NCBI RefSeq assembly: GCF_000372745.1
Contig: NZ_KB889697.1
Location: 62,001-126,000 of the forward strand
Direction of reading: 5' to 3'
Source of the DNA: Embleya scabrispora DSM 41855
GTDB lineage: Bacteria; Actinomycetota; Actinomycetes; Streptomycetales; Streptomycetaceae
Length of the DNA stretch: 64,000 nucleotides
The notes under the pieces were generated by a model. That model saw only the letters and a list, made by a program, of their open reading frames with translations, was not told the origin of the DNA and searched no databases. Positions 1 through 64,000 of the stretch are shown in pieces. The position numbers and the translations under genes are program-made. The number at the start of each line of letters is the position of its first letter. Within the stretch, counting starts at the first letter, position 1.

Positions 1-28
1 TCCGCACGGAGGTGCACTGATTGCCCCG

Positions 29-60
29 GCAGGTGTGCCGGGTCGGCCCGGCACACCTGC
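29..60. terminator. Strong hairpin, probable intergenic terminator
   Basis: Perfect inverted repeat with 14-bp arms (GCAGGTGTGCCGGG and its exact complement) around a TCGG loop. There is no T-tract, as is usual in actinomycetes. It lies between the left window edge and the minus-strand gene ending at 228, so it may serve that gene. It may also serve a plus-strand gene of which only a possible tail (stop codon at 18-20) is in the window. Confidence 0.75.
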
Positions 61-227
61 TCGACCATGCTCGACACGACCGGGTGCTCGGAGTCGGCAT
101 GTCCGGGTGGACCGGGTGTTGGGCATTTCTCGTCGGGCCCGTTATCCGAACCTCCCGGTCCGGTGTCGGCCGAGCGGCCGGCTATCCGACGACGCCCCGC
201 CTGCGCCACACATCGGCCGCCGGCCCG

Positions 228-989
228 CTAACCGGCTCCGGGGAACAGCGACACGAACGCGTCCGAAGCCGCCGTCATGCCCTGACCGAACGGCGCGTCC
301 AGGTCCCAGATCAGGAACAGCAGGAACGCGATCAGCGCGCTGAACAGCCCGGCCACGATCAACTCCGGTGCGGATCTGCGGATCTGCAGCGTGAAGATCA
401 TGCCCACGGTGACCACGGCGCCGACGATCAGGCCGAACCACACCAGTCCCGGCATCGACGAGCCGGCCTGGCCCCCACGCGCCTGACGCGCGTCGTCCGC
501 GATCGCGATCTGGTCCAGGATCGGCTGGTACATCTGGGATTCCTGGTCGCCCTGCGGCACGTAGTCGGTGGCACCGTGTCGCACCGCGTCGAACAACTGC
601 GTGCCGCGGTCGGACAGTTCGCCGTGGTCGGCCATATAGCCCCACTCCTTCTTGACCACGTACCGCACGTAGGCGTCGATGTCCGCCCGGATCCGGTCGC
701 GCACCGGCGGCGGATAGACCCGGACCCGCTCGCTGACCTCGTGCAGCGCCTGCGCCTCGTGCCGCACCTCGTCCTCGGCCGCGCCCCGCCCCTCCCACAC
801 GCCCGCGATCGCCAGACCGAGCACGATCGCGTAGACCACGCCGATCATCATCGTCATGTATTCGAGTACGTCCGGGGTTGCCGACGGATCGTCGTCGTCC
901 GGCAACCGGCGCGACTTGAGCACGACGACCGACAGGACGACCGCGCACACCGCGGCCATCGCAAGCGCCAGTACAACCCAATGGGACAT
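228..989 (-). CDS. DUF4239 / bestrophin-like membrane protein
   Basis: A 253-residue protein with four hydrophobic segments: an N-terminal one (about 5-23), a second at about 45-65 following an acidic DDDD loop, and a C-terminal pair (about 183-202 and 212-230). Between the pairs lies a soluble helical region of about 110 residues rich in charged residues. This 2+2 arrangement is typical of the DUF4239 family, whose biochemical role is not known. The ATG start is supported by a GGAGG six bases upstream. It is transcribed alone towards the hairpin at 29-60. Family membership is judged from layout and sequence character, not from a search. Confidence 0.7.
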   Translation of the reverse strand: MSHWVVLALAMAAVCAVVLSVVVLKSRRLPDDDDPSATPDVLEYMTMMIGVVYAIVLGLAIAGVWEGRGAAEDEVRHEAQALHEVSERVRVYPPPVRDRIRADIDAYVRYVVKKEWGYMADHGELSDRGTQLFDAVRHGATDYVPQGDQESQMYQPILDQIAIADDARQARGGQAGSSMPGLVWFGLIVGAVVTVGMIFTLQIRRSAPELIVAGLFSALIAFLLFLIWDLDAPFGQGMTAASDAFVSLFPGAG

Positions 990-1151
990 GGGTGACCTCC
1001 GGATCGAGGATTGCGATGGAGCCGAGCTTGTAAACGGACTCGAAGGACCGGAGTCCTCAGCGCCCGAATGGAGACCGGACAGCGGCCCGCATCCGACGAC
1101 TCGGTCGGGAGGAACCGGACTGAACGCGGCGGGAGTTCGGGTTGCCGGCCC

Positions 1152-1817
1152 TCAGCGCGACCCGCCGCCCGAACCGCGTGCGCCCGCTCGCCCACGCGGC
1201 TTGAGCGCGGCCCCGGCCAGGATCGCCGGCGCGGTGATCAGCAGCGTCGTCGTGACGATCGACGTCCCACGCACCGGCGGTGCCACCGCGGGCGGGCGAG
1301 CCACCGGACGCCGGACCGCGATCGGTTGCAGCGGCGGCGGAGTCACGATCGGCGGGCTGGTCGGCGGCGGTGTACTCGGCGGCTTCGGGGTCGGCCTCGC
1401 CGGCGGCGTCGACGCGGGCACCACGACCGCGATCGGTGTGGACCGGACCACGGGCGGCGTGGGTTTCGGTGTGGGCTTCGGCGGCGGTGAGGGTGGTGGC
1501 GTCGGCTTGGGTTTGGTCGGTGTCGGCGACGGCTTGGGCGTGGGCCGACACGAGCCGTCCCGCACCAGTCGGAAATCGACCTTCAACCCGATCCCGCCGG
1601 TCGGCGGACCGGTGGCCGGAATCACGTCCACCCGGACGCTCGCTCCGGGCGAACTGCCGATCGAAACGCACACATCCACACTCGTGCCCGGCGCGTGGCT
1701 GCCGCCGGCACCCGACCCCGCCCACGCCACACCGGCCGGAGCAGCCAACAAGGCGCCCACCCCGACCACGCACCCCCACCGGCGCGCCCGACCCCATGCG
1801 CTCATGAGAACGATCAT
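1152..1817 (-). CDS. Secreted, membrane-anchored proline-rich protein
   Basis: About 221 residues. The N-terminus has an RARR stretch followed by a hydrophobic segment and an AWAG-type signal-peptidase site, so it is probably exported. A short globular part follows. Residues about 93-175 are a low-complexity Pro/Thr/Lys linker (TPKPTPTP-type repeats) of the kind that spans the cell wall. A hydrophobic segment (TTTLLITAPAILAGAAL) and a basic tail close the protein, suggesting a C-terminal membrane anchor. I recognise no enzyme domain. An alternative ATG lies four codons downstream at 1805. The opposite strand is open only because of the repetitive composition. Confidence 0.6.
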   Translation of the reverse strand: MIVLMSAWGRARRWGCVVGVGALLAAPAGVAWAGSGAGGSHAPGTSVDVCVSIGSSPGASVRVDVIPATGPPTGGIGLKVDFRLVRDGSCRPTPKPSPTPTKPKPTPPPSPPPKPTPKPTPPVVRSTPIAVVVPASTPPARPTPKPPSTPPPTSPPIVTPPPLQPIAVRRPVARPPAVAPPVRGTSIVTTTLLITAPAILAGAALKPRGRAGARGSGGGSR

Positions 1818-1972
1818 CCGGCAGAATTGATGCCTTTAGCCCAAATCCCTGCCGGATTCACTCGAAGGGGTAGAGTCGCCGTCAAATACGCACATCCACA
1901 ACGGAATTGCCCAACACCTGCTAACAACTTGGTGCGCGATTGCCCGGAGCAACGCGTTCGGGCGGAGTGGCA

Positions 1973-2185
1973 CTACCGGGCGTGCCGGGTAAGGCCGAAC
2001 AGAGCACCGGTGGGATCGCGCAAGACCACGTCTCCGTGGGAGCCCGGCGAACTTCGGTCGCACCGAGCTGTCGGGCCTGCTTGGCGTCGGCATCGGGTCT
2101 GTCGCCGGCGAAACCGACCAGCCAGAGTGATCGCTGCGCGGTTGGTTCGCCTGGCGGCGGGCTGGCGGCGGCGACGGAGTTGTCC
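1973..2185 (-). pseudogene. VOC/glyoxalase-family protein remnant, frameshifted and truncated
   Basis: One minus-strand frame (about 2165-2030) reads WLVGFAGDRPDADAKQARQL and then GATEV..PTET. The adjacent frame (2035-1973) reads GDVVLRDPTGALFGLTR and then stops. Joined, they match the C-terminal half of a VOC (vicinal oxygen chelate) domain, ending in the family's usual DPxGAxFGL motif. The frame changes near position 2030. The N-terminal half is missing, and the remnant abuts a transposase fragment on the other strand at 2188. I read it as a decayed gene. The call rests on this motif only. Confidence 0.6.
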
Positions 2186-2187
2186 GG

Positions 2188-2322
2188 CGCTGCGTCGAGC
2201 ACGCCAACGCTGAACACAAGCAGTGGCGAACCCTCCAGCGCCACCTCGGACGCCGCGAGTACTTCGACGAGACCTACGCGGCAGTCGCCGCCCTGGTCTC
2301 CGACCGCGCCGCCGAGAGGTGA
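2188..2322 (+). pseudogene. C-terminal fragment of an IS5-like DDE transposase
   Basis: A 44-codon stretch reads RCVEHANAEHKQWRTLQRHL and then GRREYFDETYAAVAALVS before a TGA. The VEHxxAxxKxWRxLxRHLGRRE pattern is the C-terminal signature of IS5-group DDE transposases common in actinomycetes. No N-terminal or catalytic part is present upstream, where the VOC remnant begins on the opposite strand, and I saw no clear terminal inverted repeats. It is best read as the scar of an old insertion that truncated its neighbour. Confidence 0.65.
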
Positions 2323-2384
2323 GCACCAATCAGACAACCCACCAGGCCAACACGCCCCGACCTCATTCGTACACAAGGCGGTAA

Positions 2385-2403
2385 GGAGGCGCGAGGCGCC
2401 TCC
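2385..2403 (-). terminator. Hairpin terminator for the amidohydrolase gene
   Basis: Perfect inverted repeat of 8-bp arms (GGAGGCGC / GCGCCTCC) with a 3-base loop, 55 bases beyond the stop codon of the minus-strand amidohydrolase gene. Confidence 0.5.
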
Positions 2404-2458
2404 CAAGCATCGGCACCCGGCCACGCGGCCCGTAGCCCATGCATCGTCGGCGTGCCGG

Positions 2459-4045
2459 TCAATGTGTGCGCGTCCCCGCCAACCACGTCCCCTCGACCAC
2501 GATCCGCCGCAGCTCCATCGCATCCACCACCCGCGGATCCGCGCTCAGCCAGACCAGATCGGCCGCGCTGCCCACCTCCAGCACCCGCCGATCGTCCGCG
2601 AACGCCTGATACGCGACGCCGCCCGTGTACGCGTCCAGGGCCTGATCCACCGTCAACCGCTCGTGCGGCATCCATCCGTCGACCGGCACGCCCTCGAACG
2701 TGCGTCGGGTAACCGCGACCTGGATGCCCTCCAACGGCTGATGCGAACTCACCGGCCAGTCGCTCCCGAACGACACCGGAGCACCCGAGTCGACCAGCGT
2801 GCGCATCGGATACTGCCGATCGGCCCGCTCGGCCCCGACGCGCGGGATGGACAACTCGGTCTGCAGCGGGTCGAGTTGGGCCCACAACGGCTCGAAGTTG
2901 GCGATCACTCCGAGCCGCGCGAAGCGGTCCAGGTCGGCCGGGTCGACGAGTTGCACGTGTGCGATCACGGGCCGCCGATCCCGCGCGGGGTTGGTCGAGA
3001 CGGCGGCCTCGATGGCGTCCAGTGCGGTCCGTACACCCGCGTCGCCGATCGCGTGGATGTGCACCCGAAACCCGTCCGCGTCGAACGCGGCGACCGCCTC
3101 GGCGAGCGCGGCGGGCGGCCAGACCGGCATCCCGCAGCTGTGCGGGGCGTCGCAGTACGGCGCCAACATCGCCGCCGTCCCACCCTCGATCACGCCGTCC
3201 GCGAAGAACTTCACCGTCCGCGCGGACAACAACGGCCCACCCTCGGCGGCCACTCGCGCCCGCGCCGTGACGAACTCGGCACGCTGATCGCGCCACCGGT
3301 CCGGATCGGCGCGAAACGCGAGATCGGCCCGGAACAACAACGCCCCGCGCCGGGCCGCCTCGACATAGGCCGGCACCATCTCCGGTTCCACCCAGGCGTC
3401 CTGAACCCACGTCAGCCCCGCGCTCGCGTACGCCGAACCGGCCACCCGCAACGCGTCGACCAGTTCGTCCACCGGCCGCCCAGGCACCCGATCGAGCACC
3501 AGATCACACGCGTGCCACTCGCGCAGCGTGCCCAGCGCCGAGCCGTCGGGCCGACGTACGATCCAACCGAGCCGAGGCTGCGGCGTCTCGGCGGTGACCC
3601 CGGCCCGGCGCAGCGCCTCGGTATTGCACCACACCGTGTGGTAGTCGTACGCCCGCAGCACCACCGGCCGATCGGCCACCGCCCCGTCCAGCCAACGCGC
3701 GTCGAACTCGCCGTCCGGAACCAGCGTCGGGTCGTAACTGGCGCCGACGATCCACTCCTCGTCCGGGTGTTCGGCCGCCCATCGGCCGACCTCGGCGACG
3801 ATCTCCGCGACCGTGGTCAGCCCCTTGACCTGCGGCCCGAAGTGTTCGAGACCGCCGAATAGGGGATGGGCGTGTCCGTCGCCGAACGCCGGCAGCAGCA
3901 GGCCGCCGCCCAGTTCGACGACCTCGTCCGCGTCGAGCCCGAGTGCGGCCGTCCCGAGCGCGAGGACCCGGCCGTCCCGGACGGCCAGCGTGTGGGTGTC
4001 GCCCGCGCCGGTGCGGATGACGCCCCGGAACAGGGTGGTGGTCAT
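2459..4045 (-). CDS. Amidohydrolase family 3 (YtcJ-like) metal-dependent hydrolase
   Basis: A 528-residue cytoplasmic protein of the amidohydrolase superfamily, YtcJ/N-substituted-formamide-deformylase type. The N-terminal composite beta-sandwich leads into GDGHAHP, the first metal-binding HxH on strand 1 of the barrel. Later motifs include VKFFADGVIEG, VHIHAIGDAG (metal and catalytic His) and SFGSDWPVS (catalytic Asp). The C-terminus returns to the sandwich with DLVWLSADP. Length fits the subfamily (about 520-560). The true substrate (amide, imide or ester) cannot be told from sequence. The ATG start at 4045 is chosen because the family begins directly with the TLFRGVIRT-type strand; a longer open frame upstream lacks similarity. 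It is divergent from the siderophore importer. Confidence 0.85.
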   Translation of the reverse strand: MTTTLFRGVIRTGAGDTHTLAVRDGRVLALGTAALGLDADEVVELGGGLLLPAFGDGHAHPLFGGLEHFGPQVKGLTTVAEIVAEVGRWAAEHPDEEWIVGASYDPTLVPDGEFDARWLDGAVADRPVVLRAYDYHTVWCNTEALRRAGVTAETPQPRLGWIVRRPDGSALGTLREWHACDLVLDRVPGRPVDELVDALRVAGSAYASAGLTWVQDAWVEPEMVPAYVEAARRGALLFRADLAFRADPDRWRDQRAEFVTARARVAAEGGPLLSARTVKFFADGVIEGGTAAMLAPYCDAPHSCGMPVWPPAALAEAVAAFDADGFRVHIHAIGDAGVRTALDAIEAAVSTNPARDRRPVIAHVQLVDPADLDRFARLGVIANFEPLWAQLDPLQTELSIPRVGAERADRQYPMRTLVDSGAPVSFGSDWPVSSHQPLEGIQVAVTRRTFEGVPVDGWMPHERLTVDQALDAYTGGVAYQAFADDRRVLEVGSAADLVWLSADPRVVDAMELRRIVVEGTWLAGTRTH

Positions 4046-4190
4046 GGCGCTCACTCCGTAGATCAAGGTGGTTCGACGAGGATGCCGGTTCCGTCGGTCC
4101 ACGGGAAGGTGACCGGGCCGGGATCGCAAGCCGCGGCGCAGTCGTTCGGCGACCCTGGGTGAACCCGGCCCCCCGGCGGGGACGGACAAA

Positions 4191-4209
4191 TTAGGCCAGC
4201 CTAGCCTTC
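4191..4209 (+). promoter_or_regulatory. IdeR/DtxR-type iron box
   Basis: TTAGGCCAGCCTAGCCTTC matches the 19-bp DtxR/IdeR consensus (TTAGGTTAGSCTAACCTAA) at 14 positions, with an intact TTAGG half and central AGCCTA. It ends four bases before the GTG start of the first permease. Iron-loaded repressor bound here would block transcription of the importer, as is usual for siderophore uptake. Confidence 0.75.
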
Positions 4210-4213
4210 TCCA

Positions 4214-5236
4214 GTGAATGTCCTCCCGACGCGAGGTCGCCCGAGCCGGCGCCGAGTCCTCTACCTGGTCTCGGCCCTGTTCGTGCTCGCCGCCGCGTGT
4301 CTGCTCAGCCTCGCCGTGGGCAGCCGAGCCATCGCACCCAGCGTCGTCCTGGACGCGCTCGTGCACGGCGGCGACTCCACCGACGCGATCGTGGTCGACT
4401 CGATGCGTCTGCCGCGCACTGCCGTCGCGCTGCTGGTCGGCGCGTCGCTCGGCATCGCCGGCGCCTGTATGCAGGGCCTGACCCGCAATCCGATCGCCGA
4501 GCCCGGCATCCTGGGCATCAGCAACGGCGCCGCCACCGGCGTGGTGACCGCGATCGCGGTGTTCGGCGTGAGCAGCCTGACCGGATACGTGTGGTTCGGC
4601 TTCGCCGGCGCGCTGTGCACGGGCGTGCTGGTGTACGCGGTCGCGGCGCGCGGGCGCGGCGGCGCCACACCGGTCAAGCTCGCGCTGTCCGGGCAGGCCC
4701 TGGCGGCCACGCTCGGTGCGGTGATCACCCTGGTGCTGACCACCGATCAGGGCACGCTGGACCAGTACCGGTTCTGGCTGGTCGGCTCGCTGTCCGGTCG
4801 CACCGACGAAGTGGCCTGGCAGATGGTGCCGTTCGTCGTCGTGGGCACGGCCTTGGTGGTCTCCGTCGCACGCGGCCTGGACGCACTCGCGCTGGGTGAC
4901 GACGTGGCCAAGGGCCTGGGCCACAAGGTGAACCGGATCCGGGTGATCGGCGGCCTGGGGGCGACCGTGCTGACCGGCGTCGCGGTCGCCGCGACCGGTC
5001 CGATCTCCTTCGTCGGCCTGGCCGTCCCGCACGCCGCGCGCGCCCTGGTGGGCACCGATCACCGCTGGGTGCTGGCCATGTCGGCACTGCTCGCGCCGAT
5101 CCTGCTGTTGGTCGCCGACGTCCTGGGCCGGATCATCTTCCCGCCCGCCGAGGTCGAGGTGGGCGCGATGACCGCGCTGATCGGGGTGCCGATCCTGGTG
5201 CTGCTGGTGCGCCGCAAGCCGGTGGTGTCCGGATGA
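4214..5236 (+). CDS. FecCD-family siderophore ABC transporter permease 1
   Basis: A 340-residue inner-membrane permease of the FecCD/BtuC family, which forms the channel of iron-siderophore or cobalamin importers. About nine or ten hydrophobic segments are visible. Family motifs include LRLPRTAVALLVGASLGIAG, GxxxQxxxRNPIAEPGILGIS near residues 90-110, and the C-terminal GPISFVGLAVPHAAR loop that contacts the ATPase. The start is GTG at 4214, directly after the iron box. The next gene begins with an ATGA overlap at 5233, so the two are translationally coupled. The iron box makes ferric siderophore the likely cargo. No substrate-binding lipoprotein gene lies nearby. Confidence 0.9.
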   Translation: MNVLPTRGRPSRRRVLYLVSALFVLAAACLLSLAVGSRAIAPSVVLDALVHGGDSTDAIVVDSMRLPRTAVALLVGASLGIAGACMQGLTRNPIAEPGILGISNGAATGVVTAIAVFGVSSLTGYVWFGFAGALCTGVLVYAVAARGRGGATPVKLALSGQALAATLGAVITLVLTTDQGTLDQYRFWLVGSLSGRTDEVAWQMVPFVVVGTALVVSVARGLDALALGDDVAKGLGHKVNRIRVIGGLGATVLTGVAVAATGPISFVGLAVPHAARALVGTDHRWVLAMSALLAPILLLVADVLGRIIFPPAEVEVGAMTALIGVPILVLLVRRKPVVSG

Positions 5237-6270
5237 GCCACCGCCCGTACGGTCATGTCCTGATCCGCCGCCCGCGCTTCTCGTTCCTCGTGCACCGCCG
5301 CTCCGCGGTGGTCGCGAGCGTGCTGGCCGTCCTGCTCGCGGCCGTCTTCCTGCTCGGCCTGTGCGTGGGCGTACGGTTCATCCCGCCCGGAGACGTGCTC
5401 AGGGTGCTGTTCGGCGCCGACGAGAGCATCGTGGTCGAGACGCTGCGGCTGCCGCGCACAACCGTCGGACTGCTGGTCGGGTTGGCCTTCGGCATCGCCG
5501 GCGCGCTGATCCAGACCGTCGCCCGCAACCCGCTGGCCAGCCCGGACGTGATCGGCGTCTCGCACGGCGCCGCGGCGGCCGTGGTGTTCGGCCTGGTCTT
5601 CGGCTTCGGCGGACCCACCGCCACGCCGCTCACCGCGATCGCGGGCGGCAGCGTCGCGGCCTTCCTGGTGTACGTGCTGGCCTGGCGCCGCGGCCTGAAC
5701 GCGCAGCGGTTCGTGCTGATCGGCGTCGGCATCTCGGTGGCCCTGGCCGCGGTCACCAACCTGCTCCTGACCAAGGCCGACATCACCCTCGCCCAGCAGG
5801 CCAAGGTGTGGATGTCGGGCAGCCTGAACGGACGCGGCTGGTCCCAGGGCGAGCCGCTGACCTGGGTGCTGCTCGCGCTCGTCCCGGCCATCGTGTGGGC
5901 GGCGCGGGCGGCCCGCTCGGCCGGCTTCGACGACGACACCGCGATCGCCCTCGGGGTGCGGCTCGGCCGGATCCGGCTCGGCCTGGTCGTGGTCGGCGTG
6001 CTGCTCGCGTCGGTGGCGACGGGGGCCGCCGGGCCGGTGGACTTCGTCGCCCTGGTGGCGCCGCAGGTGGCCCGCCGGCTGGCCCGAACCCCGCAGGTGC
6101 CGCTGGTGTGTTCGGCCCTGCTCGGCGCGCTGATCGTGGTGTCGGCGGACATCGGCGCACGCATGCTGATCTCGAACGCCGAGCTGCCGGTGGGCGTGCT
6201 CACCGCGGCCGTCGGCGGCCCGTACCTGCTGTGGATGTTGACCCGTTCCCGTGCCGGAGGCGCCTCGTGA
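5233..6270 (+). CDS. FecCD-family siderophore ABC transporter permease 2
   Basis: A 345-residue second permease, partner of the preceding gene in a heterodimeric channel. It has the same motifs: LRLPRTTVGLLVGLAFGIAG, QTVARNPLASPDVIGVSHGA, and GPVDFVALVAPQVARRLA near residue 270. The N-terminus has a basic cytosolic stretch of about 28 residues before the first membrane segment. The ATG overlaps the TGA of permease 1 (ATGA), and its own TGA is overlapped by the GTG of the ATPase gene (GTGA), giving a compact three-gene operon under the iron box. Confidence 0.9.
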   Translation: MSHRPYGHVLIRRPRFSFLVHRRSAVVASVLAVLLAAVFLLGLCVGVRFIPPGDVLRVLFGADESIVVETLRLPRTTVGLLVGLAFGIAGALIQTVARNPLASPDVIGVSHGAAAAVVFGLVFGFGGPTATPLTAIAGGSVAAFLVYVLAWRRGLNAQRFVLIGVGISVALAAVTNLLLTKADITLAQQAKVWMSGSLNGRGWSQGEPLTWVLLALVPAIVWAARAARSAGFDDDTAIALGVRLGRIRLGLVVVGVLLASVATGAAGPVDFVALVAPQVARRLARTPQVPLVCSALLGALIVVSADIGARMLISNAELPVGVLTAAVGGPYLLWMLTRSRAGGAS

Positions 6271-7064
6271 CCACCCATCGGCTCGCCGCTCGCGACCTGA
6301 CGCTCGGCTACGAGGACCGGATCGTGGTGCGCGATCTGGATCTGGAGGTGCCCGCCGGCCGGGTCACCGTCGTGGTCGGCCCGAACGCGTGCGGCAAGTC
6401 CACCCTGTTGCGCTCGCTGGGTCGGTTGCTCAAGCCGGTCTCCGGCAGCGTCTTGCTCGACGGCGCGGCGCTGCGCGATCTGCCCACGCGCGAGATCGCC
6501 CGGCGGATCGGCGTGCTGCCGCAAAGCCCGGTACCGCCCGAGGGGATCACCGTCGCCGACCTGGTGGCGCGCGGCCGGCAGCCGTACCAGCGCTGGTGGC
6601 AACAGTGGTCCGACGAGGACGAGGACGTGGTCGCCGACGCGATGCGGCGCACCGACGTGGTCGAACTCGCCGACCGCTACGTGGACGAGCTTTCCGGCGG
6701 CCAGCGGCAGCGGGTGTGGATCGCGATGGCGCTCGCGCAGGGCACCGGCATCCTGCTCCTGGACGAGCCGACCACCTTCCTGGACATCGCGCACCAGGTC
6801 GAGGTACTCGACCTGGTGCGCGAGCTGAACGTCACCCGCGAACGCACCGTGGTCGCCGTGCTGCACGACCTCAACCAGGCGTGCCGCTACGCAGACCACC
6901 TGATCGCGATGCGCGACGGTTCGATCGTCGCGCAGGGCGCTCCCGCCGAGATCGTCACAGCCGACCTGGTACGCGACGTCTTCGGACTGGCGTGTGTGGT
7001 CATCCCGTGTCCGGTCACCGGTGCGCCGATGGTCGTTCCGGGACAACCCCGCGAGGCCGGGTAG
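6267..7064 (+). CDS. Siderophore ABC transporter ATP-binding protein
   Basis: A 265-residue ATPase of the FepC/FhuC class that powers the two FecCD permeases. Visible motifs: Walker A GPNACGKST (about residues 35-43), Q-loop LPQSPVPPEG, signature ELSGGQRQRVWIAMALAQ, Walker B ILLLDEPTTFLDI and switch His in VVAVLHDLNQA. All catalytic residues are intact. The GTG start at 6267 overlaps the stop of permease 2. Downstream about 280 bases carry no gene before the next start at 7346. The operon resembles siderophore uptake units that use an unlinked binding protein. Confidence 0.92.
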   Translation: MTTHRLAARDLTLGYEDRIVVRDLDLEVPAGRVTVVVGPNACGKSTLLRSLGRLLKPVSGSVLLDGAALRDLPTREIARRIGVLPQSPVPPEGITVADLVARGRQPYQRWWQQWSDEDEDVVADAMRRTDVVELADRYVDELSGGQRQRVWIAMALAQGTGILLLDEPTTFLDIAHQVEVLDLVRELNVTRERTVVAVLHDLNQACRYADHLIAMRDGSIVAQGAPAEIVTADLVRDVFGLACVVIPCPVTGAPMVVPGQPREAG

Positions 7065-7345
7065 GCATCGGCCTCGTCGGGTCGGCTCTCGGCCCGGAAG
7101 GTGACCTTTCGAAGCGGGCCTGACCGGCGCGTTCGGCGGCGGGCTGAAGCGCCTTGCCCGCCGGCGCGGCCCGGTCCGAGCCCGCGGGCACGCACATCAC
7201 CTTCCGCCGGCCGGCGCCGGTCGATACGCCCGGGGAGGTTTCGCGGGCCTGCCCATGCGACAAACATCCAGAATGCCCTTGCGCCCACCGGGTCGGGTTC
7301 GGCCACGCGTGAGGGCGGTTCCGACCGCGACGGACGGGGGCGCAC

Positions 7346-9499
7346 GTGTCGGAGGTCGACGACGGGCGCGCCGGGGGGCCGGCCGGCCCCCCGGACGCGA
7401 GCCACAACGAACTCGGCGGCACGGTATACGGCCCGAGTGTGCAGGCCGGGACCGTGCACGGCGGCATTCACTTCTCGGTGCGGCGCCCGGACACCGCGGT
7501 CGTGCCCTGGCAACTGCCGCCCGCACCGCCGATGGTCGATCGGCGCCGCGAACTGGCCGAACTGCAAAGCCTGCTGCGCACGGATGGCGGCCCGATCGTG
7601 CTGCTCAGCGGCATGCCCGGAGTGGGTAAGACGACGCTCGCCCTCGCGTGGCTGCGCGACTTGGGCGAGCAGTTCCCCGACGGCCGGTTGTACGCCGATC
7701 TGCGCGGGCACGGCGGCGACGCACCCGCCCTGTGGACCGAGATCATCGGCGGCTTCCTGCGTGGACTCGGCGTGCCGGCGGGCGAGGTGCCGCGGGATCC
7801 GGCGGAACAGTTGGGCCTGTACCGGTCGTTGACCGCGCAGCGCCGGTTGGGCGTACTGCTGGACGACGCGACCACCGCGGCGCAGGTCAGACCGCTGTTG
7901 CCGGCCGGCTCCAATGTGACGGTGGTGACCAGCCGCAGCAGGCTGTCCGGGCTGCTGGTCAACGGGGGCGTGCCGATCCACCTCGAACCGCTCGATCGGC
8001 AGGCCGCGGTGGATCTCCTCGCGGCCACGATGAACGACCATCGGGTCCGCGAGGAGCCGTTGCAGGCAGGTGAGTTGGTCGATCTGTGCGCCCGCCTTCC
8101 GCTTGCCGTCCAGGTGGCCGCGGCGCGGCTGGCCGCACGGCCCAACCGGGCGATCACCACGATGGTGCGGGCGCTGGCCGACGAGCGGGGTCGGTTGGAC
8201 GCACTCGCGTTGGAGGGCGACCACACCGTTCGGGCCGCGCTGGATGTCTCCTATCGCGATCTGCCCGACGCCGCGGCCGCGCTCTATCGCGGCCTCAGTG
8301 TGCATCCGGGGCCCGACTTCGGGCCGGTCGCCGCCGCCGCCGTGCTCGGCACCGGCGAGGGCGGCGACCTTGATGCCGCGCAACTCGTCCTGGACGCCCT
8401 CGTCGATCGCAACCTGCTCACCGAGGCCGCCGACGGACGCTACCGGTTCCACGATCTGATCCGGCTGCACGCGGTGGCCAAGATGTGCGATCGCCCGGCC
8501 CTCGAGCGCGCCGACGCGCTGCGCGCGACACTCGACCACTACCTCGCCACCGCAACCGGCGCCGAGGTCCTGCTCGAACCCCAGCACGCCTCGCTGTCCC
8601 GCGACTATGCCCACGCCGAGGTGCCGCGGGTGTACTTCGCCGACCAGAGCGCCGCATTGGCCTGGCTGGAGCAGCATCGGGTCACCCTGCTGGCCGCGAT
8701 CCACAGCGCCGCGGCGGCCCACCTGCCGGAAATGACGTGGCAGTTGACCGACGCGCTGTGGCCGCTGTTCCTGCGCGGGAAGTACTTCGACGAGGCCCGC
8801 ACGGCGCACGAGATGGGCCTGCGCGCGGCGCGCGAGTGCGCCGATCCGGCGGCCGAGTCGCGGATGTCGACCTCGGGCGGACTGAGCGAGCTGAGCGCCG
8901 GCAACCATGACGCCGCGCTGCGGATGTTCACCGAGGCGAGCCGGGTGTGTGTGGAATCCGGGGACGCGGTCGGGGCCGCTCGCACGCGTAACTACACCGG
9001 CTTGGCGCTGCTTCGCCTGGGTCGACTGGACGAGGCGGGCGAGGCGTTCCGCGAGGCCGAGGCCCGGTGTCTGGCGTTGGGCGACGACCGCCCGGCCGCA
9101 CTGGCCCGGTTCAATCGGGCGGACGTCGCGTTGCGCTCGGGACTGCCGGACCGGGCCGTCGAGTACGCACAGGCGGCCCGAGTCGAACTGGTCCGGGTGG
9201 GCGACGAGTACAACGCCGCTCGCGCTCAGGCCCTGATCGGCCGCGCGCTGTCGGCGTCGGCCCGGCACGACGAGGCGGACGCACAACTGACCGCCGCCCT
9301 GGAGGTGCTTCGCAGACACCGGGCGCACACCGAGGCGGCCCACGCGCTGTCCGCACTCGCCGAATCGGCCGAGCGGCGCCGGCGCCCCGACCGGGCGCGG
9401 GAGCTGTACGCCCAGGCCCTGGAGTCGTACGGCGAGGTCCGCACCCCGGCGGCCGAGGTCGCCCGCGCGCGGCTGCGCGAGCTCGGTCCGCCGGGGTGA
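7346..9499 (+). CDS. NB-ARC (STAND) NTPase with TPR repeats
   Basis: A 717-residue signal-transduction NTPase. The first 50 residues carry GTVYGPSVQAGTVHGGIHFS, a short leader I associate with actinobacterial NB-ARC proteins. The P-loop is SGMPGVGKTTLAL (about 88-100), Walker B LGVLLDD (about 168-174), followed by the GLPLA-like RLPLAVQVAAARLAA motif and a winged-helix region. From about residue 430 to the end it is helical with TPR-like units. Unlike the SARP at 11499 it has no N-terminal OmpR-type DNA-binding domain, so it is an AfsR-like core without its effector. The GTG start is preceded by GGGGGCGCAC. It converges on the gene ending at 9508 with an 8-base gap. Its output is unknown. Confidence 0.8.
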   Translation: MSEVDDGRAGGPAGPPDASHNELGGTVYGPSVQAGTVHGGIHFSVRRPDTAVVPWQLPPAPPMVDRRRELAELQSLLRTDGGPIVLLSGMPGVGKTTLALAWLRDLGEQFPDGRLYADLRGHGGDAPALWTEIIGGFLRGLGVPAGEVPRDPAEQLGLYRSLTAQRRLGVLLDDATTAAQVRPLLPAGSNVTVVTSRSRLSGLLVNGGVPIHLEPLDRQAAVDLLAATMNDHRVREEPLQAGELVDLCARLPLAVQVAAARLAARPNRAITTMVRALADERGRLDALALEGDHTVRAALDVSYRDLPDAAAALYRGLSVHPGPDFGPVAAAAVLGTGEGGDLDAAQLVLDALVDRNLLTEAADGRYRFHDLIRLHAVAKMCDRPALERADALRATLDHYLATATGAEVLLEPQHASLSRDYAHAEVPRVYFADQSAALAWLEQHRVTLLAAIHSAAAAHLPEMTWQLTDALWPLFLRGKYFDEARTAHEMGLRAARECADPAAESRMSTSGGLSELSAGNHDAALRMFTEASRVCVESGDAVGAARTRNYTGLALLRLGRLDEAGEAFREAEARCLALGDDRPAALARFNRADVALRSGLPDRAVEYAQAARVELVRVGDEYNAARAQALIGRALSASARHDEADAQLTAALEVLRRHRAHTEAAHALSALAESAERRRRPDRARELYAQALESYGEVRTPAAEVARARLRELGPPG

Positions 9500-9507
9500 T
9501 CCGCGAC

Positions 9508-9939
9508 TCAGCGCGGGGCGACCTCCCATACCGTCAACGCGTGCAGGATCGAGGCGTAGACCGGCCATAGTGCGGCGGTGTTCGTGCGGCGCGCCATACC
9601 CGGCGCCGAGGAGCCGAGCCGAACCAGGGCCAGGTCCGGCCCGCAGGCAATCACCGTGACCAGCGCACCGGGATGCGCCGAGGCCAACTCGCGGTCGCGA
9701 TCGACCAGCCGCTCCCAGGACGGCACACCCTCCTCGGCGGAGATCACCACGTCCGCCAAGGCAACCCCGCCGCCCGGAAGTTCGGTCCGGGTGTGCTCGT
9801 CCACGGCGACCCGACCGTCGTTCGAACGGATCAGCACGGTGACCGAGAGCACCTCACGCCGGGTCGACCCCGCCACCTGTCGGCGTCCGGCTTCCTTTGC
9901 GTCTCCCGCCTGCCCCGGGCATCCCGCGGACCCCGTCAT
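9508..9939 (-). CDS. Hypothetical protein, coupled to the upstream GT-B-like gene
   Basis: A 143-residue protein I do not recognise. After about 30 polar, basic residues it has a compact alpha/beta-looking part (VTVLIRSNDGRVAVDEHT, LADVVISAEEGVPSWERLVD, ALVTVIACGPDLALVRLGSS) and ends with a short Trp-containing helix. It has no signal peptide or membrane segment. The ATG at 9939 overlaps the stop of the preceding minus-strand gene by four bases (ATGA), so the two are translationally coupled and probably act together. Confidence 0.6.
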   Translation of the reverse strand: MTGSAGCPGQAGDAKEAGRRQVAGSTRREVLSVTVLIRSNDGRVAVDEHTRTELPGGGVALADVVISAEEGVPSWERLVDRDRELASAHPGALVTVIACGPDLALVRLGSSAPGMARRTNTAALWPVYASILHALTVWEVAPR

Positions 9940-11156
9940 CGCGGCGGTCCCGGCAGGTCGGCGACGCGGGCGAAGGGTCGACTCGAAGGCGCCTTCAGCT
10001 TGAGGTGGCGGTACATCAGGCCGCGCGTGTTCCGCGCGAAGGCGCCCGGCTGGGAGGTGATCCGGGCGGCCACCCGGGCGTAGTCCGCGCGGCGGAAGTC
10101 CTCCGGGATCCGGGACACTTGCGCGAGCATCGACCGGCGATGCCCGATCCGCGGCGCGAATTCCGCCAACTCGCCCAGAGGCGAAGCCGGATCGATGTCC
10201 GCCTCCGGGTAGGTCGCCAGCGCCACCGGCGCCCCGGTGGCTGTTCCGTACAGGCTCAGCGAGCCGTGATCGCCGACCACGCAGTCCGCGGAGACCAGCA
10301 CGCCCCGCCAGTCGTCCTCCGGCGGAATCAGCGTCAGGCCCTCGCGCAACGACTCGGCGAGCCAGGAACGCACCTGCCAGGCACCGTGCCCGCTCCACAC
10401 GTTCGGATGCATCAGCGCCGTCACCCGATAGGCGTCGCGCGGCAGATCCTTGGTCATCCGATGCAGCAGTTCGGGAGTGCGGCCGAGCAGCGAGTTGCCA
10501 CCCCAGGTCGAGGTGACCACGATGTGCCGCTGCCGGGCCCCGATCCGCAGCGCGTCGCGATAGCGCGCCCGATCCGGACGACTCGCCTCCAGACAGTCGT
10601 AGTTGGGATCGCCGACGACCGCGGCCGCGGCCACCGCCTCCGGGCAGGTGGCACCGAGCCGGATCAACTCCTCGGTGTGCGCGAGCAGGATGCCGGTCGG
10701 CACCAACTGCCCGTCCCGGATCAGCCATTGCGCGGACAGTCCGTACGTCCCGCGGGCGGCGACCGCACGCCCACCGCGCGGGGCGGAGACCAGCTTGTTG
10801 TGCCCCGCGCCGTGGGCCATCACCACCACCGGCGCGTCGAGTTCGTGCAATCCTCCGTGCCCGGCGGCCAACGCGAGGTCGAACCGCATGTCCACCGCGC
10901 GCTGCCACGGCAACGTGGTGGCCCCGAGCCGGTCCAGGAATTCCGCGACGCCCGAGGAGAAGACCGTGGGCGCCATGGTGAAGAACACCTCCACCCGCAA
11001 ATCCCCTTCCAGGAGCCGAACGGCTTCGATCAGGCGCTGACCCGACGTGACGTTGTGCACCACGACGAGCACCCCTCGCACCGCTGATCGGGTCGTCCAC
11101 CGTGCCGCGTCCGGTCGGACGGGTACGGGTCTCCTATCGCCTGCCATGATCGTCAT
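9936..11156 (-). CDS. Uncharacterised protein, possibly GT-B glycosyltransferase-like
   Basis: About 406 residues, cytoplasmic. It opens with a Rossmann-like strand (GVLVVVHNVTSGQRL) and has AAGHGGLHELDAPVVVMAHG, VVTSTWGGNSLLG and VGDHGSLSLYGTATGAPVAL. These glycine-rich turns resemble the two-domain GT-B fold of UDP-GlcNAc 2-epimerase or CDP-glycerol transferase enzymes, but no diagnostic motif proves this. The start is placed at the ATG at 11156, five bases after GGAGG; in-frame starts at 11183 and 11147 are alternatives. It overlaps the 143-residue gene downstream. A conserved actinobacterial two-gene unit of unknown role is my best reading. Confidence 0.55.
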   Translation of the reverse strand: MTIMAGDRRPVPVRPDAARWTTRSAVRGVLVVVHNVTSGQRLIEAVRLLEGDLRVEVFFTMAPTVFSSGVAEFLDRLGATTLPWQRAVDMRFDLALAAGHGGLHELDAPVVVMAHGAGHNKLVSAPRGGRAVAARGTYGLSAQWLIRDGQLVPTGILLAHTEELIRLGATCPEAVAAAAVVGDPNYDCLEASRPDRARYRDALRIGARQRHIVVTSTWGGNSLLGRTPELLHRMTKDLPRDAYRVTALMHPNVWSGHGAWQVRSWLAESLREGLTLIPPEDDWRGVLVSADCVVGDHGSLSLYGTATGAPVALATYPEADIDPASPLGELAEFAPRIGHRRSMLAQVSRIPEDFRRADYARVAARITSQPGAFARNTRGLMYRHLKLKAPSSRPFARVADLPGPPR

Positions 11157-11300
11157 CCATGCCTCCATGAGCGTCGTCACCACCGGACGGGCCCCGTTCC
11201 CCCGCGGCCGGGCGGTCTGTTCAGTCGATTCGGTCGATCCCGTCGATACGGCGAATCACCGTCGACAACAGGGACATCCCCGACTCACCGGATGAATTCC

Positions 11301-11331
11301 TTGCAGGTCGCCTGCAATGGACCTGCAATGG
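11301..11331. promoter_or_regulatory. Repeat cluster upstream of the SARP gene, candidate operator
   Basis: A perfect palindrome TTGCAGGTCGCCTGCAA (7-bp arms, 11301-11317) overlaps two direct copies of CCTGCAATGG at 11311-11320 and 11322-11331, whose starts are 11 bp apart. SARP-family regulators are known to bind short direct repeats spaced by one helical turn, so this could be an autoregulatory or cross-regulatory site. It is about 170-200 bases upstream of the GTG at 11499. Confidence 0.45.
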
Positions 11332-11413
11332 GTTCGCACAGGCACGGCAACCGGAATGAGTCGTCACGCATAGGCGATTTCCGGTCGGATTGCGGGCGTC
11401 ACTTCTGGTGGCG

Positions 11414-11434
11414 CTGTGGCAGGACGTGCCACAG
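11414..11434. promoter_or_regulatory. Inverted repeat in the SARP upstream region
   Basis: Perfect 8-bp arms (CTGTGGCA / TGCCACAG) around a 5-base spacer, 65-85 bases before the SARP start. The short spacer suits a dimeric repressor site or a leader hairpin. Which one cannot be told from sequence. Confidence 0.4.
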
Positions 11435-11498
11435 TGGTTGGACGACACCTCGGCACCGGGCGCGTCGGCCAGGAGACCTGGGGTGGGGGGATGACGCG

Positions 11499-14400
11499 GT
11501 GCTATCGATCCATGTGTTGGGCCCGATGGAGCTGTGGGTGGACGGCGCACAGCACTCCTTGGGATCGGTCAAGGAGCGGTGTGTGCTGGCCGTCCTGTTG
11601 GGCGCCGAGGGCGCCGCGGTCTCCACGGACTCGATGATCAGTCGGGTATGGGACGACGAGCCGCCGATCACCTCGGTCGAGACCCTGCGCAGCTACGTCT
11701 CACGATTACGCAACCGACTGCGCGTCGCGGGCGACGGCGTGCGGTTGTCCTCGGATTCGCGGACCTATCGGCTGCTGGTGGACGCCGACGCGGTCGACTT
11801 CCGCCGCTTTCGCCGGTTACACGAACAGGCCGGCGCCACCGCGGATCCGGAGTCTGCCGCCGACCTGCTGCGCACGGCCGAACAGCTGTGGCGCGGGCAG
11901 CCGTTCGCCGGCCTGCCGGGCCTGTGGGTGGAGTCCATGCGGGACAAGCTCAAGGAGCAGCGCAGACAGATCCGCGAGCGGCGCATCCACCTCGAACTCG
12001 GACTCGGCCGTCATGCCGAAGTGGTCGGCGAGTTACGGGACCTGGCGGCGCGGCACCCCGTGGCCGAACCGGTGGTGGCCGATTTGATGCTCGCTTTGTA
12101 TCGGTGCGGGCGCTACAGCGAGGCACTGGAGACCTATCGGCGCACCCGGGCTCGGCTGAGCACCGAGTTGGGCGCGGATCCGGGGCCGGATCTGGAGCGG
12201 CTGCACACCCGATTACTGCACCGGGACCCGGCGTTGTCGGCACCCGCCCGGTCGCGTGAGGAACCACGGATCCGGGCGCTGCCGCCGGCACCGCCCGCGA
12301 CGGCGCCCGACACGTTGCTGCGCGACACCCGGCACTTCATCGGGCGTACCGTCGAACTGGCCCGCCTGCTGCGCGAGGACGACATCGGCACCGCGCTGCC
12401 GATCACGGTGATCTCGGGTCTGGCCGGGGTGGGCAAGACCTGCCTGGCGATCCACGCCTCGCACCTGATGCGGGCGAGCTATCCCGACGGCCGCTTGTAT
12501 CTGAACCTGCACGCACACGACCCGCACGAGTCGCCGATCGAACCGACCGAGGCGCTCGGGTCGCTGTTGATCTCGATGGGCATGCCCGCGCAGCACCTGG
12601 CGCGCACCCCGGACCTGCGGGCGGCGCAGTGGCGGCGGGAAATGGCCGATCGACGGGCGTTGATCGTGCTCGACGACGTCCGGGACGCCGCGCAGGTACG
12701 GCTGCTGCTCCCGGGCAGCCCCAGTTGCCGGGTCCTGGTGACCAGCCGGCGCCGACTCACCGACCTCGAAGGCGCGGGCTCGCTGTCCCTGGACGTGCCC
12801 GACACCGCGGACGCGGCGGCACTGTTCACCCGGATCGCGGAGGAGTCGCGCCGGCTGGACGACGCGGACCGTGCGATGGTCGACGAAATCGTGAACCGGT
12901 GCGGAAATCACCCTCTCGCGGTGCAACTCACTGCGAATCGGTTCCGCCATCGTGCCTGGCGAGTACGCGATCTGGCCGCCCGCCTGGCCGAGGCGACCCG
13001 ACGCCTGGACGTGATCGACGCGCCGCCCGGTATCTCGATGGCGTTCGACCTGTCCTACGCGGAGTTGGGACCGGTCGCGCGGTCGGTGTTCCGCCGACTG
13101 GCCCTGCATCCCGGGCCGGCCCCGTCCTGGCCGGCGGCGGTGGCGGTGTGTGGCCTGGGGGCGGACGAAACCCGGCGCGGCATGGACGAGTTGGTGGAGG
13201 CCCACCTCGTCGACGAGCCCGCCCACGATCGCTACCGTTTCCACGATCTGGTGCACGACTTCGCGATCCACACGGCGCACCGCGAGGAGTCGGATCGCGA
13301 ACGCGCCGACGCGGTGGGGCGCGTGCTCGACCTGTACCTCGACTTGGCGGAGCGGGCGGACCGGCTCGCCTATCCGCACGGGCGCCGCTCGGGCCTGATA
13401 CCGGTGCCCGCCCAGCGGGCGGAGGCGCCATTCGCCACGGCCGAGGAGGCGGAGGAGTGGCTCGGCCGCGAACGGTCGAACCTGGTGGCCGCCACACGAT
13501 TGGCCGGCGCCGATTCGATTGGGCATATTCGGTTCCTGCCCGAGGTGTTGACCCGGTCGCTGTTGAAATGGGGCTCGTGGGAGATCGCCCGCGACCTGTT
13601 CACCGCCTCGCTGGCGGCGTGGCGCCGGGTCGGTACCCGCGAGCCCAGGGCGGAGACGCATCTGCTGATCGAGCGCGCGTCGATCCAGTGGCGGCTGGGC
13701 GCGCACGAAGCCGCCTTCGCGGACGCGGCCGAGGCTCTCGCGCTGGCCGAGGACGCGAAGGATCCGCGCGGCCGGGCCGAGGCGCTCGCCGAACTCGGCG
13801 CCACGCACGTGCGCGCGGGCCGCTTCACGGCCGCGCTGCATCACCTGGATCGTGCGCTCGCGGTGCACCGCGAGATCGACAATCCACACGGTCGGGCCGG
13901 CGTTCTGCTGCATCTCGCGGTGGCGCTCGGTCACCTGCGGAGATACCAGCAGGCCACCAGCCGGTTGTTCACCGCGCGCGATATCTACGAATCGCTGGGC
14001 GAGCGGCGCGAACTGGCGAAAATCCTCAACAATATCGGCGAGCTGTATTTCATGCAGAACGACTTCGACAACGCGGAGCGGTACTACCTGGAATCGCTCG
14101 AAGTGGCCCGGCGCAGCAACAGCCGCGCCGAATTCGCGATACTCACGAATAATCTCGGCCAGGTTCTACTGGCGCGCGGGGATCCGGTGGGCGCCCTGGA
14201 GCGCTACGCACAGGCGCTGGACATCTACCGAGAAATCAGCGATCTGCGCTGCGAGGCCGACACGCGGATCAACGTCGGCCTGGCCCGTCTGGCGATGGGC
14301 ACACCGGGCGAGGCGCTCACGCACTTCGCCCAGGGGCGGGCGATCGCCGAGCGCATCGGCGACGTCCTGCACCGGCAACGGGCCGCCGCCGGCTTCGCCC

Positions 14401-14660
14401 GGGCCCACTTCGACCTGGACGATCCGGCCGGCGCTCGGGCCGAGTACCGCACGAGCGCCGAACTCGCCCGCGAGATGGGCACCGAGTTGGAGGAAGCCCA
14501 CGCGCTCGCCGGCCTGGCCCGGACGACCGAGACCCTCGACGGCGCACTCGCCGCCCGCCCGTTCTGGTCGTCGGCACTGGCCCTATACGAACGACTGGGC
14601 GCCGCCGAGGCCGATGAGGCGCGAAACGCGCTCGGCGACCCCGACGACCCCGCACGGTGA
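11499..14660 (+). CDS. SARP-type regulator with NB-ARC and TPR domains (AfsR-like)
   Basis: A 1053-residue pathway regulator. Residues 1-95 form the OmpR-like winged helix (SIHVLGPMELWVDG, SRVWDDEPPITSVETLRSYV); about 100-245 is the bacterial transcriptional activation domain (BTAD). An NB-ARC ATPase follows, with P-loop SGLAGVGKTCLAI near residue 307 and LIVLDDVRDAAQVRLLL. The C-terminal 350 residues are TPR repeats (LNNIGELYFMQNDFDNAERY). The start is placed at the GTG at 11499 after a G-rich ribosome site because the domain begins there; a longer frame to 11292 has no domain. Codons 70, 107, 179 and 239 are TTA, so translation would depend on bldA-type tRNA. The ATP-grasp genes on the opposite strand are plausible targets. 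Confidence 0.9.
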   Translation: MLSIHVLGPMELWVDGAQHSLGSVKERCVLAVLLGAEGAAVSTDSMISRVWDDEPPITSVETLRSYVSRLRNRLRVAGDGVRLSSDSRTYRLLVDADAVDFRRFRRLHEQAGATADPESAADLLRTAEQLWRGQPFAGLPGLWVESMRDKLKEQRRQIRERRIHLELGLGRHAEVVGELRDLAARHPVAEPVVADLMLALYRCGRYSEALETYRRTRARLSTELGADPGPDLERLHTRLLHRDPALSAPARSREEPRIRALPPAPPATAPDTLLRDTRHFIGRTVELARLLREDDIGTALPITVISGLAGVGKTCLAIHASHLMRASYPDGRLYLNLHAHDPHESPIEPTEALGSLLISMGMPAQHLARTPDLRAAQWRREMADRRALIVLDDVRDAAQVRLLLPGSPSCRVLVTSRRRLTDLEGAGSLSLDVPDTADAAALFTRIAEESRRLDDADRAMVDEIVNRCGNHPLAVQLTANRFRHRAWRVRDLAARLAEATRRLDVIDAPPGISMAFDLSYAELGPVARSVFRRLALHPGPAPSWPAAVAVCGLGADETRRGMDELVEAHLVDEPAHDRYRFHDLVHDFAIHTAHREESDRERADAVGRVLDLYLDLAERADRLAYPHGRRSGLIPVPAQRAEAPFATAEEAEEWLGRERSNLVAATRLAGADSIGHIRFLPEVLTRSLLKWGSWEIARDLFTASLAAWRRVGTREPRAETHLLIERASIQWRLGAHEAAFADAAEALALAEDAKDPRGRAEALAELGATHVRAGRFTAALHHLDRALAVHREIDNPHGRAGVLLHLAVALGHLRRYQQATSRLFTARDIYESLGERRELAKILNNIGELYFMQNDFDNAERYYLESLEVARRSNSRAEFAILTNNLGQVLLARGDPVGALERYAQALDIYREISDLRCEADTRINVGLARLAMGTPGEALTHFAQGRAIAERIGDVLHRQRAAAGFARAHFDLDDPAGARAEYRTSAELAREMGTELEEAHALAGLARTTETLDGALAARPFWSSALALYERLGAAEADEARNALGDPDDPAR

Positions 14661-14661
14661 C

Positions 14662-14784
14662 TTACACGAGGCCGGGGAAGAACCAAGGACCCACGGCCGC
14701 CCAGAAGTCACCAACACCCATCATGAAGGTGGCCGGGATGGCTTCCGGGCGGCCGAAGAGCTCAACCAACTGCTGTCCGAACAT
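14662..14784 (-). CDS. 40-residue hydrophobic peptide gene
   Basis: A short open frame on the minus strand, ATG at 14784, with AAAGG seven bases upstream. It encodes a peptide starting MFGQQLVELFGRPEAIPATF and ending in an aromatic, Gly/Pro-containing tail (WAAVGPWFFPGLV). The stop falls one base from the stop of the convergent SARP gene. The 130 bases upstream are noticeably AT-richer than the surroundings, as expected for a promoter. It lies downstream of two ATP-grasp ligase genes in the same direction. It could be a precursor peptide or small membrane-active protein, but its few acidic and hydroxyl residues do not resemble known graspetide cores. Being a real gene is supported only by ribosome site and position. 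Confidence 0.45.
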   Translation of the reverse strand: MFGQQLVELFGRPEAIPATFMMGVGDFWAAVGPWFFPGLV

Positions 14785-14923
14785 GGGAGTGCCTTTCGCA
14801 AATGCTTGCAGAATCCGCAAGAACTTTCGAATACGGCAGCACGCTATACCCGGAAGGTGATCTCCCGCATCCCGTCCGGCACCCTCGGTGAACAGCAGCT
14901 TCGACACGTGTAGCACGCACCTG

Positions 14924-15808
14924 TCAGCGCGCCCGATTCATCCGATTGACTCGACTTCCCGGCGCGGCACGCGGCAGGCGCAGGCGCACCATCTCCACCC
15001 TTTCGGCCTTTTCCGGAATACCGGCGGAAGGGGTTGGTTCGGCCGATTCGGCCAATTCGGCCAATACCTCGGGCGCTCCGCTCATCCCCCGCATGCCGGG
15101 GAAGGCGTTGACGTCGATGATCGACGGGACGCCGTCCACCTCCAGGATGTCCACCCCGTAGACGTCCAGACCGAAGGCGACGCCGACCCTGCGCGCGAGG
15201 GCGGACCAGCCGGTGGGGAGATCCTCCGGCGCGATCGGCTTGGTTTCCGCGGGGCCGTCGAGCGCGGTGCGGCGCAGGCCGGCGAAGACGTGACCGTCGA
15301 CCACCCACAGCTTGTGGTCCCAGCCGCCGTTGTCGACGAACTCCTGGGCCACGATCGGCTCGTCCGGCCAGTCCCGGGCCATCGTGCGCAGTGCGTCGAG
15401 ATCGTCGACCCGGGCGACCAGGTCGTGCCGGCGGCTGTGTCGGCTCTTGACCATCAGCGGGAACACCGGGTCGGTCGCGAGCAACCGGGCGGGCGAGGCG
15501 AAGGCCGTGGTGGCCGGGAACGGCAGCCGGGCCGCCCAGGCGAGTTCGGCCATGCGTACCCGGTCCTGGCAGGCCCGGGTGGCCGCCGCCGAATTGAGCA
15601 CCCGGGCGCCGTGTCGCTCGGCCCGCTCGGCGAAGGCCAGCGCCTTGGCCGTGCGCGCCTTGAGCAGGTAGACGTCGGCGTCGATCGGGTGTCGGTCGGT
15701 GACGGTGTCGGGATCGAGCGCGACCACCTCGTGACGGAGCGTCAACAAGGCGCGCGCGTCGGCCAGGAGCGGGTGGTCGGGACGATCGGTGACGAGGCAG
15801 ATCCGCAC
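14924..15808 (-). CDS. ATP-grasp ligase B (RimK / ITPK-like)
   Basis: A 294-residue ATP-grasp enzyme, a family that ligates a carboxylate to an amine (RimK type) or phosphorylates inositol phosphates (ITPK type) through ATP. ATP-binding parts: PLMVKSRHSRRHDLVARVDD, AQEFVDNGGWDHKLWVVDG, and the metal site SIIDVNAFPGMRG near residue 245. The FVDNGGxxxKLWVV stretch recalls ITPK, while the overall size fits RimK-like ligases. The C-terminal 30 residues are basic. The GTG start at 15808 is 16 bases after the stop of ATP-grasp gene A, so the two are one operon. A 40-residue peptide gene follows 139 bases further on. The substrate is unknown. Confidence 0.75.
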   Translation of the reverse strand: MRICLVTDRPDHPLLADARALLTLRHEVVALDPDTVTDRHPIDADVYLLKARTAKALAFAERAERHGARVLNSAAATRACQDRVRMAELAWAARLPFPATTAFASPARLLATDPVFPLMVKSRHSRRHDLVARVDDLDALRTMARDWPDEPIVAQEFVDNGGWDHKLWVVDGHVFAGLRRTALDGPAETKPIAPEDLPTGWSALARRVGVAFGLDVYGVDILEVDGVPSIIDVNAFPGMRGMSGAPEVLAELAESAEPTPSAGIPEKAERVEMVRLRLPRAAPGSRVNRMNRAR

Positions 15809-15824
15809 GTGTGCACGCGCCCCG

Positions 15825-16790
15825 TCAGCCGGCGTACGCGGGCGACGCGGCGTCGACGATCGCACCCGTACCGGCGTGGGCGGGCGCGGCGGCCTCAGCC
15901 CTGGAGCGCAGCGACGTGCGAGCGGCGGCGGTCTGGATCGTGGCCACGTTCTTGGCCACGGCCGCACCGACTCCCCCGGCGGCCGCGAGGTCGAGCACCG
16001 CGCGGGCCACCCGGGCCACGCCGTCGGGCACACAGCGAAAACTCGGGAAGTCGTTGATGTCCACCACCATCGGTCCGTCCGGCCCCTCGATGATGTCCAC
16101 GCCGAACAGGTCGAGCCCGAATGCCTCGCCGATCCGGTGCATCAGCGCGGCCGTTCCGCTCGGCAGCGGCACCCGGCTCTCCCGGACCGAGTACTCGGGA
16201 TGCAGCGGCGAGCGCCTCACGGTCGCGTGCAATTCGCCCGAGACGCTGTATACCTTCAGGTCACGGCCCGCATTCGGGACATATACCTGGGCCAACAGCG
16301 GCCCCTCGTTCACGAGTTCCGCGCCCAATCGGGCCAGTTCCTCGGGTGTGGACACCAGATGCACGGCCCGCCCGGAGCTGCCGTCGGCCGGCTTGACCAC
16401 GAGCGGATAGGCGTCGGCGGGAATCGAGGAGAGCAACTCCGGCACCGCGGCGAAGTAGGTGACCGGCATCGGCAGCCCGTGGGCGCGCGCGATCACCGCG
16501 GCAACCGCCTTGTCCCGGACCGATCGAATCGCCCGCGCGTCGTTGATCGTGGTGAGTCCGAGCGCCGCCGCGGCCTCCAGCATGCTCAGCCCCGGACCGC
16601 CGGAGACCGTCTTGAGCACCCACGCATCGTGCGAACCGGCCCGGATCAGGTCGGACAGCTCGATCAACGAGCTGCCGGGCCGCACGATGTCGACGTGGTG
16701 CCCCCAGGCGTCGAGTTGCCGGACCACGTCGAGCGGCATGCCATCGTGGCGGTAATGCTCCTCTACGAGGAACGCAAGGGCCATTTTCAT
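15825..16790 (-). CDS. ATP-grasp ligase A (RimK-like)
   Basis: A 321-residue ATP-grasp protein. Recognisable parts: PLVVKPADGSSGRAVHLVST (ATP lid), AQVYVPNAGRDLKVYSVSG, FGLDLFGVDIIEG and the Mg-binding VVDINDFPSFRC. The first 100 residues are the pre-ATP-grasp fold. The last 50 residues are Ala-rich and look disordered. The ATG at 16790 is preceded by GGGGGG seven bases upstream. It is the first gene of a two-gene unit with ATP-grasp B (about the same length but only distantly alike), suggesting two successive ligations or a heterodimer acting on one substrate. Confidence 0.75.
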   Translation of the reverse strand: MKMALAFLVEEHYRHDGMPLDVVRQLDAWGHHVDIVRPGSSLIELSDLIRAGSHDAWVLKTVSGGPGLSMLEAAAALGLTTINDARAIRSVRDKAVAAVIARAHGLPMPVTYFAAVPELLSSIPADAYPLVVKPADGSSGRAVHLVSTPEELARLGAELVNEGPLLAQVYVPNAGRDLKVYSVSGELHATVRRSPLHPEYSVRESRVPLPSGTAALMHRIGEAFGLDLFGVDIIEGPDGPMVVDINDFPSFRCVPDGVARVARAVLDLAAAGGVGAAVAKNVATIQTAAARTSLRSRAEAAAPAHAGTGAIVDAASPAYAG

Positions 16791-17234
16791 CCGATATCCC
16801 CCCGGGACGGCCGCCGTTCCCCCATCCGGCAGAACATTGACGGCACAGCATGCCACGCGTGCCGTGGACGACCGGCACACACCCCACCAAACTCCACGGG
16901 TGACCACCATCATGGGCCATTTGGGGGGTGATTCGTCATCAGGTCAAGAGTAGAGAGGAATCGGGTGCTCCGCTCGGGCGCCCGGCATAGAGCAGGTCAA
17001 GGCATACGCGGGCCCCGGGCGAGCCGAGGCCGGGGTGAGCCGGCCCGGGTGGGGCGGACCGGTCGAGGCGCGGACGGGACCGGATCGGGGCGGGCAGGCG
17101 GCGGGAAGCGCGTTGCGGGCAGGGCTGCGGCGGTGCGTGGCGGGTCCGACGTTGGGCGGTGGCCGGGCACACCGCGTGGGGTGGCCGGGTCGGGGCGTGG
17201 GGGACGGTGGGGCGCCTCGCGTGCGGCGGACGGA
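16791..17234. other. Intergenic region, promoter of the ATP-grasp pair
   Basis: No convincing gene. The stretch 16850-16970 is AT-richer than its surroundings and probably holds the promoter of the minus-strand ATP-grasp genes. The part from 16980 to 17234 is very GC-rich, lies beyond the stop of the hemerythrin-like gene and is open in several frames only through composition. Confidence 0.4.
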
Positions 17235-17882
17235 TCACGCCGTGCGCGGGTCCGGGAACAGGCCCGGAATCGGTTCGGCGCAGCCGCCGGAGACGCCGGT
17301 GATCCCGTCCAGGAGCCAGGTGATCGCGTCGGTGGGCGCACGGTCGCCCGGCGCCCCGACGTCGAACACCTCGGCGGCGTCGATCGCCGCGAGCGAGGCG
17401 CCGAGGGTGCCGATGTGCGCGCCCGCCGCGACCACCGCGGCCAGTTCGGGCAGTACCTGCACCTCCTCCACTCGCAGATGCGCGTCGACCGTCTCCGCCA
17501 CCGACTCGACCGCGGCGGCCACCATCCACGCACGCTCCGAGTCCCCCGCCAGGCTGCCGATCATCGCGGTGACCACGGTCAGGTCGTGGTCGATCCGGTG
17601 GTGATCGGCCTCCAGTCGGTTGAGCAGCAACCGCAGTTCCGGCCGGGCCACCCGCAGCACCGGCCACAGGCACGCGTCCTCGTATTCGTGATGGGCCATC
17701 AGGATCCGGGCCAGCAGCCGCCACTGGGCCGACACATCGGCAACGGCCGGCCCCCCGTCGGCCTGCACGGCACGAATCCGCCCCGACATCGGCGCGAGGT
17801 CGCGGCGCAGCGCGGTGTGCACGAGCCGGATCCCGGTGAAGCGCAGGAGCGGGGAGAGGGCGGCGTTGGGCACGGCGGGCAT
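17235..17882 (-). CDS. Hemerythrin-like HHE domain protein
   Basis: A 215-residue cytoplasmic helical protein. Residues about 60-165 have hemerythrin HHE spacing: AHHEYEDACLWPVL (His/Glu ligands), LEADHHRIDHDLTVV, and the later DAHLRVEEVQVLPEL that supplies the last His and Glu. Such domains bind a di-iron centre and sense or store oxygen, NO or iron. The C-terminal about 50 residues include a Cys and have no assigned role. The ATG at 17882 has AAAGGA eight bases upstream. It is a single gene, with a pair of 12-bp direct repeats about 95-128 bases upstream. Confidence 0.75.
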   Translation of the reverse strand: MPAVPNAALSPLLRFTGIRLVHTALRRDLAPMSGRIRAVQADGGPAVADVSAQWRLLARILMAHHEYEDACLWPVLRVARPELRLLLNRLEADHHRIDHDLTVVTAMIGSLAGDSERAWMVAAAVESVAETVDAHLRVEEVQVLPELAAVVAAGAHIGTLGASLAAIDAAEVFDVGAPGDRAPTDAITWLLDGITGVSGGCAEPIPGLFPDPRTA

Positions 17883-17976
17883 GGGGCGGTTCCTTTTGCG
17901 GACGGTGCCGGCGCGAGCGTCCGGCCGGCACGTGAGGTGCGGCCGAGGCCGCGTGGACGCGCCAGTGTTACGCGCG

Positions 17977-18010
17977 TCGATCAACGTCCGATGCCCATTC
18001 GATCAACGTC
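17977..18010. repeat. Two perfect 12-bp direct repeats, candidate operator
   Basis: TCGATCAACGTC occurs at 17977-17988 and again at 17999-18010. The copies start 22 bp apart, two turns of the helix, so bound proteins would face the same side. They lie upstream of the hemerythrin-like gene, which starts at 17882 on the minus strand. Confidence 0.5.
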
Positions 18011-18709
18011 GGCTCGCACGGGGTGGGAGGCGCGGGAAGCGCGGAGGGCACACGAGGTACGGGGGTAGTCGCCAAAACGAGGTCGTGTGCCCACGCGGCG
18101 AGGCTCGCGCATCCGGGCATCAAGGCGGCAGCATGCGAACCGCCGACCGCAGCGCACGGCCCGGCGGTCCACGCCATGTCTCCATCGACGTCAATAGGGC
18201 AGCGGGCGCCCGGACGGTGTGCGCAAATCCGCCGGCGGCTGCGGCCGCGGGGAAACGGGGCGTTTGACGATCCTGATCCGCGTCATGGCCACGTCCTCCT
18301 GGTCGTCCCGGTGTCCGGCGCAGTGGCCGTGGTGCGCGCGACGCGCACTATCTGCTCCTTCGATACCCATCCGGAGCGCTCGAACCCTCACCCGAAGACG
18401 AACAACCCCTACTTTCCCCTTCTCACACCCCCGATTTACCCCACCTATCACCCGAATCGACCCCGGACGACGAGAAATCGAACGCATCGGCGACCCCGGA
18501 AGGCACCGAAACCTCGTCCCGGCATTTTCCGACAGCACCAACTCGGTTACGGACGACCGCACTTCCCATGTGCCGCCCCTCCGTCGTCCACCGGCTCCGG
18601 GGCTTCGCCGGCATCACCACCTCCCCAGCGCGGCGGCGACCCGGGCAAAGGGGTACCGCCGCCGGCAGACTCGACGCCGGTGTCGGTCGACGCAGTCGTG
18701 GAGGCAACG
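18011..18709. other. Non-coding or unrecognised stretch
   Basis: About 700 bases with no gene I can support. Between 18340 and 18560 the DNA is unusually C/A-rich on the plus strand with lower GC than average (runs such as ACCCCCGATTTACCCC). The long open frames across it have no domain-like character. The last 15 bases carry the ribosome site of the next small gene. Confidence 0.35.
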
Positions 18710-18904
18710 ATGAACGAGGTACAGGCCCGCTGGGCCATCCAACGTTGGCAGGACACCGTCGGCGACCACGTGGACGTCCGCCTGATCCCGGCCGTGGCCG
18801 ACCCCTCCGCTCCCGACGGCGAGTGGCGCATCCACCTCCCGGGCGACCCCGCGACCCGTACGGACGTCACGGAAGAGGTCCTCAGGGCGATCACGCCCGA
18901 CTGA
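18710..18904 (+). CDS. Small acidic hypothetical protein (64 residues)
   Basis: ATG at 18710 with GGAGG five bases upstream. The 64-residue product (MNEVQARWAIQRWQDTVGDH at the start) is acidic, has a Trp-containing amphipathic N-terminal helix and a DGEWRIHLPGD beta-like segment, and no Cys or membrane segment. I do not recognise the family. The strong ribosome site argues that it is real. It stands alone between two stretches without genes. A longer frame runs upstream to 18023 but has no coding character. Confidence 0.5.
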   Translation: MNEVQARWAIQRWQDTVGDHVDVRLIPAVADPSAPDGEWRIHLPGDPATRTDVTEEVLRAITPD

Positions 18905-19474
18905 GGGCCGGGCGCGGCCGGAGGCCGGGACAGCCGGAGCCGGGCCCCGGGAGGCGAGGACATGGCGCACGCAGGGTCGGCCCGTACCAAGTCGACGATC
19001 GGCCGTTCCTGCCGGCGACCGCGGTCGAGCACGCCGGCCGAGGCACCTGGCCGGGTCATCGACCACGGCGCGGTCCGTCGGGACAACTCCCGTGACCTGG
19101 GCCCGAGTTCATATGCATCAGCCCGCCGATCCGATCGAGCGAGTCCCGCTCGGCCGAGCCGACCCCGCCCTCCGTCGCGGCGATCGGCGTTGCCCGGGTG
19201 AGCAGCGGTTCCCGTCCGTACGGCTGGAGTTGCCCGCCGAGCGACACCGGCCCGGGAGGCAACTCGAAGCCGGCACCCGCGAGATCCGCAGCCGCCCGCG
19301 CCACCGAGTGGTCCGTCACCCCGGCCTCGACAGCCGCGGCGGCGGCCACCGTGCGCGCCGCCGTGGACGGCTAACCGAAACCCGCGGCACGCTCACCGCG
19401 AGCGCCCGCATCCCCTGTCCCGACAGCTCGGAGATCCGCGCACTCGTCGCACCTGCGACACCATGCCGCCGCGG
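18905..19474. other. Gene-poor stretch, possibly decayed
   Basis: No intact gene can be supported. Minus-strand fragments such as SELSGQGMRALAVSVPR (about 19430-19380) and VTDHSVARAAADLAGAGFEL (about 19320-19260) look like pieces of real protein but sit in different frames and match no family I can name. They lie downstream of the ModA-like gene. This may be a pseudogene. Confidence 0.3.
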
Positions 19475-20176
19475 TCAGTCCTGCGTCCCGAAAGCCCGCA
19501 TACCCTTGGCCCGGGCGACTTCCGACGCTGTGTCGGAGCCGAGGATGTCGAGGACTTCGCGGGCGCGGTGTGGCGCGTTCGAAGAAGCCAGTACCGCACC
19601 GCCGAATGTCGAGCTGATCGCGGTCTCGCCGGGCAGCGGGCCGATGACGACCACGCCTGGCAGGTCCATCAGTTCGCTGTGCTGTTGAAGCGCCAGGTCG
19701 GCTTCACCGGACGCGAGGAGGCTGCCGACGGGTACTCCCGGCGGGGCTTGGACAAGCCGGCCCCGGAGCGTGTCGGCGAGCTGTAGCCGGGTGATCAGTT
19801 CGATCAGGGCCGTACCGCTGGGGCCGGTGGAGTAGGCGATGCGCCCGGCGGCCAGGAGGGCGGCTCGCAGATCGGACTCCGAGCCGAAGGCCGGAACCGG
19901 TGACCCGGCCGGCACCGCGGCGACGACTTGGGACGTCCAAAGCGGGCGGACCGTGCCGCCGAGGAGATGTCCTTCGCTCGCCAGCTCGGCCAGTGCGTCG
20001 TCGGCGAGCACGAGCACGTCGGCCTCGGTGCCTTCGCGTACCCGGCGCGCGATCTCGACCCCTCCGGCGGAATCGAAGCGCACCGGCATCCCGTGCACGA
20101 CTCGGATGTCCTCGGCCAGCTCGGCCAGAATCAGCCGCGTCGCCATCGAGGACAGCCCACGGATCCGTCCGTCCAC
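19475..20176 (-). CDS. ModA-like substrate-binding protein without signal peptide
   Basis: A 233-residue type II periplasmic-binding-protein fold, resembling molybdate-binding ModA: FDSAGGVEIARRVREGTEAD, VLVLADDALAELASEGHLL, a hinge region, YSTGPSGTALIELITRL, GEADLALQQHSELM and AREVLDILGSD at the C-terminus. There is no secretion signal or lipobox, so it is probably cytosolic. Proteins of this kind occur next to aromatic catabolic genes in actinobacteria, and a ligand-sensing role is possible. The start is the GTG at 20176, four bases after AAGGAGG. It is divergent from the IclR gene across a 74-base shared promoter. Confidence 0.7.
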   Translation of the reverse strand: MDGRIRGLSSMATRLILAELAEDIRVVHGMPVRFDSAGGVEIARRVREGTEADVLVLADDALAELASEGHLLGGTVRPLWTSQVVAAVPAGSPVPAFGSESDLRAALLAAGRIAYSTGPSGTALIELITRLQLADTLRGRLVQAPPGVPVGSLLASGEADLALQQHSELMDLPGVVVIGPLPGETAISSTFGGAVLASSNAPHRAREVLDILGSDTASEVARAKGMRAFGTQD

Positions 20177-20250
20177 ATCGCCTCCTTGCGTCGGCCCGAT
20201 GGTAGGGCGCGCATCAGGGCCGCTCAACGCCGGTCTGCGAGACTGACGAG

Positions 20251-21018
20251 GTGAGCACACCCCGGAGCACCGCGGCTGGAAAGGTCCTCAGAGTCCTCTC
20301 GGTATTCGACCGCGAGCACCAGGCCCACACGCTGTCGGAGATCGCTCAGCGCGCGGGCCTGCCGTTGAGCACCACGCACCGGGTGGTCGCGGAACTGGCG
20401 GGGTGGGGTGCGATCGAGCGCGGGGAGAACGGGTCGTGGCATGTCGGGCTGCGGTTGTGGGAGATCGCCTCGGGTTGCCCCCGCACCCAGATCCTGCGCG
20501 ATGTGGCGCTGCCGTTCATGCAGGACCTCTACGAGGCGACGCACGAGAACATCCAGCTCGCGGTGCGCGAAGGCACCGAGCTGGTCTTCGTCGAGCGGAT
20601 CGCCGGGCATCGCTCGGTGGAACTGCTGACGACGGTCGGGACGCGGTTTCCCATCGGCTCAACCGGGATGGGCCGCGTGCTGTTGGCGCACGCGACCCGG
20701 GACATCCAGGAGGCGGTCCTCGAATCGCCGCTCCAGGCGTGGACCCCGCACACGGTCACCGATCCGGACATGCTGCGGGCACAGTTGGAGCGCATCCGCC
20801 GCGAGCAGGTCTTCGTCAGCGACCGGCAGCTCTCGGAAACCACGGTCGCGGTGGCCGCGCCGGTGCGAGTCGGCCGGACCGGGCCGGTGAGCGCCGCGTT
20901 GGGGATCATCGTCGCCGCACGTGGTGCAGGCCGTGCGCGCGGGCTGCGCGAGCCGGTCCTGCGGGCCGCCTTCGGTATCTCGGCGGAGCTCGGCAGACGG
21001 GCCCGCACGACTGGCTGA
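20251..21018 (+). CDS. IclR-family transcriptional regulator of the aromatic operon
   Basis: A 255-residue regulator. Residues about 8-60 form the winged-helix domain (VLRVLSVFDREHQAHTLSEI, LPLSTTHRVVAELAGWGAI). Residues about 75-250 form the GAF-like ligand domain with the family's GxRFPIGSTGMGRVLLA motif and SDRQLSETTVAVAAPVR. IclR proteins of this sort (PcaR, PobR, PcaU) control protocatechuate and 4-hydroxybenzoate genes with the aromatic acid as effector. It precedes pobA by 96 bases in the same direction and is divergent from the ModA-like gene, so it most likely controls the downstream pathway. GTG start at 20251. Confidence 0.88.
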   Translation: MSTPRSTAAGKVLRVLSVFDREHQAHTLSEIAQRAGLPLSTTHRVVAELAGWGAIERGENGSWHVGLRLWEIASGCPRTQILRDVALPFMQDLYEATHENIQLAVREGTELVFVERIAGHRSVELLTTVGTRFPIGSTGMGRVLLAHATRDIQEAVLESPLQAWTPHTVTDPDMLRAQLERIRREQVFVSDRQLSETTVAVAAPVRVGRTGPVSAALGIIVAARGAGRARGLREPVLRAAFGISAELGRRARTTG

Positions 21019-21024
21019 CCGGAC

Positions 21025-21039
21025 TTCCGCCTGACGGAA
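21025..21039. promoter_or_regulatory. Candidate IclR operator
   Basis: TTCCGCCTGACGGAA: 5-bp perfect arms with a 5-base spacer, in the 96-base gap between the IclR gene and pobA. IclR proteins bind roughly 15-bp palindromes of this shape. The identity of the site is inference from position and symmetry. Confidence 0.4.
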
Positions 21040-21114
21040 ACACTGCTGACCGAGGACGGTCCCGCCTGCCAGCGTTCGGGGTGCTTGCAACGTTCGCAGT
21101 CCCCGGGAGATGCC

Positions 21115-22326
21115 ATGGCCGATGCCACCGTCGACACCGTCACGACGGTTCCAGTAGCCATCGTCGGGGCCGGTCCGGCCGGTTTGATGCTGGCGCACCG
21201 TCTCGGGCGGGCGGGGGTCGAGACGATCGCGCTCGACACACGCACCCGGCACGAGATCGAGACCACGCAGCGGGCCGGCATCCTCGAAGCCGATGTCGCC
21301 CGGGACCTGGTCGAGACCGGCGTATCCGACCGAATCCTGCGCGACGGCCATGAGCACGAGGGCGTCGAACTCCGGTTCGGCGGCCGGGCGCACCGCATCG
21401 ACTTCAAGGACCTGGTGGGCGAGTCGGTGTGGCTCTACCCGCAGACCGACGTGTTCGTCGACCTGGCCGATGCGCGGGAGCGCGACGGGGGCACGGTCCA
21501 TTTCGGCATCAAGGACACCGAGGTCCTCGACATCACCACGGGCAGCCCCCGGGTCCGCTACACCGCGCCCGACGGGACCCGCCACGAGATCCGGGCGCGG
21601 TACGTGGTCGGCGCTGACGGGTCACGCAGCATGTGCCGCGGCCTGGTGCCCGAGGACCGGCGGGTGCGCTTCACCAAGGAGTATCCGTTCGCCTGGTTCG
21701 GCATCCTCACCGAGGCGCCGATGAGCGCGCCCGAACTGATCTACGCCCACTCCGAGCACGGCTTCGCGTTGATCAGCCGGCGCAGCGAGACCGTGCAGCG
21801 GATGTACTTCCAGTGCGACCCGGACGAGTCCGTCGACGCGTGGCCGGACGACCGCGTCTGGGAGACGTTCCAGGCCCGGGTGGCCGGCGAGGACGGCTTC
21901 CGACTCCGGGAGGGGCCGATCATCGAGAAGACCGTGCTGAAGTTCCGCTCGTTCGTGCAGGAGCCGATGCGCTGGGGCTCGATGGCCCTCGCCGGCGATG
22001 CCGCGCACACCGTGCCGCCGACCGGTGCCCGCGGACTCAACCTCGCGCTGCACGACGTGAAGGTGCTGGCCGAGGTCCTGGCGCGGGCTCTCGGCAGCGA
22101 CGGCGACGCCGCGTTGGACGACTACCAGCCGCGCGCCCTGCGGCGGGTGTGGCGGGCCCAGAACTTCTCGTACTGGATCACCCAACTGCTCCACACCGCG
22201 CCGGGCAGCGAGCCGTTCGACCTGCAGCGCCAACTCGGGGAGCTCGACAACGTGGTGGGCACGCGGGCCGGCCGCACCTACCTCGCCGAGCAGTACACCG
22301 GCTGGCCGACCCGCGCCCGAGCCTGA
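21115..22326 (+). CDS. pobA: 4-hydroxybenzoate 3-monooxygenase
   Basis: A 403-residue FAD-dependent class A hydroxylase that uses NAD(P)H and oxygen to turn 4-hydroxybenzoate into protocatechuate. Motifs: GAGPAGLMLAHRL (FAD Rossmann, about residue 16), TTQRAGILEADV near residue 45, YVVGADGSRS (DG motif) and LAGDAAHTVPPTGARGLNLA (GD motif, about residue 290-310). The C-terminal RRVWRAQNFSYWITQLLH is characteristic of PobA. Length (about 390-400) fits. It starts at the ATG at 21115, six bases after GGGAGA. It feeds the 4,5-cleavage genes immediately downstream. Confidence 0.88.
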   Translation: MADATVDTVTTVPVAIVGAGPAGLMLAHRLGRAGVETIALDTRTRHEIETTQRAGILEADVARDLVETGVSDRILRDGHEHEGVELRFGGRAHRIDFKDLVGESVWLYPQTDVFVDLADARERDGGTVHFGIKDTEVLDITTGSPRVRYTAPDGTRHEIRARYVVGADGSRSMCRGLVPEDRRVRFTKEYPFAWFGILTEAPMSAPELIYAHSEHGFALISRRSETVQRMYFQCDPDESVDAWPDDRVWETFQARVAGEDGFRLREGPIIEKTVLKFRSFVQEPMRWGSMALAGDAAHTVPPTGARGLNLALHDVKVLAEVLARALGSDGDAALDDYQPRALRRVWRAQNFSYWITQLLHTAPGSEPFDLQRQLGELDNVVGTRAGRTYLAEQYTGWPTRARA

Positions 22327-22353
22327 CGCCCGCCGACCACCAGGAGACAACGC

Positions 22354-23379
22354 ATGATCATCGACTGCCACGGGCACTTCACCACCGCGCCGCCGCAGCT
22401 GGCCGAATGGCGGGAGCGGCAGGTGGCGGCGGTCGGCGACCCGCGCAACGCGCCCGACCCCGACGACTTGGTCATCACCGACGACGACCTGCGCCAGGCG
22501 GTCGAGACCAACCAGCTGCGGCTCATGGACGAGCGCGGCAGCGACCTGACGATCTTCTCGCCGCGGGCCAGCTTCATGGCGCACCACATCGGCGACTTCG
22601 AGGTGTCCTCGGTCTGGGCGCGGATCTGCAACGACCTGGTCCACCGCGTGAGCACCCTGTACCCCGACCGGTTCGCGACGGGCGTGATGCTGCCGCAGTC
22701 GCCGGGCGTCGATCCCGCGACGTGCCTGCCCGAGCTGCGCCGGGCGGTCGAGGAACTCGGCGCGGTGACGGTCAACATCAACCCCGACCCGTCCGGCGGC
22801 AAGTGGACCGCTCCGCCGCTGACCGACCGCGGCTGGTATCCGCTCTACGAGGCGATGGCCGAGTACGACATCCCCGCGATGATCCACGTGAGCACGTCGT
22901 GCAACCCGGCGTTCCACACCACCGGCGCCCACTACCTCAACGCCGACACCACGGCGTTCATGCAGCTGATCCAGGGCGACCTGTTCGCGGACTTCCCCAC
23001 GCTGCGGTTCGTGATCCCGCACGGCGGCGGCGCGGTGCCCTACCACTGGGGCCGGTTTCGCGGCCTGGCGATGGCACTGGGCAGGCCGGACCCCGAGACG
23101 CTGCTGGACAACGTCTTCTTCGACACCTGCGTCTACCACCAGCCGGGCATCGACCTGCTCACCAGGGTGATCCCCGGCCGGTCGGTGCTCTTCGCCAGCG
23201 AAATGATCGGCGCTGTCCGCGACATCGACCCGGACACCGGCCACCACTTCGACGACACGAAGCGGTACGTCGAGGCCACCCCCAACCTCACCGACGAGGA
23301 GCGGTCCGCCGTCTACTCCGGCAACGCCCTGCGCGTCTACCCCCGCCTCGCCGCCCGCCTCGCCGCGGCCGGCCGCTGA
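22354..23379 (+). CDS. ligJ: 4-oxalomesaconate hydratase (LigJ type)
   Basis: A 341-residue amidohydrolase-fold enzyme. Residues 1-8 read MIIDCHGH, the strand-1 metal motif, and the following segment is TTAPPQLAEWRERQV, as in LigJ. Other motifs: MIHVSTSCNPAFHTTGAHY, FVIPHGGGAVPYHWGRFRG and VLFASEMIGAVRDID. LigJ adds water to 4-oxalomesaconate to give 4-carboxy-4-hydroxy-2-oxoadipate in the protocatechuate 4,5-cleavage pathway. Length matches LigJ (about 340). It is 27 bases after pobA and 17 before the aldolase gene. Identity is strengthened by the full set of partner genes around it. Confidence 0.88.
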   Translation: MIIDCHGHFTTAPPQLAEWRERQVAAVGDPRNAPDPDDLVITDDDLRQAVETNQLRLMDERGSDLTIFSPRASFMAHHIGDFEVSSVWARICNDLVHRVSTLYPDRFATGVMLPQSPGVDPATCLPELRRAVEELGAVTVNINPDPSGGKWTAPPLTDRGWYPLYEAMAEYDIPAMIHVSTSCNPAFHTTGAHYLNADTTAFMQLIQGDLFADFPTLRFVIPHGGGAVPYHWGRFRGLAMALGRPDPETLLDNVFFDTCVYHQPGIDLLTRVIPGRSVLFASEMIGAVRDIDPDTGHHFDDTKRYVEATPNLTDEERSAVYSGNALRVYPRLAARLAAAGR

Positions 23380-23396
23380 TCCCAGGAGAAGAACAC

Positions 23397-26388
<2,992 letters not shown>

Positions 26389-26389
26389 C

Positions 26390-27364
26390 ATGACCGACGA
26401 CCAAACCGTCCGGATCGCCCTGGTCGGGGGCGGCGCCTTCGGTGCCAAGCACGCGGCCGCCCTCAAGCGGATCAAGGGCGTCGAGGTGGCCGCCGTCGCG
26501 AGCAGCAGCCTCGCAAGCGCCCGAACGTTCGCCGCGGAGCAGGGCGTGGGCCGCGGCGTCGCCGGCCTGGACGAGGTGCTGGCGATGGACGACGTCGACG
26601 CCGTCATCCTCGCCACCCCCACGCAGATGCACGCCGAGCAGACGATCGCCTGCCTGGAGGCGGGCAAGCACGTCCAGGTCGAGATCCCGTTGGCCGACTC
26701 GCTCGCCGACGCCGAGGCGTGCCTGGCGGCGCAGGAGCGCACCGGACTCGTCGCCATGGTCGGGCACACGCGGCGCTTCAACCCCAGCCACCAGTGGGTG
26801 CGGCAGCGGATCCGGGCCGGCGAGTACAACATCCAGCAGATGGACGTGCAGACCTACTTCTTCCGCCGCGAGAACCTCAACGCGCTGGGCCGGCCGCGGT
26901 CCTGGACCGACCACCTGCTGTGGCACCACGCCGCGCACACCGTCGACCTGTTCGCGTACCAAACCGGGTCGCCGATCGTGCGGGCCAACGCCATCCAGGG
27001 GCCGATCCACCCCGAGCTCGGCATCGCGATGGACATGTCGATCCAGCTGCGCGCGCAAAGCGGCGCGATCTGCACCCTGTCGCTGTCCTTCAACAACGAC
27101 GGTCCGCTCGGCACGTTCTTCCGCTACATCGGCGACACCGGCACCTACCTCGCGCGGTACGACGACCTGGTCGACGGCAAGGACGAGCCGATCGACGTGA
27201 GCGCGGTCGACGTGTCGATGGACGGCATCGAGCTACAGGACCGCGAGTTCGTCGCCGCGATCCGCGAGGGCCGCGAGCCGAACTCGTCCATCGCCCAGGT
27301 CATGCCCTGCTACCGAACCCTGGCCGCCCTCGAAGAGCAGCTTGCCGCTGCCTCGAAGTCGTGA
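26390..27364 (+). CDS. ligC: 4-carboxy-2-hydroxymuconate-6-semialdehyde dehydrogenase (LigC)
   Basis: A 324-residue NADP-dependent oxidoreductase of the Gfo/Idh/MocA family. It converts the ring-cleavage product (or its hemiacetal) into 2-pyrone-4,6-dicarboxylate. Motifs: IALVGGGAFGAKHAAALK (Rossmann, residues about 10-27), EAGKHVQVEIPLADSLADAE (EKP-like site with Glu-Ile-Pro), GHTRRFNPSHQWVRQRI and WTDHLLWHHAAHTVDLFAYQ (catalytic His region). These are close to LigC. It starts one base after ligAB, and its stop is overlapped by the next GTG. Confidence 0.85.
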   Translation: MTDDQTVRIALVGGGAFGAKHAAALKRIKGVEVAAVASSSLASARTFAAEQGVGRGVAGLDEVLAMDDVDAVILATPTQMHAEQTIACLEAGKHVQVEIPLADSLADAEACLAAQERTGLVAMVGHTRRFNPSHQWVRQRIRAGEYNIQQMDVQTYFFRRENLNALGRPRSWTDHLLWHHAAHTVDLFAYQTGSPIVRANAIQGPIHPELGIAMDMSIQLRAQSGAICTLSLSFNNDGPLGTFFRYIGDTGTYLARYDDLVDGKDEPIDVSAVDVSMDGIELQDREFVAAIREGREPNSSIAQVMPCYRTLAALEEQLAAASKS

Positions 27365-28392
27365 CCGCAACACCCGCCGCGGGCCTCGGCCGCGCACCCC
27401 GCCGGATCGGTCCGTTCGAGGTCCCGGCGATCGGCCTGGGCTGCATGAACGTCAGCCACGCCTATGGCGTCCCCCCGACCCCGGCGAACGCCGAGCGCCT
27501 GCTGCGCACGGCGGTGGAGCGGGAGGGCGTCACGCTCTTCGACACGGCCGCCCTCTACGGCTTCGGCACCAACGAGGAGTTGGTCGGTCGGGCACTCGCC
27601 GGCCACCGGGACCGGATCGTACTGGCAAGCAAGTGCGGCATGACCGGTGTCGACGGCCGGCGCGTCATCGACGGCCGCCCTCGGACCATCCGGCGCACCG
27701 CCGACGAAGCGCTGACCCGGCTCAAGACCGACGTCATCGACCTGTACTACCTGCACCGCCTCGACCCGGGGGTTCCGATCGAGGACAGTGTCGGGGCGAT
27801 GGCCGAGCTCGTCGAGTCCGGGAAGGTGCGCACGATCGGGCTGTCCGAGGTCTCGGCCGCGACGCTGCGCCGGGCGCACCGCGTACACCCGATCGCGGCG
27901 CTGCAGAACGAGTACAGCCTGTGGTCCCGCAACCCCGAGCAGGGGACGCTCGCCGCAACGGCGGAGCTCGGCGTCGCCCTCGTGGCCTTCAGTCCGCTGG
28001 CCCGCGGCTTCCTCACCAACGACGCGCCGGACCCCGCGACGCTGGTGGAGCAGGACATCCGGCGGAACATGCCGCGCTTCCACGAGGCGAACTATCCCGC
28101 GAACCTGCGTCTGCGCACTCGGCTCGAAAAGATCGCCCGTGACGCCGGCTGCACGCAGGCCCAACTCGCGCTTGCGTGGGTGCTGTCGCGTGGCGAGCAC
28201 GTAATCGCCATCCCGGGCACTCGGTCCGTCGACCACCTGCACGAGAACATGTCGGTCCTCGACCTCGACCTGCCCGGCCAGGCCCTGCGTGCGGCAGGAG
28301 AGGTACTGAACGCCGCGACCGTACACGGCGCCCGCTACAACGAGGCCACCCTGCGGGAGATCGACACCGAACGATGCGGCAGCGCGGGCTGA
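27361..28392 (+). CDS. Aldo/keto reductase
   Basis: A 343-residue NADPH-dependent aldo/keto reductase of the YajO/Gcy type. Motifs: GPFEVPAIGLGCMNVSHAYG, FDTAALYGFGTNEELVGRAL (catalytic Asp and Tyr), VLASKCGM (Lys), DVIDLYYLHRLDP (His), LQNEYSLWSR, FSPLARGFL, and the cofactor site AIPGTRSVDHLHENM. The GTG overlaps the ligC stop (GTGA), so it belongs to the aromatic operon. No such step is part of the known protocatechuate 4,5 pathway. It may act on an aldehyde side product or on an upstream aromatic substrate, which is inference. Confidence 0.85.
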   Translation: MTATPAAGLGRAPRRIGPFEVPAIGLGCMNVSHAYGVPPTPANAERLLRTAVEREGVTLFDTAALYGFGTNEELVGRALAGHRDRIVLASKCGMTGVDGRRVIDGRPRTIRRTADEALTRLKTDVIDLYYLHRLDPGVPIEDSVGAMAELVESGKVRTIGLSEVSAATLRRAHRVHPIAALQNEYSLWSRNPEQGTLAATAELGVALVAFSPLARGFLTNDAPDPATLVEQDIRRNMPRFHEANYPANLRLRTRLEKIARDAGCTQAQLALAWVLSRGEHVIAIPGTRSVDHLHENMSVLDLDLPGQALRAAGEVLNAATVHGARYNEATLREIDTERCGSAG

Positions 28393-28505
28393 CTCGCGAT
28401 CCGTCTTCGTCGCTCTGCGTCGAGCCCTCGTCGGCGACCGACTCATGCCGGTCCCGGGTGCCGGGTGCGGTCATCACCGCCGCGTGGCAGGCGTGGCCGT
28501 AGGCA

Positions 28506-28555
28506 CCGACGCCGGCTCGTGCGCAGCCCGGCCGGGCACGCGGAGCCGGTGTCGG
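28506..28555 (+). terminator. Long hairpin after the aromatic operon
   Basis: Arms CCGACGCCGGCTC (28506-28518) and GAGCCGGTGTCGG (28543-28555) pair at 12 of 13 positions. The loop itself contains the palindrome GCCCGGCCGGGC. It lies 114 bases after the aldo/keto reductase stop. Confidence 0.55.
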
Positions 28556-28590
28556 CGGCGCGCTCGTGGCCGACGGCGACGAAATCACAA

Positions 28591-28621
28591 ACGGTGATGG
28601 CCGAAACTCGACCATCACCGT
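28591..28621. terminator. Second hairpin at the island edge
   Basis: Perfect 10-bp arms (ACGGTGATGG / CCATCACCGT) around an 11-base loop, just outside the left att-like repeat at 28637. It could end transcription from the aromatic operon and also from the minus-strand defence operon that finishes at 28698. Confidence 0.5.
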
Positions 28622-28636
28622 CTGCGGGTGTACCGC

Positions 28637-28650
28637 TTGTGTCCGAGGGG
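28637..28650 (+). repeat. Left att-like direct repeat
   Basis: TTGTGTCCGAGGGG, identical to 42241-42254 at the 3' end of tRNA-Leu and in the same orientation. Sequence beyond it (TTGA, then CCCCCAA) still resembles the tRNA T-arm in a degraded way. It is the expected mark of an element integrated at a tRNA 3' end. Confidence 0.6.
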
Positions 28651-28697
28651 AGTTGACCCATACCCCCAACCACTCCACCTGAACGGATCCTTTGACG

Positions 28698-30545
28698 TCA
28701 GAACAGGCCGGGCACCACCCCGTCCGGCGTGCCGACGAGGGCGATCCGGTCGAGGAAGGCGTTGTTCGTCTCGCAACTGGTCTCGGGAAGCAGGACGCAG
28801 GCGTGGCAGGCCGCGAGGTTGAGGCTGTCGGCGCCGCTCGCCGCTGTCTCGGAGCAGAGGGGGTCGTTGGAGCACCACGAGGCGCGGAGCAGCGCGGACT
28901 CCAGCGAGGAGGCGAGGCGCTCAGGTTCACCCTGGGCGACGATGCCACCGAGACTTCCTGCGGAGTCGCTGGTCGCCGTATAGATGAGGAAGCCGGCCAT
29001 CTCGTCGCCGATGTACAGGCGCTCGCGCAGGGACGCGGTCGGGTAGCCGCCGTCGAGGCTCCACTCGTTGATGAGCAGGTGCGCGAGCGTGTGCACCGCC
29101 AGGTGGCGGGGGGAGACCGGGGACGGCGGGACGGGCCGGTCGGAGTTGGCGTAGCGCTCCCGGAGTAGCGCCTCGTGGTTGAGTCGAACGCGCTCCGCGC
29201 GCTCCTGCGGCTGGGGTCGCCGCTCCCAGGCGGCGAGACGTTCCGGGTCGAGGCGGACGAAGACGCCCTCCCCGCTGACCTCGATGGCGGGCAGCCAGTC
29301 CGGCTTCCGGAGGGCGAGCGCGGCCCGGCGGGAACTGCTCGCGGGATCGCCGACGGCCGGCTCCTCGACCCGGGTGAAGGAGTGCAACGCGCGGATCTCA
29401 CGGACCCGCTTGACCAGCATGACCTGTCCGATGCCGTCCGGCGTCCGGTCACCGCCGGGCCGCTCGCAGACGAAGTCCTGGAGCTCGTCCCGCCGGCCCT
29501 CCGGACGCTCACGTTGGAGGGTCCGGTACTCCTCCCGGTAGAGGAGATCGCGCGGCGACAGCGTGGCGTGCTCCTCGGTCGGCTGCTCCGCCTCCGCTTC
29601 ACGGACCCGCAGTACGGCGGCGACCGCGTCGTCGACGGTCAGCCCCCGGTTCTTCTCCTCGAACTTCACCATCCTCAGGTAGGTGCGGATGTCGGCCTCG
29701 GCCCCGTCCTGGATGTTGCTCCAGTGGGGGCCGAGGGCCTTGAGCACGCCGTCGCTCCACGGTGGGATGGACAGGGCGGAGTGGACCACCGGGTACCACA
29801 CGGTGAAGGAACCGCGCTGGAGGGTGCGTGGCGGCTCGCCGCACTGCTGGACGGGGGCGTCCTTGAGCCAGGGGCGACGTCCGGTGCACCGGATGCCGAG
29901 GTCGCGGAGCGCCTGGCTGCGGAAGGCTCCCTCCATGGACACCTCCTTGGTGCCGCAGGTACAGCCGATGACGACACCGCGGAGGGAGGCCGTGGAGCCT
30001 TCGGCGCGCAGGCGCAGCTTGCCGCCGCACCGGCCCCCCGAGCCGGCCTCGCCCGGCTCGTAGGAGGAGGAACGGTGGACCCACTTCCAGTACGGGAAGT
30101 CGTCGAGGTGGCCGTTGACGCAGGCCATCACGAATCGGGACGGGACGAGGTCCCGTTCACAGGCGCCGCAGACCGCCTTGTCCTTCGGCGCGTTGAATTT
30201 CGCGTAGTACTGCAGCTCCCGGCACTCCGGGCACGAGTACAACTGCGGGAACCGGACGGCCCGCACCCCGTCACGGGCGTCCTCCGGGTCGCCGGCGGGC
30301 GGCAGTTTGAACTCGTGGACACCCGTCACCCTGGTGAGGCGGGGCTCCCAGAGGCTCCGGGTCCGGCTGACGTCCCAGGTGTCGAGCCCGGCGATCACGA
30401 AGGACTCGTTGTCGACCGCGATCAGGGAGCCGACGCCGTAGGTGGTGACGGCCTGGGCGCGGCGGATCTCGCCGAGCTTGCGCAGGCGTGTGATCGGCGC
30501 GCCGAGTCGGACGGTTCCTCGCTTGCGAGGGGACGGCGGGGTCAT
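28698..30545 (-). CDS. drmB: DrmB-like DUF1998 protein
   Basis: A 615-residue protein resembling DrmB of DISARM anti-phage systems. After an N-terminal segment with AVTTYGVGSLIAVDNESFVI, a zinc-ribbon-like region follows (YSCPECRELQYYAKF, VCGACERDLVPSRFVMACVN near residues 103-150). A second Cys pair occurs in IGCTCGTKEVS. The C-terminal DUF1998 part has HTLAHLLINEWSLDGG and a Cys cluster (ASWCSNDPLCSE, LAACHACVLLPETSC near 565-600). It is the last gene of the operon, and its ATG overlaps the DrmA-like stop by four bases (ATGA). In DISARM, DrmB partners DrmA in sensing and blocking incoming DNA. Confidence 0.85.
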   Translation of the reverse strand: MTPPSPRKRGTVRLGAPITRLRKLGEIRRAQAVTTYGVGSLIAVDNESFVIAGLDTWDVSRTRSLWEPRLTRVTGVHEFKLPPAGDPEDARDGVRAVRFPQLYSCPECRELQYYAKFNAPKDKAVCGACERDLVPSRFVMACVNGHLDDFPYWKWVHRSSSYEPGEAGSGGRCGGKLRLRAEGSTASLRGVVIGCTCGTKEVSMEGAFRSQALRDLGIRCTGRRPWLKDAPVQQCGEPPRTLQRGSFTVWYPVVHSALSIPPWSDGVLKALGPHWSNIQDGAEADIRTYLRMVKFEEKNRGLTVDDAVAAVLRVREAEAEQPTEEHATLSPRDLLYREEYRTLQRERPEGRRDELQDFVCERPGGDRTPDGIGQVMLVKRVREIRALHSFTRVEEPAVGDPASSSRRAALALRKPDWLPAIEVSGEGVFVRLDPERLAAWERRPQPQERAERVRLNHEALLRERYANSDRPVPPSPVSPRHLAVHTLAHLLINEWSLDGGYPTASLRERLYIGDEMAGFLIYTATSDSAGSLGGIVAQGEPERLASSLESALLRASWCSNDPLCSETAASGADSLNLAACHACVLLPETSCETNNAFLDRIALVGTPDGVVPGLF

Positions 30546-33500
30546 CGCTTCTCCAGGAAGAAGCTCGAGGAGGCGTCCACGTCGCGCAGGCTCCACAGCG
30601 TGGGCCAGCCCGTGCGACCCTCCGGGAGGTCGTTGTCGAAGGTACTGAGGAGAGCGGTCCTGCCACTCCTGGCGTGGGCCTCGTAGAGCAGGTTCGGATC
30701 GACGGCTGCGGCCTCGCGCCACCAGTCGACGAACTCGTCGAAGGCGGCGGCGGTGGCCTCGTGTTCCTGGGGCGCAACGCTCCCGACCCGCTCCAGCAGC
30801 GCGGCGCGAACGGCGCCGTTGACCTCGTCGACGTAGTCCTCGATCCGGGCCGCCGCCGCATTGTCGCGCGCACCCGGGACCATCAACCGCGCCAGGGCCA
30901 CGATCACGGCGTGCAGGCCGCGGTCGCGGGCACGCGCCGAGAAGGGCGTGACGCTGGTGGACTCGACCTCTCGGTAGAGGGCGGAGTGGAAGTGCTGGAA
31001 GCTCTCGTAGTGCGAACGGTCCCGGGAACGAGTCGAGTTGAGCATGACTGCAACCAGGCCCGGATGGCGTCGGCCGACCCGGCTGGTCGCCTGGATGTAC
31101 TCGGCGGTGGTCTGCGGCTGGCCCATGACCGCCATCAGGCCGAGGCGGTCGACGTCGACTCCGACGGAGATCATGTTCGTGGCGAGCAGGACGTCGGTGG
31201 TGTCCGGGGACGGGAACCTGCGCTCGATGTCCTTGAGGCGCCTGGGGATGTCGCTCGCGCTGGCCCTGCTGCTCAGCTCCGTCACCGCCTCGGGGTGGCG
31301 GGGCTTTTCGATGCCGTCGCGGGCGGCGAGTTGCTCCATCCGATCCTGCACGTCATCGAAGACCTGGAGTTCGGCGGCGGACAACAGCCGCAGGCTGTTG
31401 AAGTAGCCGACGAGGGTCCAGTAGGCGTCCTTGACCTCGTCGTCGGCGTCGCCGAGCTGGACCTGGTGCAGCAGGGCGGCGTAGGTACGGATCAGCAGGG
31501 TGGACTGGCTGGTGCTGGAGGTCAACAAGCCGATGTACCGGCGGGTGGCCTTGTCCTCGCGGGAGGCCTCGACCGCGAACCAGGAGTCACGGGAGTCGAG
31601 TCCGGCCGGCGGGAACTGGCAGACCTCGCGGTTGAAGAGGTGCAGGCCCTGCTCGTCGGCGCGCCGGATGGTCGCCGTGGACGCGATCACCTTGGGCCGA
31701 TTCGCCAGGATGTCCACCGCAGTCTCGTAGAGCCCGGTCAGGGTGCCGAGCGGGCCGGAAATGAGGTGGAGTTCGTCCTGAACGATCAGCTCCGGCGGCC
31801 TGGTCTCCTCCAGATCGCGGTTGAACAGCGCGGCCGTCCGATCCCGCCACGGCATGGAGGCGAACTTGTCGACGGTGGCGATGATCAGCGTCGGGTGTGC
31901 GGCATAGACGGAGTCGTCGACCAGGTGCACTGGGAGTCCGTCGCCGCGGTGGAACGCGCAGTCCGCGTCCGGGCAGTGGATGTACATGCGGTCGCGTTCC
32001 GGCGCGGCCTCGTAGTTAGAGGCGTCGAGGCGGCTGCCGCACCAGGGGCATGCCTGGAGCTGGACCGGGTTCTCCTTGTCGAGCGAACGTCCGCCGGTGC
32101 GTAAGGCATCCAGCTTCTCGCCGGCCGTCACCAGGTCATTCGGGGTCGCCGACTTCCCCACCCACATGCCGATGGAGATGCCCTCCCGTCCCAGCTCGTC
32201 CTCATTGCGGGAGCGGATCAGCTCCATGGCGCAGATCAGTGCGGTGGCGCGCTCGAACTGCTGGAGCGTCAGCAGTCGCAAGGTGTACCGCATCAGCACG
32301 GTGACACCGCCGCCGTGCACGGGGTCCTTGAGACGGCGCAGGAACGTGGTGAAGGCGATCAGGCCGAGGTATGCCTCGGTCTTGCCACCACCGGTGGGGA
32401 ACCAGAGCAGGTCGGCGACATCGCGATCGGGATGATCGTCCTCGACGATGCCCTGCAGGCAGAGCAGCAGGAAGCAGATCTGGAAGGGTCGCCAGTACTC
32501 CTTGCCTTCATCCGGTCCGGCGGCGGGCTTGCCCGCCTTAACCCAGGACGTGCGGGCGCGCTGCTCGGCCATGGCGCGGGTGGCCAGCTGGAACGCCCGC
32601 ATCGCGTGGGCGTGCGCGGGCTCGGAGAGCAGCGTGACGCCCACGCTCATGCGGGTGAGCGCCGTCTCGCACGCCTCGATCCGCTCCTGCGCGGCGGCCT
32701 CGTACTCGGTGCCGGCCAGGGTCTCCGCCTCGGCCTTGCGTTCGCCGATCCAGGCCCGGTAGCCGTCGAGGAGCGTGCCGAGCGCGTCCACCACCACCTT
32801 CGGGTCGGCGTCGCCGAGACTTCGCATGGAGAGCGCATCGACGGCGATGCCTCGGTTCGAGTCGGTCAGCAGCACCTCGTGAGTTGGCACGAACTCGGTT
32901 CGGACCTCTGCGACGGCGGCGCGCCCGGTGGTCGTGGCACCGATCGGCGGAGGCGTCCAGTCCCAGGCTGCCGCGCAACCGTGGCCGGTGGCGAAACCGG
33001 GGGCGTGCCGGTGGAGCAACCGGCTGAGCATCAACTCCCGGTCGTGGCTGCCGGAGGAGGCACGACGCTCGACGAAGGGCTCGGCGCCGGTCGTGAGTGC
33101 CCGGACCCGGAGGATGGACTGGTAGTAGCAGGCGGCGTCCTTCAGCGCCCGGGCGCCGAGCGTGCGGGTGTTGATCAGCGTGGCGGTGACGGTCACGGCG
33201 CCGTGCTCGCCTCTGGGACGTACCAGGACCCGGAGTTCCAGTCCCTCTGCGAGGGGCTGTCGGACCGTGGCCGGCGTCGTCACGTCCACCTCGACGTCGG
33301 CCAGGTCGAGCGGGATCCGGCGCCAGCGCTCGCGCTGTTCCCGGGTGCTGCGGGCCTCGACGCGCAAGGCCGCGACGGGGTTGCCCTCGGCGTCCTCGGG
33401 ACGGTAGACGGCGGCCGTGGTCTGTAGCACGATCCGCTCCGCCACCGTGGGGTCCACGGCGAAGGTGAGCCCCATGGAGGAGGGCCGCCGAATGTTGGCG

Positions 33501-33772
33501 AGCGAGACGCCGCGCTCGACGGCGTCCTCCTCGCCGTCGCCGCCGCGGACGAGGGTGGGAGAGTCGTCTCCGTCGGCCTCGTGGCCGTCTCGGTTGCCGC
33601 GGGCAACCTCGGGCGTCTCCTGAGGGAAAAGCACGCCGACCGGATACATCGTCACCGGCGCGTCGTCCTTGAGGATCTCCTCCTCACCACCGACGGGACC
33701 GAGGAGGTCCAGACGGAGGGCGGCACCGAGCCGATCGCGCAGGGCGTAGTAGTCGTGGATGGAGGGGCTCAT
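30542..33772 (-). CDS. drmA: DrmA-like SF2 helicase
   Basis: A 1076-residue helicase of the DISARM DrmA type. A long N-terminal domain of about 420 residues precedes the motor: motif I FPTGGGKTEAYLG (about 460), a CPWCGSRLDASNYE zinc-binding insert (about 575), motif II IVQDELHLISGPLG (about 664), motif III IASTATIRRA, and motif V-VI NMISVGVDVDRLGLMAVMGQ and IQATSRVGRRHPG (about 880-900). Length and insert agree with DrmA. The ATG overlaps the stop of the UvrD-like gene (ATGA) and its TGA overlaps drmB. All motor residues appear intact. Confidence 0.87.
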   Translation of the reverse strand: MSPSIHDYYALRDRLGAALRLDLLGPVGGEEEILKDDAPVTMYPVGVLFPQETPEVARGNRDGHEADGDDSPTLVRGGDGEEDAVERGVSLANIRRPSSMGLTFAVDPTVAERIVLQTTAAVYRPEDAEGNPVAALRVEARSTREQRERWRRIPLDLADVEVDVTTPATVRQPLAEGLELRVLVRPRGEHGAVTVTATLINTRTLGARALKDAACYYQSILRVRALTTGAEPFVERRASSGSHDRELMLSRLLHRHAPGFATGHGCAAAWDWTPPPIGATTTGRAAVAEVRTEFVPTHEVLLTDSNRGIAVDALSMRSLGDADPKVVVDALGTLLDGYRAWIGERKAEAETLAGTEYEAAAQERIEACETALTRMSVGVTLLSEPAHAHAMRAFQLATRAMAEQRARTSWVKAGKPAAGPDEGKEYWRPFQICFLLLCLQGIVEDDHPDRDVADLLWFPTGGGKTEAYLGLIAFTTFLRRLKDPVHGGGVTVLMRYTLRLLTLQQFERATALICAMELIRSRNEDELGREGISIGMWVGKSATPNDLVTAGEKLDALRTGGRSLDKENPVQLQACPWCGSRLDASNYEAAPERDRMYIHCPDADCAFHRGDGLPVHLVDDSVYAAHPTLIIATVDKFASMPWRDRTAALFNRDLEETRPPELIVQDELHLISGPLGTLTGLYETAVDILANRPKVIASTATIRRADEQGLHLFNREVCQFPPAGLDSRDSWFAVEASREDKATRRYIGLLTSSTSQSTLLIRTYAALLHQVQLGDADDEVKDAYWTLVGYFNSLRLLSAAELQVFDDVQDRMEQLAARDGIEKPRHPEAVTELSSRASASDIPRRLKDIERRFPSPDTTDVLLATNMISVGVDVDRLGLMAVMGQPQTTAEYIQATSRVGRRHPGLVAVMLNSTRSRDRSHYESFQHFHSALYREVESTSVTPFSARARDRGLHAVIVALARLMVPGARDNAAAARIEDYVDEVNGAVRAALLERVGSVAPQEHEATAAAFDEFVDWWREAAAVDPNLLYEAHARSGRTALLSTFDNDLPEGRTGWPTLWSLRDVDASSSFFLEKR

Positions 33773-35688
33773 GAGGGAAGTCGCTCCGTGTTGGAGTCGT
33801 CGAACGGGTCGGTCCAGTCGAAGCGGCCAAGGCCGCTGAGGCGGGGCGCGAGCCAGACTCCCGAGCTGCCGAGACCGGCACGCTCGGTCGCGACATCGCT
33901 GCCCGCGACGGTTTCGACGCAGTCGATGTGAAGACCGGTGATCCGGCCGGGGACGTTGTACTCGGACCGACTGCCGTCGCGGCTGAGCATCAGGTGCAGG
34001 GCGCGACGGAATGTCTCCGACACCTCGCCGACGGGGCGATCGTCATGGAGGACCGCATACGGCGGCGTCTGGTCCTCGCCCTCGGGCAGGCGGTGGAGCA
34101 GGGACAGCTCGACGGCATCGCCGGAGTGGACCCCGTGGGCGAGGTGTTGCTGAATCTCGACGGGGTCGGCTGCGATACTTCGCACGCCCGGCGGGTGCGC
34201 GCGGCAGACGTCGGGGCCGAGTGCCTCGATGCCGTTGCGGGCCCACGATCGGCTGCCTCCGATGTACCAACGGTCCAGACGCCTGTCCTTGCGGACCAGC
34301 CAGGTGTTGGGCCGGTCGAGTCGGTAGAGGTCGTCGCGAGGCCGGGTCATGGCGACGTAGAGGAGGCAGGCTTCCGCAGCCGGGTCGTAGTCGGCCTTCT
34401 TCTTGGCCACGTCCTTCGGACGTCTCAGCTCCACCGGCTCCACGACCAGGACGCGATCGAACTCCAGGCCCTTGGCACGGTGCACCGACGAGACGACCAG
34501 CGACGCCCGTTCGGTAGCCGTGAGCTCGTCGGGGAGCCGTCCCTCCGCCACAGCCAGGCGCAGCGCAGCGGGCTCGACCCGGCCACGCCGCTTGCCGGTG
34601 ACCCGCCGTACCGCTCGCGCGAGCATGGACGGATCCAGATCCGGCCGGGGGTCGAGGTCGGCGACCAGTTCGGCGAAGCGTTCCTCGGAGAGGTCCGCCG
34701 CATCGGTGGCGGCGAGTAGGCCGGCGATCCACGCGGGAGCGGGACGATCTCGGACGGAGCGCTGGAGCCGGTGGTCCACGCGGGCCGCGTGCAGGGTCTG
34801 GCTGACGGAGAGCGCCTGACCGTTGTCCCGGCACAGGATCGCGGTCGATCCGTCGAAGTACCGGAGCGAGTCCAGGACGAAGGCATCGTCCAGCGTGCCG
34901 AAGTGGGGAGCCTCGTCGAGCAGGAGTCGCAGCTCCCGGTAAATCTGCTCGGCCTGCGCCTCGGTCGGCTCCCACTCGGTGGCCGGCCGCTGCAACCGAG
35001 GGCCGTAAGGAAGGGCGACCCGGGCCTGCTCGGTGCGGGCTCGAAAGTTGTCGCCGAGGTGGATCTCGACCAGGTCCTCGGCGAACGAGCCACGGATCCA
35101 GTCGAAGAAGTAGTTCGTCTCCTGCGCCCGCTGGTCGGAGTCCGTGACCTGGAAGCCGTAGACGGCTTGGGCGCCGTCCCCGACCACGGTGAAGCCGCTC
35201 TGTTCCTGAAAGCGGTCGAGGAGCGCCTCGACCATCTCACGCCGCACCCCGACAAGGTCCTGGACCTCGTCGATCAGTACGTGGGCCGGGGCGCCGAACT
35301 CGCCCGCCTCGACCGCGCCCCTCTCGATGCCCTCGGTGGCGGCCCTGATGCGCTGGTCGAAGGTGGTCCCCGACCAGTCGCGGTCCGGATACGCCCGACG
35401 CAGCAGGGTGGCCGCCCATGAGTCGAAGGTCTGGGCGCGCACCCGACGGGCCGCGTCGGCTCGGCTCTCGACCTGCTCGCGCAGCTCGCGCACCGCGGCC
35501 CGGGAGAAGCTGAGGACGAGGATCTCGTGCGCCTCCAACTCCTCCCGTTCGACCAGCGCTTTCAGCCGGCAGACCAGGGTGTGCGTCTTGCCGGCGCCGG
35601 CGCCCGCCGTGACCAGGGTGCGGGTGTTCCACGGCTGGTCGACGACGGACCGCTGCGCCGGGGTGAGTGTGTGCTGCGGCTCGGTCAC
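33769..35688 (-). CDS. UvrD/Rep-like SF1 helicase of the defence operon
   Basis: A 639-residue superfamily 1A helicase. All motifs are seen: Q-motif region LTPAQRSVVDQPWNTRTLVT, motif I AGAGAGKTHTL (about 28-38), Ia FSRAAVRELREQV, II VLIDEVQDLVG, III VVGDGAQAVYGFQ, IV HLGDNFRARTE, V SVHRAKGLEFDRVLVVEP and VI LLYVAMTRPRDDLYRL. It is shorter than UvrD (about 720) and has a different C-terminal 150 residues. The GTG at 35688 forms a GTGA overlap with the preceding gene, the reason for choosing it over the in-frame GTG at 35703. Classical DISARM has an SNF2-type DrmD or DrmE instead, so this partner is a distinguishing feature. Confidence 0.85.
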   Translation of the reverse strand: MTEPQHTLTPAQRSVVDQPWNTRTLVTAGAGAGKTHTLVCRLKALVEREELEAHEILVLSFSRAAVRELREQVESRADAARRVRAQTFDSWAATLLRRAYPDRDWSGTTFDQRIRAATEGIERGAVEAGEFGAPAHVLIDEVQDLVGVRREMVEALLDRFQEQSGFTVVGDGAQAVYGFQVTDSDQRAQETNYFFDWIRGSFAEDLVEIHLGDNFRARTEQARVALPYGPRLQRPATEWEPTEAQAEQIYRELRLLLDEAPHFGTLDDAFVLDSLRYFDGSTAILCRDNGQALSVSQTLHAARVDHRLQRSVRDRPAPAWIAGLLAATDAADLSEERFAELVADLDPRPDLDPSMLARAVRRVTGKRRGRVEPAALRLAVAEGRLPDELTATERASLVVSSVHRAKGLEFDRVLVVEPVELRRPKDVAKKKADYDPAAEACLLYVAMTRPRDDLYRLDRPNTWLVRKDRRLDRWYIGGSRSWARNGIEALGPDVCRAHPPGVRSIAADPVEIQQHLAHGVHSGDAVELSLLHRLPEGEDQTPPYAVLHDDRPVGEVSETFRRALHLMLSRDGSRSEYNVPGRITGLHIDCVETVAGSDVATERAGLGSSGVWLAPRLSGLGRFDWTDPFDDSNTERLPS

Positions 35689-38210
35689 CTTTCCTCGTTC
35701 CACAGGTGGTCGAACCTGGTGAAGGCCAGCTCGCCCTGGTAGTTGATCACGTTGTCACGAACGTTGAGGATCAGGCAGGTCGACGTGCCATTGTTCTTCG
35801 GTCCTCGCAGACCGCGGCCGATCATCTGCTGATAGATGTTCGGACTGTAAGTGGGACGGGCGACGACGACCGCACGGGTGGCGGGGGCGTCGAAGCCCTG
35901 AGCGAGGACTCCGTAGTTGGTGAGCACCTTGATACGGCCCTTGCGGAAGTCCTCGATGCGCTTGCGGCGCTCGGGCACAGGCGTTGCCGAGTCGATGGCT
36001 GCAGCGCGGATCTGCCGGTCGTTCAGTTTGGCGGCCAGGAACTTGGCGTGTGCAACCGAGGTGGCGAAGACGAGGATCGGCCAGTCCGTCGGCAGGTTCT
36101 CGATCTCGTCGATGATGCGCAGGTTGCGGTCCTGGTCCTCGGCGAGGCGCTGCTCGGCACGCTTGGGCAGCACGCCGAACTTCTCCGAGCTGGAGACCTC
36201 GTCGGAACTCAGCCGAATCTCGGCCCCCAGGAGCTCGCGGTGCTTGACACGGGCCAGGACGCCGAGGTCTTGGAGTAGTCGGATGGCCTCGTTCTGGTCG
36301 CCGGCGAAGACGTCGAGGTCGAGGCGAGTGCCGAAGCGGCGCACCAAACGCAGGGTCAGGTCCTCGTTGTTGCGGTAGGGGGTGGCCGTCAGGCCTACCA
36401 GGTGGCGACGCGTCATCGGCGGGTTGACGCCAAGGTGCTCGAAGATTTCGCTGTAACGGGGGGAGGTGGCCCGGTGCGCCTCGTCGACGATGACCAGTGC
36501 GGCGTTCCGCAACCAGGCGTAGTCCTCGTGGCCGAGCACGCTCTGCAGTTTCGCGTCCGTGGCAACGACCAGGTGCGGCTCACCCGTCACCGGGGCGGCC
36601 TCGTTCGAGGACCAGAGGCGGCTGATGACCAGCGGCATCTCTGCCCCCACCTTGGACCAGACGAACCGCCAGCTCTGCACGGCCTGCTCGCACAGTTCCT
36701 CGCTCTCCGCGATCCACAGCACCGGCCCGGGAAGCTCGCCACGGTTTCGGATCCACCGAATCACGGCCTCGGAGGTGACGCGCGTCTTGCCGGCGCCGGT
36801 CGGGATGGACAGCATCCCGCGCTGCGGCACCGGGTTGTCCAGCAGCCGCTGGAGTGCCTGTGCCAGCTGTTCCTGGTATTCGTGCAGGGCGGGGAACTCG
36901 GATGGGCCCTCCACCTGGATGCGCGCCTCCAGCGGCGGCACCCGGGAGCCGGCGAACGAGTCGGGGAGCCCGAGGTCGGTGACGAACTTCAGTGCCTTGG
37001 CATCGCCGGTGAAGCTGCTCGGCGCGTTGCCGGGGAACGCGAGAGCCAGGTCCCGGCTGTGGATGCGGAGAATCTCCTCACCGTGGGAATTGAAGGCCAG
37101 TTCGGCGATTCGCCGGGCATCCGGCTGCTCACCGTCACGCTCGGCGACCTCACTGTCCAGAAGGCCCGGGGGCAGCTCGCTGCGCAGTTCCTCCTCGCCG
37201 ATCAACAGGGCGATCTTGTCGATGACGCTCTCGGCCTCGGCGATCTGCCGTAGTCGAGCGCGGGTCTTCCGGTCCTGCTCCTGACGTGCCTGGAGGTCCA
37301 GCACGCTTTTGCAGCCCTGGGGGCCGAGTTGCCAACCGAACTCCCGGTCGGCGGCCGTCAGGACGTCGAATGGGGAGAGCGTGTCGAGCACCAGCAGGGT
37401 CGACCCGTTGCGGGCCGAGGACAGCGGCTTCAGCTCCACGCCACGCGGCGTGCGGATTTCCTGCTCCAGCTCACCGCAGCGCTGGACCTTCCGGTTCTCC
37501 ACCGACTTGCCAAGGCGCTGACGCAGCGGAGAGAACTCGTCGACAAGCAGTGTCGGTCGGGTCGTCCCGGCCTTGCGGATCTGCTTGCTGATAACGTCCT
37601 CGACCTTGAGCATCCCCCACTGTTCGATCATCTGGGCCGCGGCCGCGGCATCGGCCCTGTCCGTGACCAGGAGGGCCGGGAGCTGCTCGCGGACGAGTTC
37701 GCCGAAGGCTGCCGCGGATGTTGCCACGACGATCTCCGTGTCGGGACGGACGCCCCAGGACTCACCCACGCGGCAGCGAGTCAGGATGCCCTCGGGGAAC
37801 TCCATGCCGACACGCAGCATCAGGGCGTAGGCGTGACCGATGAAGGCGTCGTCCTCGCTGACCAGCACCCGGCTCAGCAGAGCGTGCCAACGCTTCGCCG
37901 GCACTTCCTCCGGGGTGGCCGGCATGCGCAGCTTTCGGGCCTTCGACTCGGAGATGTCGATGACGACGGGGAGCACCTGCGCGTACGCCTTGAGCTGCGG
38001 GCCGACCGCCTCGCGCACGGAGGTCAGACCCAGCGAGGTGCGCACCAGGCCGTGCCTGCCGAGCATCCAGCGCAGCGGGGAGGCCACTTCGGTACGGCCG
38101 TTGGCGGAGGCGCTGTAGGCACGGGTCCAGCTCTCGACCACACCGACGTCCGGGATCGCGGCGACGAACGCGGCGCGGCCCTCCTCTGAGAGGCGCGGCA
38201 GCAGGTCCAA
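35685..38210 (-). CDS. C-terminal SF2 helicase part of the split ATPase-helicase
   Basis: 841 residues readable from a TTG near 38210, most likely the rest of the gene starting at 40444 after a frameshift. Residues 1-420 have no named domain and contain several charged helices. The motor follows: SIPTGAGKTRVTSEAVIRWI (motif I, about 460), VIVDEAHRATSPRY (DEAH, about 573), LVGLTATPYRNNEDL, ILVFATSVAHAKFLAAKLND, VLTNYGVLAQGFDAPATRAV and YQQMIGRGLRGPKNNG (motif VI). It is a type-I-restriction-R-like SF2 helicase. The stop overlaps the GTG of the UvrD-like gene. If expressed alone it would lack the GHKL domain. Confidence 0.75.
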   Translation of the reverse strand: MDLLPRLSEEGRAAFVAAIPDVGVVESWTRAYSASANGRTEVASPLRWMLGRHGLVRTSLGLTSVREAVGPQLKAYAQVLPVVIDISESKARKLRMPATPEEVPAKRWHALLSRVLVSEDDAFIGHAYALMLRVGMEFPEGILTRCRVGESWGVRPDTEIVVATSAAAFGELVREQLPALLVTDRADAAAAAQMIEQWGMLKVEDVISKQIRKAGTTRPTLLVDEFSPLRQRLGKSVENRKVQRCGELEQEIRTPRGVELKPLSSARNGSTLLVLDTLSPFDVLTAADREFGWQLGPQGCKSVLDLQARQEQDRKTRARLRQIAEAESVIDKIALLIGEEELRSELPPGLLDSEVAERDGEQPDARRIAELAFNSHGEEILRIHSRDLALAFPGNAPSSFTGDAKALKFVTDLGLPDSFAGSRVPPLEARIQVEGPSEFPALHEYQEQLAQALQRLLDNPVPQRGMLSIPTGAGKTRVTSEAVIRWIRNRGELPGPVLWIAESEELCEQAVQSWRFVWSKVGAEMPLVISRLWSSNEAAPVTGEPHLVVATDAKLQSVLGHEDYAWLRNAALVIVDEAHRATSPRYSEIFEHLGVNPPMTRRHLVGLTATPYRNNEDLTLRLVRRFGTRLDLDVFAGDQNEAIRLLQDLGVLARVKHRELLGAEIRLSSDEVSSSEKFGVLPKRAEQRLAEDQDRNLRIIDEIENLPTDWPILVFATSVAHAKFLAAKLNDRQIRAAAIDSATPVPERRKRIEDFRKGRIKVLTNYGVLAQGFDAPATRAVVVARPTYSPNIYQQMIGRGLRGPKNNGTSTCLILNVRDNVINYQGELAFTRFDHLWNEER

Positions 38211-40444
38211 GGGGCCGGCCGGTGGGGCCCCTCCAGGACGAGCCGGCTGATGTTCGTCCGCGGGGCGTCCGGGGCGAGCAGGCGCAGGTAGTGGTTGTGC
38301 ACCGCCTGCCGGTACTCCTCGAACCAGGACTGCTGCTTCGGGTCGTGAGCGACGACGGGCCGGTCGACCAGGCCGAGATCGCGGAACATCGCGGTGTCCG
38401 CGCCGTGGAAGTCCATGTCCACGGCGATCGAGGCGTCCCTACTGCGGTCCCCGGGCACGACGACTCCCGGCAGCAGGCACGAGGCCATGGGTCGGAAGCG
38501 TCCGTCGACCGTGCGGACGTGAAGCACGGCACGAGCGTCCGGGTAGCGGCTGCGGATGCGGTCTACCTGGGCGTTGCCGCCCGCGCTGCGCAGCAGCATC
38601 CAGAACTGGGTCCACAGTTGCGGGGTGTAGCCTCCGAAACCCTGGTCGAGCACGCCCTGGAAGCGGCCGTGGGCATCGGCGATCCGGATGCCGACGGTGT
38701 GCAGGTGGCGCTGCATCTCCATCCGTTCGGAGATGGCCGTGTGCACGTAGACCATGTCGTCGCGGAGCTCGTCGGCACCGGTGCGGTGGAAGACCTTGCC
38801 TGCGACCGGGGCCACCATTCCGTGGGCGTCGGTCAGCACGATGCGGGCGCTGCGCGCGGCCTCCAGCGTCTCCTGATCGCCGTTGCGCTCCACCATCGCT
38901 GCGAGGATGCGGATCGCGTGAGCGGACGACTCGGCGGTGCCGTCCGAGACCAGTGCCTCCAGCCAGGTGCGGACGCCTTCCGGCGACTTCCTGGCCGCCG
39001 ACAGGATGTGCTCCATCTTGCCGTGGCGCAGCGGGTTGGCATCGACCGAGGGGTGCACCCAGTCGCGCGGGCGACCAGGGTACTCGGCCCAGATGCGCAG
39101 CCATTCCGGCTGCAGCTTCTCGGGGTGGATGTGCAGGTCCCGGGGGACGCGGAGCACGCCGTCCTGGTCGGGCAGGGACGGCAGCTGCGCGGCGGCCTCC
39201 CAGACGTGGCGGATGAAGTACTCCTCCGCCCAGTTCACGGCTTCCCTGGAGCGGCCGGGCAGGAGCGGCAGGCAGGCGGCGGGATCCTCCTTGCGGGACA
39301 ACCGGGGCAGGGAGGAGACCACCACACGGGCCGCGACCCGGAGCAGTTCACGGTTGAAGGCGCTGCCGTCGAGGAGGTTCTGCCGGTCCTCGTTGGTCTT
39401 CCACGCCGCGTTCAAATAACCCGTCACGGAGACCGGGTACTTGGTGGGGAAGTAGGACCAGAACTGGCCGCGCCCAAGGGGCACCGTCAGCAACCCGTCC
39501 TTCTCGACGTAGGCGGGAACCGCCCATGAGACATTGATGACGCTGCGGTCGTGCAGTTCGCCGGCGCTACCACGGGCCTCAGTGGTGGGCTCGTGGGCAA
39601 CCGTGAAGACGTTCCACTCGCTCACCGTCTCCTTGATCCCCGTGCCGACCTCACGGATGACCCGCCGCTCACCGGAGACCTGCACCGTCAGCTTGCGGCG
39701 CTGGATGGGGAGCCGACGCCGGTCCTCCAGCAGCACTTCGCCGACGTGTGAGGAAAAGATCTGGAAGCCGGAAGGGAAGGCGTCGGTCTGGTGACCGTCG
39801 CTGTGCTTGAAGCCGGTGATGTCGTGCCCCAAGCGCTCGGCAGCCCCCGGCAGCAGGGGGAGTTTGACCACGGTGGTCGCCCAGGCCAGGAGCTCCCGCA
39901 GGACGTTGTCCTTGTCGAGCTCCTCCTCTCGGTCGAGGGGACGGGCCATCCGGAGCACCGGGGTGTCCATGTCGAGGGGCTGCTGGAGTCCAAGAGCCTC
40001 GGCGATCCGGTCCGTGGACCAGGCCCGGTCGAAGCCGAAGCATCCGCCGGCGCTGAAGAACTGGGGCGCGTCGGTCACCGACAGCACTGACTTCACGCCG
40101 ACGCCGAAGCGGCCGATCTGGCCGCCGCGCTTGCGGGAGACACTCATACGCAGGATCGTGTCGGCGCCTTCCGGGGTGACCGGAGTGCCCTGGTTGGCGC
40201 AGTAGAGCGTGTCGTCGGTCAGCACCACGGCCAGGCGGCCGCCGGGTTCATTGGCGATCTCATCGGCGCCGTTTTGAACGAGTTCGAACAACTGACGCTC
40301 GCCGTATCCGCCCTGCGTGATCCGCAGCTCGCCGTTGGCGTGCTCCTGCACGAGGCCGGGATCCACGCGATAGGTCTCCAGGGTGCGGGTCGATTGCTCC
40401 AGTACCGTTTGAATCACCAAGGCATCCGAACCCCGCGACAACAT
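38024..40444 (-). CDS. N-terminal GHKL (sacsin/Hsp90-like) ATPase part of the split gene
   Basis: First gene of the defence operon. Residues 51-63 (QLFELVQNGADEI) and 111-119 (GRFGVGVKS) are the N-box and G-box of a GHKL/Hsp90-type ATP site, as in sacsin-like proteins; LYCANQGTPV lies between them. Later residues (about 330-400) keep the Hsp90-like middle segment (SVTGYLNAAWKTNEDRQNLL). The family-like reading ends at TNISRLVLEG near 38233. Beyond it the frame reads an improbable Cys/Arg/Pro-rich tail, while the neighbouring frame continues as good protein. An added G in the G4 run at 38228-38231 would join both parts into one protein of about 1580 residues. ATG at 40444 is the most plausible start. 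Confidence 0.72.
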   Translation of the reverse strand: MLSRGSDALVIQTVLEQSTRTLETYRVDPGLVQEHANGELRITQGGYGERQLFELVQNGADEIANEPGGRLAVVLTDDTLYCANQGTPVTPEGADTILRMSVSRKRGGQIGRFGVGVKSVLSVTDAPQFFSAGGCFGFDRAWSTDRIAEALGLQQPLDMDTPVLRMARPLDREEELDKDNVLRELLAWATTVVKLPLLPGAAERLGHDITGFKHSDGHQTDAFPSGFQIFSSHVGEVLLEDRRRLPIQRRKLTVQVSGERRVIREVGTGIKETVSEWNVFTVAHEPTTEARGSAGELHDRSVINVSWAVPAYVEKDGLLTVPLGRGQFWSYFPTKYPVSVTGYLNAAWKTNEDRQNLLDGSAFNRELLRVAARVVVSSLPRLSRKEDPAACLPLLPGRSREAVNWAEEYFIRHVWEAAAQLPSLPDQDGVLRVPRDLHIHPEKLQPEWLRIWAEYPGRPRDWVHPSVDANPLRHGKMEHILSAARKSPEGVRTWLEALVSDGTAESSAHAIRILAAMVERNGDQETLEAARSARIVLTDAHGMVAPVAGKVFHRTGADELRDDMVYVHTAISERMEMQRHLHTVGIRIADAHGRFQGVLDQGFGGYTPQLWTQFWMLLRSAGGNAQVDRIRSRYPDARAVLHVRTVDGRFRPMASCLLPGVVVPGDRSRDASIAVDMDFHGADTAMFRDLGLVDRPVVAHDPKQQSWFEEYRQAVHNHYLRLLAPDAPRTNISRLVLEGPHRPAPWTCCRASQRRAAPRSSPRSRTSVWSRAGPVPTAPPPTAVPKWPPRCAGCSAGTAWCAPRWV

Positions 40445-42240
40445 CTGATCGCTCAAGATCCAACTGCTTCCTGCCCGGCATGACCCCGGGCCGAGTATCA
40501 AGATGAACATTGACGGAAAACAGAAGAGCTGCACACTTACCGGAGATGTGGAGCGTCGATCCCTCAAGGTCACCCGTGTCGACAACAGCCGGAGCCGGCC
40601 CTACTTTTCGGACGGCATGATGACAATCCTAACGAGGGGAGTATCGGGACGCCCCCATAACCCAAGCCCACGACCGTCGTTGGAACTGCGTCGTCCCGGA
40701 CCGGTGGCGGCGAACCTCGCCGCGAAGGAGCGGATCCGTAGCGCCCGAACGCGAACTGCCTTACGCTCGGAGCCGACTCGTGACCGTCGTGCCCCGACGT
40801 CGAACTTCCTTCCGCCTGCGACGTATTGATCGAGTATCGCTGCCCGCGGGCAGCACTCCGCCGCCGTTCGCAAGCTGCAACATCGCCCTTCAGCCCTCAC
40901 GCGTGATCCCGATTGCGCCGAGGAACGCTGAACGCGGATACGGGTCCATGGAGTTGCAGTCCTCTGGATTGACGACAGGATGTCGTCGTCGCCGGCGGCA
41001 AGCAGGGGCACGGCAGCCCCTACGGCACGGCGAAGTCGAACAACATCCATGGAACAGGGAAGAGAAGGTGCGCTGGTCTCGCGGCGAGGCTCATCCGCGT
41101 TGGGTGGCGCTCAGTCCAGTGCGCAGCCGAACAGGACACCCGATTTATGCAATTGCCGCACAAGGGTGCGCCGAAGGGAGCCCACAAATACCTCAACCGG
41201 CCTGCTGCCCACGAGATCCAACGGCAAGTCAGCCATACCGCTGGACGGCGAGGTCGACACCACCGGGGGCATGGTCTCTGCGCGTGCGCGTCGCCGTCCC
41301 GCAGCAGGACGACCCTTGGCGCCTCTCGTCGATCGCCTGCTTCGGCTCCGCGCCCGTCGCCTCGGACAGTCTCCCCGACGGCCCCGGCGACGGCACCGTC
41401 CCCACCGCGTCCGTCGACACCGTCACCCACCTCTTCGAGGACATCGACGCGGACCTGCGTCGGCTCCGCGATCGAGGTCGCGCGTCCGTGCCGATCGGGT
41501 GACACCGAACCATCCTCGCCGCGCGCCCACCGCGGCGCACGCCGGTGCCCCCTCCTTCCGAAGGAACCCGAGGGATTCGCACTCCTCAGCGAACCGGTCA
41601 TCGAGAGGACCGACTCGTCGCGCTCCCCGTCAGCCTCCCGACCGAAGCAGGAATCCCGGCGGGACACATTCTTGCTACGCGGCGAGGCGGAAGCCTTGCT
41701 CGTAAGTCGAGCACGCCGTCGTGCGCCGGGTCGACTCATACAACGAGGCACGGCTGCTCTCCGCCGTTGGACAACACCTCAACATCGGGGTCGCACTCCG
41801 ACGCCCGATGCGCGCACGCGTCGGCCACCATGTGGCCACCGCCGTGATCCTCAGGATCGCCAACCTGGCGATCCAGGACACCTGGCGGACAGAACGCCGG
41901 CGAACGCCCGCCCGACACCGACGACACGGACCGGACCTTCGTCGAGGCAGACGACCCAAGCACCCTCGAAGCCGGTCACACCTCCGACCATCGCCGGACG
42001 CCCGCCAGTAAGCGGCCGAACGGCCGGCCCCACATACGGACCGAGGGCCCCGGCCGCCCCAGGCCACGGGGCCCTTCGGCATGCCCATCTCACAAGGGCA
42101 CACACCGCCAAACCCACCGGCCACCCGCCGACCCCACGCACCAGCACGAATACGCCCGGAGAAGCCGAAATCCCGCCCGACCTCAACGGTCGAAACGGGA
42201 TCTCGTCAATTCAACTCGGGCCATCTCAAGAACGGCCCGT
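40445..42240. other. Gene-free, degenerate right end of the island
   Basis: About 1.8 kb without a gene I can support. The first 200 bases should contain the promoter of the defence operon. Elsewhere, open frames on both strands lack domain character. Isolated protein-like scraps (for example SGVLFGCAL near 41110-41140 on the minus strand) sit in different frames. This fits decayed integrase or transposase DNA beside an attachment site, but no family can be named. Confidence 0.4.
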
Positions 42241-42254
42241 TTGTGTCCGAGGGG
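42241..42254 (+). repeat. Right att-like direct repeat in the tRNA 3' end
   Basis: TTGTGTCCGAGGGG overlaps the last 11 bases of the tRNA-Leu gene plus 3 flanking bases. It is identical to 28637-28650 in the same orientation. Confidence 0.6.
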
Positions 42255-42327
42255 GGACTTGAACCCCCAAGCCCTTTCGGGCACTAGCACCTCAAGCTAG
42301 CGCGTCTGCCAATTCCGCCACCCGGAC
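42244..42327 (-). tRNA. tRNA-Leu (anticodon GAG)
   Basis: 84 bases that fold as a class II tRNA. The acceptor GTCCGGG pairs with CTCGGAC with one G-T pair, and the discriminator is A. The D-arm is GCG...CGC. The anticodon stem CTAGC/GCTAG holds the loop TTGAGGT, giving anticodon GAG. A long variable arm (GCCC GAAA GGGC) and a T-stem GGGGG/CCCCC with TTCAAGT loop complete it. CCA is not encoded. The 3' end is used as an apparent integration site by the neighbouring island. Confidence 0.95.
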
Positions 42328-42517
42328 GAGTGGGCGCAGGGGTGGGGCCCTGCGTGCACGGCAAGGATAGCAAGGTTCGGGAGAGCTTTGCGACACGGTT
42401 ACCCGTTGGTTGGTTTGGCTGAATCTCGTGGGTGTTTTGTCGGGATCAGGTGGTGGGTGTGGGTGGGCGTGTGGCGGGTGAACATCCTGGGAGGAGTCGA
42501 TTCGGGAGGGGTGTCCC

Positions 42518-42691
42518 ATGCAGCTCGGCAGGCCGGTGGCGACGGGTGTGGTCGTGGAGCGGGCGGCGCGGATCGAGGAGGAGCGGGGGCGTGAGATGGC
42601 GGCTCCCGAGGCGAAGCAGGATCGAGGGGGCGAGCCGCGGGCCTCGGGGGCGACTGAGGTGGAGGTGCCGTCGGGGGTCGCCGGGCGATGA
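42518..42691 (+). CDS. Small hypothetical protein (57 residues), coupled to the next gene
   Basis: ATG at 42518 with a strong GGGAGGGG ribosome site about seven bases upstream. The 57 residues (starting MQLGRPVATGVVVERAARIE) are charged, rich in Glu, Arg and Gly, with no membrane segment and probably largely helical or disordered. The TGA overlaps the ATG of the next gene (ATGA), so the two are translationally coupled. I do not recognise the family. Confidence 0.55.
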   Translation: MQLGRPVATGVVVERAARIEEERGREMAAPEAKQDRGGEPRASGATEVEVPSGVAGR

Positions 42692-43344
42692 TCGGCCGGC
42701 GGCGGCTGCCCGAGGAGCGGCCGGACGTCGCGCCCGTGGGGTACAAGGTCGCGTCGCTGTTGTTGTCGGTGGACGGTGATCGGGCGAGCTTCGCCGGCGT
42801 GTCGATCGGACGCGGCCGGGCGTACGACGTCGAGGCCGAGGCTCGCTGTGCGTACGGGCGCCGGCATCGGCCGCCCGCGGCCCGCTGCGATTGCGGGTTC
42901 TACTGCCTGACGGCCGAGGCGGATGCGCGCGGGCTGCTGTGCGTCACCGAGTATCGGCACGCGGCGCTGCTCCGGGTGGACGTGCTGGGCAGCTATATCC
43001 GCTTCGAGCGCGGCTTCCGGTACAGCAGGCAGCGGGTCACCTCGGTGTGGGTCGGGGCCTGCGGGTGTGGCAATCCGGCCGAGTTGCTGGTCGACGCGGG
43101 GACGGGGATCGTGGGCCGGCGCGGCCTGGTCGGCAGTTGTACCGGGTGTGCGGCCGGGCGGGTGGGTCTGTCGTTCGGGTCGTACGCGCGCCTGGCCGGG
43201 GTGCCGGTCGCCGCCGACGCCAATCCCTACGTACGCGGCGAGTACGAGCTCGTGCCGCAGCTCATCGCCGAGGTCACCCTGCTCCAGGCCCGGCTCGACC
43301 GCTGTCAGGAGCAGCTCGGCCGGCTCCTCGGGTCGGATTCCTGA
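42688..43344 (+). CDS. Hypothetical cysteine-containing protein
   Basis: A 218-residue protein with several Cys pairs: ARCDCGFYCL (about 70), GACGCGNPAEL (about 127) and GSCTGCAAGRV (about 150), suggesting one or two structural metal sites. The C-terminal 25 residues form a helix (IAEVTLLQARLDRCQEQLG) of coiled-coil character. No known domain is recognised. It starts in an ATGA overlap with the 57-residue gene. It lies between the tRNA and the monooxygenase gene and seems to be a conserved actinobacterial protein of unknown role. Confidence 0.65.
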   Translation: MIGRRRLPEERPDVAPVGYKVASLLLSVDGDRASFAGVSIGRGRAYDVEAEARCAYGRRHRPPAARCDCGFYCLTAEADARGLLCVTEYRHAALLRVDVLGSYIRFERGFRYSRQRVTSVWVGACGCGNPAELLVDAGTGIVGRRGLVGSCTGCAAGRVGLSFGSYARLAGVPVAADANPYVRGEYELVPQLIAEVTLLQARLDRCQEQLGRLLGSDS

Positions 43345-43485
43345 CGGGGGGCCGCTCGGCGTGCGGCAGTGGCTCGGTCCGGTCACCGTCGCCGGTCGAC
43401 TGATCGGGATCTCGATCGTGGTCGACCCCACGGGCCGATCGGGAAGCATCTCCCGCTCCCACCTGTTCTCGCCCGTGTGAGCGAG

Positions 43486-44838
43486 ATGGTGAGTACCAGG
43501 GCGACATCGACCGGGTCCGCGACCGCGGGGGCTCCCCCGCGCACCGAGCGCCGCGCCGGCCCCGCACCGCGATCCGCCTCGGCGCGACCCACCGACTCCC
43601 CGACGCACGGGGGCGTCCTGGACGTCGTGGTGATCGGCGCCGGCCAGGCGGGCCTGTCCGCGGCCTACCACCTGCGCCGCTCCGGCCAGTCCTTCGTCGT
43701 GTTGGACGCCGACGAGGCGCCGGGCGGGGCCTGGCGGCACCGGTGGCCCACGCTCCTGATGGAGGCCGTGCACGGGATCCACGAACTGCCGGGCCTGCCG
43801 GTTCCGGAAATCGACCCGGCGCGGCCCGCGTTCGAGGCGCTGCCCGAGTACTTCGCGACGTACGAGCGCGCCTTCGGCCTGGACATCGTGCGCCCGGTCA
43901 CGGTGACGGCCGTGCGCTCGACATCGGCCGCTCCGACGGCTCGGAGCGCTCCGGCGCCCCGCACCGGCACCGCCGGCTCCCCTGCCGGCCGGTCGCCGGA
44001 GACCGACGCCGGCCCAGCACCCGATTCGACCGGGCCTGATTCGACCGCGCCCGATTCGAGCGCGCCCGCTCCGGCCGCACCCGAAAGCTCCCCCGCCGAT
44101 CTGCTGGTCGTCGAGACCGACCGGGGCGCCTGGACCGCCCGCGCGCTGATCAACGCGACCGGGACGTGGCGCCACCCGTTCATCCCCTTCTATCCGGGCG
44201 CCGCCGAGTTCCGCGGCCGGCAGTTGCACACCGCGGACTACCGCGGGCCGGCCGAGTTCGCGGGGCAGCACGTGGTCGTGGTGGGCGGCGGTACGTCCGC
44301 CATCCATGCGCTCGCCGAGATCGCCGAGGTCGGCACCACGACCTGGGTGACCCGTCGACCGCCGGTGTTTCGCGACGGCGAGTTCAGTGCCGAGGTCGGG
44401 CGGTCCGCGGTGGCCCGGGTGGAGGAGCGGGTCCGGGCCGGGCTGCCGCCGGAGAGCGTGGTGGCGGTGACCGGGCTGCCGCCGACGGCTGCGGTGCGCG
44501 CCGCGCGAGAGCACGGGGTGCTGACGCGACTGCCGATCTTCGATCGCATCACCGCTCTCGGTGTCGCGTGGAACGACGGTTCCTCGGTACCCGCCGACGC
44601 CATCCTGTGGGCGACCGGATTCCGCGCGGCGCTGCGCCACTTGGCACCGCTGGACCTGCGCGAGCCTGGCGGCGGAATTCGGATGGAGGGTACACACACC
44701 GCGCGCGACCCGCGCATCCACCTTGTGGGGTACGGTCCTTCGGCGAGCACGATCGGCGCCAATCGGGCCGGCCGGGCCGCCGTGCACGATCTGAAAGCAC
44801 TGCTCTCCACCAGGAGCACCGCTCACATCGCGGCCTGA
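43486..44838 (+). CDS. Flavin-dependent monooxygenase (FMO/BVMO-like)
   Basis: A 450-residue FAD/NADPH enzyme. After a disordered N-terminus of about 45 residues comes GAGQAGLSAAYHLRRSGQSF (FAD site) and GGAWRHRWPTLLMEAVHGIH. Further on are ALINATGTWRHPFIPFYPGA, VVVVGGGTSAIHALAEIAEV (NADPH site) and ILWATGFRAALRHLAPL. This is the layout of single-component flavin monooxygenases that oxidise small molecules or are CzcO-like. Residues about 148-205 are an Ala/Pro/Ser insertion with PDST repeats, which is unusual inside this fold. It precedes a terpene synthase gene by 213 bases and could oxidise its product. ATG at 43486 chosen; GTG at 43477 is possible. Confidence 0.8.
   Translation: MVSTRATSTGSATAGAPPRTERRAGPAPRSASARPTDSPTHGGVLDVVVIGAGQAGLSAAYHLRRSGQSFVVLDADEAPGGAWRHRWPTLLMEAVHGIHELPGLPVPEIDPARPAFEALPEYFATYERAFGLDIVRPVTVTAVRSTSAAPTARSAPAPRTGTAGSPAGRSPETDAGPAPDSTGPDSTAPDSSAPAPAAPESSPADLLVVETDRGAWTARALINATGTWRHPFIPFYPGAAEFRGRQLHTADYRGPAEFAGQHVVVVGGGTSAIHALAEIAEVGTTTWVTRRPPVFRDGEFSAEVGRSAVARVEERVRAGLPPESVVAVTGLPPTAAVRAAREHGVLTRLPIFDRITALGVAWNDGSSVPADAILWATGFRAALRHLAPLDLREPGGGIRMEGTHTARDPRIHLVGYGPSASTIGANRAGRAAVHDLKALLSTRSTAHIAA
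44020..44064 (+). repeat. Three 15-bp tandem repeats inside the monooxygenase gene
   Basis: Three in-frame units encode PDSTG, PDSTA and PDSSA. They form part of a low-complexity insertion in the flavoprotein. Confidence 0.7.
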
Positions 44839-45051
44839 CCCGGGCCGTCCGCAAGCCGTGCACACAGCACCGCACGGCCCGCACACGCACCACCGCAAAC
44901 GCCCGCACACGATTCACCGCACGTCCCCATAAAAACGCATCACCGTACGTGTCGAAGCGCCCGTCGACGTCACTCTCCGCACACGCAAAGGATCTTGCGC
45001 CGGCGACGCCGATGCGGCATAACAATGATCACGCAACGGGTGGGAGACCAG

Positions 45052-46173
45052 GTGCCGCAGGATGTGCTGTTCTCGATTCCGTTCGAGGCTCCGATCAGTC
45101 CGTATCTGGACCAGGCCCGGAGCCGCCACCTCGACTGGGTCCGCGCCCGCGGCCTGATCCGCACCGACGCGGGCCTGCGCGAATACACCTCCTGGGACCT
45201 GCCGGAGGCGGTCGGCCGCACCTACCCGCACGCGTCGGCCGACGACCAGTACCTGCTGATGAACTGGTTCTCGCTGGCCTTCCTCTTCGACGACGACTGC
45301 GACGCCGACCCGGACGCCGACGCCCGCACCAGAGCCGACACCGGCACCGACACCTCCCCCGACAGCACCGCCGACGCCCTCCCCCGCACACCCGAACGCC
45401 CGGACCGCGTCGCGGAGATCGCCCGCGAACTGATCACCATCCCGTTCCGCGAACCCGGCACCCCGCCCGATCTGGTTTCCCCGATCACCGTGGCCTGGTC
45501 CGAGGTCTGGACCTCGATGTCCGACGGCACCTCGGTGACCTGGCAGAACCGCTTCGCGGCCAACTGGGCCCGGTTCCTCGCCTCGCACGCCTCGGAACTG
45601 CGGATGAGCGCCTCACGCGCCGTCCCGGACCTGGACAGCTACCGCGTGATGCGCCGCAACACCGCGGGCATCCCGCACTCCCTCGATGCGATCGAACGCA
45701 GCCGCAGGTTCGAAGTGCCCGCCCAGATCCAGGCGCACCCGCTGATGCGCCGACTGCGCGAGGCCGCCACCGACACCATCGCCTACATCAACGACATCCA
45801 GTCGCCGGGCCGCCGGGGCCGCCGGGTCGCCTCGCACAACCTGGTCGTGGTCCTGCGCGACCGCCTCGGCTGCTCGTACGACACCGCGCTGCGCGAGGCG
45901 ACCAGGATGACGTACGAGCAACTCGACACGTTCATGACCCTCCAGGCGTACATGCCGCAGATCTGCGGCGAACTCGGCCTGGGCACAACCGAACGCACCG
46001 CCGTGGAGATGAGCGTCGAGGGCATGCGCAACTGGATCCGCGGCTACTACGACTGGGGTCTGCGCTCCGGTCCCTACACCGTGCCGGACGTGATCTCGGA
46101 CGAGTCCGTACACGGCTACGCCGAGGACGCGCAGCATCCGGCCGCCGCACACCTGCGCACCCGTTCGGCCTGA
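45052..46173 (+). CDS. Class I terpene synthase with altered motifs
   Basis: A 373-residue terpene cyclase-fold protein starting at a GTG five bases after GGGAG. It opens with PQDVLFSIPFEAPISPYLDQ as bacterial sesquiterpene cyclases do. The aspartate-rich motif is intact: LFDDDCD (about residues 80-86). A DADPDADARTRADTGTD-like insertion of about 35 residues follows it. The second metal motif reads NDIQSPGRR where NDxxSxxxE is expected, so the last Glu is Arg. The C-terminal RY pair appears as GPY. Both changes may weaken or alter Mg/pyrophosphate binding. The product cannot be predicted. The monooxygenase gene upstream is a likely partner. Confidence 0.82.
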   Translation: MPQDVLFSIPFEAPISPYLDQARSRHLDWVRARGLIRTDAGLREYTSWDLPEAVGRTYPHASADDQYLLMNWFSLAFLFDDDCDADPDADARTRADTGTDTSPDSTADALPRTPERPDRVAEIARELITIPFREPGTPPDLVSPITVAWSEVWTSMSDGTSVTWQNRFAANWARFLASHASELRMSASRAVPDLDSYRVMRRNTAGIPHSLDAIERSRRFEVPAQIQAHPLMRRLREAATDTIAYINDIQSPGRRGRRVASHNLVVVLRDRLGCSYDTALREATRMTYEQLDTFMTLQAYMPQICGELGLGTTERTAVEMSVEGMRNWIRGYYDWGLRSGPYTVPDVISDESVHGYAEDAQHPAAAHLRTRSA

Positions 46174-46225
46174 CCCGACGTCACCAAAGCGGCCCACACG
46201 GCCATTTCCGCCCCGACCGGAACGC

Positions 46226-46250
46226 CGACCCGATGCCACCCGACGGGTCG
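46226..46250. terminator. Hairpin between convergent genes
   Basis: Arms CGACCCG and CGGGTCG (7 bp, perfect) with an 11-base loop, between the terpene synthase stop and the stop of the DUF4231 gene on the other strand. Confidence 0.4.
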
Positions 46251-46272
46251 CTGCCCCGCCTTGACACCGAAC

Positions 46273-47178
46273 TCACTGCGGCGGACCGGGATCCGCCTGT
46301 GCGGCCCGGGCCATCCACCCCTGAGTCTCGATCGAGATGACGTTCTCGCACCGCTCGACGAACCGCGCCTCCTCGGCCGGGTCCAGCGGCATCCGCGCCA
46401 TCCGGTCGTCGCGCAGCCGGCGCAACTGCTCGGCGGTGCGGGCGAACGAGATCAGGTTCTCCTGGTACCGCACGCCGTATCCATAGAGCATCACCGACGC
46501 CGAGACCGTGGTGACCACCGGCACCCACGCGCCGAACCGGGCACCGTCCCCCGTACCGGCCACCACCGCGAGCGCCATGCCGGTGAGCGCCAACACGAAC
46601 TCGGCGAGCCGGATCCTGGTCAGGCCCCGCCGCATCCGCGCCACCCGATCGCGGTAGTAGCCGTCCGCCTGCGCGTCGACCCGCTCCCGCACGTAGCTGT
46701 CCACATCGTTCACGGTCGGCGGCGTCACATCCGCCGTCGGATGCAGCTGCGGTAGCTCGGCCGACAGTTCACTCGCGTCGTCCTCGAAGGAGGCACGCCG
46801 CGCGAACAGTGCCGCCCGCCGCTCGGCCTCGGCCCCCGCGTACGGATCGCTCGACGTCAGGTAGAGGTACACCTCGCTCTTGAGGCCCTCGCTGACCGAG
46901 CGCAGCCGCGTCCACGCCTCGATCCGGGCCGGTTGCAGCCGCAGCGACGTCACCAGCGGCACCAGCCCCACACACAGCGCACCGATCAGGGACGACACCG
47001 TGCCCGGAGCACCGTGCACCTGCGTGCCCGCGGTGGCCAGTATCGCGCCGCTCACTCCGAATACGAGCCGGACCAACCGCCACCGCTGCACCGAAGCCTT
47101 GGCCGCGGAGGCCGCGAGCGACCATCGGCGCTGCGCGCGCCAGGTCTGGGTCAACACCGGGTCCGTACCGACGGTCAC
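46273..47178 (-). CDS. DUF4231 / SLATT-family membrane protein
   Basis: A 301-residue protein with two hydrophobic hairpins: about residues 35-90 (LVFGVSGAILATAG; SLIGALCVGLVPLVTSL) and about 190-240 (AEFVLALTGMALAVVAG; VVTTVSASVMLYGYG). Helical soluble parts surround them, including YLTSSDPYAGAEAERRAALF. This is the DUF4231/SLATT layout, whose members are proposed pore-forming effectors in nucleotide-signalling conflict systems. It is the last gene of a five-gene operon; its GTG overlaps the TIR gene stop (GTGA). The likely role is membrane disruption on activation. Confidence 0.75.
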   Translation of the reverse strand: MTVGTDPVLTQTWRAQRRWSLAASAAKASVQRWRLVRLVFGVSGAILATAGTQVHGAPGTVSSLIGALCVGLVPLVTSLRLQPARIEAWTRLRSVSEGLKSEVYLYLTSSDPYAGAEAERRAALFARRASFEDDASELSAELPQLHPTADVTPPTVNDVDSYVRERVDAQADGYYRDRVARMRRGLTRIRLAEFVLALTGMALAVVAGTGDGARFGAWVPVVTTVSASVMLYGYGVRYQENLISFARTAEQLRRLRDDRMARMPLDPAEEARFVERCENVISIETQGWMARAAQADPGPPQ

Positions 47179-48512
47179 GCGGGCCTCCAGGGCGGGTTCG
47201 GTGGTTGTGGATGCCCGGCCAGTTGCATCGCCCGGCCGTGCGTACGCTTCAACTCCCCTTCACCGGCGGGCGTCAACGGCGCCAGTTCGGTCACCTCGAC
47301 CGAACCGCACGCGCCGGCCCGGTCGGTGACGAACAGCAGTAGCAGGAGCGGGAAGGCCGCCCGCAGTTCGCGCACCAACGCCGCATCCGGCAGGTGCCGG
47401 ATGACCACCACGATCGGCCCGGTCTCCTGCGCATGCGCCTCGATCACGTCCCGGAAACCGGCCTCGCCCTCCAACTCCGGGTCGTGATAGCCGTCGTAGT
47501 CCAGGTAGCCGGCCACCCGGTCCCGAATCGCGGCGATCAGACCCGCCGCCATCTCGGCCCCGGCCGGCACCGTGACCTCCAAGTGCGGCCACGGACGGGG
47601 GTGGCCGCTCGCCCGGAGCAGGTAGGCCCGTAGCGTGCCGCCCCGAGTCGCCGCGAGCACCGCGATCCGGCCGCTCTCGCGCAGACGCAACGCGCCCAGC
47701 TGCGCCGCGACGACCGTGGGCACCCGCGCGTACACGACGCTGAGGTCGGCCACCGTGCCCGCGGGTTCGGGCCGCAGCACCGGCAACAGCTCGCCCAACG
47801 CCCGTACCAGCGGATCGGGTTCATGGCGAGGCGCCGGGGCCCGCTCGATCAGCAGCGCCTCGCTGAGCCGTTCCCGCAGGACCTCGCGGTCGAGCCGCTC
47901 GCACACCCCGAGCAGATCCGCCGCGGCGCGCAGTCGGTCCTCGTACGCCTCGGCCAGCGCGTACGTCACGGCCTTGCGGGTGGGCGACGAGCGGTCCAGG
48001 TGCCACAGCCGGATCTGGGCCAGATCCGTTCGCAGCTTGTCCGGCAGCCGGTTGCCGACGATCTCGTCGTCGGCCCAGTCGCACATGTCCACCTCGCCGA
48101 TGTGGATCGCCTTGAGCGCGCTCTCGGCCAGCTCCGCGCGTTGTACGTCCGGCAACTTCAGCGCGAGGAAACGGTATCGCGCGTCCGCGCGCCGCCTGCC
48201 GTCGGCGATGCTCGCCTCGTAGCCGACATTCGCCGAATCCAGCGCGTGCCGGGACAACAGCAGCACGGTGGCCTGGCTGCCGTGCAGTTCGATCGCGATC
48301 TCCTGCTGCCACGCGTCACCGCTGCGCAGGAAGTCCTTGTCGTACACGGCCTCGAAGCCCTCGGCCTCCAACTGCTGCACCAGCGCGTCGCGTGCGTCCA
48401 GGCAGCGGCAACAGACCTGTCCGGGCTTGGCCCGGGTGCTGTGGCTGATGAAGATCCGCGGGCGCGGCACCGGTGCGGCGCCGCGCGGCTCGGGGAGGTG
48501 ATGGATCGTCAC
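47175..48512 (-). CDS. TIR-domain protein
   Basis: A 445-residue protein with an N-terminal TIR domain (about residues 15-165): PRIFISHSTRAKPGQ (strand A), EGFEAVYDKDFLRSGDAWQQ, TVLLLSRHALDSANVGYEAS with the Glu expected for NAD hydrolysis, and FLALKLPDV. The remaining 280 residues have a helical part (about 200-260) and an alpha/beta region (RIAVLAATRGGTLRAYLLRA, GPIVVVIRHLPDAALVRELR). Defence TIRs degrade NAD or make signal nucleotides. The GTG overlaps the preceding stop (GTGA) and its TGA overlaps the SLATT gene, so the two effectors are made in step with the regulatory genes. Confidence 0.82.
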   Translation of the reverse strand: MTIHHLPEPRGAAPVPRPRIFISHSTRAKPGQVCCRCLDARDALVQQLEAEGFEAVYDKDFLRSGDAWQQEIAIELHGSQATVLLLSRHALDSANVGYEASIADGRRRADARYRFLALKLPDVQRAELAESALKAIHIGEVDMCDWADDEIVGNRLPDKLRTDLAQIRLWHLDRSSPTRKAVTYALAEAYEDRLRAAADLLGVCERLDREVLRERLSEALLIERAPAPRHEPDPLVRALGELLPVLRPEPAGTVADLSVVYARVPTVVAAQLGALRLRESGRIAVLAATRGGTLRAYLLRASGHPRPWPHLEVTVPAGAEMAAGLIAAIRDRVAGYLDYDGYHDPELEGEAGFRDVIEAHAQETGPIVVVIRHLPDAALVRELRAAFPLLLLLFVTDRAGACGSVEVTELAPLTPAGEGELKRTHGRAMQLAGHPQPPNPPWRPA

Positions 48513-51397
48513 GGGTGGCTCGCGTAGAACTCGTCGGCCGTCAGCAGGCGGAACCAGCGGTATTCGTCGGGGGCGAGGGTGAGCATCGTCGGCGATTTCC
48601 CGCCGAGCGACAACACCGGGTGCGGTGTCGTGGAATCCAGGAGATCCACGAGACTGCCCGGCGGCAGGCTGGGCGTGGTCAGTGCAACGGAGCTTCGACG
48701 GGGCCCGAGGTTGGCCACGCACACCACGAACTCCTCTTCGTACCGCCGCAACAGCGCGATCACGTCCGAACCGGGAGAGCCCAACCGGGACACGGTGCCT
48801 CGGGTCAGCGCCCGCCGGCCGCCTCGCGCACGCAGCAGCGCGGCGACGGCCTCGCTCGCGGGCCCGCTCGGAAACTCGGCGACGGCCCGCAGGCCGGGTA
48901 GCGCGAGTGCGATCGAGGCCAGTGCGCAGACGCGGGCCGGATCCTCCTCCGGCCGGGCCGCGAGTGACACGGCCCAGTTCGGTGCCACGCGCTGATCGCC
49001 CGTCACGAAAGACGCCGCCTGCCGCCACGATCGAGCCTCCTGGGCAAGCACAAGGTGGCAATACGCGTCGCGGGCTCCGGACATCGAGTCGCCGCTCGCG
49101 CCGCGGTCGAGCACGAGCACCCGGCCCGGGTACTCGTCGACGAGCCGCCGGAGCGACCGCAGGAAATCCACCGACCGGTCCTCCCTACCCGTCGAGGGCT
49201 GCCCGCCCCAGCCCTCGGGCGATACCGACACACACACTCCCGCTGCTCCGGCCGCGAGCAACTCGGCGCAGCGGCGCAACAAACGCGGCGCCCGTTCGGG
49301 CCGTATCTCGTCCATCGCCGGCCCGATGGGCAGTTCGGCCAGCACCTTGATCCCGGCCGCACCGGCCGCCCGCAGGAACCCCGACGCCAGGTCCGACCCG
49401 GTTCGCACGGACTGCGTCTCGTGCATCGGGAAGGGCACACGTACGCAGTCGATCCCGGCCCGCCGCAGCGAATCCGGGTGGTCGCCGACCGCGGGCCCGG
49501 TGGGCATCGTGCAGACGAGCGTGTCCGGCAGCCATCCCGTATCCGGCTCGGGCCTTCGGGTCGGCGCCAGCAGCACGCTCCGGCCGTCCCGGTCCCGCAG
49601 TTCGATCGGGCCGCCCCGGCCGACCACGGTAAACGCCAACAGGCTCGCGGTCGAAACGCTCACCGCCCGAAACGGCAGTGGCACTTCGCGCACGCGACCC
49701 GACATGGTGGCGCCGTCCCAGCGCAGCAGCCGGCCCTCCCGGTCCACGCCCGCGGTTGTGGATCCGCCGCCGCCGCTGATCGCCAGGGACGCGATGTCCG
49801 AGGTCAGGCCACCGCCCCGGACGACGTGGGTCGAGTCGGGGGTCGGCATCAGCACCAACTGCGGCCCGGTTTGCGCGTACAGCAGCGGTCGGCCGCCGCG
49901 GCCACTGGTGATCGCCGTCACCGGCAACGCGTCGGCGGGTGTCTCGTAGCAGATCGAATCGCCGCTCGTCAGGTCGATGAACTGCGGCTCCGCGCTGCCG
50001 CTTACGATCACCAGCTCCGACAACTCGGCGTTGACCCAGATTCGCAGACCCGGTTCGGCCGCACGGGACAAAAACGTCGGCGGCTCGTCCGGCGCGTCCG
50101 GGCGCAGGACGCACACGCCGTGCTCGTTCGCCACGATCACCCACGGGGTGCGCGACGAGGGGTGTGGCGTGGCGACGACCGCGTCCCGAATGTGCCCCAG
50201 GCCACCGAAATATCGGGCTTCGTCCGCGTTGGTGCGAACGACCACCAACGCGTCCTCGGTTGCCAGCAGAACCGTCCCGGTGCGGTCGTCGGCGCGCAGC
50301 AGGCGGGGGGTTCCGCGGAGCCGCACCGTTTGGCGCACCGTGTCGTGCCGCAGCGTCAGTTCCGACCCGTATCGCGACCGTCGCAGCACCGCCCTGAGAT
50401 ACCCGTCCGCCAGCACGCCCGAGGCCCCGAACACCACCTCGGCCTTCATGAGTCGGCGGCCCGTCCGGGGGTCCTGATCGCCGGTGGTCGCGCGCAGTTC
50501 GGCGAACACCGCGACCGATACCCGCACCGTCTCGGCCGCCCCCACTTCAACCGGGTATCCATGTGTGCCGGCCTCACCCGGCCCCGCCAGCTCGACCCGT
50601 ACCCGTTCCCCGCCCGGCACTTCGAGCACCCGCGAGCCCGGTTCCGGTGGCCGACTGAGGATCAGGCCGTCATCGTCGAGCCGTACGCCCAGTTCCGCGT
50701 GGCCACGCACCGCCGCCCGAGCGGCGGCGACGCCCGCCGGCCCGTGTCGGTCCAGCACCCACTCCGGCGGGTCGACGGCCAGCCGGGTCGCCGCCGAGAT
50801 CAGCAGCGTGCGGGCGAGAGCACCGACCGCGAGCACTCGGGGCAGCCTGGGCAGGAAGTGCACCAGCCAGCGGGCCAGATCCTCGGCCGAGTCGTCATCG
50901 GGCGCGCCGGCCGCGATCGCGCCGGCGAATGCGGCCAGTTCCGCCTCCGGATCGGCGTCCGGCACACCGGCATCGGCCAGCGCCAACCGGGTGTAGCGGC
51001 GCACCAACCCCGGTGCGTCGGCCTGCATTTCCTCGGTCAACGTGCGCACCGCGCGCCATCGTGCGCGATCACGCACCAGTTCGTGCCGCAACCCGGCCGC
51101 GTACCGCGGGTCGAGCACCACCGCCCGCGCGTCCGCGGACTCGACCAGGGAAGAGAACCACAGGTCCGCCTCCAGCCCGGCAGCACTGGCCGGAACGAAC
51201 TCCAGCCGGGCCCGCCGAACGAACGCCGCAGTGGCATAGGGGGCCAAACACAGGGCCTGGGCGAGCGTATACAGGGGTGGATCGGCCGCGGCCAACTCGC
51301 GCAGGTGGGCAAGTTCCGCCGACCCTTCGACATCGCCGTACTCGGCCCGCCCGTCGGCAACCGCGCGCCGGCCGATCACCGGGACCGGATCCGTCAC
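48509..51397 (-). CDS. Multidomain conflict-system protein: helical N-terminus, propeller, degenerate GH13-like C-terminus
   Basis: A 962-residue cytosolic protein. Residues about 15-190 are helical (LRELAAADPPLYTLAQALCL, RRARLEFVPASAAGLEADLW). Residues about 250-330 are a small beta domain. About 330-640 consists of repeated four-strand blocks typical of a beta-propeller (LLATEDALVVVR, WVIVANEHGVCVLRPD, LLRWDGATMSGRVREV). About 650-962 resembles an alpha-amylase/trehalose-synthase TIM barrel and cap (HPDSLRRAGIDCVRVPFP, AAGIKVLAELPIGPAM, FVVCVANLGPRRSSVAL, LAPDEYRWFRLL). The usual catalytic Asp and Glu positions read GVCVSVSPEG and VLVLDRG, so it is probably inactive. It sits third in the operon with GTGA overlaps on both sides and may be the sensor or scaffold. 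Confidence 0.68.
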   Translation of the reverse strand: MTDPVPVIGRRAVADGRAEYGDVEGSAELAHLRELAAADPPLYTLAQALCLAPYATAAFVRRARLEFVPASAAGLEADLWFSSLVESADARAVVLDPRYAAGLRHELVRDRARWRAVRTLTEEMQADAPGLVRRYTRLALADAGVPDADPEAELAAFAGAIAAGAPDDDSAEDLARWLVHFLPRLPRVLAVGALARTLLISAATRLAVDPPEWVLDRHGPAGVAAARAAVRGHAELGVRLDDDGLILSRPPEPGSRVLEVPGGERVRVELAGPGEAGTHGYPVEVGAAETVRVSVAVFAELRATTGDQDPRTGRRLMKAEVVFGASGVLADGYLRAVLRRSRYGSELTLRHDTVRQTVRLRGTPRLLRADDRTGTVLLATEDALVVVRTNADEARYFGGLGHIRDAVVATPHPSSRTPWVIVANEHGVCVLRPDAPDEPPTFLSRAAEPGLRIWVNAELSELVIVSGSAEPQFIDLTSGDSICYETPADALPVTAITSGRGGRPLLYAQTGPQLVLMPTPDSTHVVRGGGLTSDIASLAISGGGGSTTAGVDREGRLLRWDGATMSGRVREVPLPFRAVSVSTASLLAFTVVGRGGPIELRDRDGRSVLLAPTRRPEPDTGWLPDTLVCTMPTGPAVGDHPDSLRRAGIDCVRVPFPMHETQSVRTGSDLASGFLRAAGAAGIKVLAELPIGPAMDEIRPERAPRLLRRCAELLAAGAAGVCVSVSPEGWGGQPSTGREDRSVDFLRSLRRLVDEYPGRVLVLDRGASGDSMSGARDAYCHLVLAQEARSWRQAASFVTGDQRVAPNWAVSLAARPEEDPARVCALASIALALPGLRAVAEFPSGPASEAVAALLRARGGRRALTRGTVSRLGSPGSDVIALLRRYEEEFVVCVANLGPRRSSVALTTPSLPPGSLVDLLDSTTPHPVLSLGGKSPTMLTLAPDEYRWFRLLTADEFYASHP

Positions 51398-52437
51398 CGT
51401 GGCACCCCCTCCCGCACCCGCCGGCTCTCCCGCCATGCCGCTCGAATCGAGGTGCGTCGATCCAGCGGAATCAGCGCCACCCGCCGCCGGAGTGTCCACG
51501 GATGCGCCCGCGCCGGGTACGGCGTCAGACACACCACCGGACATTCGGCCCGGCGTACCGCGTCGAGCCAGTCCCGCCATTCGGCCGCCCCGGCCGCCGA
51601 GGCGCCGCTGAACGGCAATCGGCGCAGGCCCAGATCCGACACCACAACCACGGGCGTACCCGCGGCCGGTACCCGATAGGCCACCCGCCCGCACCGCCCC
51701 ACCGTCCGCACGCCGCGCCACGGCGTGCCCTGAAACCGCAGCACCTCTACCCGCCCCCGCCCGACCACGGCGTCCGCGAGTTCGCGCAACCAACGCTGGT
51801 CGGCCCGAAAGGGCAGCATGGACTCGCCGCCGTCCAGCACGAGTTGGATACCCAGTCGGGTGGTCGGCCGGGTCCGGAGGGGCAACCTGCGCACCGGCGA
51901 ACGATCGGCCACGGCACGAACCAGCGTGCGATCGTCCAGGATTCGACCGAATACGTCCGTCGAGGCCGCCGCGAACATCACCCCCGGCGCCCAGCGCACC
52001 GCCCACGGCGGCTCGGGCGGCCCGTCGCCCACGCCGGGGTCGAGCAACCGCCGTAGCCCCACCGGATCCGACTCGGCCCCGCGGCTCGCGCCGGATGTGC
52101 CACCCGGACCGCCCGCGCCGGACGCGCCGGACTCCGTGCCCTGCGTCGGCCCGCGCAGCGTGAGCACCGAGCAGCCGCCGTCCGCCTCGTGCGGTGGCAT
52201 CAGCGCGGATTCCGGCGCCGTCGGGACCGGTTCGGCCCAGGCGGCAGGCTCCGGGTCGTCATCGCCCGCCCCCGTCGACGGCTCCGCCGCGATATCCGTC
52301 CTCGTCTCCGGGTCCCCCGCACCGCCCAGGTCCAGCATCCGGGCGATCCGCGCCGCCGTCGCGATGTCGGTGACCTCCAGCGCGACGATCGCCCGGACCA
52401 GATCGCCGAGGTGGACCCGCCCCCGTCCCGCGCTCAC
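51394..52437 (-). CDS. vWA-like protein of the MoxR operon
   Basis: A 347-residue protein. Residues about 1-40 form a small helical domain (LGDLVRAIVALEVTDIATAA). A disordered Gly/Pro/Ser linker of about 110 residues follows. Residues about 190-340 look like a von Willebrand A domain: QLVLDGGESMLPF, with a DxGxSM variant of the metal-binding DxSxS, VEVLRFQGTPWRGV, TPVVVVSDLGLRRLPF and CPVVCLTPYPARAHPW. MoxR ATPases characteristically work with vWA proteins. The GTG at 52437 overlaps the MoxR stop and its TGA overlaps the next gene. Confidence 0.72.
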   Translation of the reverse strand: MSAGRGRVHLGDLVRAIVALEVTDIATAARIARMLDLGGAGDPETRTDIAAEPSTGAGDDDPEPAAWAEPVPTAPESALMPPHEADGGCSVLTLRGPTQGTESGASGAGGPGGTSGASRGAESDPVGLRRLLDPGVGDGPPEPPWAVRWAPGVMFAAASTDVFGRILDDRTLVRAVADRSPVRRLPLRTRPTTRLGIQLVLDGGESMLPFRADQRWLRELADAVVGRGRVEVLRFQGTPWRGVRTVGRCGRVAYRVPAAGTPVVVVSDLGLRRLPFSGASAAGAAEWRDWLDAVRRAECPVVCLTPYPARAHPWTLRRRVALIPLDRRTSIRAAWRESRRVREGVPR

Positions 52438-53375
52438 CCGTGCGGCCTCGCACTCCCTCGGCCCTTGCTCAGCGCGACCTCCACGACCAGGTCCCAGGTA
52501 TGGCTGCCGGCGGTGACGCCCAGCTCGTGGCATGCCCGCAGGGTGTCGAGGAATTCGGCTGTGCTCGGACCGGCGAACGACGCGGACTCGTTCGCGATCG
52601 CGAGCAGGTGGGCCGCCACCTGCTCGGCCATCGATTCGTCGTAGTCGGCCCCGAGGTGGCTGCGCGCGACCTTCAACAGGTGTGGCCGGTCCGGGGCTTC
52701 GAGGGACAACAGGATGCAGCGCCGGACGAACGGCGCGGGCAGCTCCCGCTCGTTGTTGCTGGTGATCACGACGAGCGGTTCTGCGCCCGGTCGTGCCCGC
52801 ACCTCCTCGCCGTCCGGCCCGGTGAAGCGCAGCGTGTCGAGCGGCACCAGCAGGCTGTTCGGCAGATCCGGATCGGCCTTGTCGATCTCGTCGATCAGCA
52901 CCACCGACTGCGGCGCGGGCCCGGTGTGCCGGCCGTATGCCGGTTCGTCAGGCGGTTCCCCCGCGTGCCCGGGCACGGTCCGATACGGATCGAACGCCTT
53001 CCACAACACGCCGGGCGCGCAGTAGGCGCCGATCGTCGGCGCGACTTCGCGCACCTGCGCGTCGTTGAGCCGGCGGAGCGCGTCGAAGCGCCAGAGCAGG
53101 TCCTCGGGTTCGGTGCGCGCGGTGATCACCTCGGTGTGGCAGACCCGCCCCAGATGCCGCGCGACGTTCGGCGCGAGAGTGGACTTGCCCGATCCGGGCG
53201 GCCCGAACACCAGTAGCGGTCGGCGGGTCGCCAGCGCGACGTTCACCGCGAGCACGATCCGCTCGTCGTCGAACACGTATACGCCGTCATCCGCCACCGC
53301 CGCATCGTCCGCCAATTGCGCTGCGGAGGAGCTCGGAAGCGGCTGGAACGGGTCGAACGCCATGGCTTTGGGCAC
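52434..53375 (-). CDS. MoxR-family AAA+ ATPase
   Basis: A 313-residue AAA+ ATPase, first gene of the five-gene operon. Motifs: Walker A LLVFGPPGSGKSTLAPN (about residue 55-71), PEDLLWRFDALRRLNDAQVR after it, Walker B SVVLIDEIDKADPDLPNSLL (about 165-184), sensor 1 VVITSNNERELPAPF, and arginine-finger FVRRCILLSL. The C-terminal lid is helical. MoxR proteins act as chaperones remodelling vWA partners. The start is the GTG at 53375 (a GGAA lies just upstream); the ATG at 53363 is the alternative. It is divergent from the prepilin peptidase gene over 290 bases. Confidence 0.85.
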   Translation of the reverse strand: MPKAMAFDPFQPLPSSSAAQLADDAAVADDGVYVFDDERIVLAVNVALATRRPLLVFGPPGSGKSTLAPNVARHLGRVCHTEVITARTEPEDLLWRFDALRRLNDAQVREVAPTIGAYCAPGVLWKAFDPYRTVPGHAGEPPDEPAYGRHTGPAPQSVVLIDEIDKADPDLPNSLLVPLDTLRFTGPDGEEVRARPGAEPLVVITSNNERELPAPFVRRCILLSLEAPDRPHLLKVARSHLGADYDESMAEQVAAHLLAIANESASFAGPSTAEFLDTLRACHELGVTAGSHTWDLVVEVALSKGRGSARPHG

Positions 53376-53665
53376 GGTTCCAGTGTGCCGTCCGGCCGGG
53401 CGGCCCGGTACGGATTCCGGCGCAAACGCACCCGCTTCGAGTGCGAATCGATCACCGCGGCGCGCGGATTCGGTGCCAAGCCGGTCGGCACCGCACCCCG
53501 ATGCGATCCCGATCCGGTCACCGGCGCGGATGGATTCGCGTCGACGCTCCGGATCGACCCGGTGTCCGCGCACCGCCCGGTCGCCACCGAGTCGACGCCC
53601 CGCCGGTGCCGCGCCAGTGCCGCACCGGTGCCGCGCCGACCTCCCGTCTGGCAGGATCCGATGCC

Positions 53666-54232
53666 GTGCGGATATCTCCGATCCATCTCGACGAGGACAC
53701 CGCGGGCGTGCTGCGCCGCGACCTGCCGCTGATCGCGGGCGCGTTCGTGCTCACCGGTGGCGCGCTGGTCTGGCGGATCGGCCTCCAGGCGGTCCTGCCC
53801 GCCTTCCTCGTCTTCGCGTTGCTCGCCTCGGCGCTGGTGGTGTGCGATGCGCGCTTGATGCGGCTGCCCGATCCGCTGACCCTGCCCGGATATCCGCTGC
53901 TCGCCGCGCTGTTGCTGATCCCACTCGACCGGGACTCCTACGTAAATGCGCTTGTCGCCATGGCCGCGGCGTACGCCCTGCACCTCGTGCTCGCGCTGTG
54001 CGGCCTCGGCATCGGTCTGGGCGATGCCAAGACCGCCGGTCTGGTCGGCCTGGTCCTCGGCTGGTTGTCCTGGGCCGCACTCGTGCAGGCGCTGGTGCTG
54101 GCGTACGTCTGCGTGGGTCTGTATGCGATCGGGCTCGCCGTGAGCAGGCGCGCCGGCCGCGGCAGCGTGGTGCCGTTCGGGCCCTTCCTGCTCGGCGGTG
54201 CGGTGCTCGTCGTCCTCGTGCGCGGTGCGTGA
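53666..54232 (+). CDS. Prepilin peptidase (A24 type, TadV-like)
   Basis: A 188-residue inner-membrane aspartic peptidase with about six hydrophobic segments. The first catalytic Asp lies in VVCDARLMRLPDPLTLPGYP (about residue 58) and the second in GIGLGDAKTAGLVGLVLGWL (about residue 112; the GxGD motif reads GLGD). It cleaves the leader of Flp-type prepilins after Gly. It lacks the cytosolic methylase domain of PilD, as expected for TadV-like enzymes. It faces the minus-strand Tad genes across a strong hairpin and probably processes the pilin at 60374-60673. GTG start at 53666 with AGGA upstream. Confidence 0.82.
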   Translation: MRISPIHLDEDTAGVLRRDLPLIAGAFVLTGGALVWRIGLQAVLPAFLVFALLASALVVCDARLMRLPDPLTLPGYPLLAALLLIPLDRDSYVNALVAMAAAYALHLVLALCGLGIGLGDAKTAGLVGLVLGWLSWAALVQALVLAYVCVGLYAIGLAVSRRAGRGSVVPFGPFLLGGAVLVVLVRGA

Positions 54233-54273
54233 TCGGGTCCGGCCGACTCCGCGTGCCGCGCCCTCGAACCGGC

Positions 54274-54304
54274 GGGCGGACCGGCGACTCGCGCCGGTCC
54301 GCCC
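54274..54304. terminator. Strong bidirectional terminator
   Basis: Perfect 13-bp arms (GGGCGGACCGGCG / CGCCGGTCCGCCC) with a 5-base loop, between the convergent prepilin peptidase and LysM/BTAD genes. Confidence 0.8.
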
Positions 54305-54313
54305 ACCGCCCGC

Positions 54314-57300
54314 TCAGTCGTCCAGCAGGTCGCGCAGCAACTCGACGGTGAGTGGCTCGGGTTCCGCGCCCAGGCCGGCGAGCAAGCCGTCCAACCGGTC
54401 CACGTAGTAGTCCAACTCCGCGCGATCGCCCGTTATATGCGTGGCCCGGAACATCGTGCGATAGAGCATCTGCGACTCGGGGCACACCACCAGACCGACC
54501 GAGCAGGCCCGCTTGGCGGACTGCGGGTCGTGGTTGTCCAGGTGGTAGTCGGCCAGTCGGGCGGCGACGTCGACGATCTCGGCGATCATCTGCTGGCGGA
54601 ACGGCTCGGCCCAGACGTAGCGGCGCGGACCCACCCCGTCGAACGGCGCGTCGCGCACTATGTCCAACGCCCTCGCATAGTCCATCGCCACCTCGTGGCT
54701 CCCGTACAGGCCGGGCGCCACCAATTGGCGGAAACGGAACCAGTCGCACGCGAAGCCCGGCCCGAACGCGTAGCCTCCGCCGCCGACCGCGGCCGGCAGG
54801 TGGCTCGTACCGTCCTGCCCGGTGCCCACCCACCGGCGCAGCTGGCTGATCGCCGAGTTGCGCGCGGTGGCGGTGACACCCAGCGGCCAGACGGCGGCGT
54901 CGAGTTCACTCAGCGGGCGACCCGGGTGCAGCGCGATCCAGGCGGCGAGTTCGGTCAGCCGGGCGCGGCGGCCGTGCTCGACCTCCTCGCCGACGCCGAT
55001 CAAATCGACCTGACCCAGTATCCGAATCTCCGGATAGGTCGGCGCGAAGCCTTCCGACGGTTGCCCGGACGCGGCCGGGGCCTCGGCGGGCAACGCGGCG
55101 ACCGGCGGCGCGACGTCCCAGGTCGAACCCACCTCCTGGGCTTCCGGCACGGCCGCCTCGGGATCCGGCGCAACGACCAGGAACATCCCGGAGTCCTCGG
55201 CGGTGAGGCCCTCCTGCACCTGGCCCGGCGCGCCCCAGTACTCGGCGGACGGCATCTCGACGCCGCCCGCCGCGCTCTCCGCCCGCTTCGGCAGCGCGGA
55301 GCCCGACTCGGTCGTCGCCGGTGCGGTCCGCTCGCGCTCCCGGCCCTGCATCAGGTCGACTTCGTCGTCCGGACCCAATACGTGGACCCCTGGAGCGCCG
55401 AACACGTCGGCGCGCACGCCTCCGTGCCCGTTGGCCGCGTGTGCCGGGTAGGCCGCGTAGCCGCCCTCCGGCGCGTCCTCGACATCCCGCGGCGGGGCTT
55501 GTTCTCCGGTATTGGTCCGGGCGTCGATCGGCACTGCTGTTCCCTCGTCCGGGGCCTCTGCGGCCGCCGCCGGATCCGCCGGGCGCCCGGCTTCCTCGAC
55601 GGATGCGTAAGGGTGGTCCTCGGGATCGTCCACCCCTTCGAGTCCTATTTCGTCGTGCCCGTCGTCCGACACCGACCGCTCGTCGACCAACGGGCCGCGC
55701 ACGGCCGCCTGTTCGACATCGACGGGCGCTCCGAACGCCGGTTCGCCGAGGGTCGAGTCCGCCGGGTCCGCCGCATCGGGCACCGCTGTTCCGGGCGCCG
55801 CCGCCCCGAACGCCGCGTCCTCGGCCTTTACTTCCCGGTGACTCGGTGCGACGACGACGGCTTCCCGAGCGTCCGGCTCGGCGTACACCGCCCCGGTACG
55901 GACCGACCCGTCGACGGTCGGCTCCTCGAAGGATGACGGCACCGGCGCTTCACCGCCATATGGCGGATGCGGGTACGGCGGTTCCGCATACGGCGGTTCG
56001 GCATATGACTGCTCCGGGTACGCGGGCTCCGCGCCGGTCTCGGCAGCGGGTCGCCCGCCGATCGCCGGCTCCGCCGTAGCCGTGGACTCGGAGTACGTCC
56101 GCTGCCCCGCGAGGTCCGTTCCGTCCGAGCCGATCGTCGAGGACTGGAACAGCCGGGGCTCGTGGACATGTTCGGCCGGCTCGGCCTGGTCCGCGTCGTA
56201 GTCGTGCGGGTCGTCGGGCAACCAGGGCAGCGGCAGCGAGCCGGTGTCCTCCGGCGATCCCACGCGCCGCTCGATCCGCTCCGGCGGCGCCAACGGGCGT
56301 CCGGTGACCGGATACACCGCGGCTCCCCAGGAGCCCGAGCCGACCCGGCCGCCCGTATTCGGCGCCGGCGCCGCGAACGCCCGTTCGTCCGGCTCGGGAT
56401 CGGTGGGGTCGGGCTGGTAGTAGCCGGGGGGCGCGTCGACGTCCACGTCGGTCGCGGTGCCGCCGCCCATTCGGGCGGGGCGCTCCATCCCGCCGACCGC
56501 GGACCATGCGGCCGAGGAGATGCTGCCGCCGGCCGCTCCGGCACCCACCTGTACCGGTTCCGGCTCGTGGTCGGGTCGCTGACCCGGGATCAGCACCTCG
56601 TCGGCGGGCACCCCGTCCAGATCCTTGGAGACGGTGAACATGCTCACCAGCGCCTGATACTGGGGGTCTTCGAGGCGCTGCACGTGCACGTCGGTGTTGA
56701 TCCGACTCGGCGTCACCACACCCGGCACGGTGGGCAGTCGGGTCACGCCCAGTCCGCTGAGCCACGGCTCGGAGTGGATCGGCGCGATGATCGCGGCGGC
56801 TGCGCGCGGGTAGGTGTTGGTCAACCGCTGGATGTGCGGCACGTGTGCCTCGGTCAACGGCTCCAGGGACAACACGATCTCCGGCGGCCACGTGTCCGGC
56901 AGGATGCCCTTGGTACGAGCCTGGCGCGGCGAGGTCAACTTGGCGTCGTCGAGCAGCCCGACCACCTCGTCGGACCAGGTCGCCAGTCGGCCGAGGGCCT
57001 CGTCCAGCGAGTAGGCGTAGCGCAGTTGTTGGCGGCCCTCGCGTTCGACGTCGCGCAGTTCGCGGCCGAAGCCGACCACCGTCACGCACAGATCGTCGCT
57101 CCACACGTTGGACAGCAGCTCGACCGCCAGCGCGCGCAGCACCGCGAGGTTGTCCTCGCCGGAGCCATCGGTGAGACCGACCACGCCGAGCGACTCGAGA
57201 TCGATCAACAGCTGTCGGCCGTCGTCGGTTTCGCCCAGTACCGCGAGTGCGGGATAGGGCGCCGGCACGTTGGCCGCCGCGCTGGTGTGCAGCAACTCGG

Positions 57301-58975
57301 CGTCCGCCGGGCAGGTCCAGTGCATGTGGTCGCCGTGCACCGCCTCGAAGGGATACAGCGGCGGAGACGGCGCGGCCAGATGCAGTTCGAGCCGACGGTC
57401 GGTCAGCTGCACCGAATCGATCAACGGCAGGGTTCGCCCGGTGTCCGACATCCGGGCGCACAGCGTCCGGAGCGTGCGGTCGAACAGGTCCAGCGCGTCC
57501 GGCGTCTCGGTCGCGCGCAGCTGTTGTTCGAGGTCGGCGGCCGCCGGCGCGGGCATCGCGATCCGGCGGCCGTCCCGGCGTACCGACTGCTGGAGCCGGC
57601 GGCGCACCAGCAGTGCGCCCAGCACCGCTGCCGCGCCCACCGCTCCCAGCGCGATGGCACCGATCGGCACCGAACGCTCGTCGCCGCCCGTGCTCGGCGC
57701 CTCGGCTCGGCTGCCGGTGGGATTGGTGTTCTCGGTCTTCTGCTTCGGCGCCTCGCTCGACTCGGCGGGGGCGCTCGGCGCGGTGATCGGGTCCTGCTTG
57801 GCGATCTGCGGCGGGGTCTCGACGAACGGCTTGGGCTGCTGGGCGGGCGGTTGTTGCTGCGGTGTCTGCGGCTGCTGTGGCGCCTGCTGCCCAGCGGGGT
57901 CCTGTTGCGGAAGCCGGGGCGGTTGCTGCTGCGGCTGCTGTTGGGTCTCGGCGCCGCCGGCTCCCGGGATGGACAACGTCCAGCCGGGTTCGATCGCATT
58001 CGGGTCGGTCAGGGTCGAACCGCTCGGCTGCGGCTTGTCCTTGTTGGCGGCGAAGATCTCCGGGTAGCGGTCGCCGTCGCCGAGCAGTTCCTCGGCGATG
58101 TCCGACAGGGTGTCGCCGGGCTTGACCGTGACCGTCTGCGGCAACGCCTTCTTGTCGTCGCGCTGGTCCCCCGGCCCGGTCTCGGGCGCGTGAGCGGCCT
58201 TGACCTCGGCGGGTGGCGCCGCATTCGCGGGCAGTGCGAGCACCCAGCCCACCTCGACGTAATCCGCCGAATCGAACGGCTGGCCGTTCGCCATCACCTT
58301 GCCGTCGTTGAGCTTGGCGATCTCCGTCCACCGCTTGCCGTCGCCCAGCCGCTCCTCGGCGATCGTCCACAACGAATCACCACGCTGGACCGTATGCGTG
58401 GGCCCGGCAGCGGGCCCGGGATCCTGCACCCGGACCGGGATTTCCTGCTCCACGACCCGGCTGGGCGCACTTGCGACGCTGTCCGCCAACTGCGGAGCGG
58501 CCTGTGCCTGTCCCGCCGCCAACGCGGTACCGGTGGGCAACAGCAGCATGATGCCGCCAATCAGCGCGCCGGCCGCCTTCTGGCTCCAGCCCAGACCGCG
58601 AATCCGCGGTGCGGACAACCCCCGCACCTGGGCGGGGATTTCCACCACGACGGAGATGGCGAAGCACAACCACGCGATCCACGCGATGATCGCGAGTGCC
58701 GCGATGAACCCGCTCCCGTCGTCGGGCGCGGTCAAGATCTTGGTGACCTCGTCCAGTGCGGGTAGTCGATGCGGCAACAGGGTCGTGGTGGCCACGACGA
58801 GCAGCGCCGGCAGGCCGATCAGCAGGGCGAGCAGCACGGCGAGGCTGAGCAGGCCGCGCACGAGGTCGAAGAGGAAGCGGCCGAGTCCGCGGCGCCTGCC
58901 CCGGTCGTCACGGCTGCGAGCGTGCGCCCCGGGACCGGAACCGGCGCCGGGACGAGGGCCTTGGGTAACGGTCAC
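54314..58975 (-). CDS. Giant membrane protein with two LysM domains and a C-terminal BTAD
   Basis: 1553 residues. Three hydrophobic segments lie in the first 170 residues. Two LysM peptidoglycan-binding domains follow: HTVQRGDSLWTIAEERLGDG (about 195) and VTVKPGDTLSDIAEELLGDG (about 275). After a Gln/Pro linker comes a membrane segment (IALGAVGAAAVLGALLV, about 440). A long cytosolic part of ATPase-like alpha/beta character (about 480-830) precedes an acidic, disordered region with PPYAEPPYPH repeats (about 870-1300). The C-terminal BTAD (about 1315-1510, EIRILGQVDLIGVGEEVEHG) lacks the usual DNA-binding winged helix in full form. It overlaps the TadG-like stop (GTGA) and ends the Tad operon, possibly linking cell-wall state to regulation. 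Confidence 0.75.
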   Translation of the reverse strand: MTVTQGPRPGAGSGPGAHARSRDDRGRRRGLGRFLFDLVRGLLSLAVLLALLIGLPALLVVATTTLLPHRLPALDEVTKILTAPDDGSGFIAALAIIAWIAWLCFAISVVVEIPAQVRGLSAPRIRGLGWSQKAAGALIGGIMLLLPTGTALAAGQAQAAPQLADSVASAPSRVVEQEIPVRVQDPGPAAGPTHTVQRGDSLWTIAEERLGDGKRWTEIAKLNDGKVMANGQPFDSADYVEVGWVLALPANAAPPAEVKAAHAPETGPGDQRDDKKALPQTVTVKPGDTLSDIAEELLGDGDRYPEIFAANKDKPQPSGSTLTDPNAIEPGWTLSIPGAGGAETQQQPQQQPPRLPQQDPAGQQAPQQPQTPQQQPPAQQPKPFVETPPQIAKQDPITAPSAPAESSEAPKQKTENTNPTGSRAEAPSTGGDERSVPIGAIALGAVGAAAVLGALLVRRRLQQSVRRDGRRIAMPAPAAADLEQQLRATETPDALDLFDRTLRTLCARMSDTGRTLPLIDSVQLTDRRLELHLAAPSPPLYPFEAVHGDHMHWTCPADAELLHTSAAANVPAPYPALAVLGETDDGRQLLIDLESLGVVGLTDGSGEDNLAVLRALAVELLSNVWSDDLCVTVVGFGRELRDVEREGRQQLRYAYSLDEALGRLATWSDEVVGLLDDAKLTSPRQARTKGILPDTWPPEIVLSLEPLTEAHVPHIQRLTNTYPRAAAAIIAPIHSEPWLSGLGVTRLPTVPGVVTPSRINTDVHVQRLEDPQYQALVSMFTVSKDLDGVPADEVLIPGQRPDHEPEPVQVGAGAAGGSISSAAWSAVGGMERPARMGGGTATDVDVDAPPGYYQPDPTDPEPDERAFAAPAPNTGGRVGSGSWGAAVYPVTGRPLAPPERIERRVGSPEDTGSLPLPWLPDDPHDYDADQAEPAEHVHEPRLFQSSTIGSDGTDLAGQRTYSESTATAEPAIGGRPAAETGAEPAYPEQSYAEPPYAEPPYPHPPYGGEAPVPSSFEEPTVDGSVRTGAVYAEPDAREAVVVAPSHREVKAEDAAFGAAAPGTAVPDAADPADSTLGEPAFGAPVDVEQAAVRGPLVDERSVSDDGHDEIGLEGVDDPEDHPYASVEEAGRPADPAAAAEAPDEGTAVPIDARTNTGEQAPPRDVEDAPEGGYAAYPAHAANGHGGVRADVFGAPGVHVLGPDDEVDLMQGRERERTAPATTESGSALPKRAESAAGGVEMPSAEYWGAPGQVQEGLTAEDSGMFLVVAPDPEAAVPEAQEVGSTWDVAPPVAALPAEAPAASGQPSEGFAPTYPEIRILGQVDLIGVGEEVEHGRRARLTELAAWIALHPGRPLSELDAAVWPLGVTATARNSAISQLRRWVGTGQDGTSHLPAAVGGGGYAFGPGFACDWFRFRQLVAPGLYGSHEVAMDYARALDIVRDAPFDGVGPRRYVWAEPFRQQMIAEIVDVAARLADYHLDNHDPQSAKRACSVGLVVCPESQMLYRTMFRATHITGDRAELDYYVDRLDGLLAGLGAEPEPLTVELLRDLLDD

Positions 58976-59448
58976 GGTGCGTCCTCCGGGGCTTGGATCC
59001 CATGGACGAGCCCGGCACGGGCATGGCCTTTGACGGTGACGGTGGAAACGCCGAAGAAGGCGGCCACCTTGGTGTTGTACTTGAGGGTCACGGAGACTTC
59101 GATGCTGCGGCCGTCGGGGGCGACGCTGACTTGTGGTAGGGGTTCCACCGCCGTTCCGGCGAGGTAGTCGAGCGCTGCCTTCTCGGCCCGTTCCTTGGGC
59201 ACCACGATCGCCGTCCCCGGAATGGCCTTGGTGGGGTCGATCGCCTGCCCGGCGGCGCGGGCGGCCTCCTGTGCGAAGGCATCGGCCTTGGAGTCCGTAC
59301 GCAATTTGCCGCCGCCGTCGATCACCAACCCGACGAGCAGAATGATCACCGCCATCATGATCGCGAGCATGATGGCGAGCGATCCCCGGTCCCGGGGGTC
59401 GGCGACGAGGCCCTTGTCCTGCGCGGGCGTTCGCCCCACGGTCGTCAC
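58972..59448 (-). CDS. TadG-like pilus assembly protein
   Basis: A 158-residue protein with a short basic start, then DRGSLAIMLAIMMAVIILLV, the membrane segment of TadE/TadG proteins, followed by GLVIDGGGKLRTDSKADAFA, the usual TadG continuation. The extracytoplasmic part has AALDYLAGT and alternating beta character. It is shorter than many TadG proteins and has no vWA domain. The GTG at 59448 overlaps the preceding TGA (GTGA). Confidence 0.72.
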   Translation of the reverse strand: MTTVGRTPAQDKGLVADPRDRGSLAIMLAIMMAVIILLVGLVIDGGGKLRTDSKADAFAQEAARAAGQAIDPTKAIPGTAIVVPKERAEKAALDYLAGTAVEPLPQVSVAPDGRSIEVSVTLKYNTKVAAFFGVSTVTVKGHARAGLVHGIQAPEDAP

Positions 59449-59903
59449 CCCGGCGACCTCTCCCGGTAGGTGTCGATCACGGAGGTGAAGGTGCCCTGCA
59501 TCGTCTTCGAGCCGGGAATACCCGGGAAGGCGACATCGGAGAGCGACACCTTGCACGTGACCGTCACGGTGACGGTGGCCGCCGTGCCGACATCGGCCTC
59601 GAAGCCCCTGGCATCGACGGTGGTCTGCGGATCACAACCGATCCCGTCCTGGTCCAGGGACCGCTTCACGGCCGCATCGGCTGCTCCCCTGGCGCTGGTC
59701 GCATCACGCGCGATCGACGCCTCCCGTGCCCCCGCCTTCGCCGCCGCATCGACCCCGTTGCCGGCCAGTGTGGTTCGCCCGAACGCGATGATCAGACACA
59801 GGAAAGCGATCAACACGGGCGCGAGTACCGCTGCCTCCAGGGCGAACGACCCCTCGTCCGCCTGCGGCCTCCCCCTGTCCACCCTCGTCCCCCAGATCCT
59901 CAT
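59445..59903 (-). CDS. TadE-like pseudopilin with Glu+5
   Basis: A 152-residue protein. Residues about 17-40 read DEGSFALEAAVLAPVLIAFL, giving a prepilin-like site G/SFALE with Glu at +5. The secreted part is a beta-rich domain with a Cys pair (GIGCDPQTTV; VTVTCKVSLSD). The ATG at 59903 overlaps the stop of the previous TadE-like gene (ATGA). It is likely a minor pilin processed by the prepilin peptidase. Confidence 0.75.
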   Translation of the reverse strand: MRIWGTRVDRGRPQADEGSFALEAAVLAPVLIAFLCLIIAFGRTTLAGNGVDAAAKAGAREASIARDATSARGAADAAVKRSLDQDGIGCDPQTTVDARGFEADVGTAATVTVTVTCKVSLSDVAFPGIPGSKTMQGTFTSVIDTYRERSPG

Positions 59904-60340
59904 CGGCCCGCTGTCGTCCACCGCTCGACGACGCCGTCCGCGTGCTGCGTGATGGTCAGACTCCCGATGCCGGGCACGATCGACAACGATGTGCCCTGGA
60001 CGGTCACCTTGAGCCGCCTGTCGTCGCGCTCCGGAATCACCTTCAGGTCTTTGAGCATTCCCCCACTGAGGTCCTTCGCCACATCCCGGCTGCGCTGTTC
60101 CGCGGCTCGGACGTTGCCGTCCTTCCGCCGCCCCTCCTCGACGCCCTCCTTGGCCGCCTGCATCGCGACTTCGCGGGCGTACCACCACAGGCAGCCCTGG
60201 ATCACCGCGAGCAGCACGAGGATGAACACCGGGAAGATGATCGCCATGGTGATGGACATGCCACCGCGATCCGGGCCGCCTGCCTTGCGCAGGCGGCGCC
60301 GGATCGCGTCGACGAGAGTGTCGAGTGGCACCTTGTTCAC
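59900..60340 (-). CDS. TadE-like protein without Glu+5
   Basis: A 146-residue protein with a basic N-terminus of 27 residues and the segment RGGMSITMAIIFPVFILVLL, clearly TadE-like. At the position of the canonical Glu it has Met (G/MSITM), so processing or assembly may differ from its partner at 59445. The exported domain has EGVEEGRRKDGNVRAAEQRS and a beta-rich C-terminus. GTG start at 60340; 33 bases separate it from the pilin gene. Confidence 0.72.
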   Translation of the reverse strand: MNKVPLDTLVDAIRRRLRKAGGPDRGGMSITMAIIFPVFILVLLAVIQGCLWWYAREVAMQAAKEGVEEGRRKDGNVRAAEQRSRDVAKDLSGGMLKDLKVIPERDDRRLKVTVQGTSLSIVPGIGSLTITQHADGVVERWTTAGR

Positions 60341-60373
60341 GAGAACGGGTCCGAATCCTGGGGCGTCGAATCT

Positions 60374-60673
60374 CTAGGCGTTCGGCGCGGGCGCCTTGTA
60401 GTCCTTGTCGGAGTCCTTCAGGTTCTTCTGGTACTTCTGGTACATGGCGTAGATGACCGCCGCGATGCTGACCGCGGCGACGATGAGCACCGCGACGATG
60501 ATCGCCGTCTCGATGCTGACCGCGCCGTGGTCGCGCTCCTTGCGCAACCGCCGGTAGCGGTCGACCACACCGCCCGTGACGATCAGCACGAAGGCGATCG
60601 GGGCCGGGGCCAGCCTGTGTACGGCGGTTTCCACGCGATCGAGCACCGCGGGGGACGAGGAACCGGTTTGCAT
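60374..60673 (-). CDS. Flp-type pilin with an unusually long leader
   Basis: A 99-residue protein. Residues 51-80 form the pilin helix; the junction RKERDHG/AVSIETAIIV has Gly at -1 and Glu at +5, the type IV prepilin signature. The tail is short, Lys-rich and ends in Pro/Asn. The preceding 50 residues are longer than a usual Flp leader (about 15-25) and contain their own hydrophobic stretch (APIAFVLIVTGGVV). The start ATG at 60673 has GGAAGGAG eight bases upstream, the best ribosome site in this operon, as expected for a major pilin. Confidence 0.75.
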   Translation of the reverse strand: MQTGSSSPAVLDRVETAVHRLAPAPIAFVLIVTGGVVDRYRRLRKERDHGAVSIETAIIVAVLIVAAVSIAAVIYAMYQKYQKNLKDSDKDYKAPAPNA

Positions 60674-60717
60674 TGCCTGTACTCCTTCCGGAGAACGGCT
60701 CGGGGTCCGAAGGTCGT

Positions 60718-61599
60718 TCATACCGAGAAAATCCGGGATATTGCCGGGAATCCGAGGAGGATTCCCATGATCACCACGAGCATCGTCCCCGGAACGGTGA
60801 GCCGTTCCGAGTCCGCGTTCGCCTGTTCGTGTTCGTTTGCGAGCAGTTCGATGCGCAGGGACTGTGATCGCGCCCGCAATGTGCCGTATACGGCAGCGCC
60901 TTCGGTGCCCGCCATCTCGATGATGTCCGCCACATCCGCGAGTTCCGGCAGGTCCAGGTCCTTGGCCAGGTCGCGCAGGCCGTCCCAGGGGTCCGCGCCG
61001 CTCACCCGGGCCCGCGCCAACGCGTCCTGGATCCGCACGAACGCCCAACCGTCCCCCACGGCCGCGGCCCGTTCCAGCGCCTCCGCCGGCCCCGCGTCGC
61101 CGGCGCGGCCGAGCGCGACCAGGTCCAGGTAGGCGGCGGCCGCGTGCTGGAACTCGGTCCGGGCCGCCTTGGCCTGGTCGCGCAGCGCGAAGTCGGGGAT
61201 GACCCACATCCCGGCCGCCACCGCCAGGGACAGGAACAGCGGTACGTAGAAGGCCACGCCGATTCCGGTGGCCACCAGGACCGCGGAGAGCATCGCCGGC
61301 AACAGCAGGCCGAGCAGGGCCAACAACGCCTTGGTGCGCACGAATTGCGCGACCGTCTCACCGACCAGGTCCAGTTCGCGGTGCGGGACCCGAAAGCCCG
61401 GGATGCGGCGGGCCAGCGTGACGAGTTGGTCGTCGTACTTGCTGCCGGTCTGCTCGATGCGCCGCTTGGGCGTGCCGGAGAGCCGGTGCAGCGCGTTGCC
61501 CAGGTCCGGCGGCGCCGGCCACAACTCGCGCACGAGCAGCGCGACGCCGGCGCCCAGGACACAGCCGCTGACGATCATCTCGGGTGGGATCACGACCAC
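60718..61599 (-). CDS. tadC: TadC-like inner-membrane platform protein
   Basis: A 293-residue T2SSF-domain protein. Hydrophobic segments lie near the start, at about 90-140 (LLALLGLLLPAMLSAVLVAT; FYVPLFLSLAVAAGMWVIPD) and at the C-terminus (GTMLVVIMGILLGFPAISRI). The cytosolic F-domain has EFQHAAAAYLDLVALGRAGD and ADIIEMAGTEGAAVYGTLRA, as in TadC. It pairs with TadB to anchor the TadA motor. The start is at 61599 (GTG) or 61593 (GTG forming a GTGA overlap with the TadB stop). Confidence 0.82.
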   Translation of the reverse strand: MVVIPPEMIVSGCVLGAGVALLVRELWPAPPDLGNALHRLSGTPKRRIEQTGSKYDDQLVTLARRIPGFRVPHRELDLVGETVAQFVRTKALLALLGLLLPAMLSAVLVATGIGVAFYVPLFLSLAVAAGMWVIPDFALRDQAKAARTEFQHAAAAYLDLVALGRAGDAGPAEALERAAAVGDGWAFVRIQDALARARVSGADPWDGLRDLAKDLDLPELADVADIIEMAGTEGAAVYGTLRARSQSLRIELLANEHEQANADSERLTVPGTMLVVIMGILLGFPAISRIFSV

Positions 61600-62561
61600 T
61601 CACCCCGCAACACGGGAGCGCTGTGCACGCCTTCCGCCTGTTGTGCGTCCACCGCTTTCGCCGCCTTGACGACACTGCGCGCGTCGGCGACCAGGAACCG
61701 CGGCTTGACGCGGTCCGTGGCCAGCGATCGCATCCACATCAGCGTGCCGACATAGGCCATCGCCAGGAGCAGCAGGACCAGTTGCCCGGCCACGGTCCCG
61801 TACGGTTCCGCGTAGCTGCGGTTGATCACCACGACCAGGGCGGTCACGCCGAGTGTGATGTAGGTGATCCAGCGCACGGCGATCCGGGCGCCGGCCCGGT
61901 CCGCCTCGATCGCGCGACGCTGGCGCACCTCTTCGCGCACCGTGCCGGCCAGGTCCTTGAGCGCCATCGCCAGGCCGGGTCCGCGGTCCGCGGAGCGCAG
62001 GATGAGCGCCGCCGCGATCTTGTCCGCCGTGGCATCGCCCAGGTCGGCGGCGAATGCCCGTAACGCCTCGTCCGGACGCCATCGCGACTGCAACCGGCTG
62101 ACCAGGTCGCCGACTTCCTCGACGATCGGCTCCGGGCAGGTCGCGCGTGAGGTGAGGATCGCGTTCTCCAGACCGGCGCCCAGCTCGATCAGGTCGGCGA
62201 TCCGCCGGGTCCACTCGGCGAGCGCGTCCAGCCGGTTGATGACGGTGCGGTCGCTCTTGGTCGGCGCGAGCAGCCAGGGCAGGCCGGTGAAGGCGACGAT
62301 CACCAGGAGACCGGCCATCAGAAAGCCGGTGAACAACCAGACCAGGGCGGCCACCACGAGCCCGATGCCCAGGCGCACCCGCCGCGCGGTGCGTTGCCGG
62401 GCGCTCACCGGACCCGACCGCATCCGCCGCACGGCCAACTCCAGCCGTCCGGGCGGCTTGGGCGTGGGATCGTCGTACGTGCCGACGAGTCCGACGACCA
62501 AGCCGATCAGGCCGCCCACCAACAGGCACCCGCACACCGCGACCAACAGCGCGTCACCCAT
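61590..62561 (-). CDS. tadB: TadB-like inner-membrane platform protein
   Basis: A 323-residue T2SSF-domain protein with an N-terminal hydrophobic segment (VCGCLLVGGLIGLVVGLVG), a double segment at about 90-130 (GLVVAALVWLFTGFLMAGLL) and C-terminal ones (VAGQLVLLLLAMAYVGTLMW). The F-domain includes WTRRIADLIELGAGLENAIL and ALILRSADRGPGLAMALKDL. ATG at 62561 is preferred; an in-frame GTG at 62570 would give a GTGA overlap with the TadA stop. Confidence 0.82.
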   Translation of the reverse strand: MGDALLVAVCGCLLVGGLIGLVVGLVGTYDDPTPKPPGRLELAVRRMRSGPVSARQRTARRVRLGIGLVVAALVWLFTGFLMAGLLVIVAFTGLPWLLAPTKSDRTVINRLDALAEWTRRIADLIELGAGLENAILTSRATCPEPIVEEVGDLVSRLQSRWRPDEALRAFAADLGDATADKIAAALILRSADRGPGLAMALKDLAGTVREEVRQRRAIEADRAGARIAVRWITYITLGVTALVVVINRSYAEPYGTVAGQLVLLLLAMAYVGTLMWMRSLATDRVKPRFLVADARSVVKAAKAVDAQQAEGVHSAPVLRGEWS

Positions 62562-62566
62562 GTGCG

Positions 62567-64000
62567 TCACCCGGCCTGATGCAGTTTCAGCTGCAACGGC
62601 CGCCAGCCGTGCGGCTCGTCGAGCAGATGCGGACTGAAGCCGGCCCGAATCAGGTCCGGCATGTCCGAGGGGTACATCCGGGCCATCCCCCGCGGATCGT
62701 CGCCGGTCGGCGCGAAGATCGTGTTCACGGCCGGGCGGCGGTGCTCGCCCATCCCGGTCACCTCCAGCACGTGCGACACGAAACGATGCCGCTTCCCGCC
62801 GATCGCCGTCTCGTCGATCATCCGCACGAAGACCACGTAGTCGACCGCGTTGGAAGCGAGCCGGTAGGCCAGCTCCGGGCTCATGTGCGCGCCGTACTCC
62901 AGGCAGAGTTCGGCTATCCGGTCGAAGATCATGTCCGGCTCGCGCACGTGCAGCGTGCACATCGAGCCGCCCTCGCCGTTCGTCATCACCCGCAACATCG
63001 GCACGATCTCGCTGGAACGCACCTCGCCGACGATCATCCGGGACAGCGACATCCGCAGCGCGGAGGGGATCAACTCGCCGATGGTCAACTCACCCGCCGA
63101 CTTGCCGTCGATGCCCCGCTCGCCGTTGCCTTCCCGGGCCTCGATCGCCACGACCTGGCGCAGGTGCCCCAACTCGTGCAGGAAGAGTTCGAGTTCGGTC
63201 TCGAAGGTGCCGATCCGCTCGTCCCGGGGGATCTCATGGGACAGCGCGCGCAGCAGCGACGTCTTGCCCACGCCCTGGGTACCGCAGATGATCAGGTTCT
63301 TCTTGGCCCGGACCAGCGAGCCCAGGAAGGCGGCCAGGGTCCGGTCCAGTGTGCCCAGTCCGATCAGATCGGCGAGCCGCACGTCTCGCACCCGGTGTCG
63401 ACGGATCGTCACGTAGGTGTGCGGGGTGACCTCGGTGATCGCCTGGAGTCGCGAGCCGTCCGGCAACCGCAGGGCCAGCGTGGGCTGCGCGGTGGACAGG
63501 GTGCGTTCGCCGCTGCCGTGCCGTCGGGCCAGATCGCGGAGCAACTCGCGTAGTTCCTCGTCGGAGGCGGTCAGCGGCGGCACCTGGACGCGGGGACGGT
63601 CGGCGTAGTCGACCCAGACCGTGTCGTAGCCGTTGACCAGGATGTTCTCCACGGCGGGGTCGGTCAGGTACGGCTCCAACGGGCCGGCCCGGAACAGCCA
63701 GTCCCACACCGCCCGGGCCATCGCCCGGTCCTCGGCGGGGGTGGTGGAGATGCCCCGCTCGCGCGCGGTGATGTCGGCCCATTCGGCGACGACCTGGGCA
63801 ACGATCGCCCGGCCGCGCTGCTCGCGGTCCTCGTGGGTCAGACCGGGCGACATCTTGTCGAACTCGTGTAGTTGTTCGGCCGCGCGGTCCTTCAGTATCC
63901 GCACCACGGCCGGATCCACGACCGGTTCGCCGGAGGGGTTTCGGGGCGGCTTGGTGGTGGTGGTCGTGACGGGCGCCTGTCCGGCCGGCGAGGGTCGCCG
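62567..64000 (-). CDS. tadA: TadA/CpaF-like pilus assembly ATPase (5' end beyond the window)
   Basis: At least 450 residues of a type II/IV secretion ATPase that drives Flp pilus assembly. Motifs: VENILVNGYDTVWVDY, NLIICGTQGVGKTSLLRALS (Walker A), the Asp box FETELELFLHELG, ALRMSLSRMIVGEVRSSEIV (Walker B region), and GSMCTLHVREPDMIFDRIAE (His box). The frame stays open with Pro/Thr-rich codons from a possible GTG at 63919 to the window edge, as in actinobacterial TadA proteins with disordered N-termini. I therefore treat the gene as truncated by the window. It begins the visible Tad operon. Confidence 0.88.
   Translation of the reverse strand, partial: RRPSPAGQAPVTTTTTKPPRNPSGEPVVDPAVVRILKDRAAEQLHEFDKMSPGLTHEDREQRGRAIVAQVVAEWADITARERGISTTPAEDRAMARAVWDWLFRAGPLEPYLTDPAVENILVNGYDTVWVDYADRPRVQVPPLTASDEELRELLRDLARRHGSGERTLSTAQPTLALRLPDGSRLQAITEVTPHTYVTIRRHRVRDVRLADLIGLGTLDRTLAAFLGSLVRAKKNLIICGTQGVGKTSLLRALSHEIPRDERIGTFETELELFLHELGHLRQVVAIEAREGNGERGIDGKSAGELTIGELIPSALRMSLSRMIVGEVRSSEIVPMLRVMTNGEGGSMCTLHVREPDMIFDRIAELCLEYGAHMSPELAYRLASNAVDYVVFVRMIDETAIGGKRHRFVSHVLEVTGMGEHRRPAVNTIFAPTGDDPRGMARMYPSDMPDLIRAGFSPHLLDEPHGWRPLQLKLHQAG

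What the first reader, a model, noticed from the sequence alone, without database searches (positions are those of the whole stretch)
28698..40444. DISARM-related defence operon without visible DrmC or methyltransferase
Four proteins in one overlapped minus-strand operon: GHKL (sacsin-like) ATPase fused to an SF2 helicase, UvrD-like helicase, DrmA-like helicase, DrmB-like DUF1998 protein. Known DISARM systems, as I recall them, keep drmA-drmB-drmC plus a DNA methylase and an SNF2 helicase or DrmE. Here drmC (PLD nuclease) and any methylase are absent and two other motors take their place. How self DNA is spared without a methylase is then an open question. I cannot exclude that this arrangement is already catalogued.
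Basis: partly seen in the sequence, partly recalled or inferred. Interest (0 to 1): 0.87.

Follow-up and report, generated by a model that had tools for sequence, protein, structure and literature searches.

The report
Stripped copy of a DISARM-like defence
A bacterial chromosome carries the motor half of a phage-defence system related to DISARM; most close relatives also carry DNA-marking and DNA-cutting genes beside it, so this copy looks like a worn remnant of an apparently unnamed, widespread variant.

Summary
In detail: a tight minus-strand operon encodes a sacsin-type GHKL ATPase followed by a RadD-like SF2 helicase, a UvrD-like helicase, DrmA and DrmB, with no DrmC or C5-methylase found in the window. 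But the missing methylase belongs to this copy, not to the system. Of 40 DrmA relatives, 39 have GHKL-SF2 and UvrD; 37 a divergent XRE-HTH gene (GHKL-like by motif); 39 a C5-cytosine methyltransferase close by; 34 a Vsr-like endonuclease; none DrmC or DrmD. In the window the methylase/Vsr arm is missing, a C-terminal scrap of the XRE gene remains (41,266-41,358, E 8e-6), and the GHKL-SF2 gene, one frame in 38 of 38 relatives, is split near 38,220 (assembly error not excluded). The copy lies by a tRNA-Leu whose end is a synteny breakpoint in the genus. The unit passes cut-offs for DrmA and DrmB but fails DISARM's DrmC/DrmD features; it resembles a MORC-type restriction-modification system combined with DrmAB. 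One type of its methyltransferases lacks the catalytic cysteine in 26 of 26 ORFs. I found no text describing this combination. New variant of a known kind; this copy is probably decaying.

The parts
28698..30545 (-). DrmB (DUF1998/MZB), about 615 aa; ORF open to 30722
   Evidence: NF038324 473 bits, cut-off 240; PDB 7s9v_B E 4e-78
30542..33772 (-). DrmA, YprA-family SF2 helicase, 1076 aa, with an acidic loop in the place of the Serratia trigger loop and V1065 at the place of V1296
   Evidence: NF038325 1007 bits, cut-off 950; PDB 7s9v_A E 6e-179
33769..35703 (-). UvrD-like SF1 helicase, 644 aa, no nuclease seen
   Evidence: PF00580, PF13361; AlphaFold model pLDDT 86.7, first PDB matches UvrD/Rep/PcrA, GajB at rank 25
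35685..38233 (-). RadD-like SF2 helicase part of the GHKL-SF2 gene, with about 430 N-terminal residues that matched no family
   Evidence: NF053632 RadD 114 bits, below cut-off 720; model pLDDT 87.8, first PDB match RadD 6jde
38205..38235 (-). place where the frame changes between the GHKL and SF2 parts, in a G/C-rich run; intact copies exist in relatives
   Evidence: one frame in 38 of 38 relatives
38224..40444 (-). sacsin-type GHKL ATPase part of the GHKL-SF2 gene (related to TmtA of PADLOC)
   Evidence: NF047352 65.6 bits; PADLOC TmtA E 1e-36
40888..41358 (+). C-terminal scrap of the divergent XRE-HTH gene that stands here in 37 of 40 relatives
   Evidence: tblastn 51% over 35 aa, E 7.7e-6 for one query, expected place and strand; weaker match 40888-41349, E 7e-4
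42243..42327 (-). tRNA-Leu (gag); its 3' end is a breakpoint of synteny in the genus

Best explanation
The operon is the motor/sensor half of a DISARM-like defence whose other half, in relatives, is a C5-methylation and Vsr-nuclease arm plus a divergent XRE-HTH gene (GHKL-like by motif). Proposed working of the complete system (inferred): the active C5-methyltransferase, with its cysteine-less partner, marks host DNA. DrmAB, with the UvrD-like helicase, loads on exposed 5'-ended single-stranded or unmarked phage DNA and translocates. The GHKL-SF2 protein acts as an ATP-gated clamp and motor, as MutL works with UvrD and Vsr, and licenses cutting by the Vsr-like endonuclease. The XRE protein controls or senses. 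Shown here: gene content, order, motifs, conservation. Inferred: every functional step. In the window the marking and cutting arm is gone, the XRE gene is truncated and the GHKL-SF2 gene is split, so this copy is most likely a recently broken remnant near a tRNA-Leu hotspot.
For: 40 relatives found with DrmA: GHKL-SF2 39, UvrD 39, DrmA 40, DrmB 40, XRE gene 37, C5-MTase 38 by tblastn plus L036 by PF00145, Vsr 34, DrmC 0, DrmD 0. 16 further loci from a survey of 394 Actinomycetes genomes: UvrD 14, DrmA/B 15, C5-MTase 12, Vsr 7, XRE gene 6 of 16. Remnant of the XRE gene at the expected place and strand. GHKL-SF2 in one frame in 38 of 38. MT-B has GGPPCQ in 22 of 22 ORFs (one gene seen twice), MT-A lacks the Cys in 26 of 26. 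DrmA keeps a loop and V1065 that correspond to the trigger loop and V1296 of Serratia DrmA. Right flank conserved in 3 of 3 genus mates, left flank not.
Against: The frame change could be an assembly error: it lies in a G/C run. Apart from it the coding stretches are open; changes at positions invariant in relatives (53 of 1275, against 22 of 1244 in L003 and 15 of 1237 in L011) are about in line with the longer branch (0.377 against 0.177 and 0.184), so long neglect is not shown. L101 has the core on a contig of 299,964 bases without any PF00145 match, and for L106 the genome's only match is about 20 kb away, beside a second copy, L105, so the core may sometimes do without. The genome of the window has three other C5-MTases with intact PCQ, two beside Vsr genes, that could serve in trans. 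Nothing shows that MTases, Vsr and motors form one machine; neighbourhood is the only link. In the wider sample Vsr and the XRE gene are in fewer than half of the loci.
Confidence: 0.6

Rival explanations
1. A complete, working, methylase-free DISARM-like system: self DNA is spared because DrmAB is held shut by its trigger loop and opens only on 5'-ended single-stranded DNA; two extra motors replace DrmC and methylase.
For: DrmA keeps a loop at the trigger-loop place; the DISARM structure paper argues for structure-based discrimination and calls DrmC dispensable (passages of PMC9142583). Coding stretches otherwise well conserved. L101 and L106 show the core without a near C5-MTase.
Against: C5-MTase beside the unit in 39 of 40 relatives; remnant of a lost partner gene; split GHKL-SF2 frame.
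Confidence: 0.15
2. The frame break is a sequencing or assembly error and the copy is active, with methylation and Vsr supplied by unlinked genes of the same genome.
For: Three unlinked C5-MTases with PCQ, two beside Vsr genes; the Vsr on contig C47 is 73% identical to a Vsr of the system. The frame change lies in a G/C run.
Against: Those MTases are about 25-32% identical to MT-A or MT-B in their best stretches and the one on C25 lies in what looks like another R-M unit; the XRE gene is truncated whatever the frame.
Confidence: 0.15
3. The unit is not defence but a DNA-repair operon (RadD, UvrD and YprA/MrfA kin are repair helicases).
For: SF2 part is closest to RadD, UvrD part to UvrD/Rep.
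Against: DrmA and DrmB pass DISARM family cut-offs; patchy presence (17 of 394 genomes hold a full-length GHKL-SF2, own included); C5-MTase and Vsr neighbours; strain-specific flank at a tRNA.
Confidence: 0.07

Closest known systems
DISARM (class 1 and class 2)
   Same: DrmA and DrmB are members by family model; C5-methyltransferases accompany the unit in relatives
   Different: No DrmC or DrmD in 56 relatives' loci or the window; no MmeI- or PglX-type methylase in 77 actinomycete stretches or the window; GHKL-SF2 and UvrD instead. DrmE was not searched
DISARM-like cassette linked to McrBC (mentioned in Bell et al. 2024, PMC11090510, passages read)
   Same: On R. rhizogenes plasmid pC5.7d: C5-MTase, a hypothetical gene, a DUF2357 gene (McrC by recollection), Vsr, UvrD, DrmA-like, DrmB-like, NERD in a row
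   Different: Here GHKL-SF2 stands where the DUF2357 pair stands there; no hit of that McrC-type protein in 77 actinomycete stretches or the window. That this plasmid is the cassette Bell meant is my inference
MORC/paraMORC restriction-modification systems (Iyer et al. 2008, PMC2292703, parts 1 and 2 of 4 read)
   Same: GHKL ATPase, SF2 helicase, cytosine methylase, Vsr nuclease; MutL-UvrD-Vsr logic
   Different: No DrmA/DrmB named in the parts read; the GHKL here is sacsin/TmtA-like
ARMADA type II (Bell et al. 2025, PMC12458937, abstract, sections 3, 5, 7, 8, 26 and passages read)
   Same: A YprA helicase with a UvrD-type helicase, an SF2 helicase and a methyltransferase
   Different: ARMADA has a PglX-like methylase, a BrxHII-like helicase and a fused DUF1998; here DrmA and DrmB are separate and the methylase is C5
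Tiamat (TmtA)
   Same: N-terminal GHKL region matches TmtA models (E 1e-36)
   Different: Here fused to a RadD-like helicase and in an operon; that TmtA means Tiamat, a single-gene system, is recalled

Membership tests
DISARM | DrmA | tested here: met
   NF038325 1007 bits over cut-off 950
DISARM | DrmB | tested here: met
   NF038324 473 bits over cut-off 240
DISARM | DrmC PLD nuclease in the unit | tested here: not met
   tblastn with 4 DrmC: none in window, none in 40 and 16 loci. [quoted passage not shown]
DISARM class 1 | DrmD and DrmMI | tested here: not met
   no DrmD, MmeI- or PglX-type hit in window or 77 actinomycete stretches; no DrmD in 56 loci
DISARM class 2 | DrmMII (C5-methylase) | tested here: not met
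   none found in window or on its contig; C5-MTases lie by 39 of 40 relatives; the best PADLOC match of the one MT-A scanned is DruM2, DrmMII lower
DISARM class 2 | DrmE | not tested
   no DrmE query was run
ARMADA | PglX and BrxHII with a fused DUF1998 | tested here: not met
   DUF1998 is a separate gene; no PglX hit
MORC/paraMORC R-M system | GHKL, SF2 helicase, C5-MTase, Vsr together | tested here: not met
   window lacks MTase and Vsr; of 40 relatives 34 have Vsr and 39 a C5-MTase
Tiamat | stand-alone TmtA along its whole length | tested here: not met
   positions 47-596 of a 1782-position model matched by residues 88-615
any defence system | protection against phage | not testable with these tools
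   needs an experiment

The most novel reading that the evidence does not exclude
The GHKL-SF2/UvrD/DrmA/DrmB core can act on its own, here and in rare others (L101, L106), as a methylation-free DISARM-like defence that tells phage DNA by its 5'-ended single strands; the C5-MTase pair, with its conserved cysteine-less member, and Vsr are then an add-on restriction layer rather than the source of self-recognition.
Probability: 0.15. Interest if true: 0.75.

Novelty: new variant of a known kind. Interest (0 to 1): 0.5.

Why it matters
The GHKL-SF2 gene that marks this unit is present in full in 17 of 394 sampled Actinomycetes genomes (own included). The complete unit joins DISARM's DrmAB to the GHKL/C5-methylase/Vsr logic of MORC-type restriction systems. 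It offers a candidate for DISARM's missing nuclease (Vsr-like), a conserved cysteine-less methyltransferase partner, and natural copies with and without the methylation arm, which makes the question of how DISARM spares self DNA directly testable.

Tried and rejected
Methylase-free system as the general rule: rejected after PF00145 hits appeared beside nearly every relative. The divergent gene as a methylase: it is an XRE-HTH plus a region that Pfam does not name; that region is GHKL-like only by my reading of its motifs (a profile against the PDB gave HTH matches and one short unrelated one; PADLOC gave PDC-M33A, of no stated function). A hidden nuclease in the UvrD or SF2 part: two AlphaFold models and the 50 listed Foldseek matches of each showed helicases and translocases, with modest TM-scores; this is weak evidence of absence. 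Strong relaxed selection in the window copy: not shown once branch length is weighed. Programmed frameshifting: not pursued, since 38 of 38 relatives keep one frame. Neighbouring aldo/keto reductase: a related gene also lies by DrmB in Cellulomonas L040 (47%), taken as chance. Ten searches of papers listed no paper that I recognised as describing this combination; I read passages or sections of a few only, most subscription papers are not held and no supplement was read.
Full report
What is there. The minus-strand operon at 28,698-40,444 is real. DrmA and DrmB pass NCBIfam's cut-offs and match the solved Serratia DrmA and DrmB. The UvrD-like protein matches PF00580 and GajB models, but its predicted structure is closest to UvrD, Rep and PcrA. 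The SF2 part is RadD-like, below the RadD model's cut-off. The GHKL part matches the sacsin N-terminal domain and PADLOC TmtA. No nuclease was seen in these proteins by these searches.

A frame break. In the window the GHKL part is read in one frame and the SF2 part in another; the change lies in a G/C-rich run near 38,220. In 38 of 38 relatives both parts are in one stop-to-stop frame. In the class survey 17 full-length copies outside this genome were found in 16 genomes, 16 without a stop and one with a TGA. Sequencing error in the window cannot be excluded.

Relatives. A DrmA search, which reaches close relatives only, gave 40 loci. In one search, 37 of 40 show all five parts in the same order above 100 bits. 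With upstream stretches added, 39 of 40 have GHKL-SF2 and UvrD, 40 DrmA and DrmB; for L031 the upstream part was taken from a second contig of the same genome, presumed to be the other half. 37 of 40 have a divergent gene of about 710 aa with an XRE helix-turn-helix. Contig lengths agree for every upstream stretch except L060, the L031 case. C5-MTases lie upstream of the XRE gene, upstream of GHKL-SF2 (L036, L037), or downstream of DrmB, in 39 of 40; L040, which has DrmA and DrmB alone, has none. By tblastn at 60 bits the count is 38, L036 being added by PF00145. Vsr-like genes (over 60 bits): 34 of 40. DrmC and DrmD: 0 of 40.

A wider sample. Of 394 Actinomycetes genomes 21 match the GHKL-SF2 alignment at E up to 1e-40; 17 hold a full-length copy, counting this genome's two pieces as one. 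Seventeen loci were fetched; L092 repeats L030, leaving 16. Of 16: UvrD 14, DrmA and DrmB 15, C5-MTase 12, Vsr 7, XRE gene 6, DrmC 0, DrmD 0. L095 is cut off by the start of its contig. L105 has a C5-MTase about 4 kb downstream. L101 has none on its contig of 299,964 bases, and for L106 the genome's only match lies about 20 kb off, beside L105; upstream of L106 stand genes of another kind (HEPN, DUF4011, MTES_1575, DUF3320). L108 has no UvrD hit and its DrmA falls outside the clade described next.

DrmA tree. In a tree of 31 DrmA proteins the actinomycete GHKL-SF2/UvrD group, with Tsukamurella L086 and L040, forms a clade with local support 0.999, apart from four operons that carry drmD and drmC. 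Class 2 DISARM was not included and the root is a midpoint.

The methyltransferase pair. Among ORFs picked by similarity to four of these proteins, MT-B keeps the motif IV GGPPCQ in 22 of 22, and MT-A lacks the cysteine in 26 of 26: 22 read GLPRV, four read otherwise. L065 and L092 are two views of one MT-B gene. The 19 upstream stretches and less similar C5-MTases (for example those of L036, L037, L100, L102-L104) were not in this count. A cysteine-less C5-MTase should not methylate (chemistry of the family, recalled); its conservation suggests a partner or target-recognition role (inference).

The window's losses. tblastn with the relatives' proteins finds no MTase or Vsr in the window, and the genome's three C5-MTase genes lie on contigs C47, C144 and C25, not on C136. 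A scrap of the XRE gene's C-terminal part is left at 41,266-41,358, with a weaker match from 40,888. The five coding stretches show 53 changes at 1275 positions invariant in the streptomycete relatives, against 22 of 1244 in L003 and 15 of 1237 in L011, with branch lengths 0.377, 0.177 and 0.184; two of the 53 sit at the frame break itself. So the core was under constraint until recently. Three other genomes of the genus were held; in them the GHKL protein finds only short matches of 38% identity. From the tRNA-Leu on, the right flank is conserved in 3 of 3, in one of them from 42,055. Over the 7 to 15 kb compared, the left side is shared by two of them, different in the third and different again here. 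The tRNA end thus looks like a hotspot.

Mechanism. From passages read, Serratia DrmAB is shut by a trigger loop, opens on 5'-overhang DNA, and may sense methylation through V1296; DrmC is dispensable. The window's DrmA has a loop there and V1065 in the place of V1296. Iyer et al. (parts 1 and 2 of 4) argue that GHKL ATPases work with SF2 helicases, methylases and Vsr nucleases as MutL does with UvrD and Vsr. A Vsr-like protein that triggers a damage response in cells lacking cytosine methylation is reported in Caulobacter (abstract; its authors offer a repair accident as the cause). I combine these: methylation marks self, DrmAB and UvrD load on unmarked or broken phage DNA, the GHKL-SF2 clamp licenses Vsr. 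All of this is inference.

Known or new. On plasmids a UvrD-DrmA-DrmB trio also stands with C5-MTase, Vsr and a DUF2357 gene (R. rhizogenes) or with C5-MTase, Vsr and an MvaI/BcnI-type endonuclease (Rhizobium). Bell et al. 2024 mention a DISARM-like system with McrBC (passages), and Bell et al. 2025 speak of many uncharacterised DISARM-like classes (figure legend). So the kind is known; the GHKL-SF2 version with the XRE gene, a paired C5-MTase and Vsr was in no text that I found.

Noticed in passing
G000 contig C25, L084 7656-13671: C5-MTase (PCQ), Vsr and a gene that reads like a MORC/MutL-type GHKL ATPase in one row: apparently a separate restriction-modification unit (the GHKL label is mine).
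   Followed up: partly
G000 contig C47, L085 8079-9605: A C5-MTase and Vsr pair; the Vsr is 73% identical to one of the system's Vsr proteins.
   Followed up: partly
L047, L051, L054 and one more upstream stretch: Two genes upstream of the Vsr/MTase arm in 4 of the 20 upstream stretches; by my recollection they look like the Z1 and GHKL genes of Mza.
   Followed up: no
L040: Cellulomonas composti: DrmA and DrmB alone, no GHKL-SF2, UvrD or C5-MTase near.
   Followed up: no
L091, L115: Two operons with drmD and drmC (class 1 type) also have a C5-MTase and Vsr beside them, so the Vsr/C5 arm may be a common DISARM companion.
   Followed up: no
window 42688-46173: Right of the tRNA: a gene with no Pfam match, a flavin-type oxidoreductase and a terpene synthase, in a stretch conserved in the genus.
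   Followed up: no
L105, L106: One genome (G333) holds two copies of the core about 40 kb apart; a NERD-domain helicase gene stands about 6 kb upstream of the L105 copy, divergent from it, and the L105 DrmB matches in two pieces.
   Followed up: no
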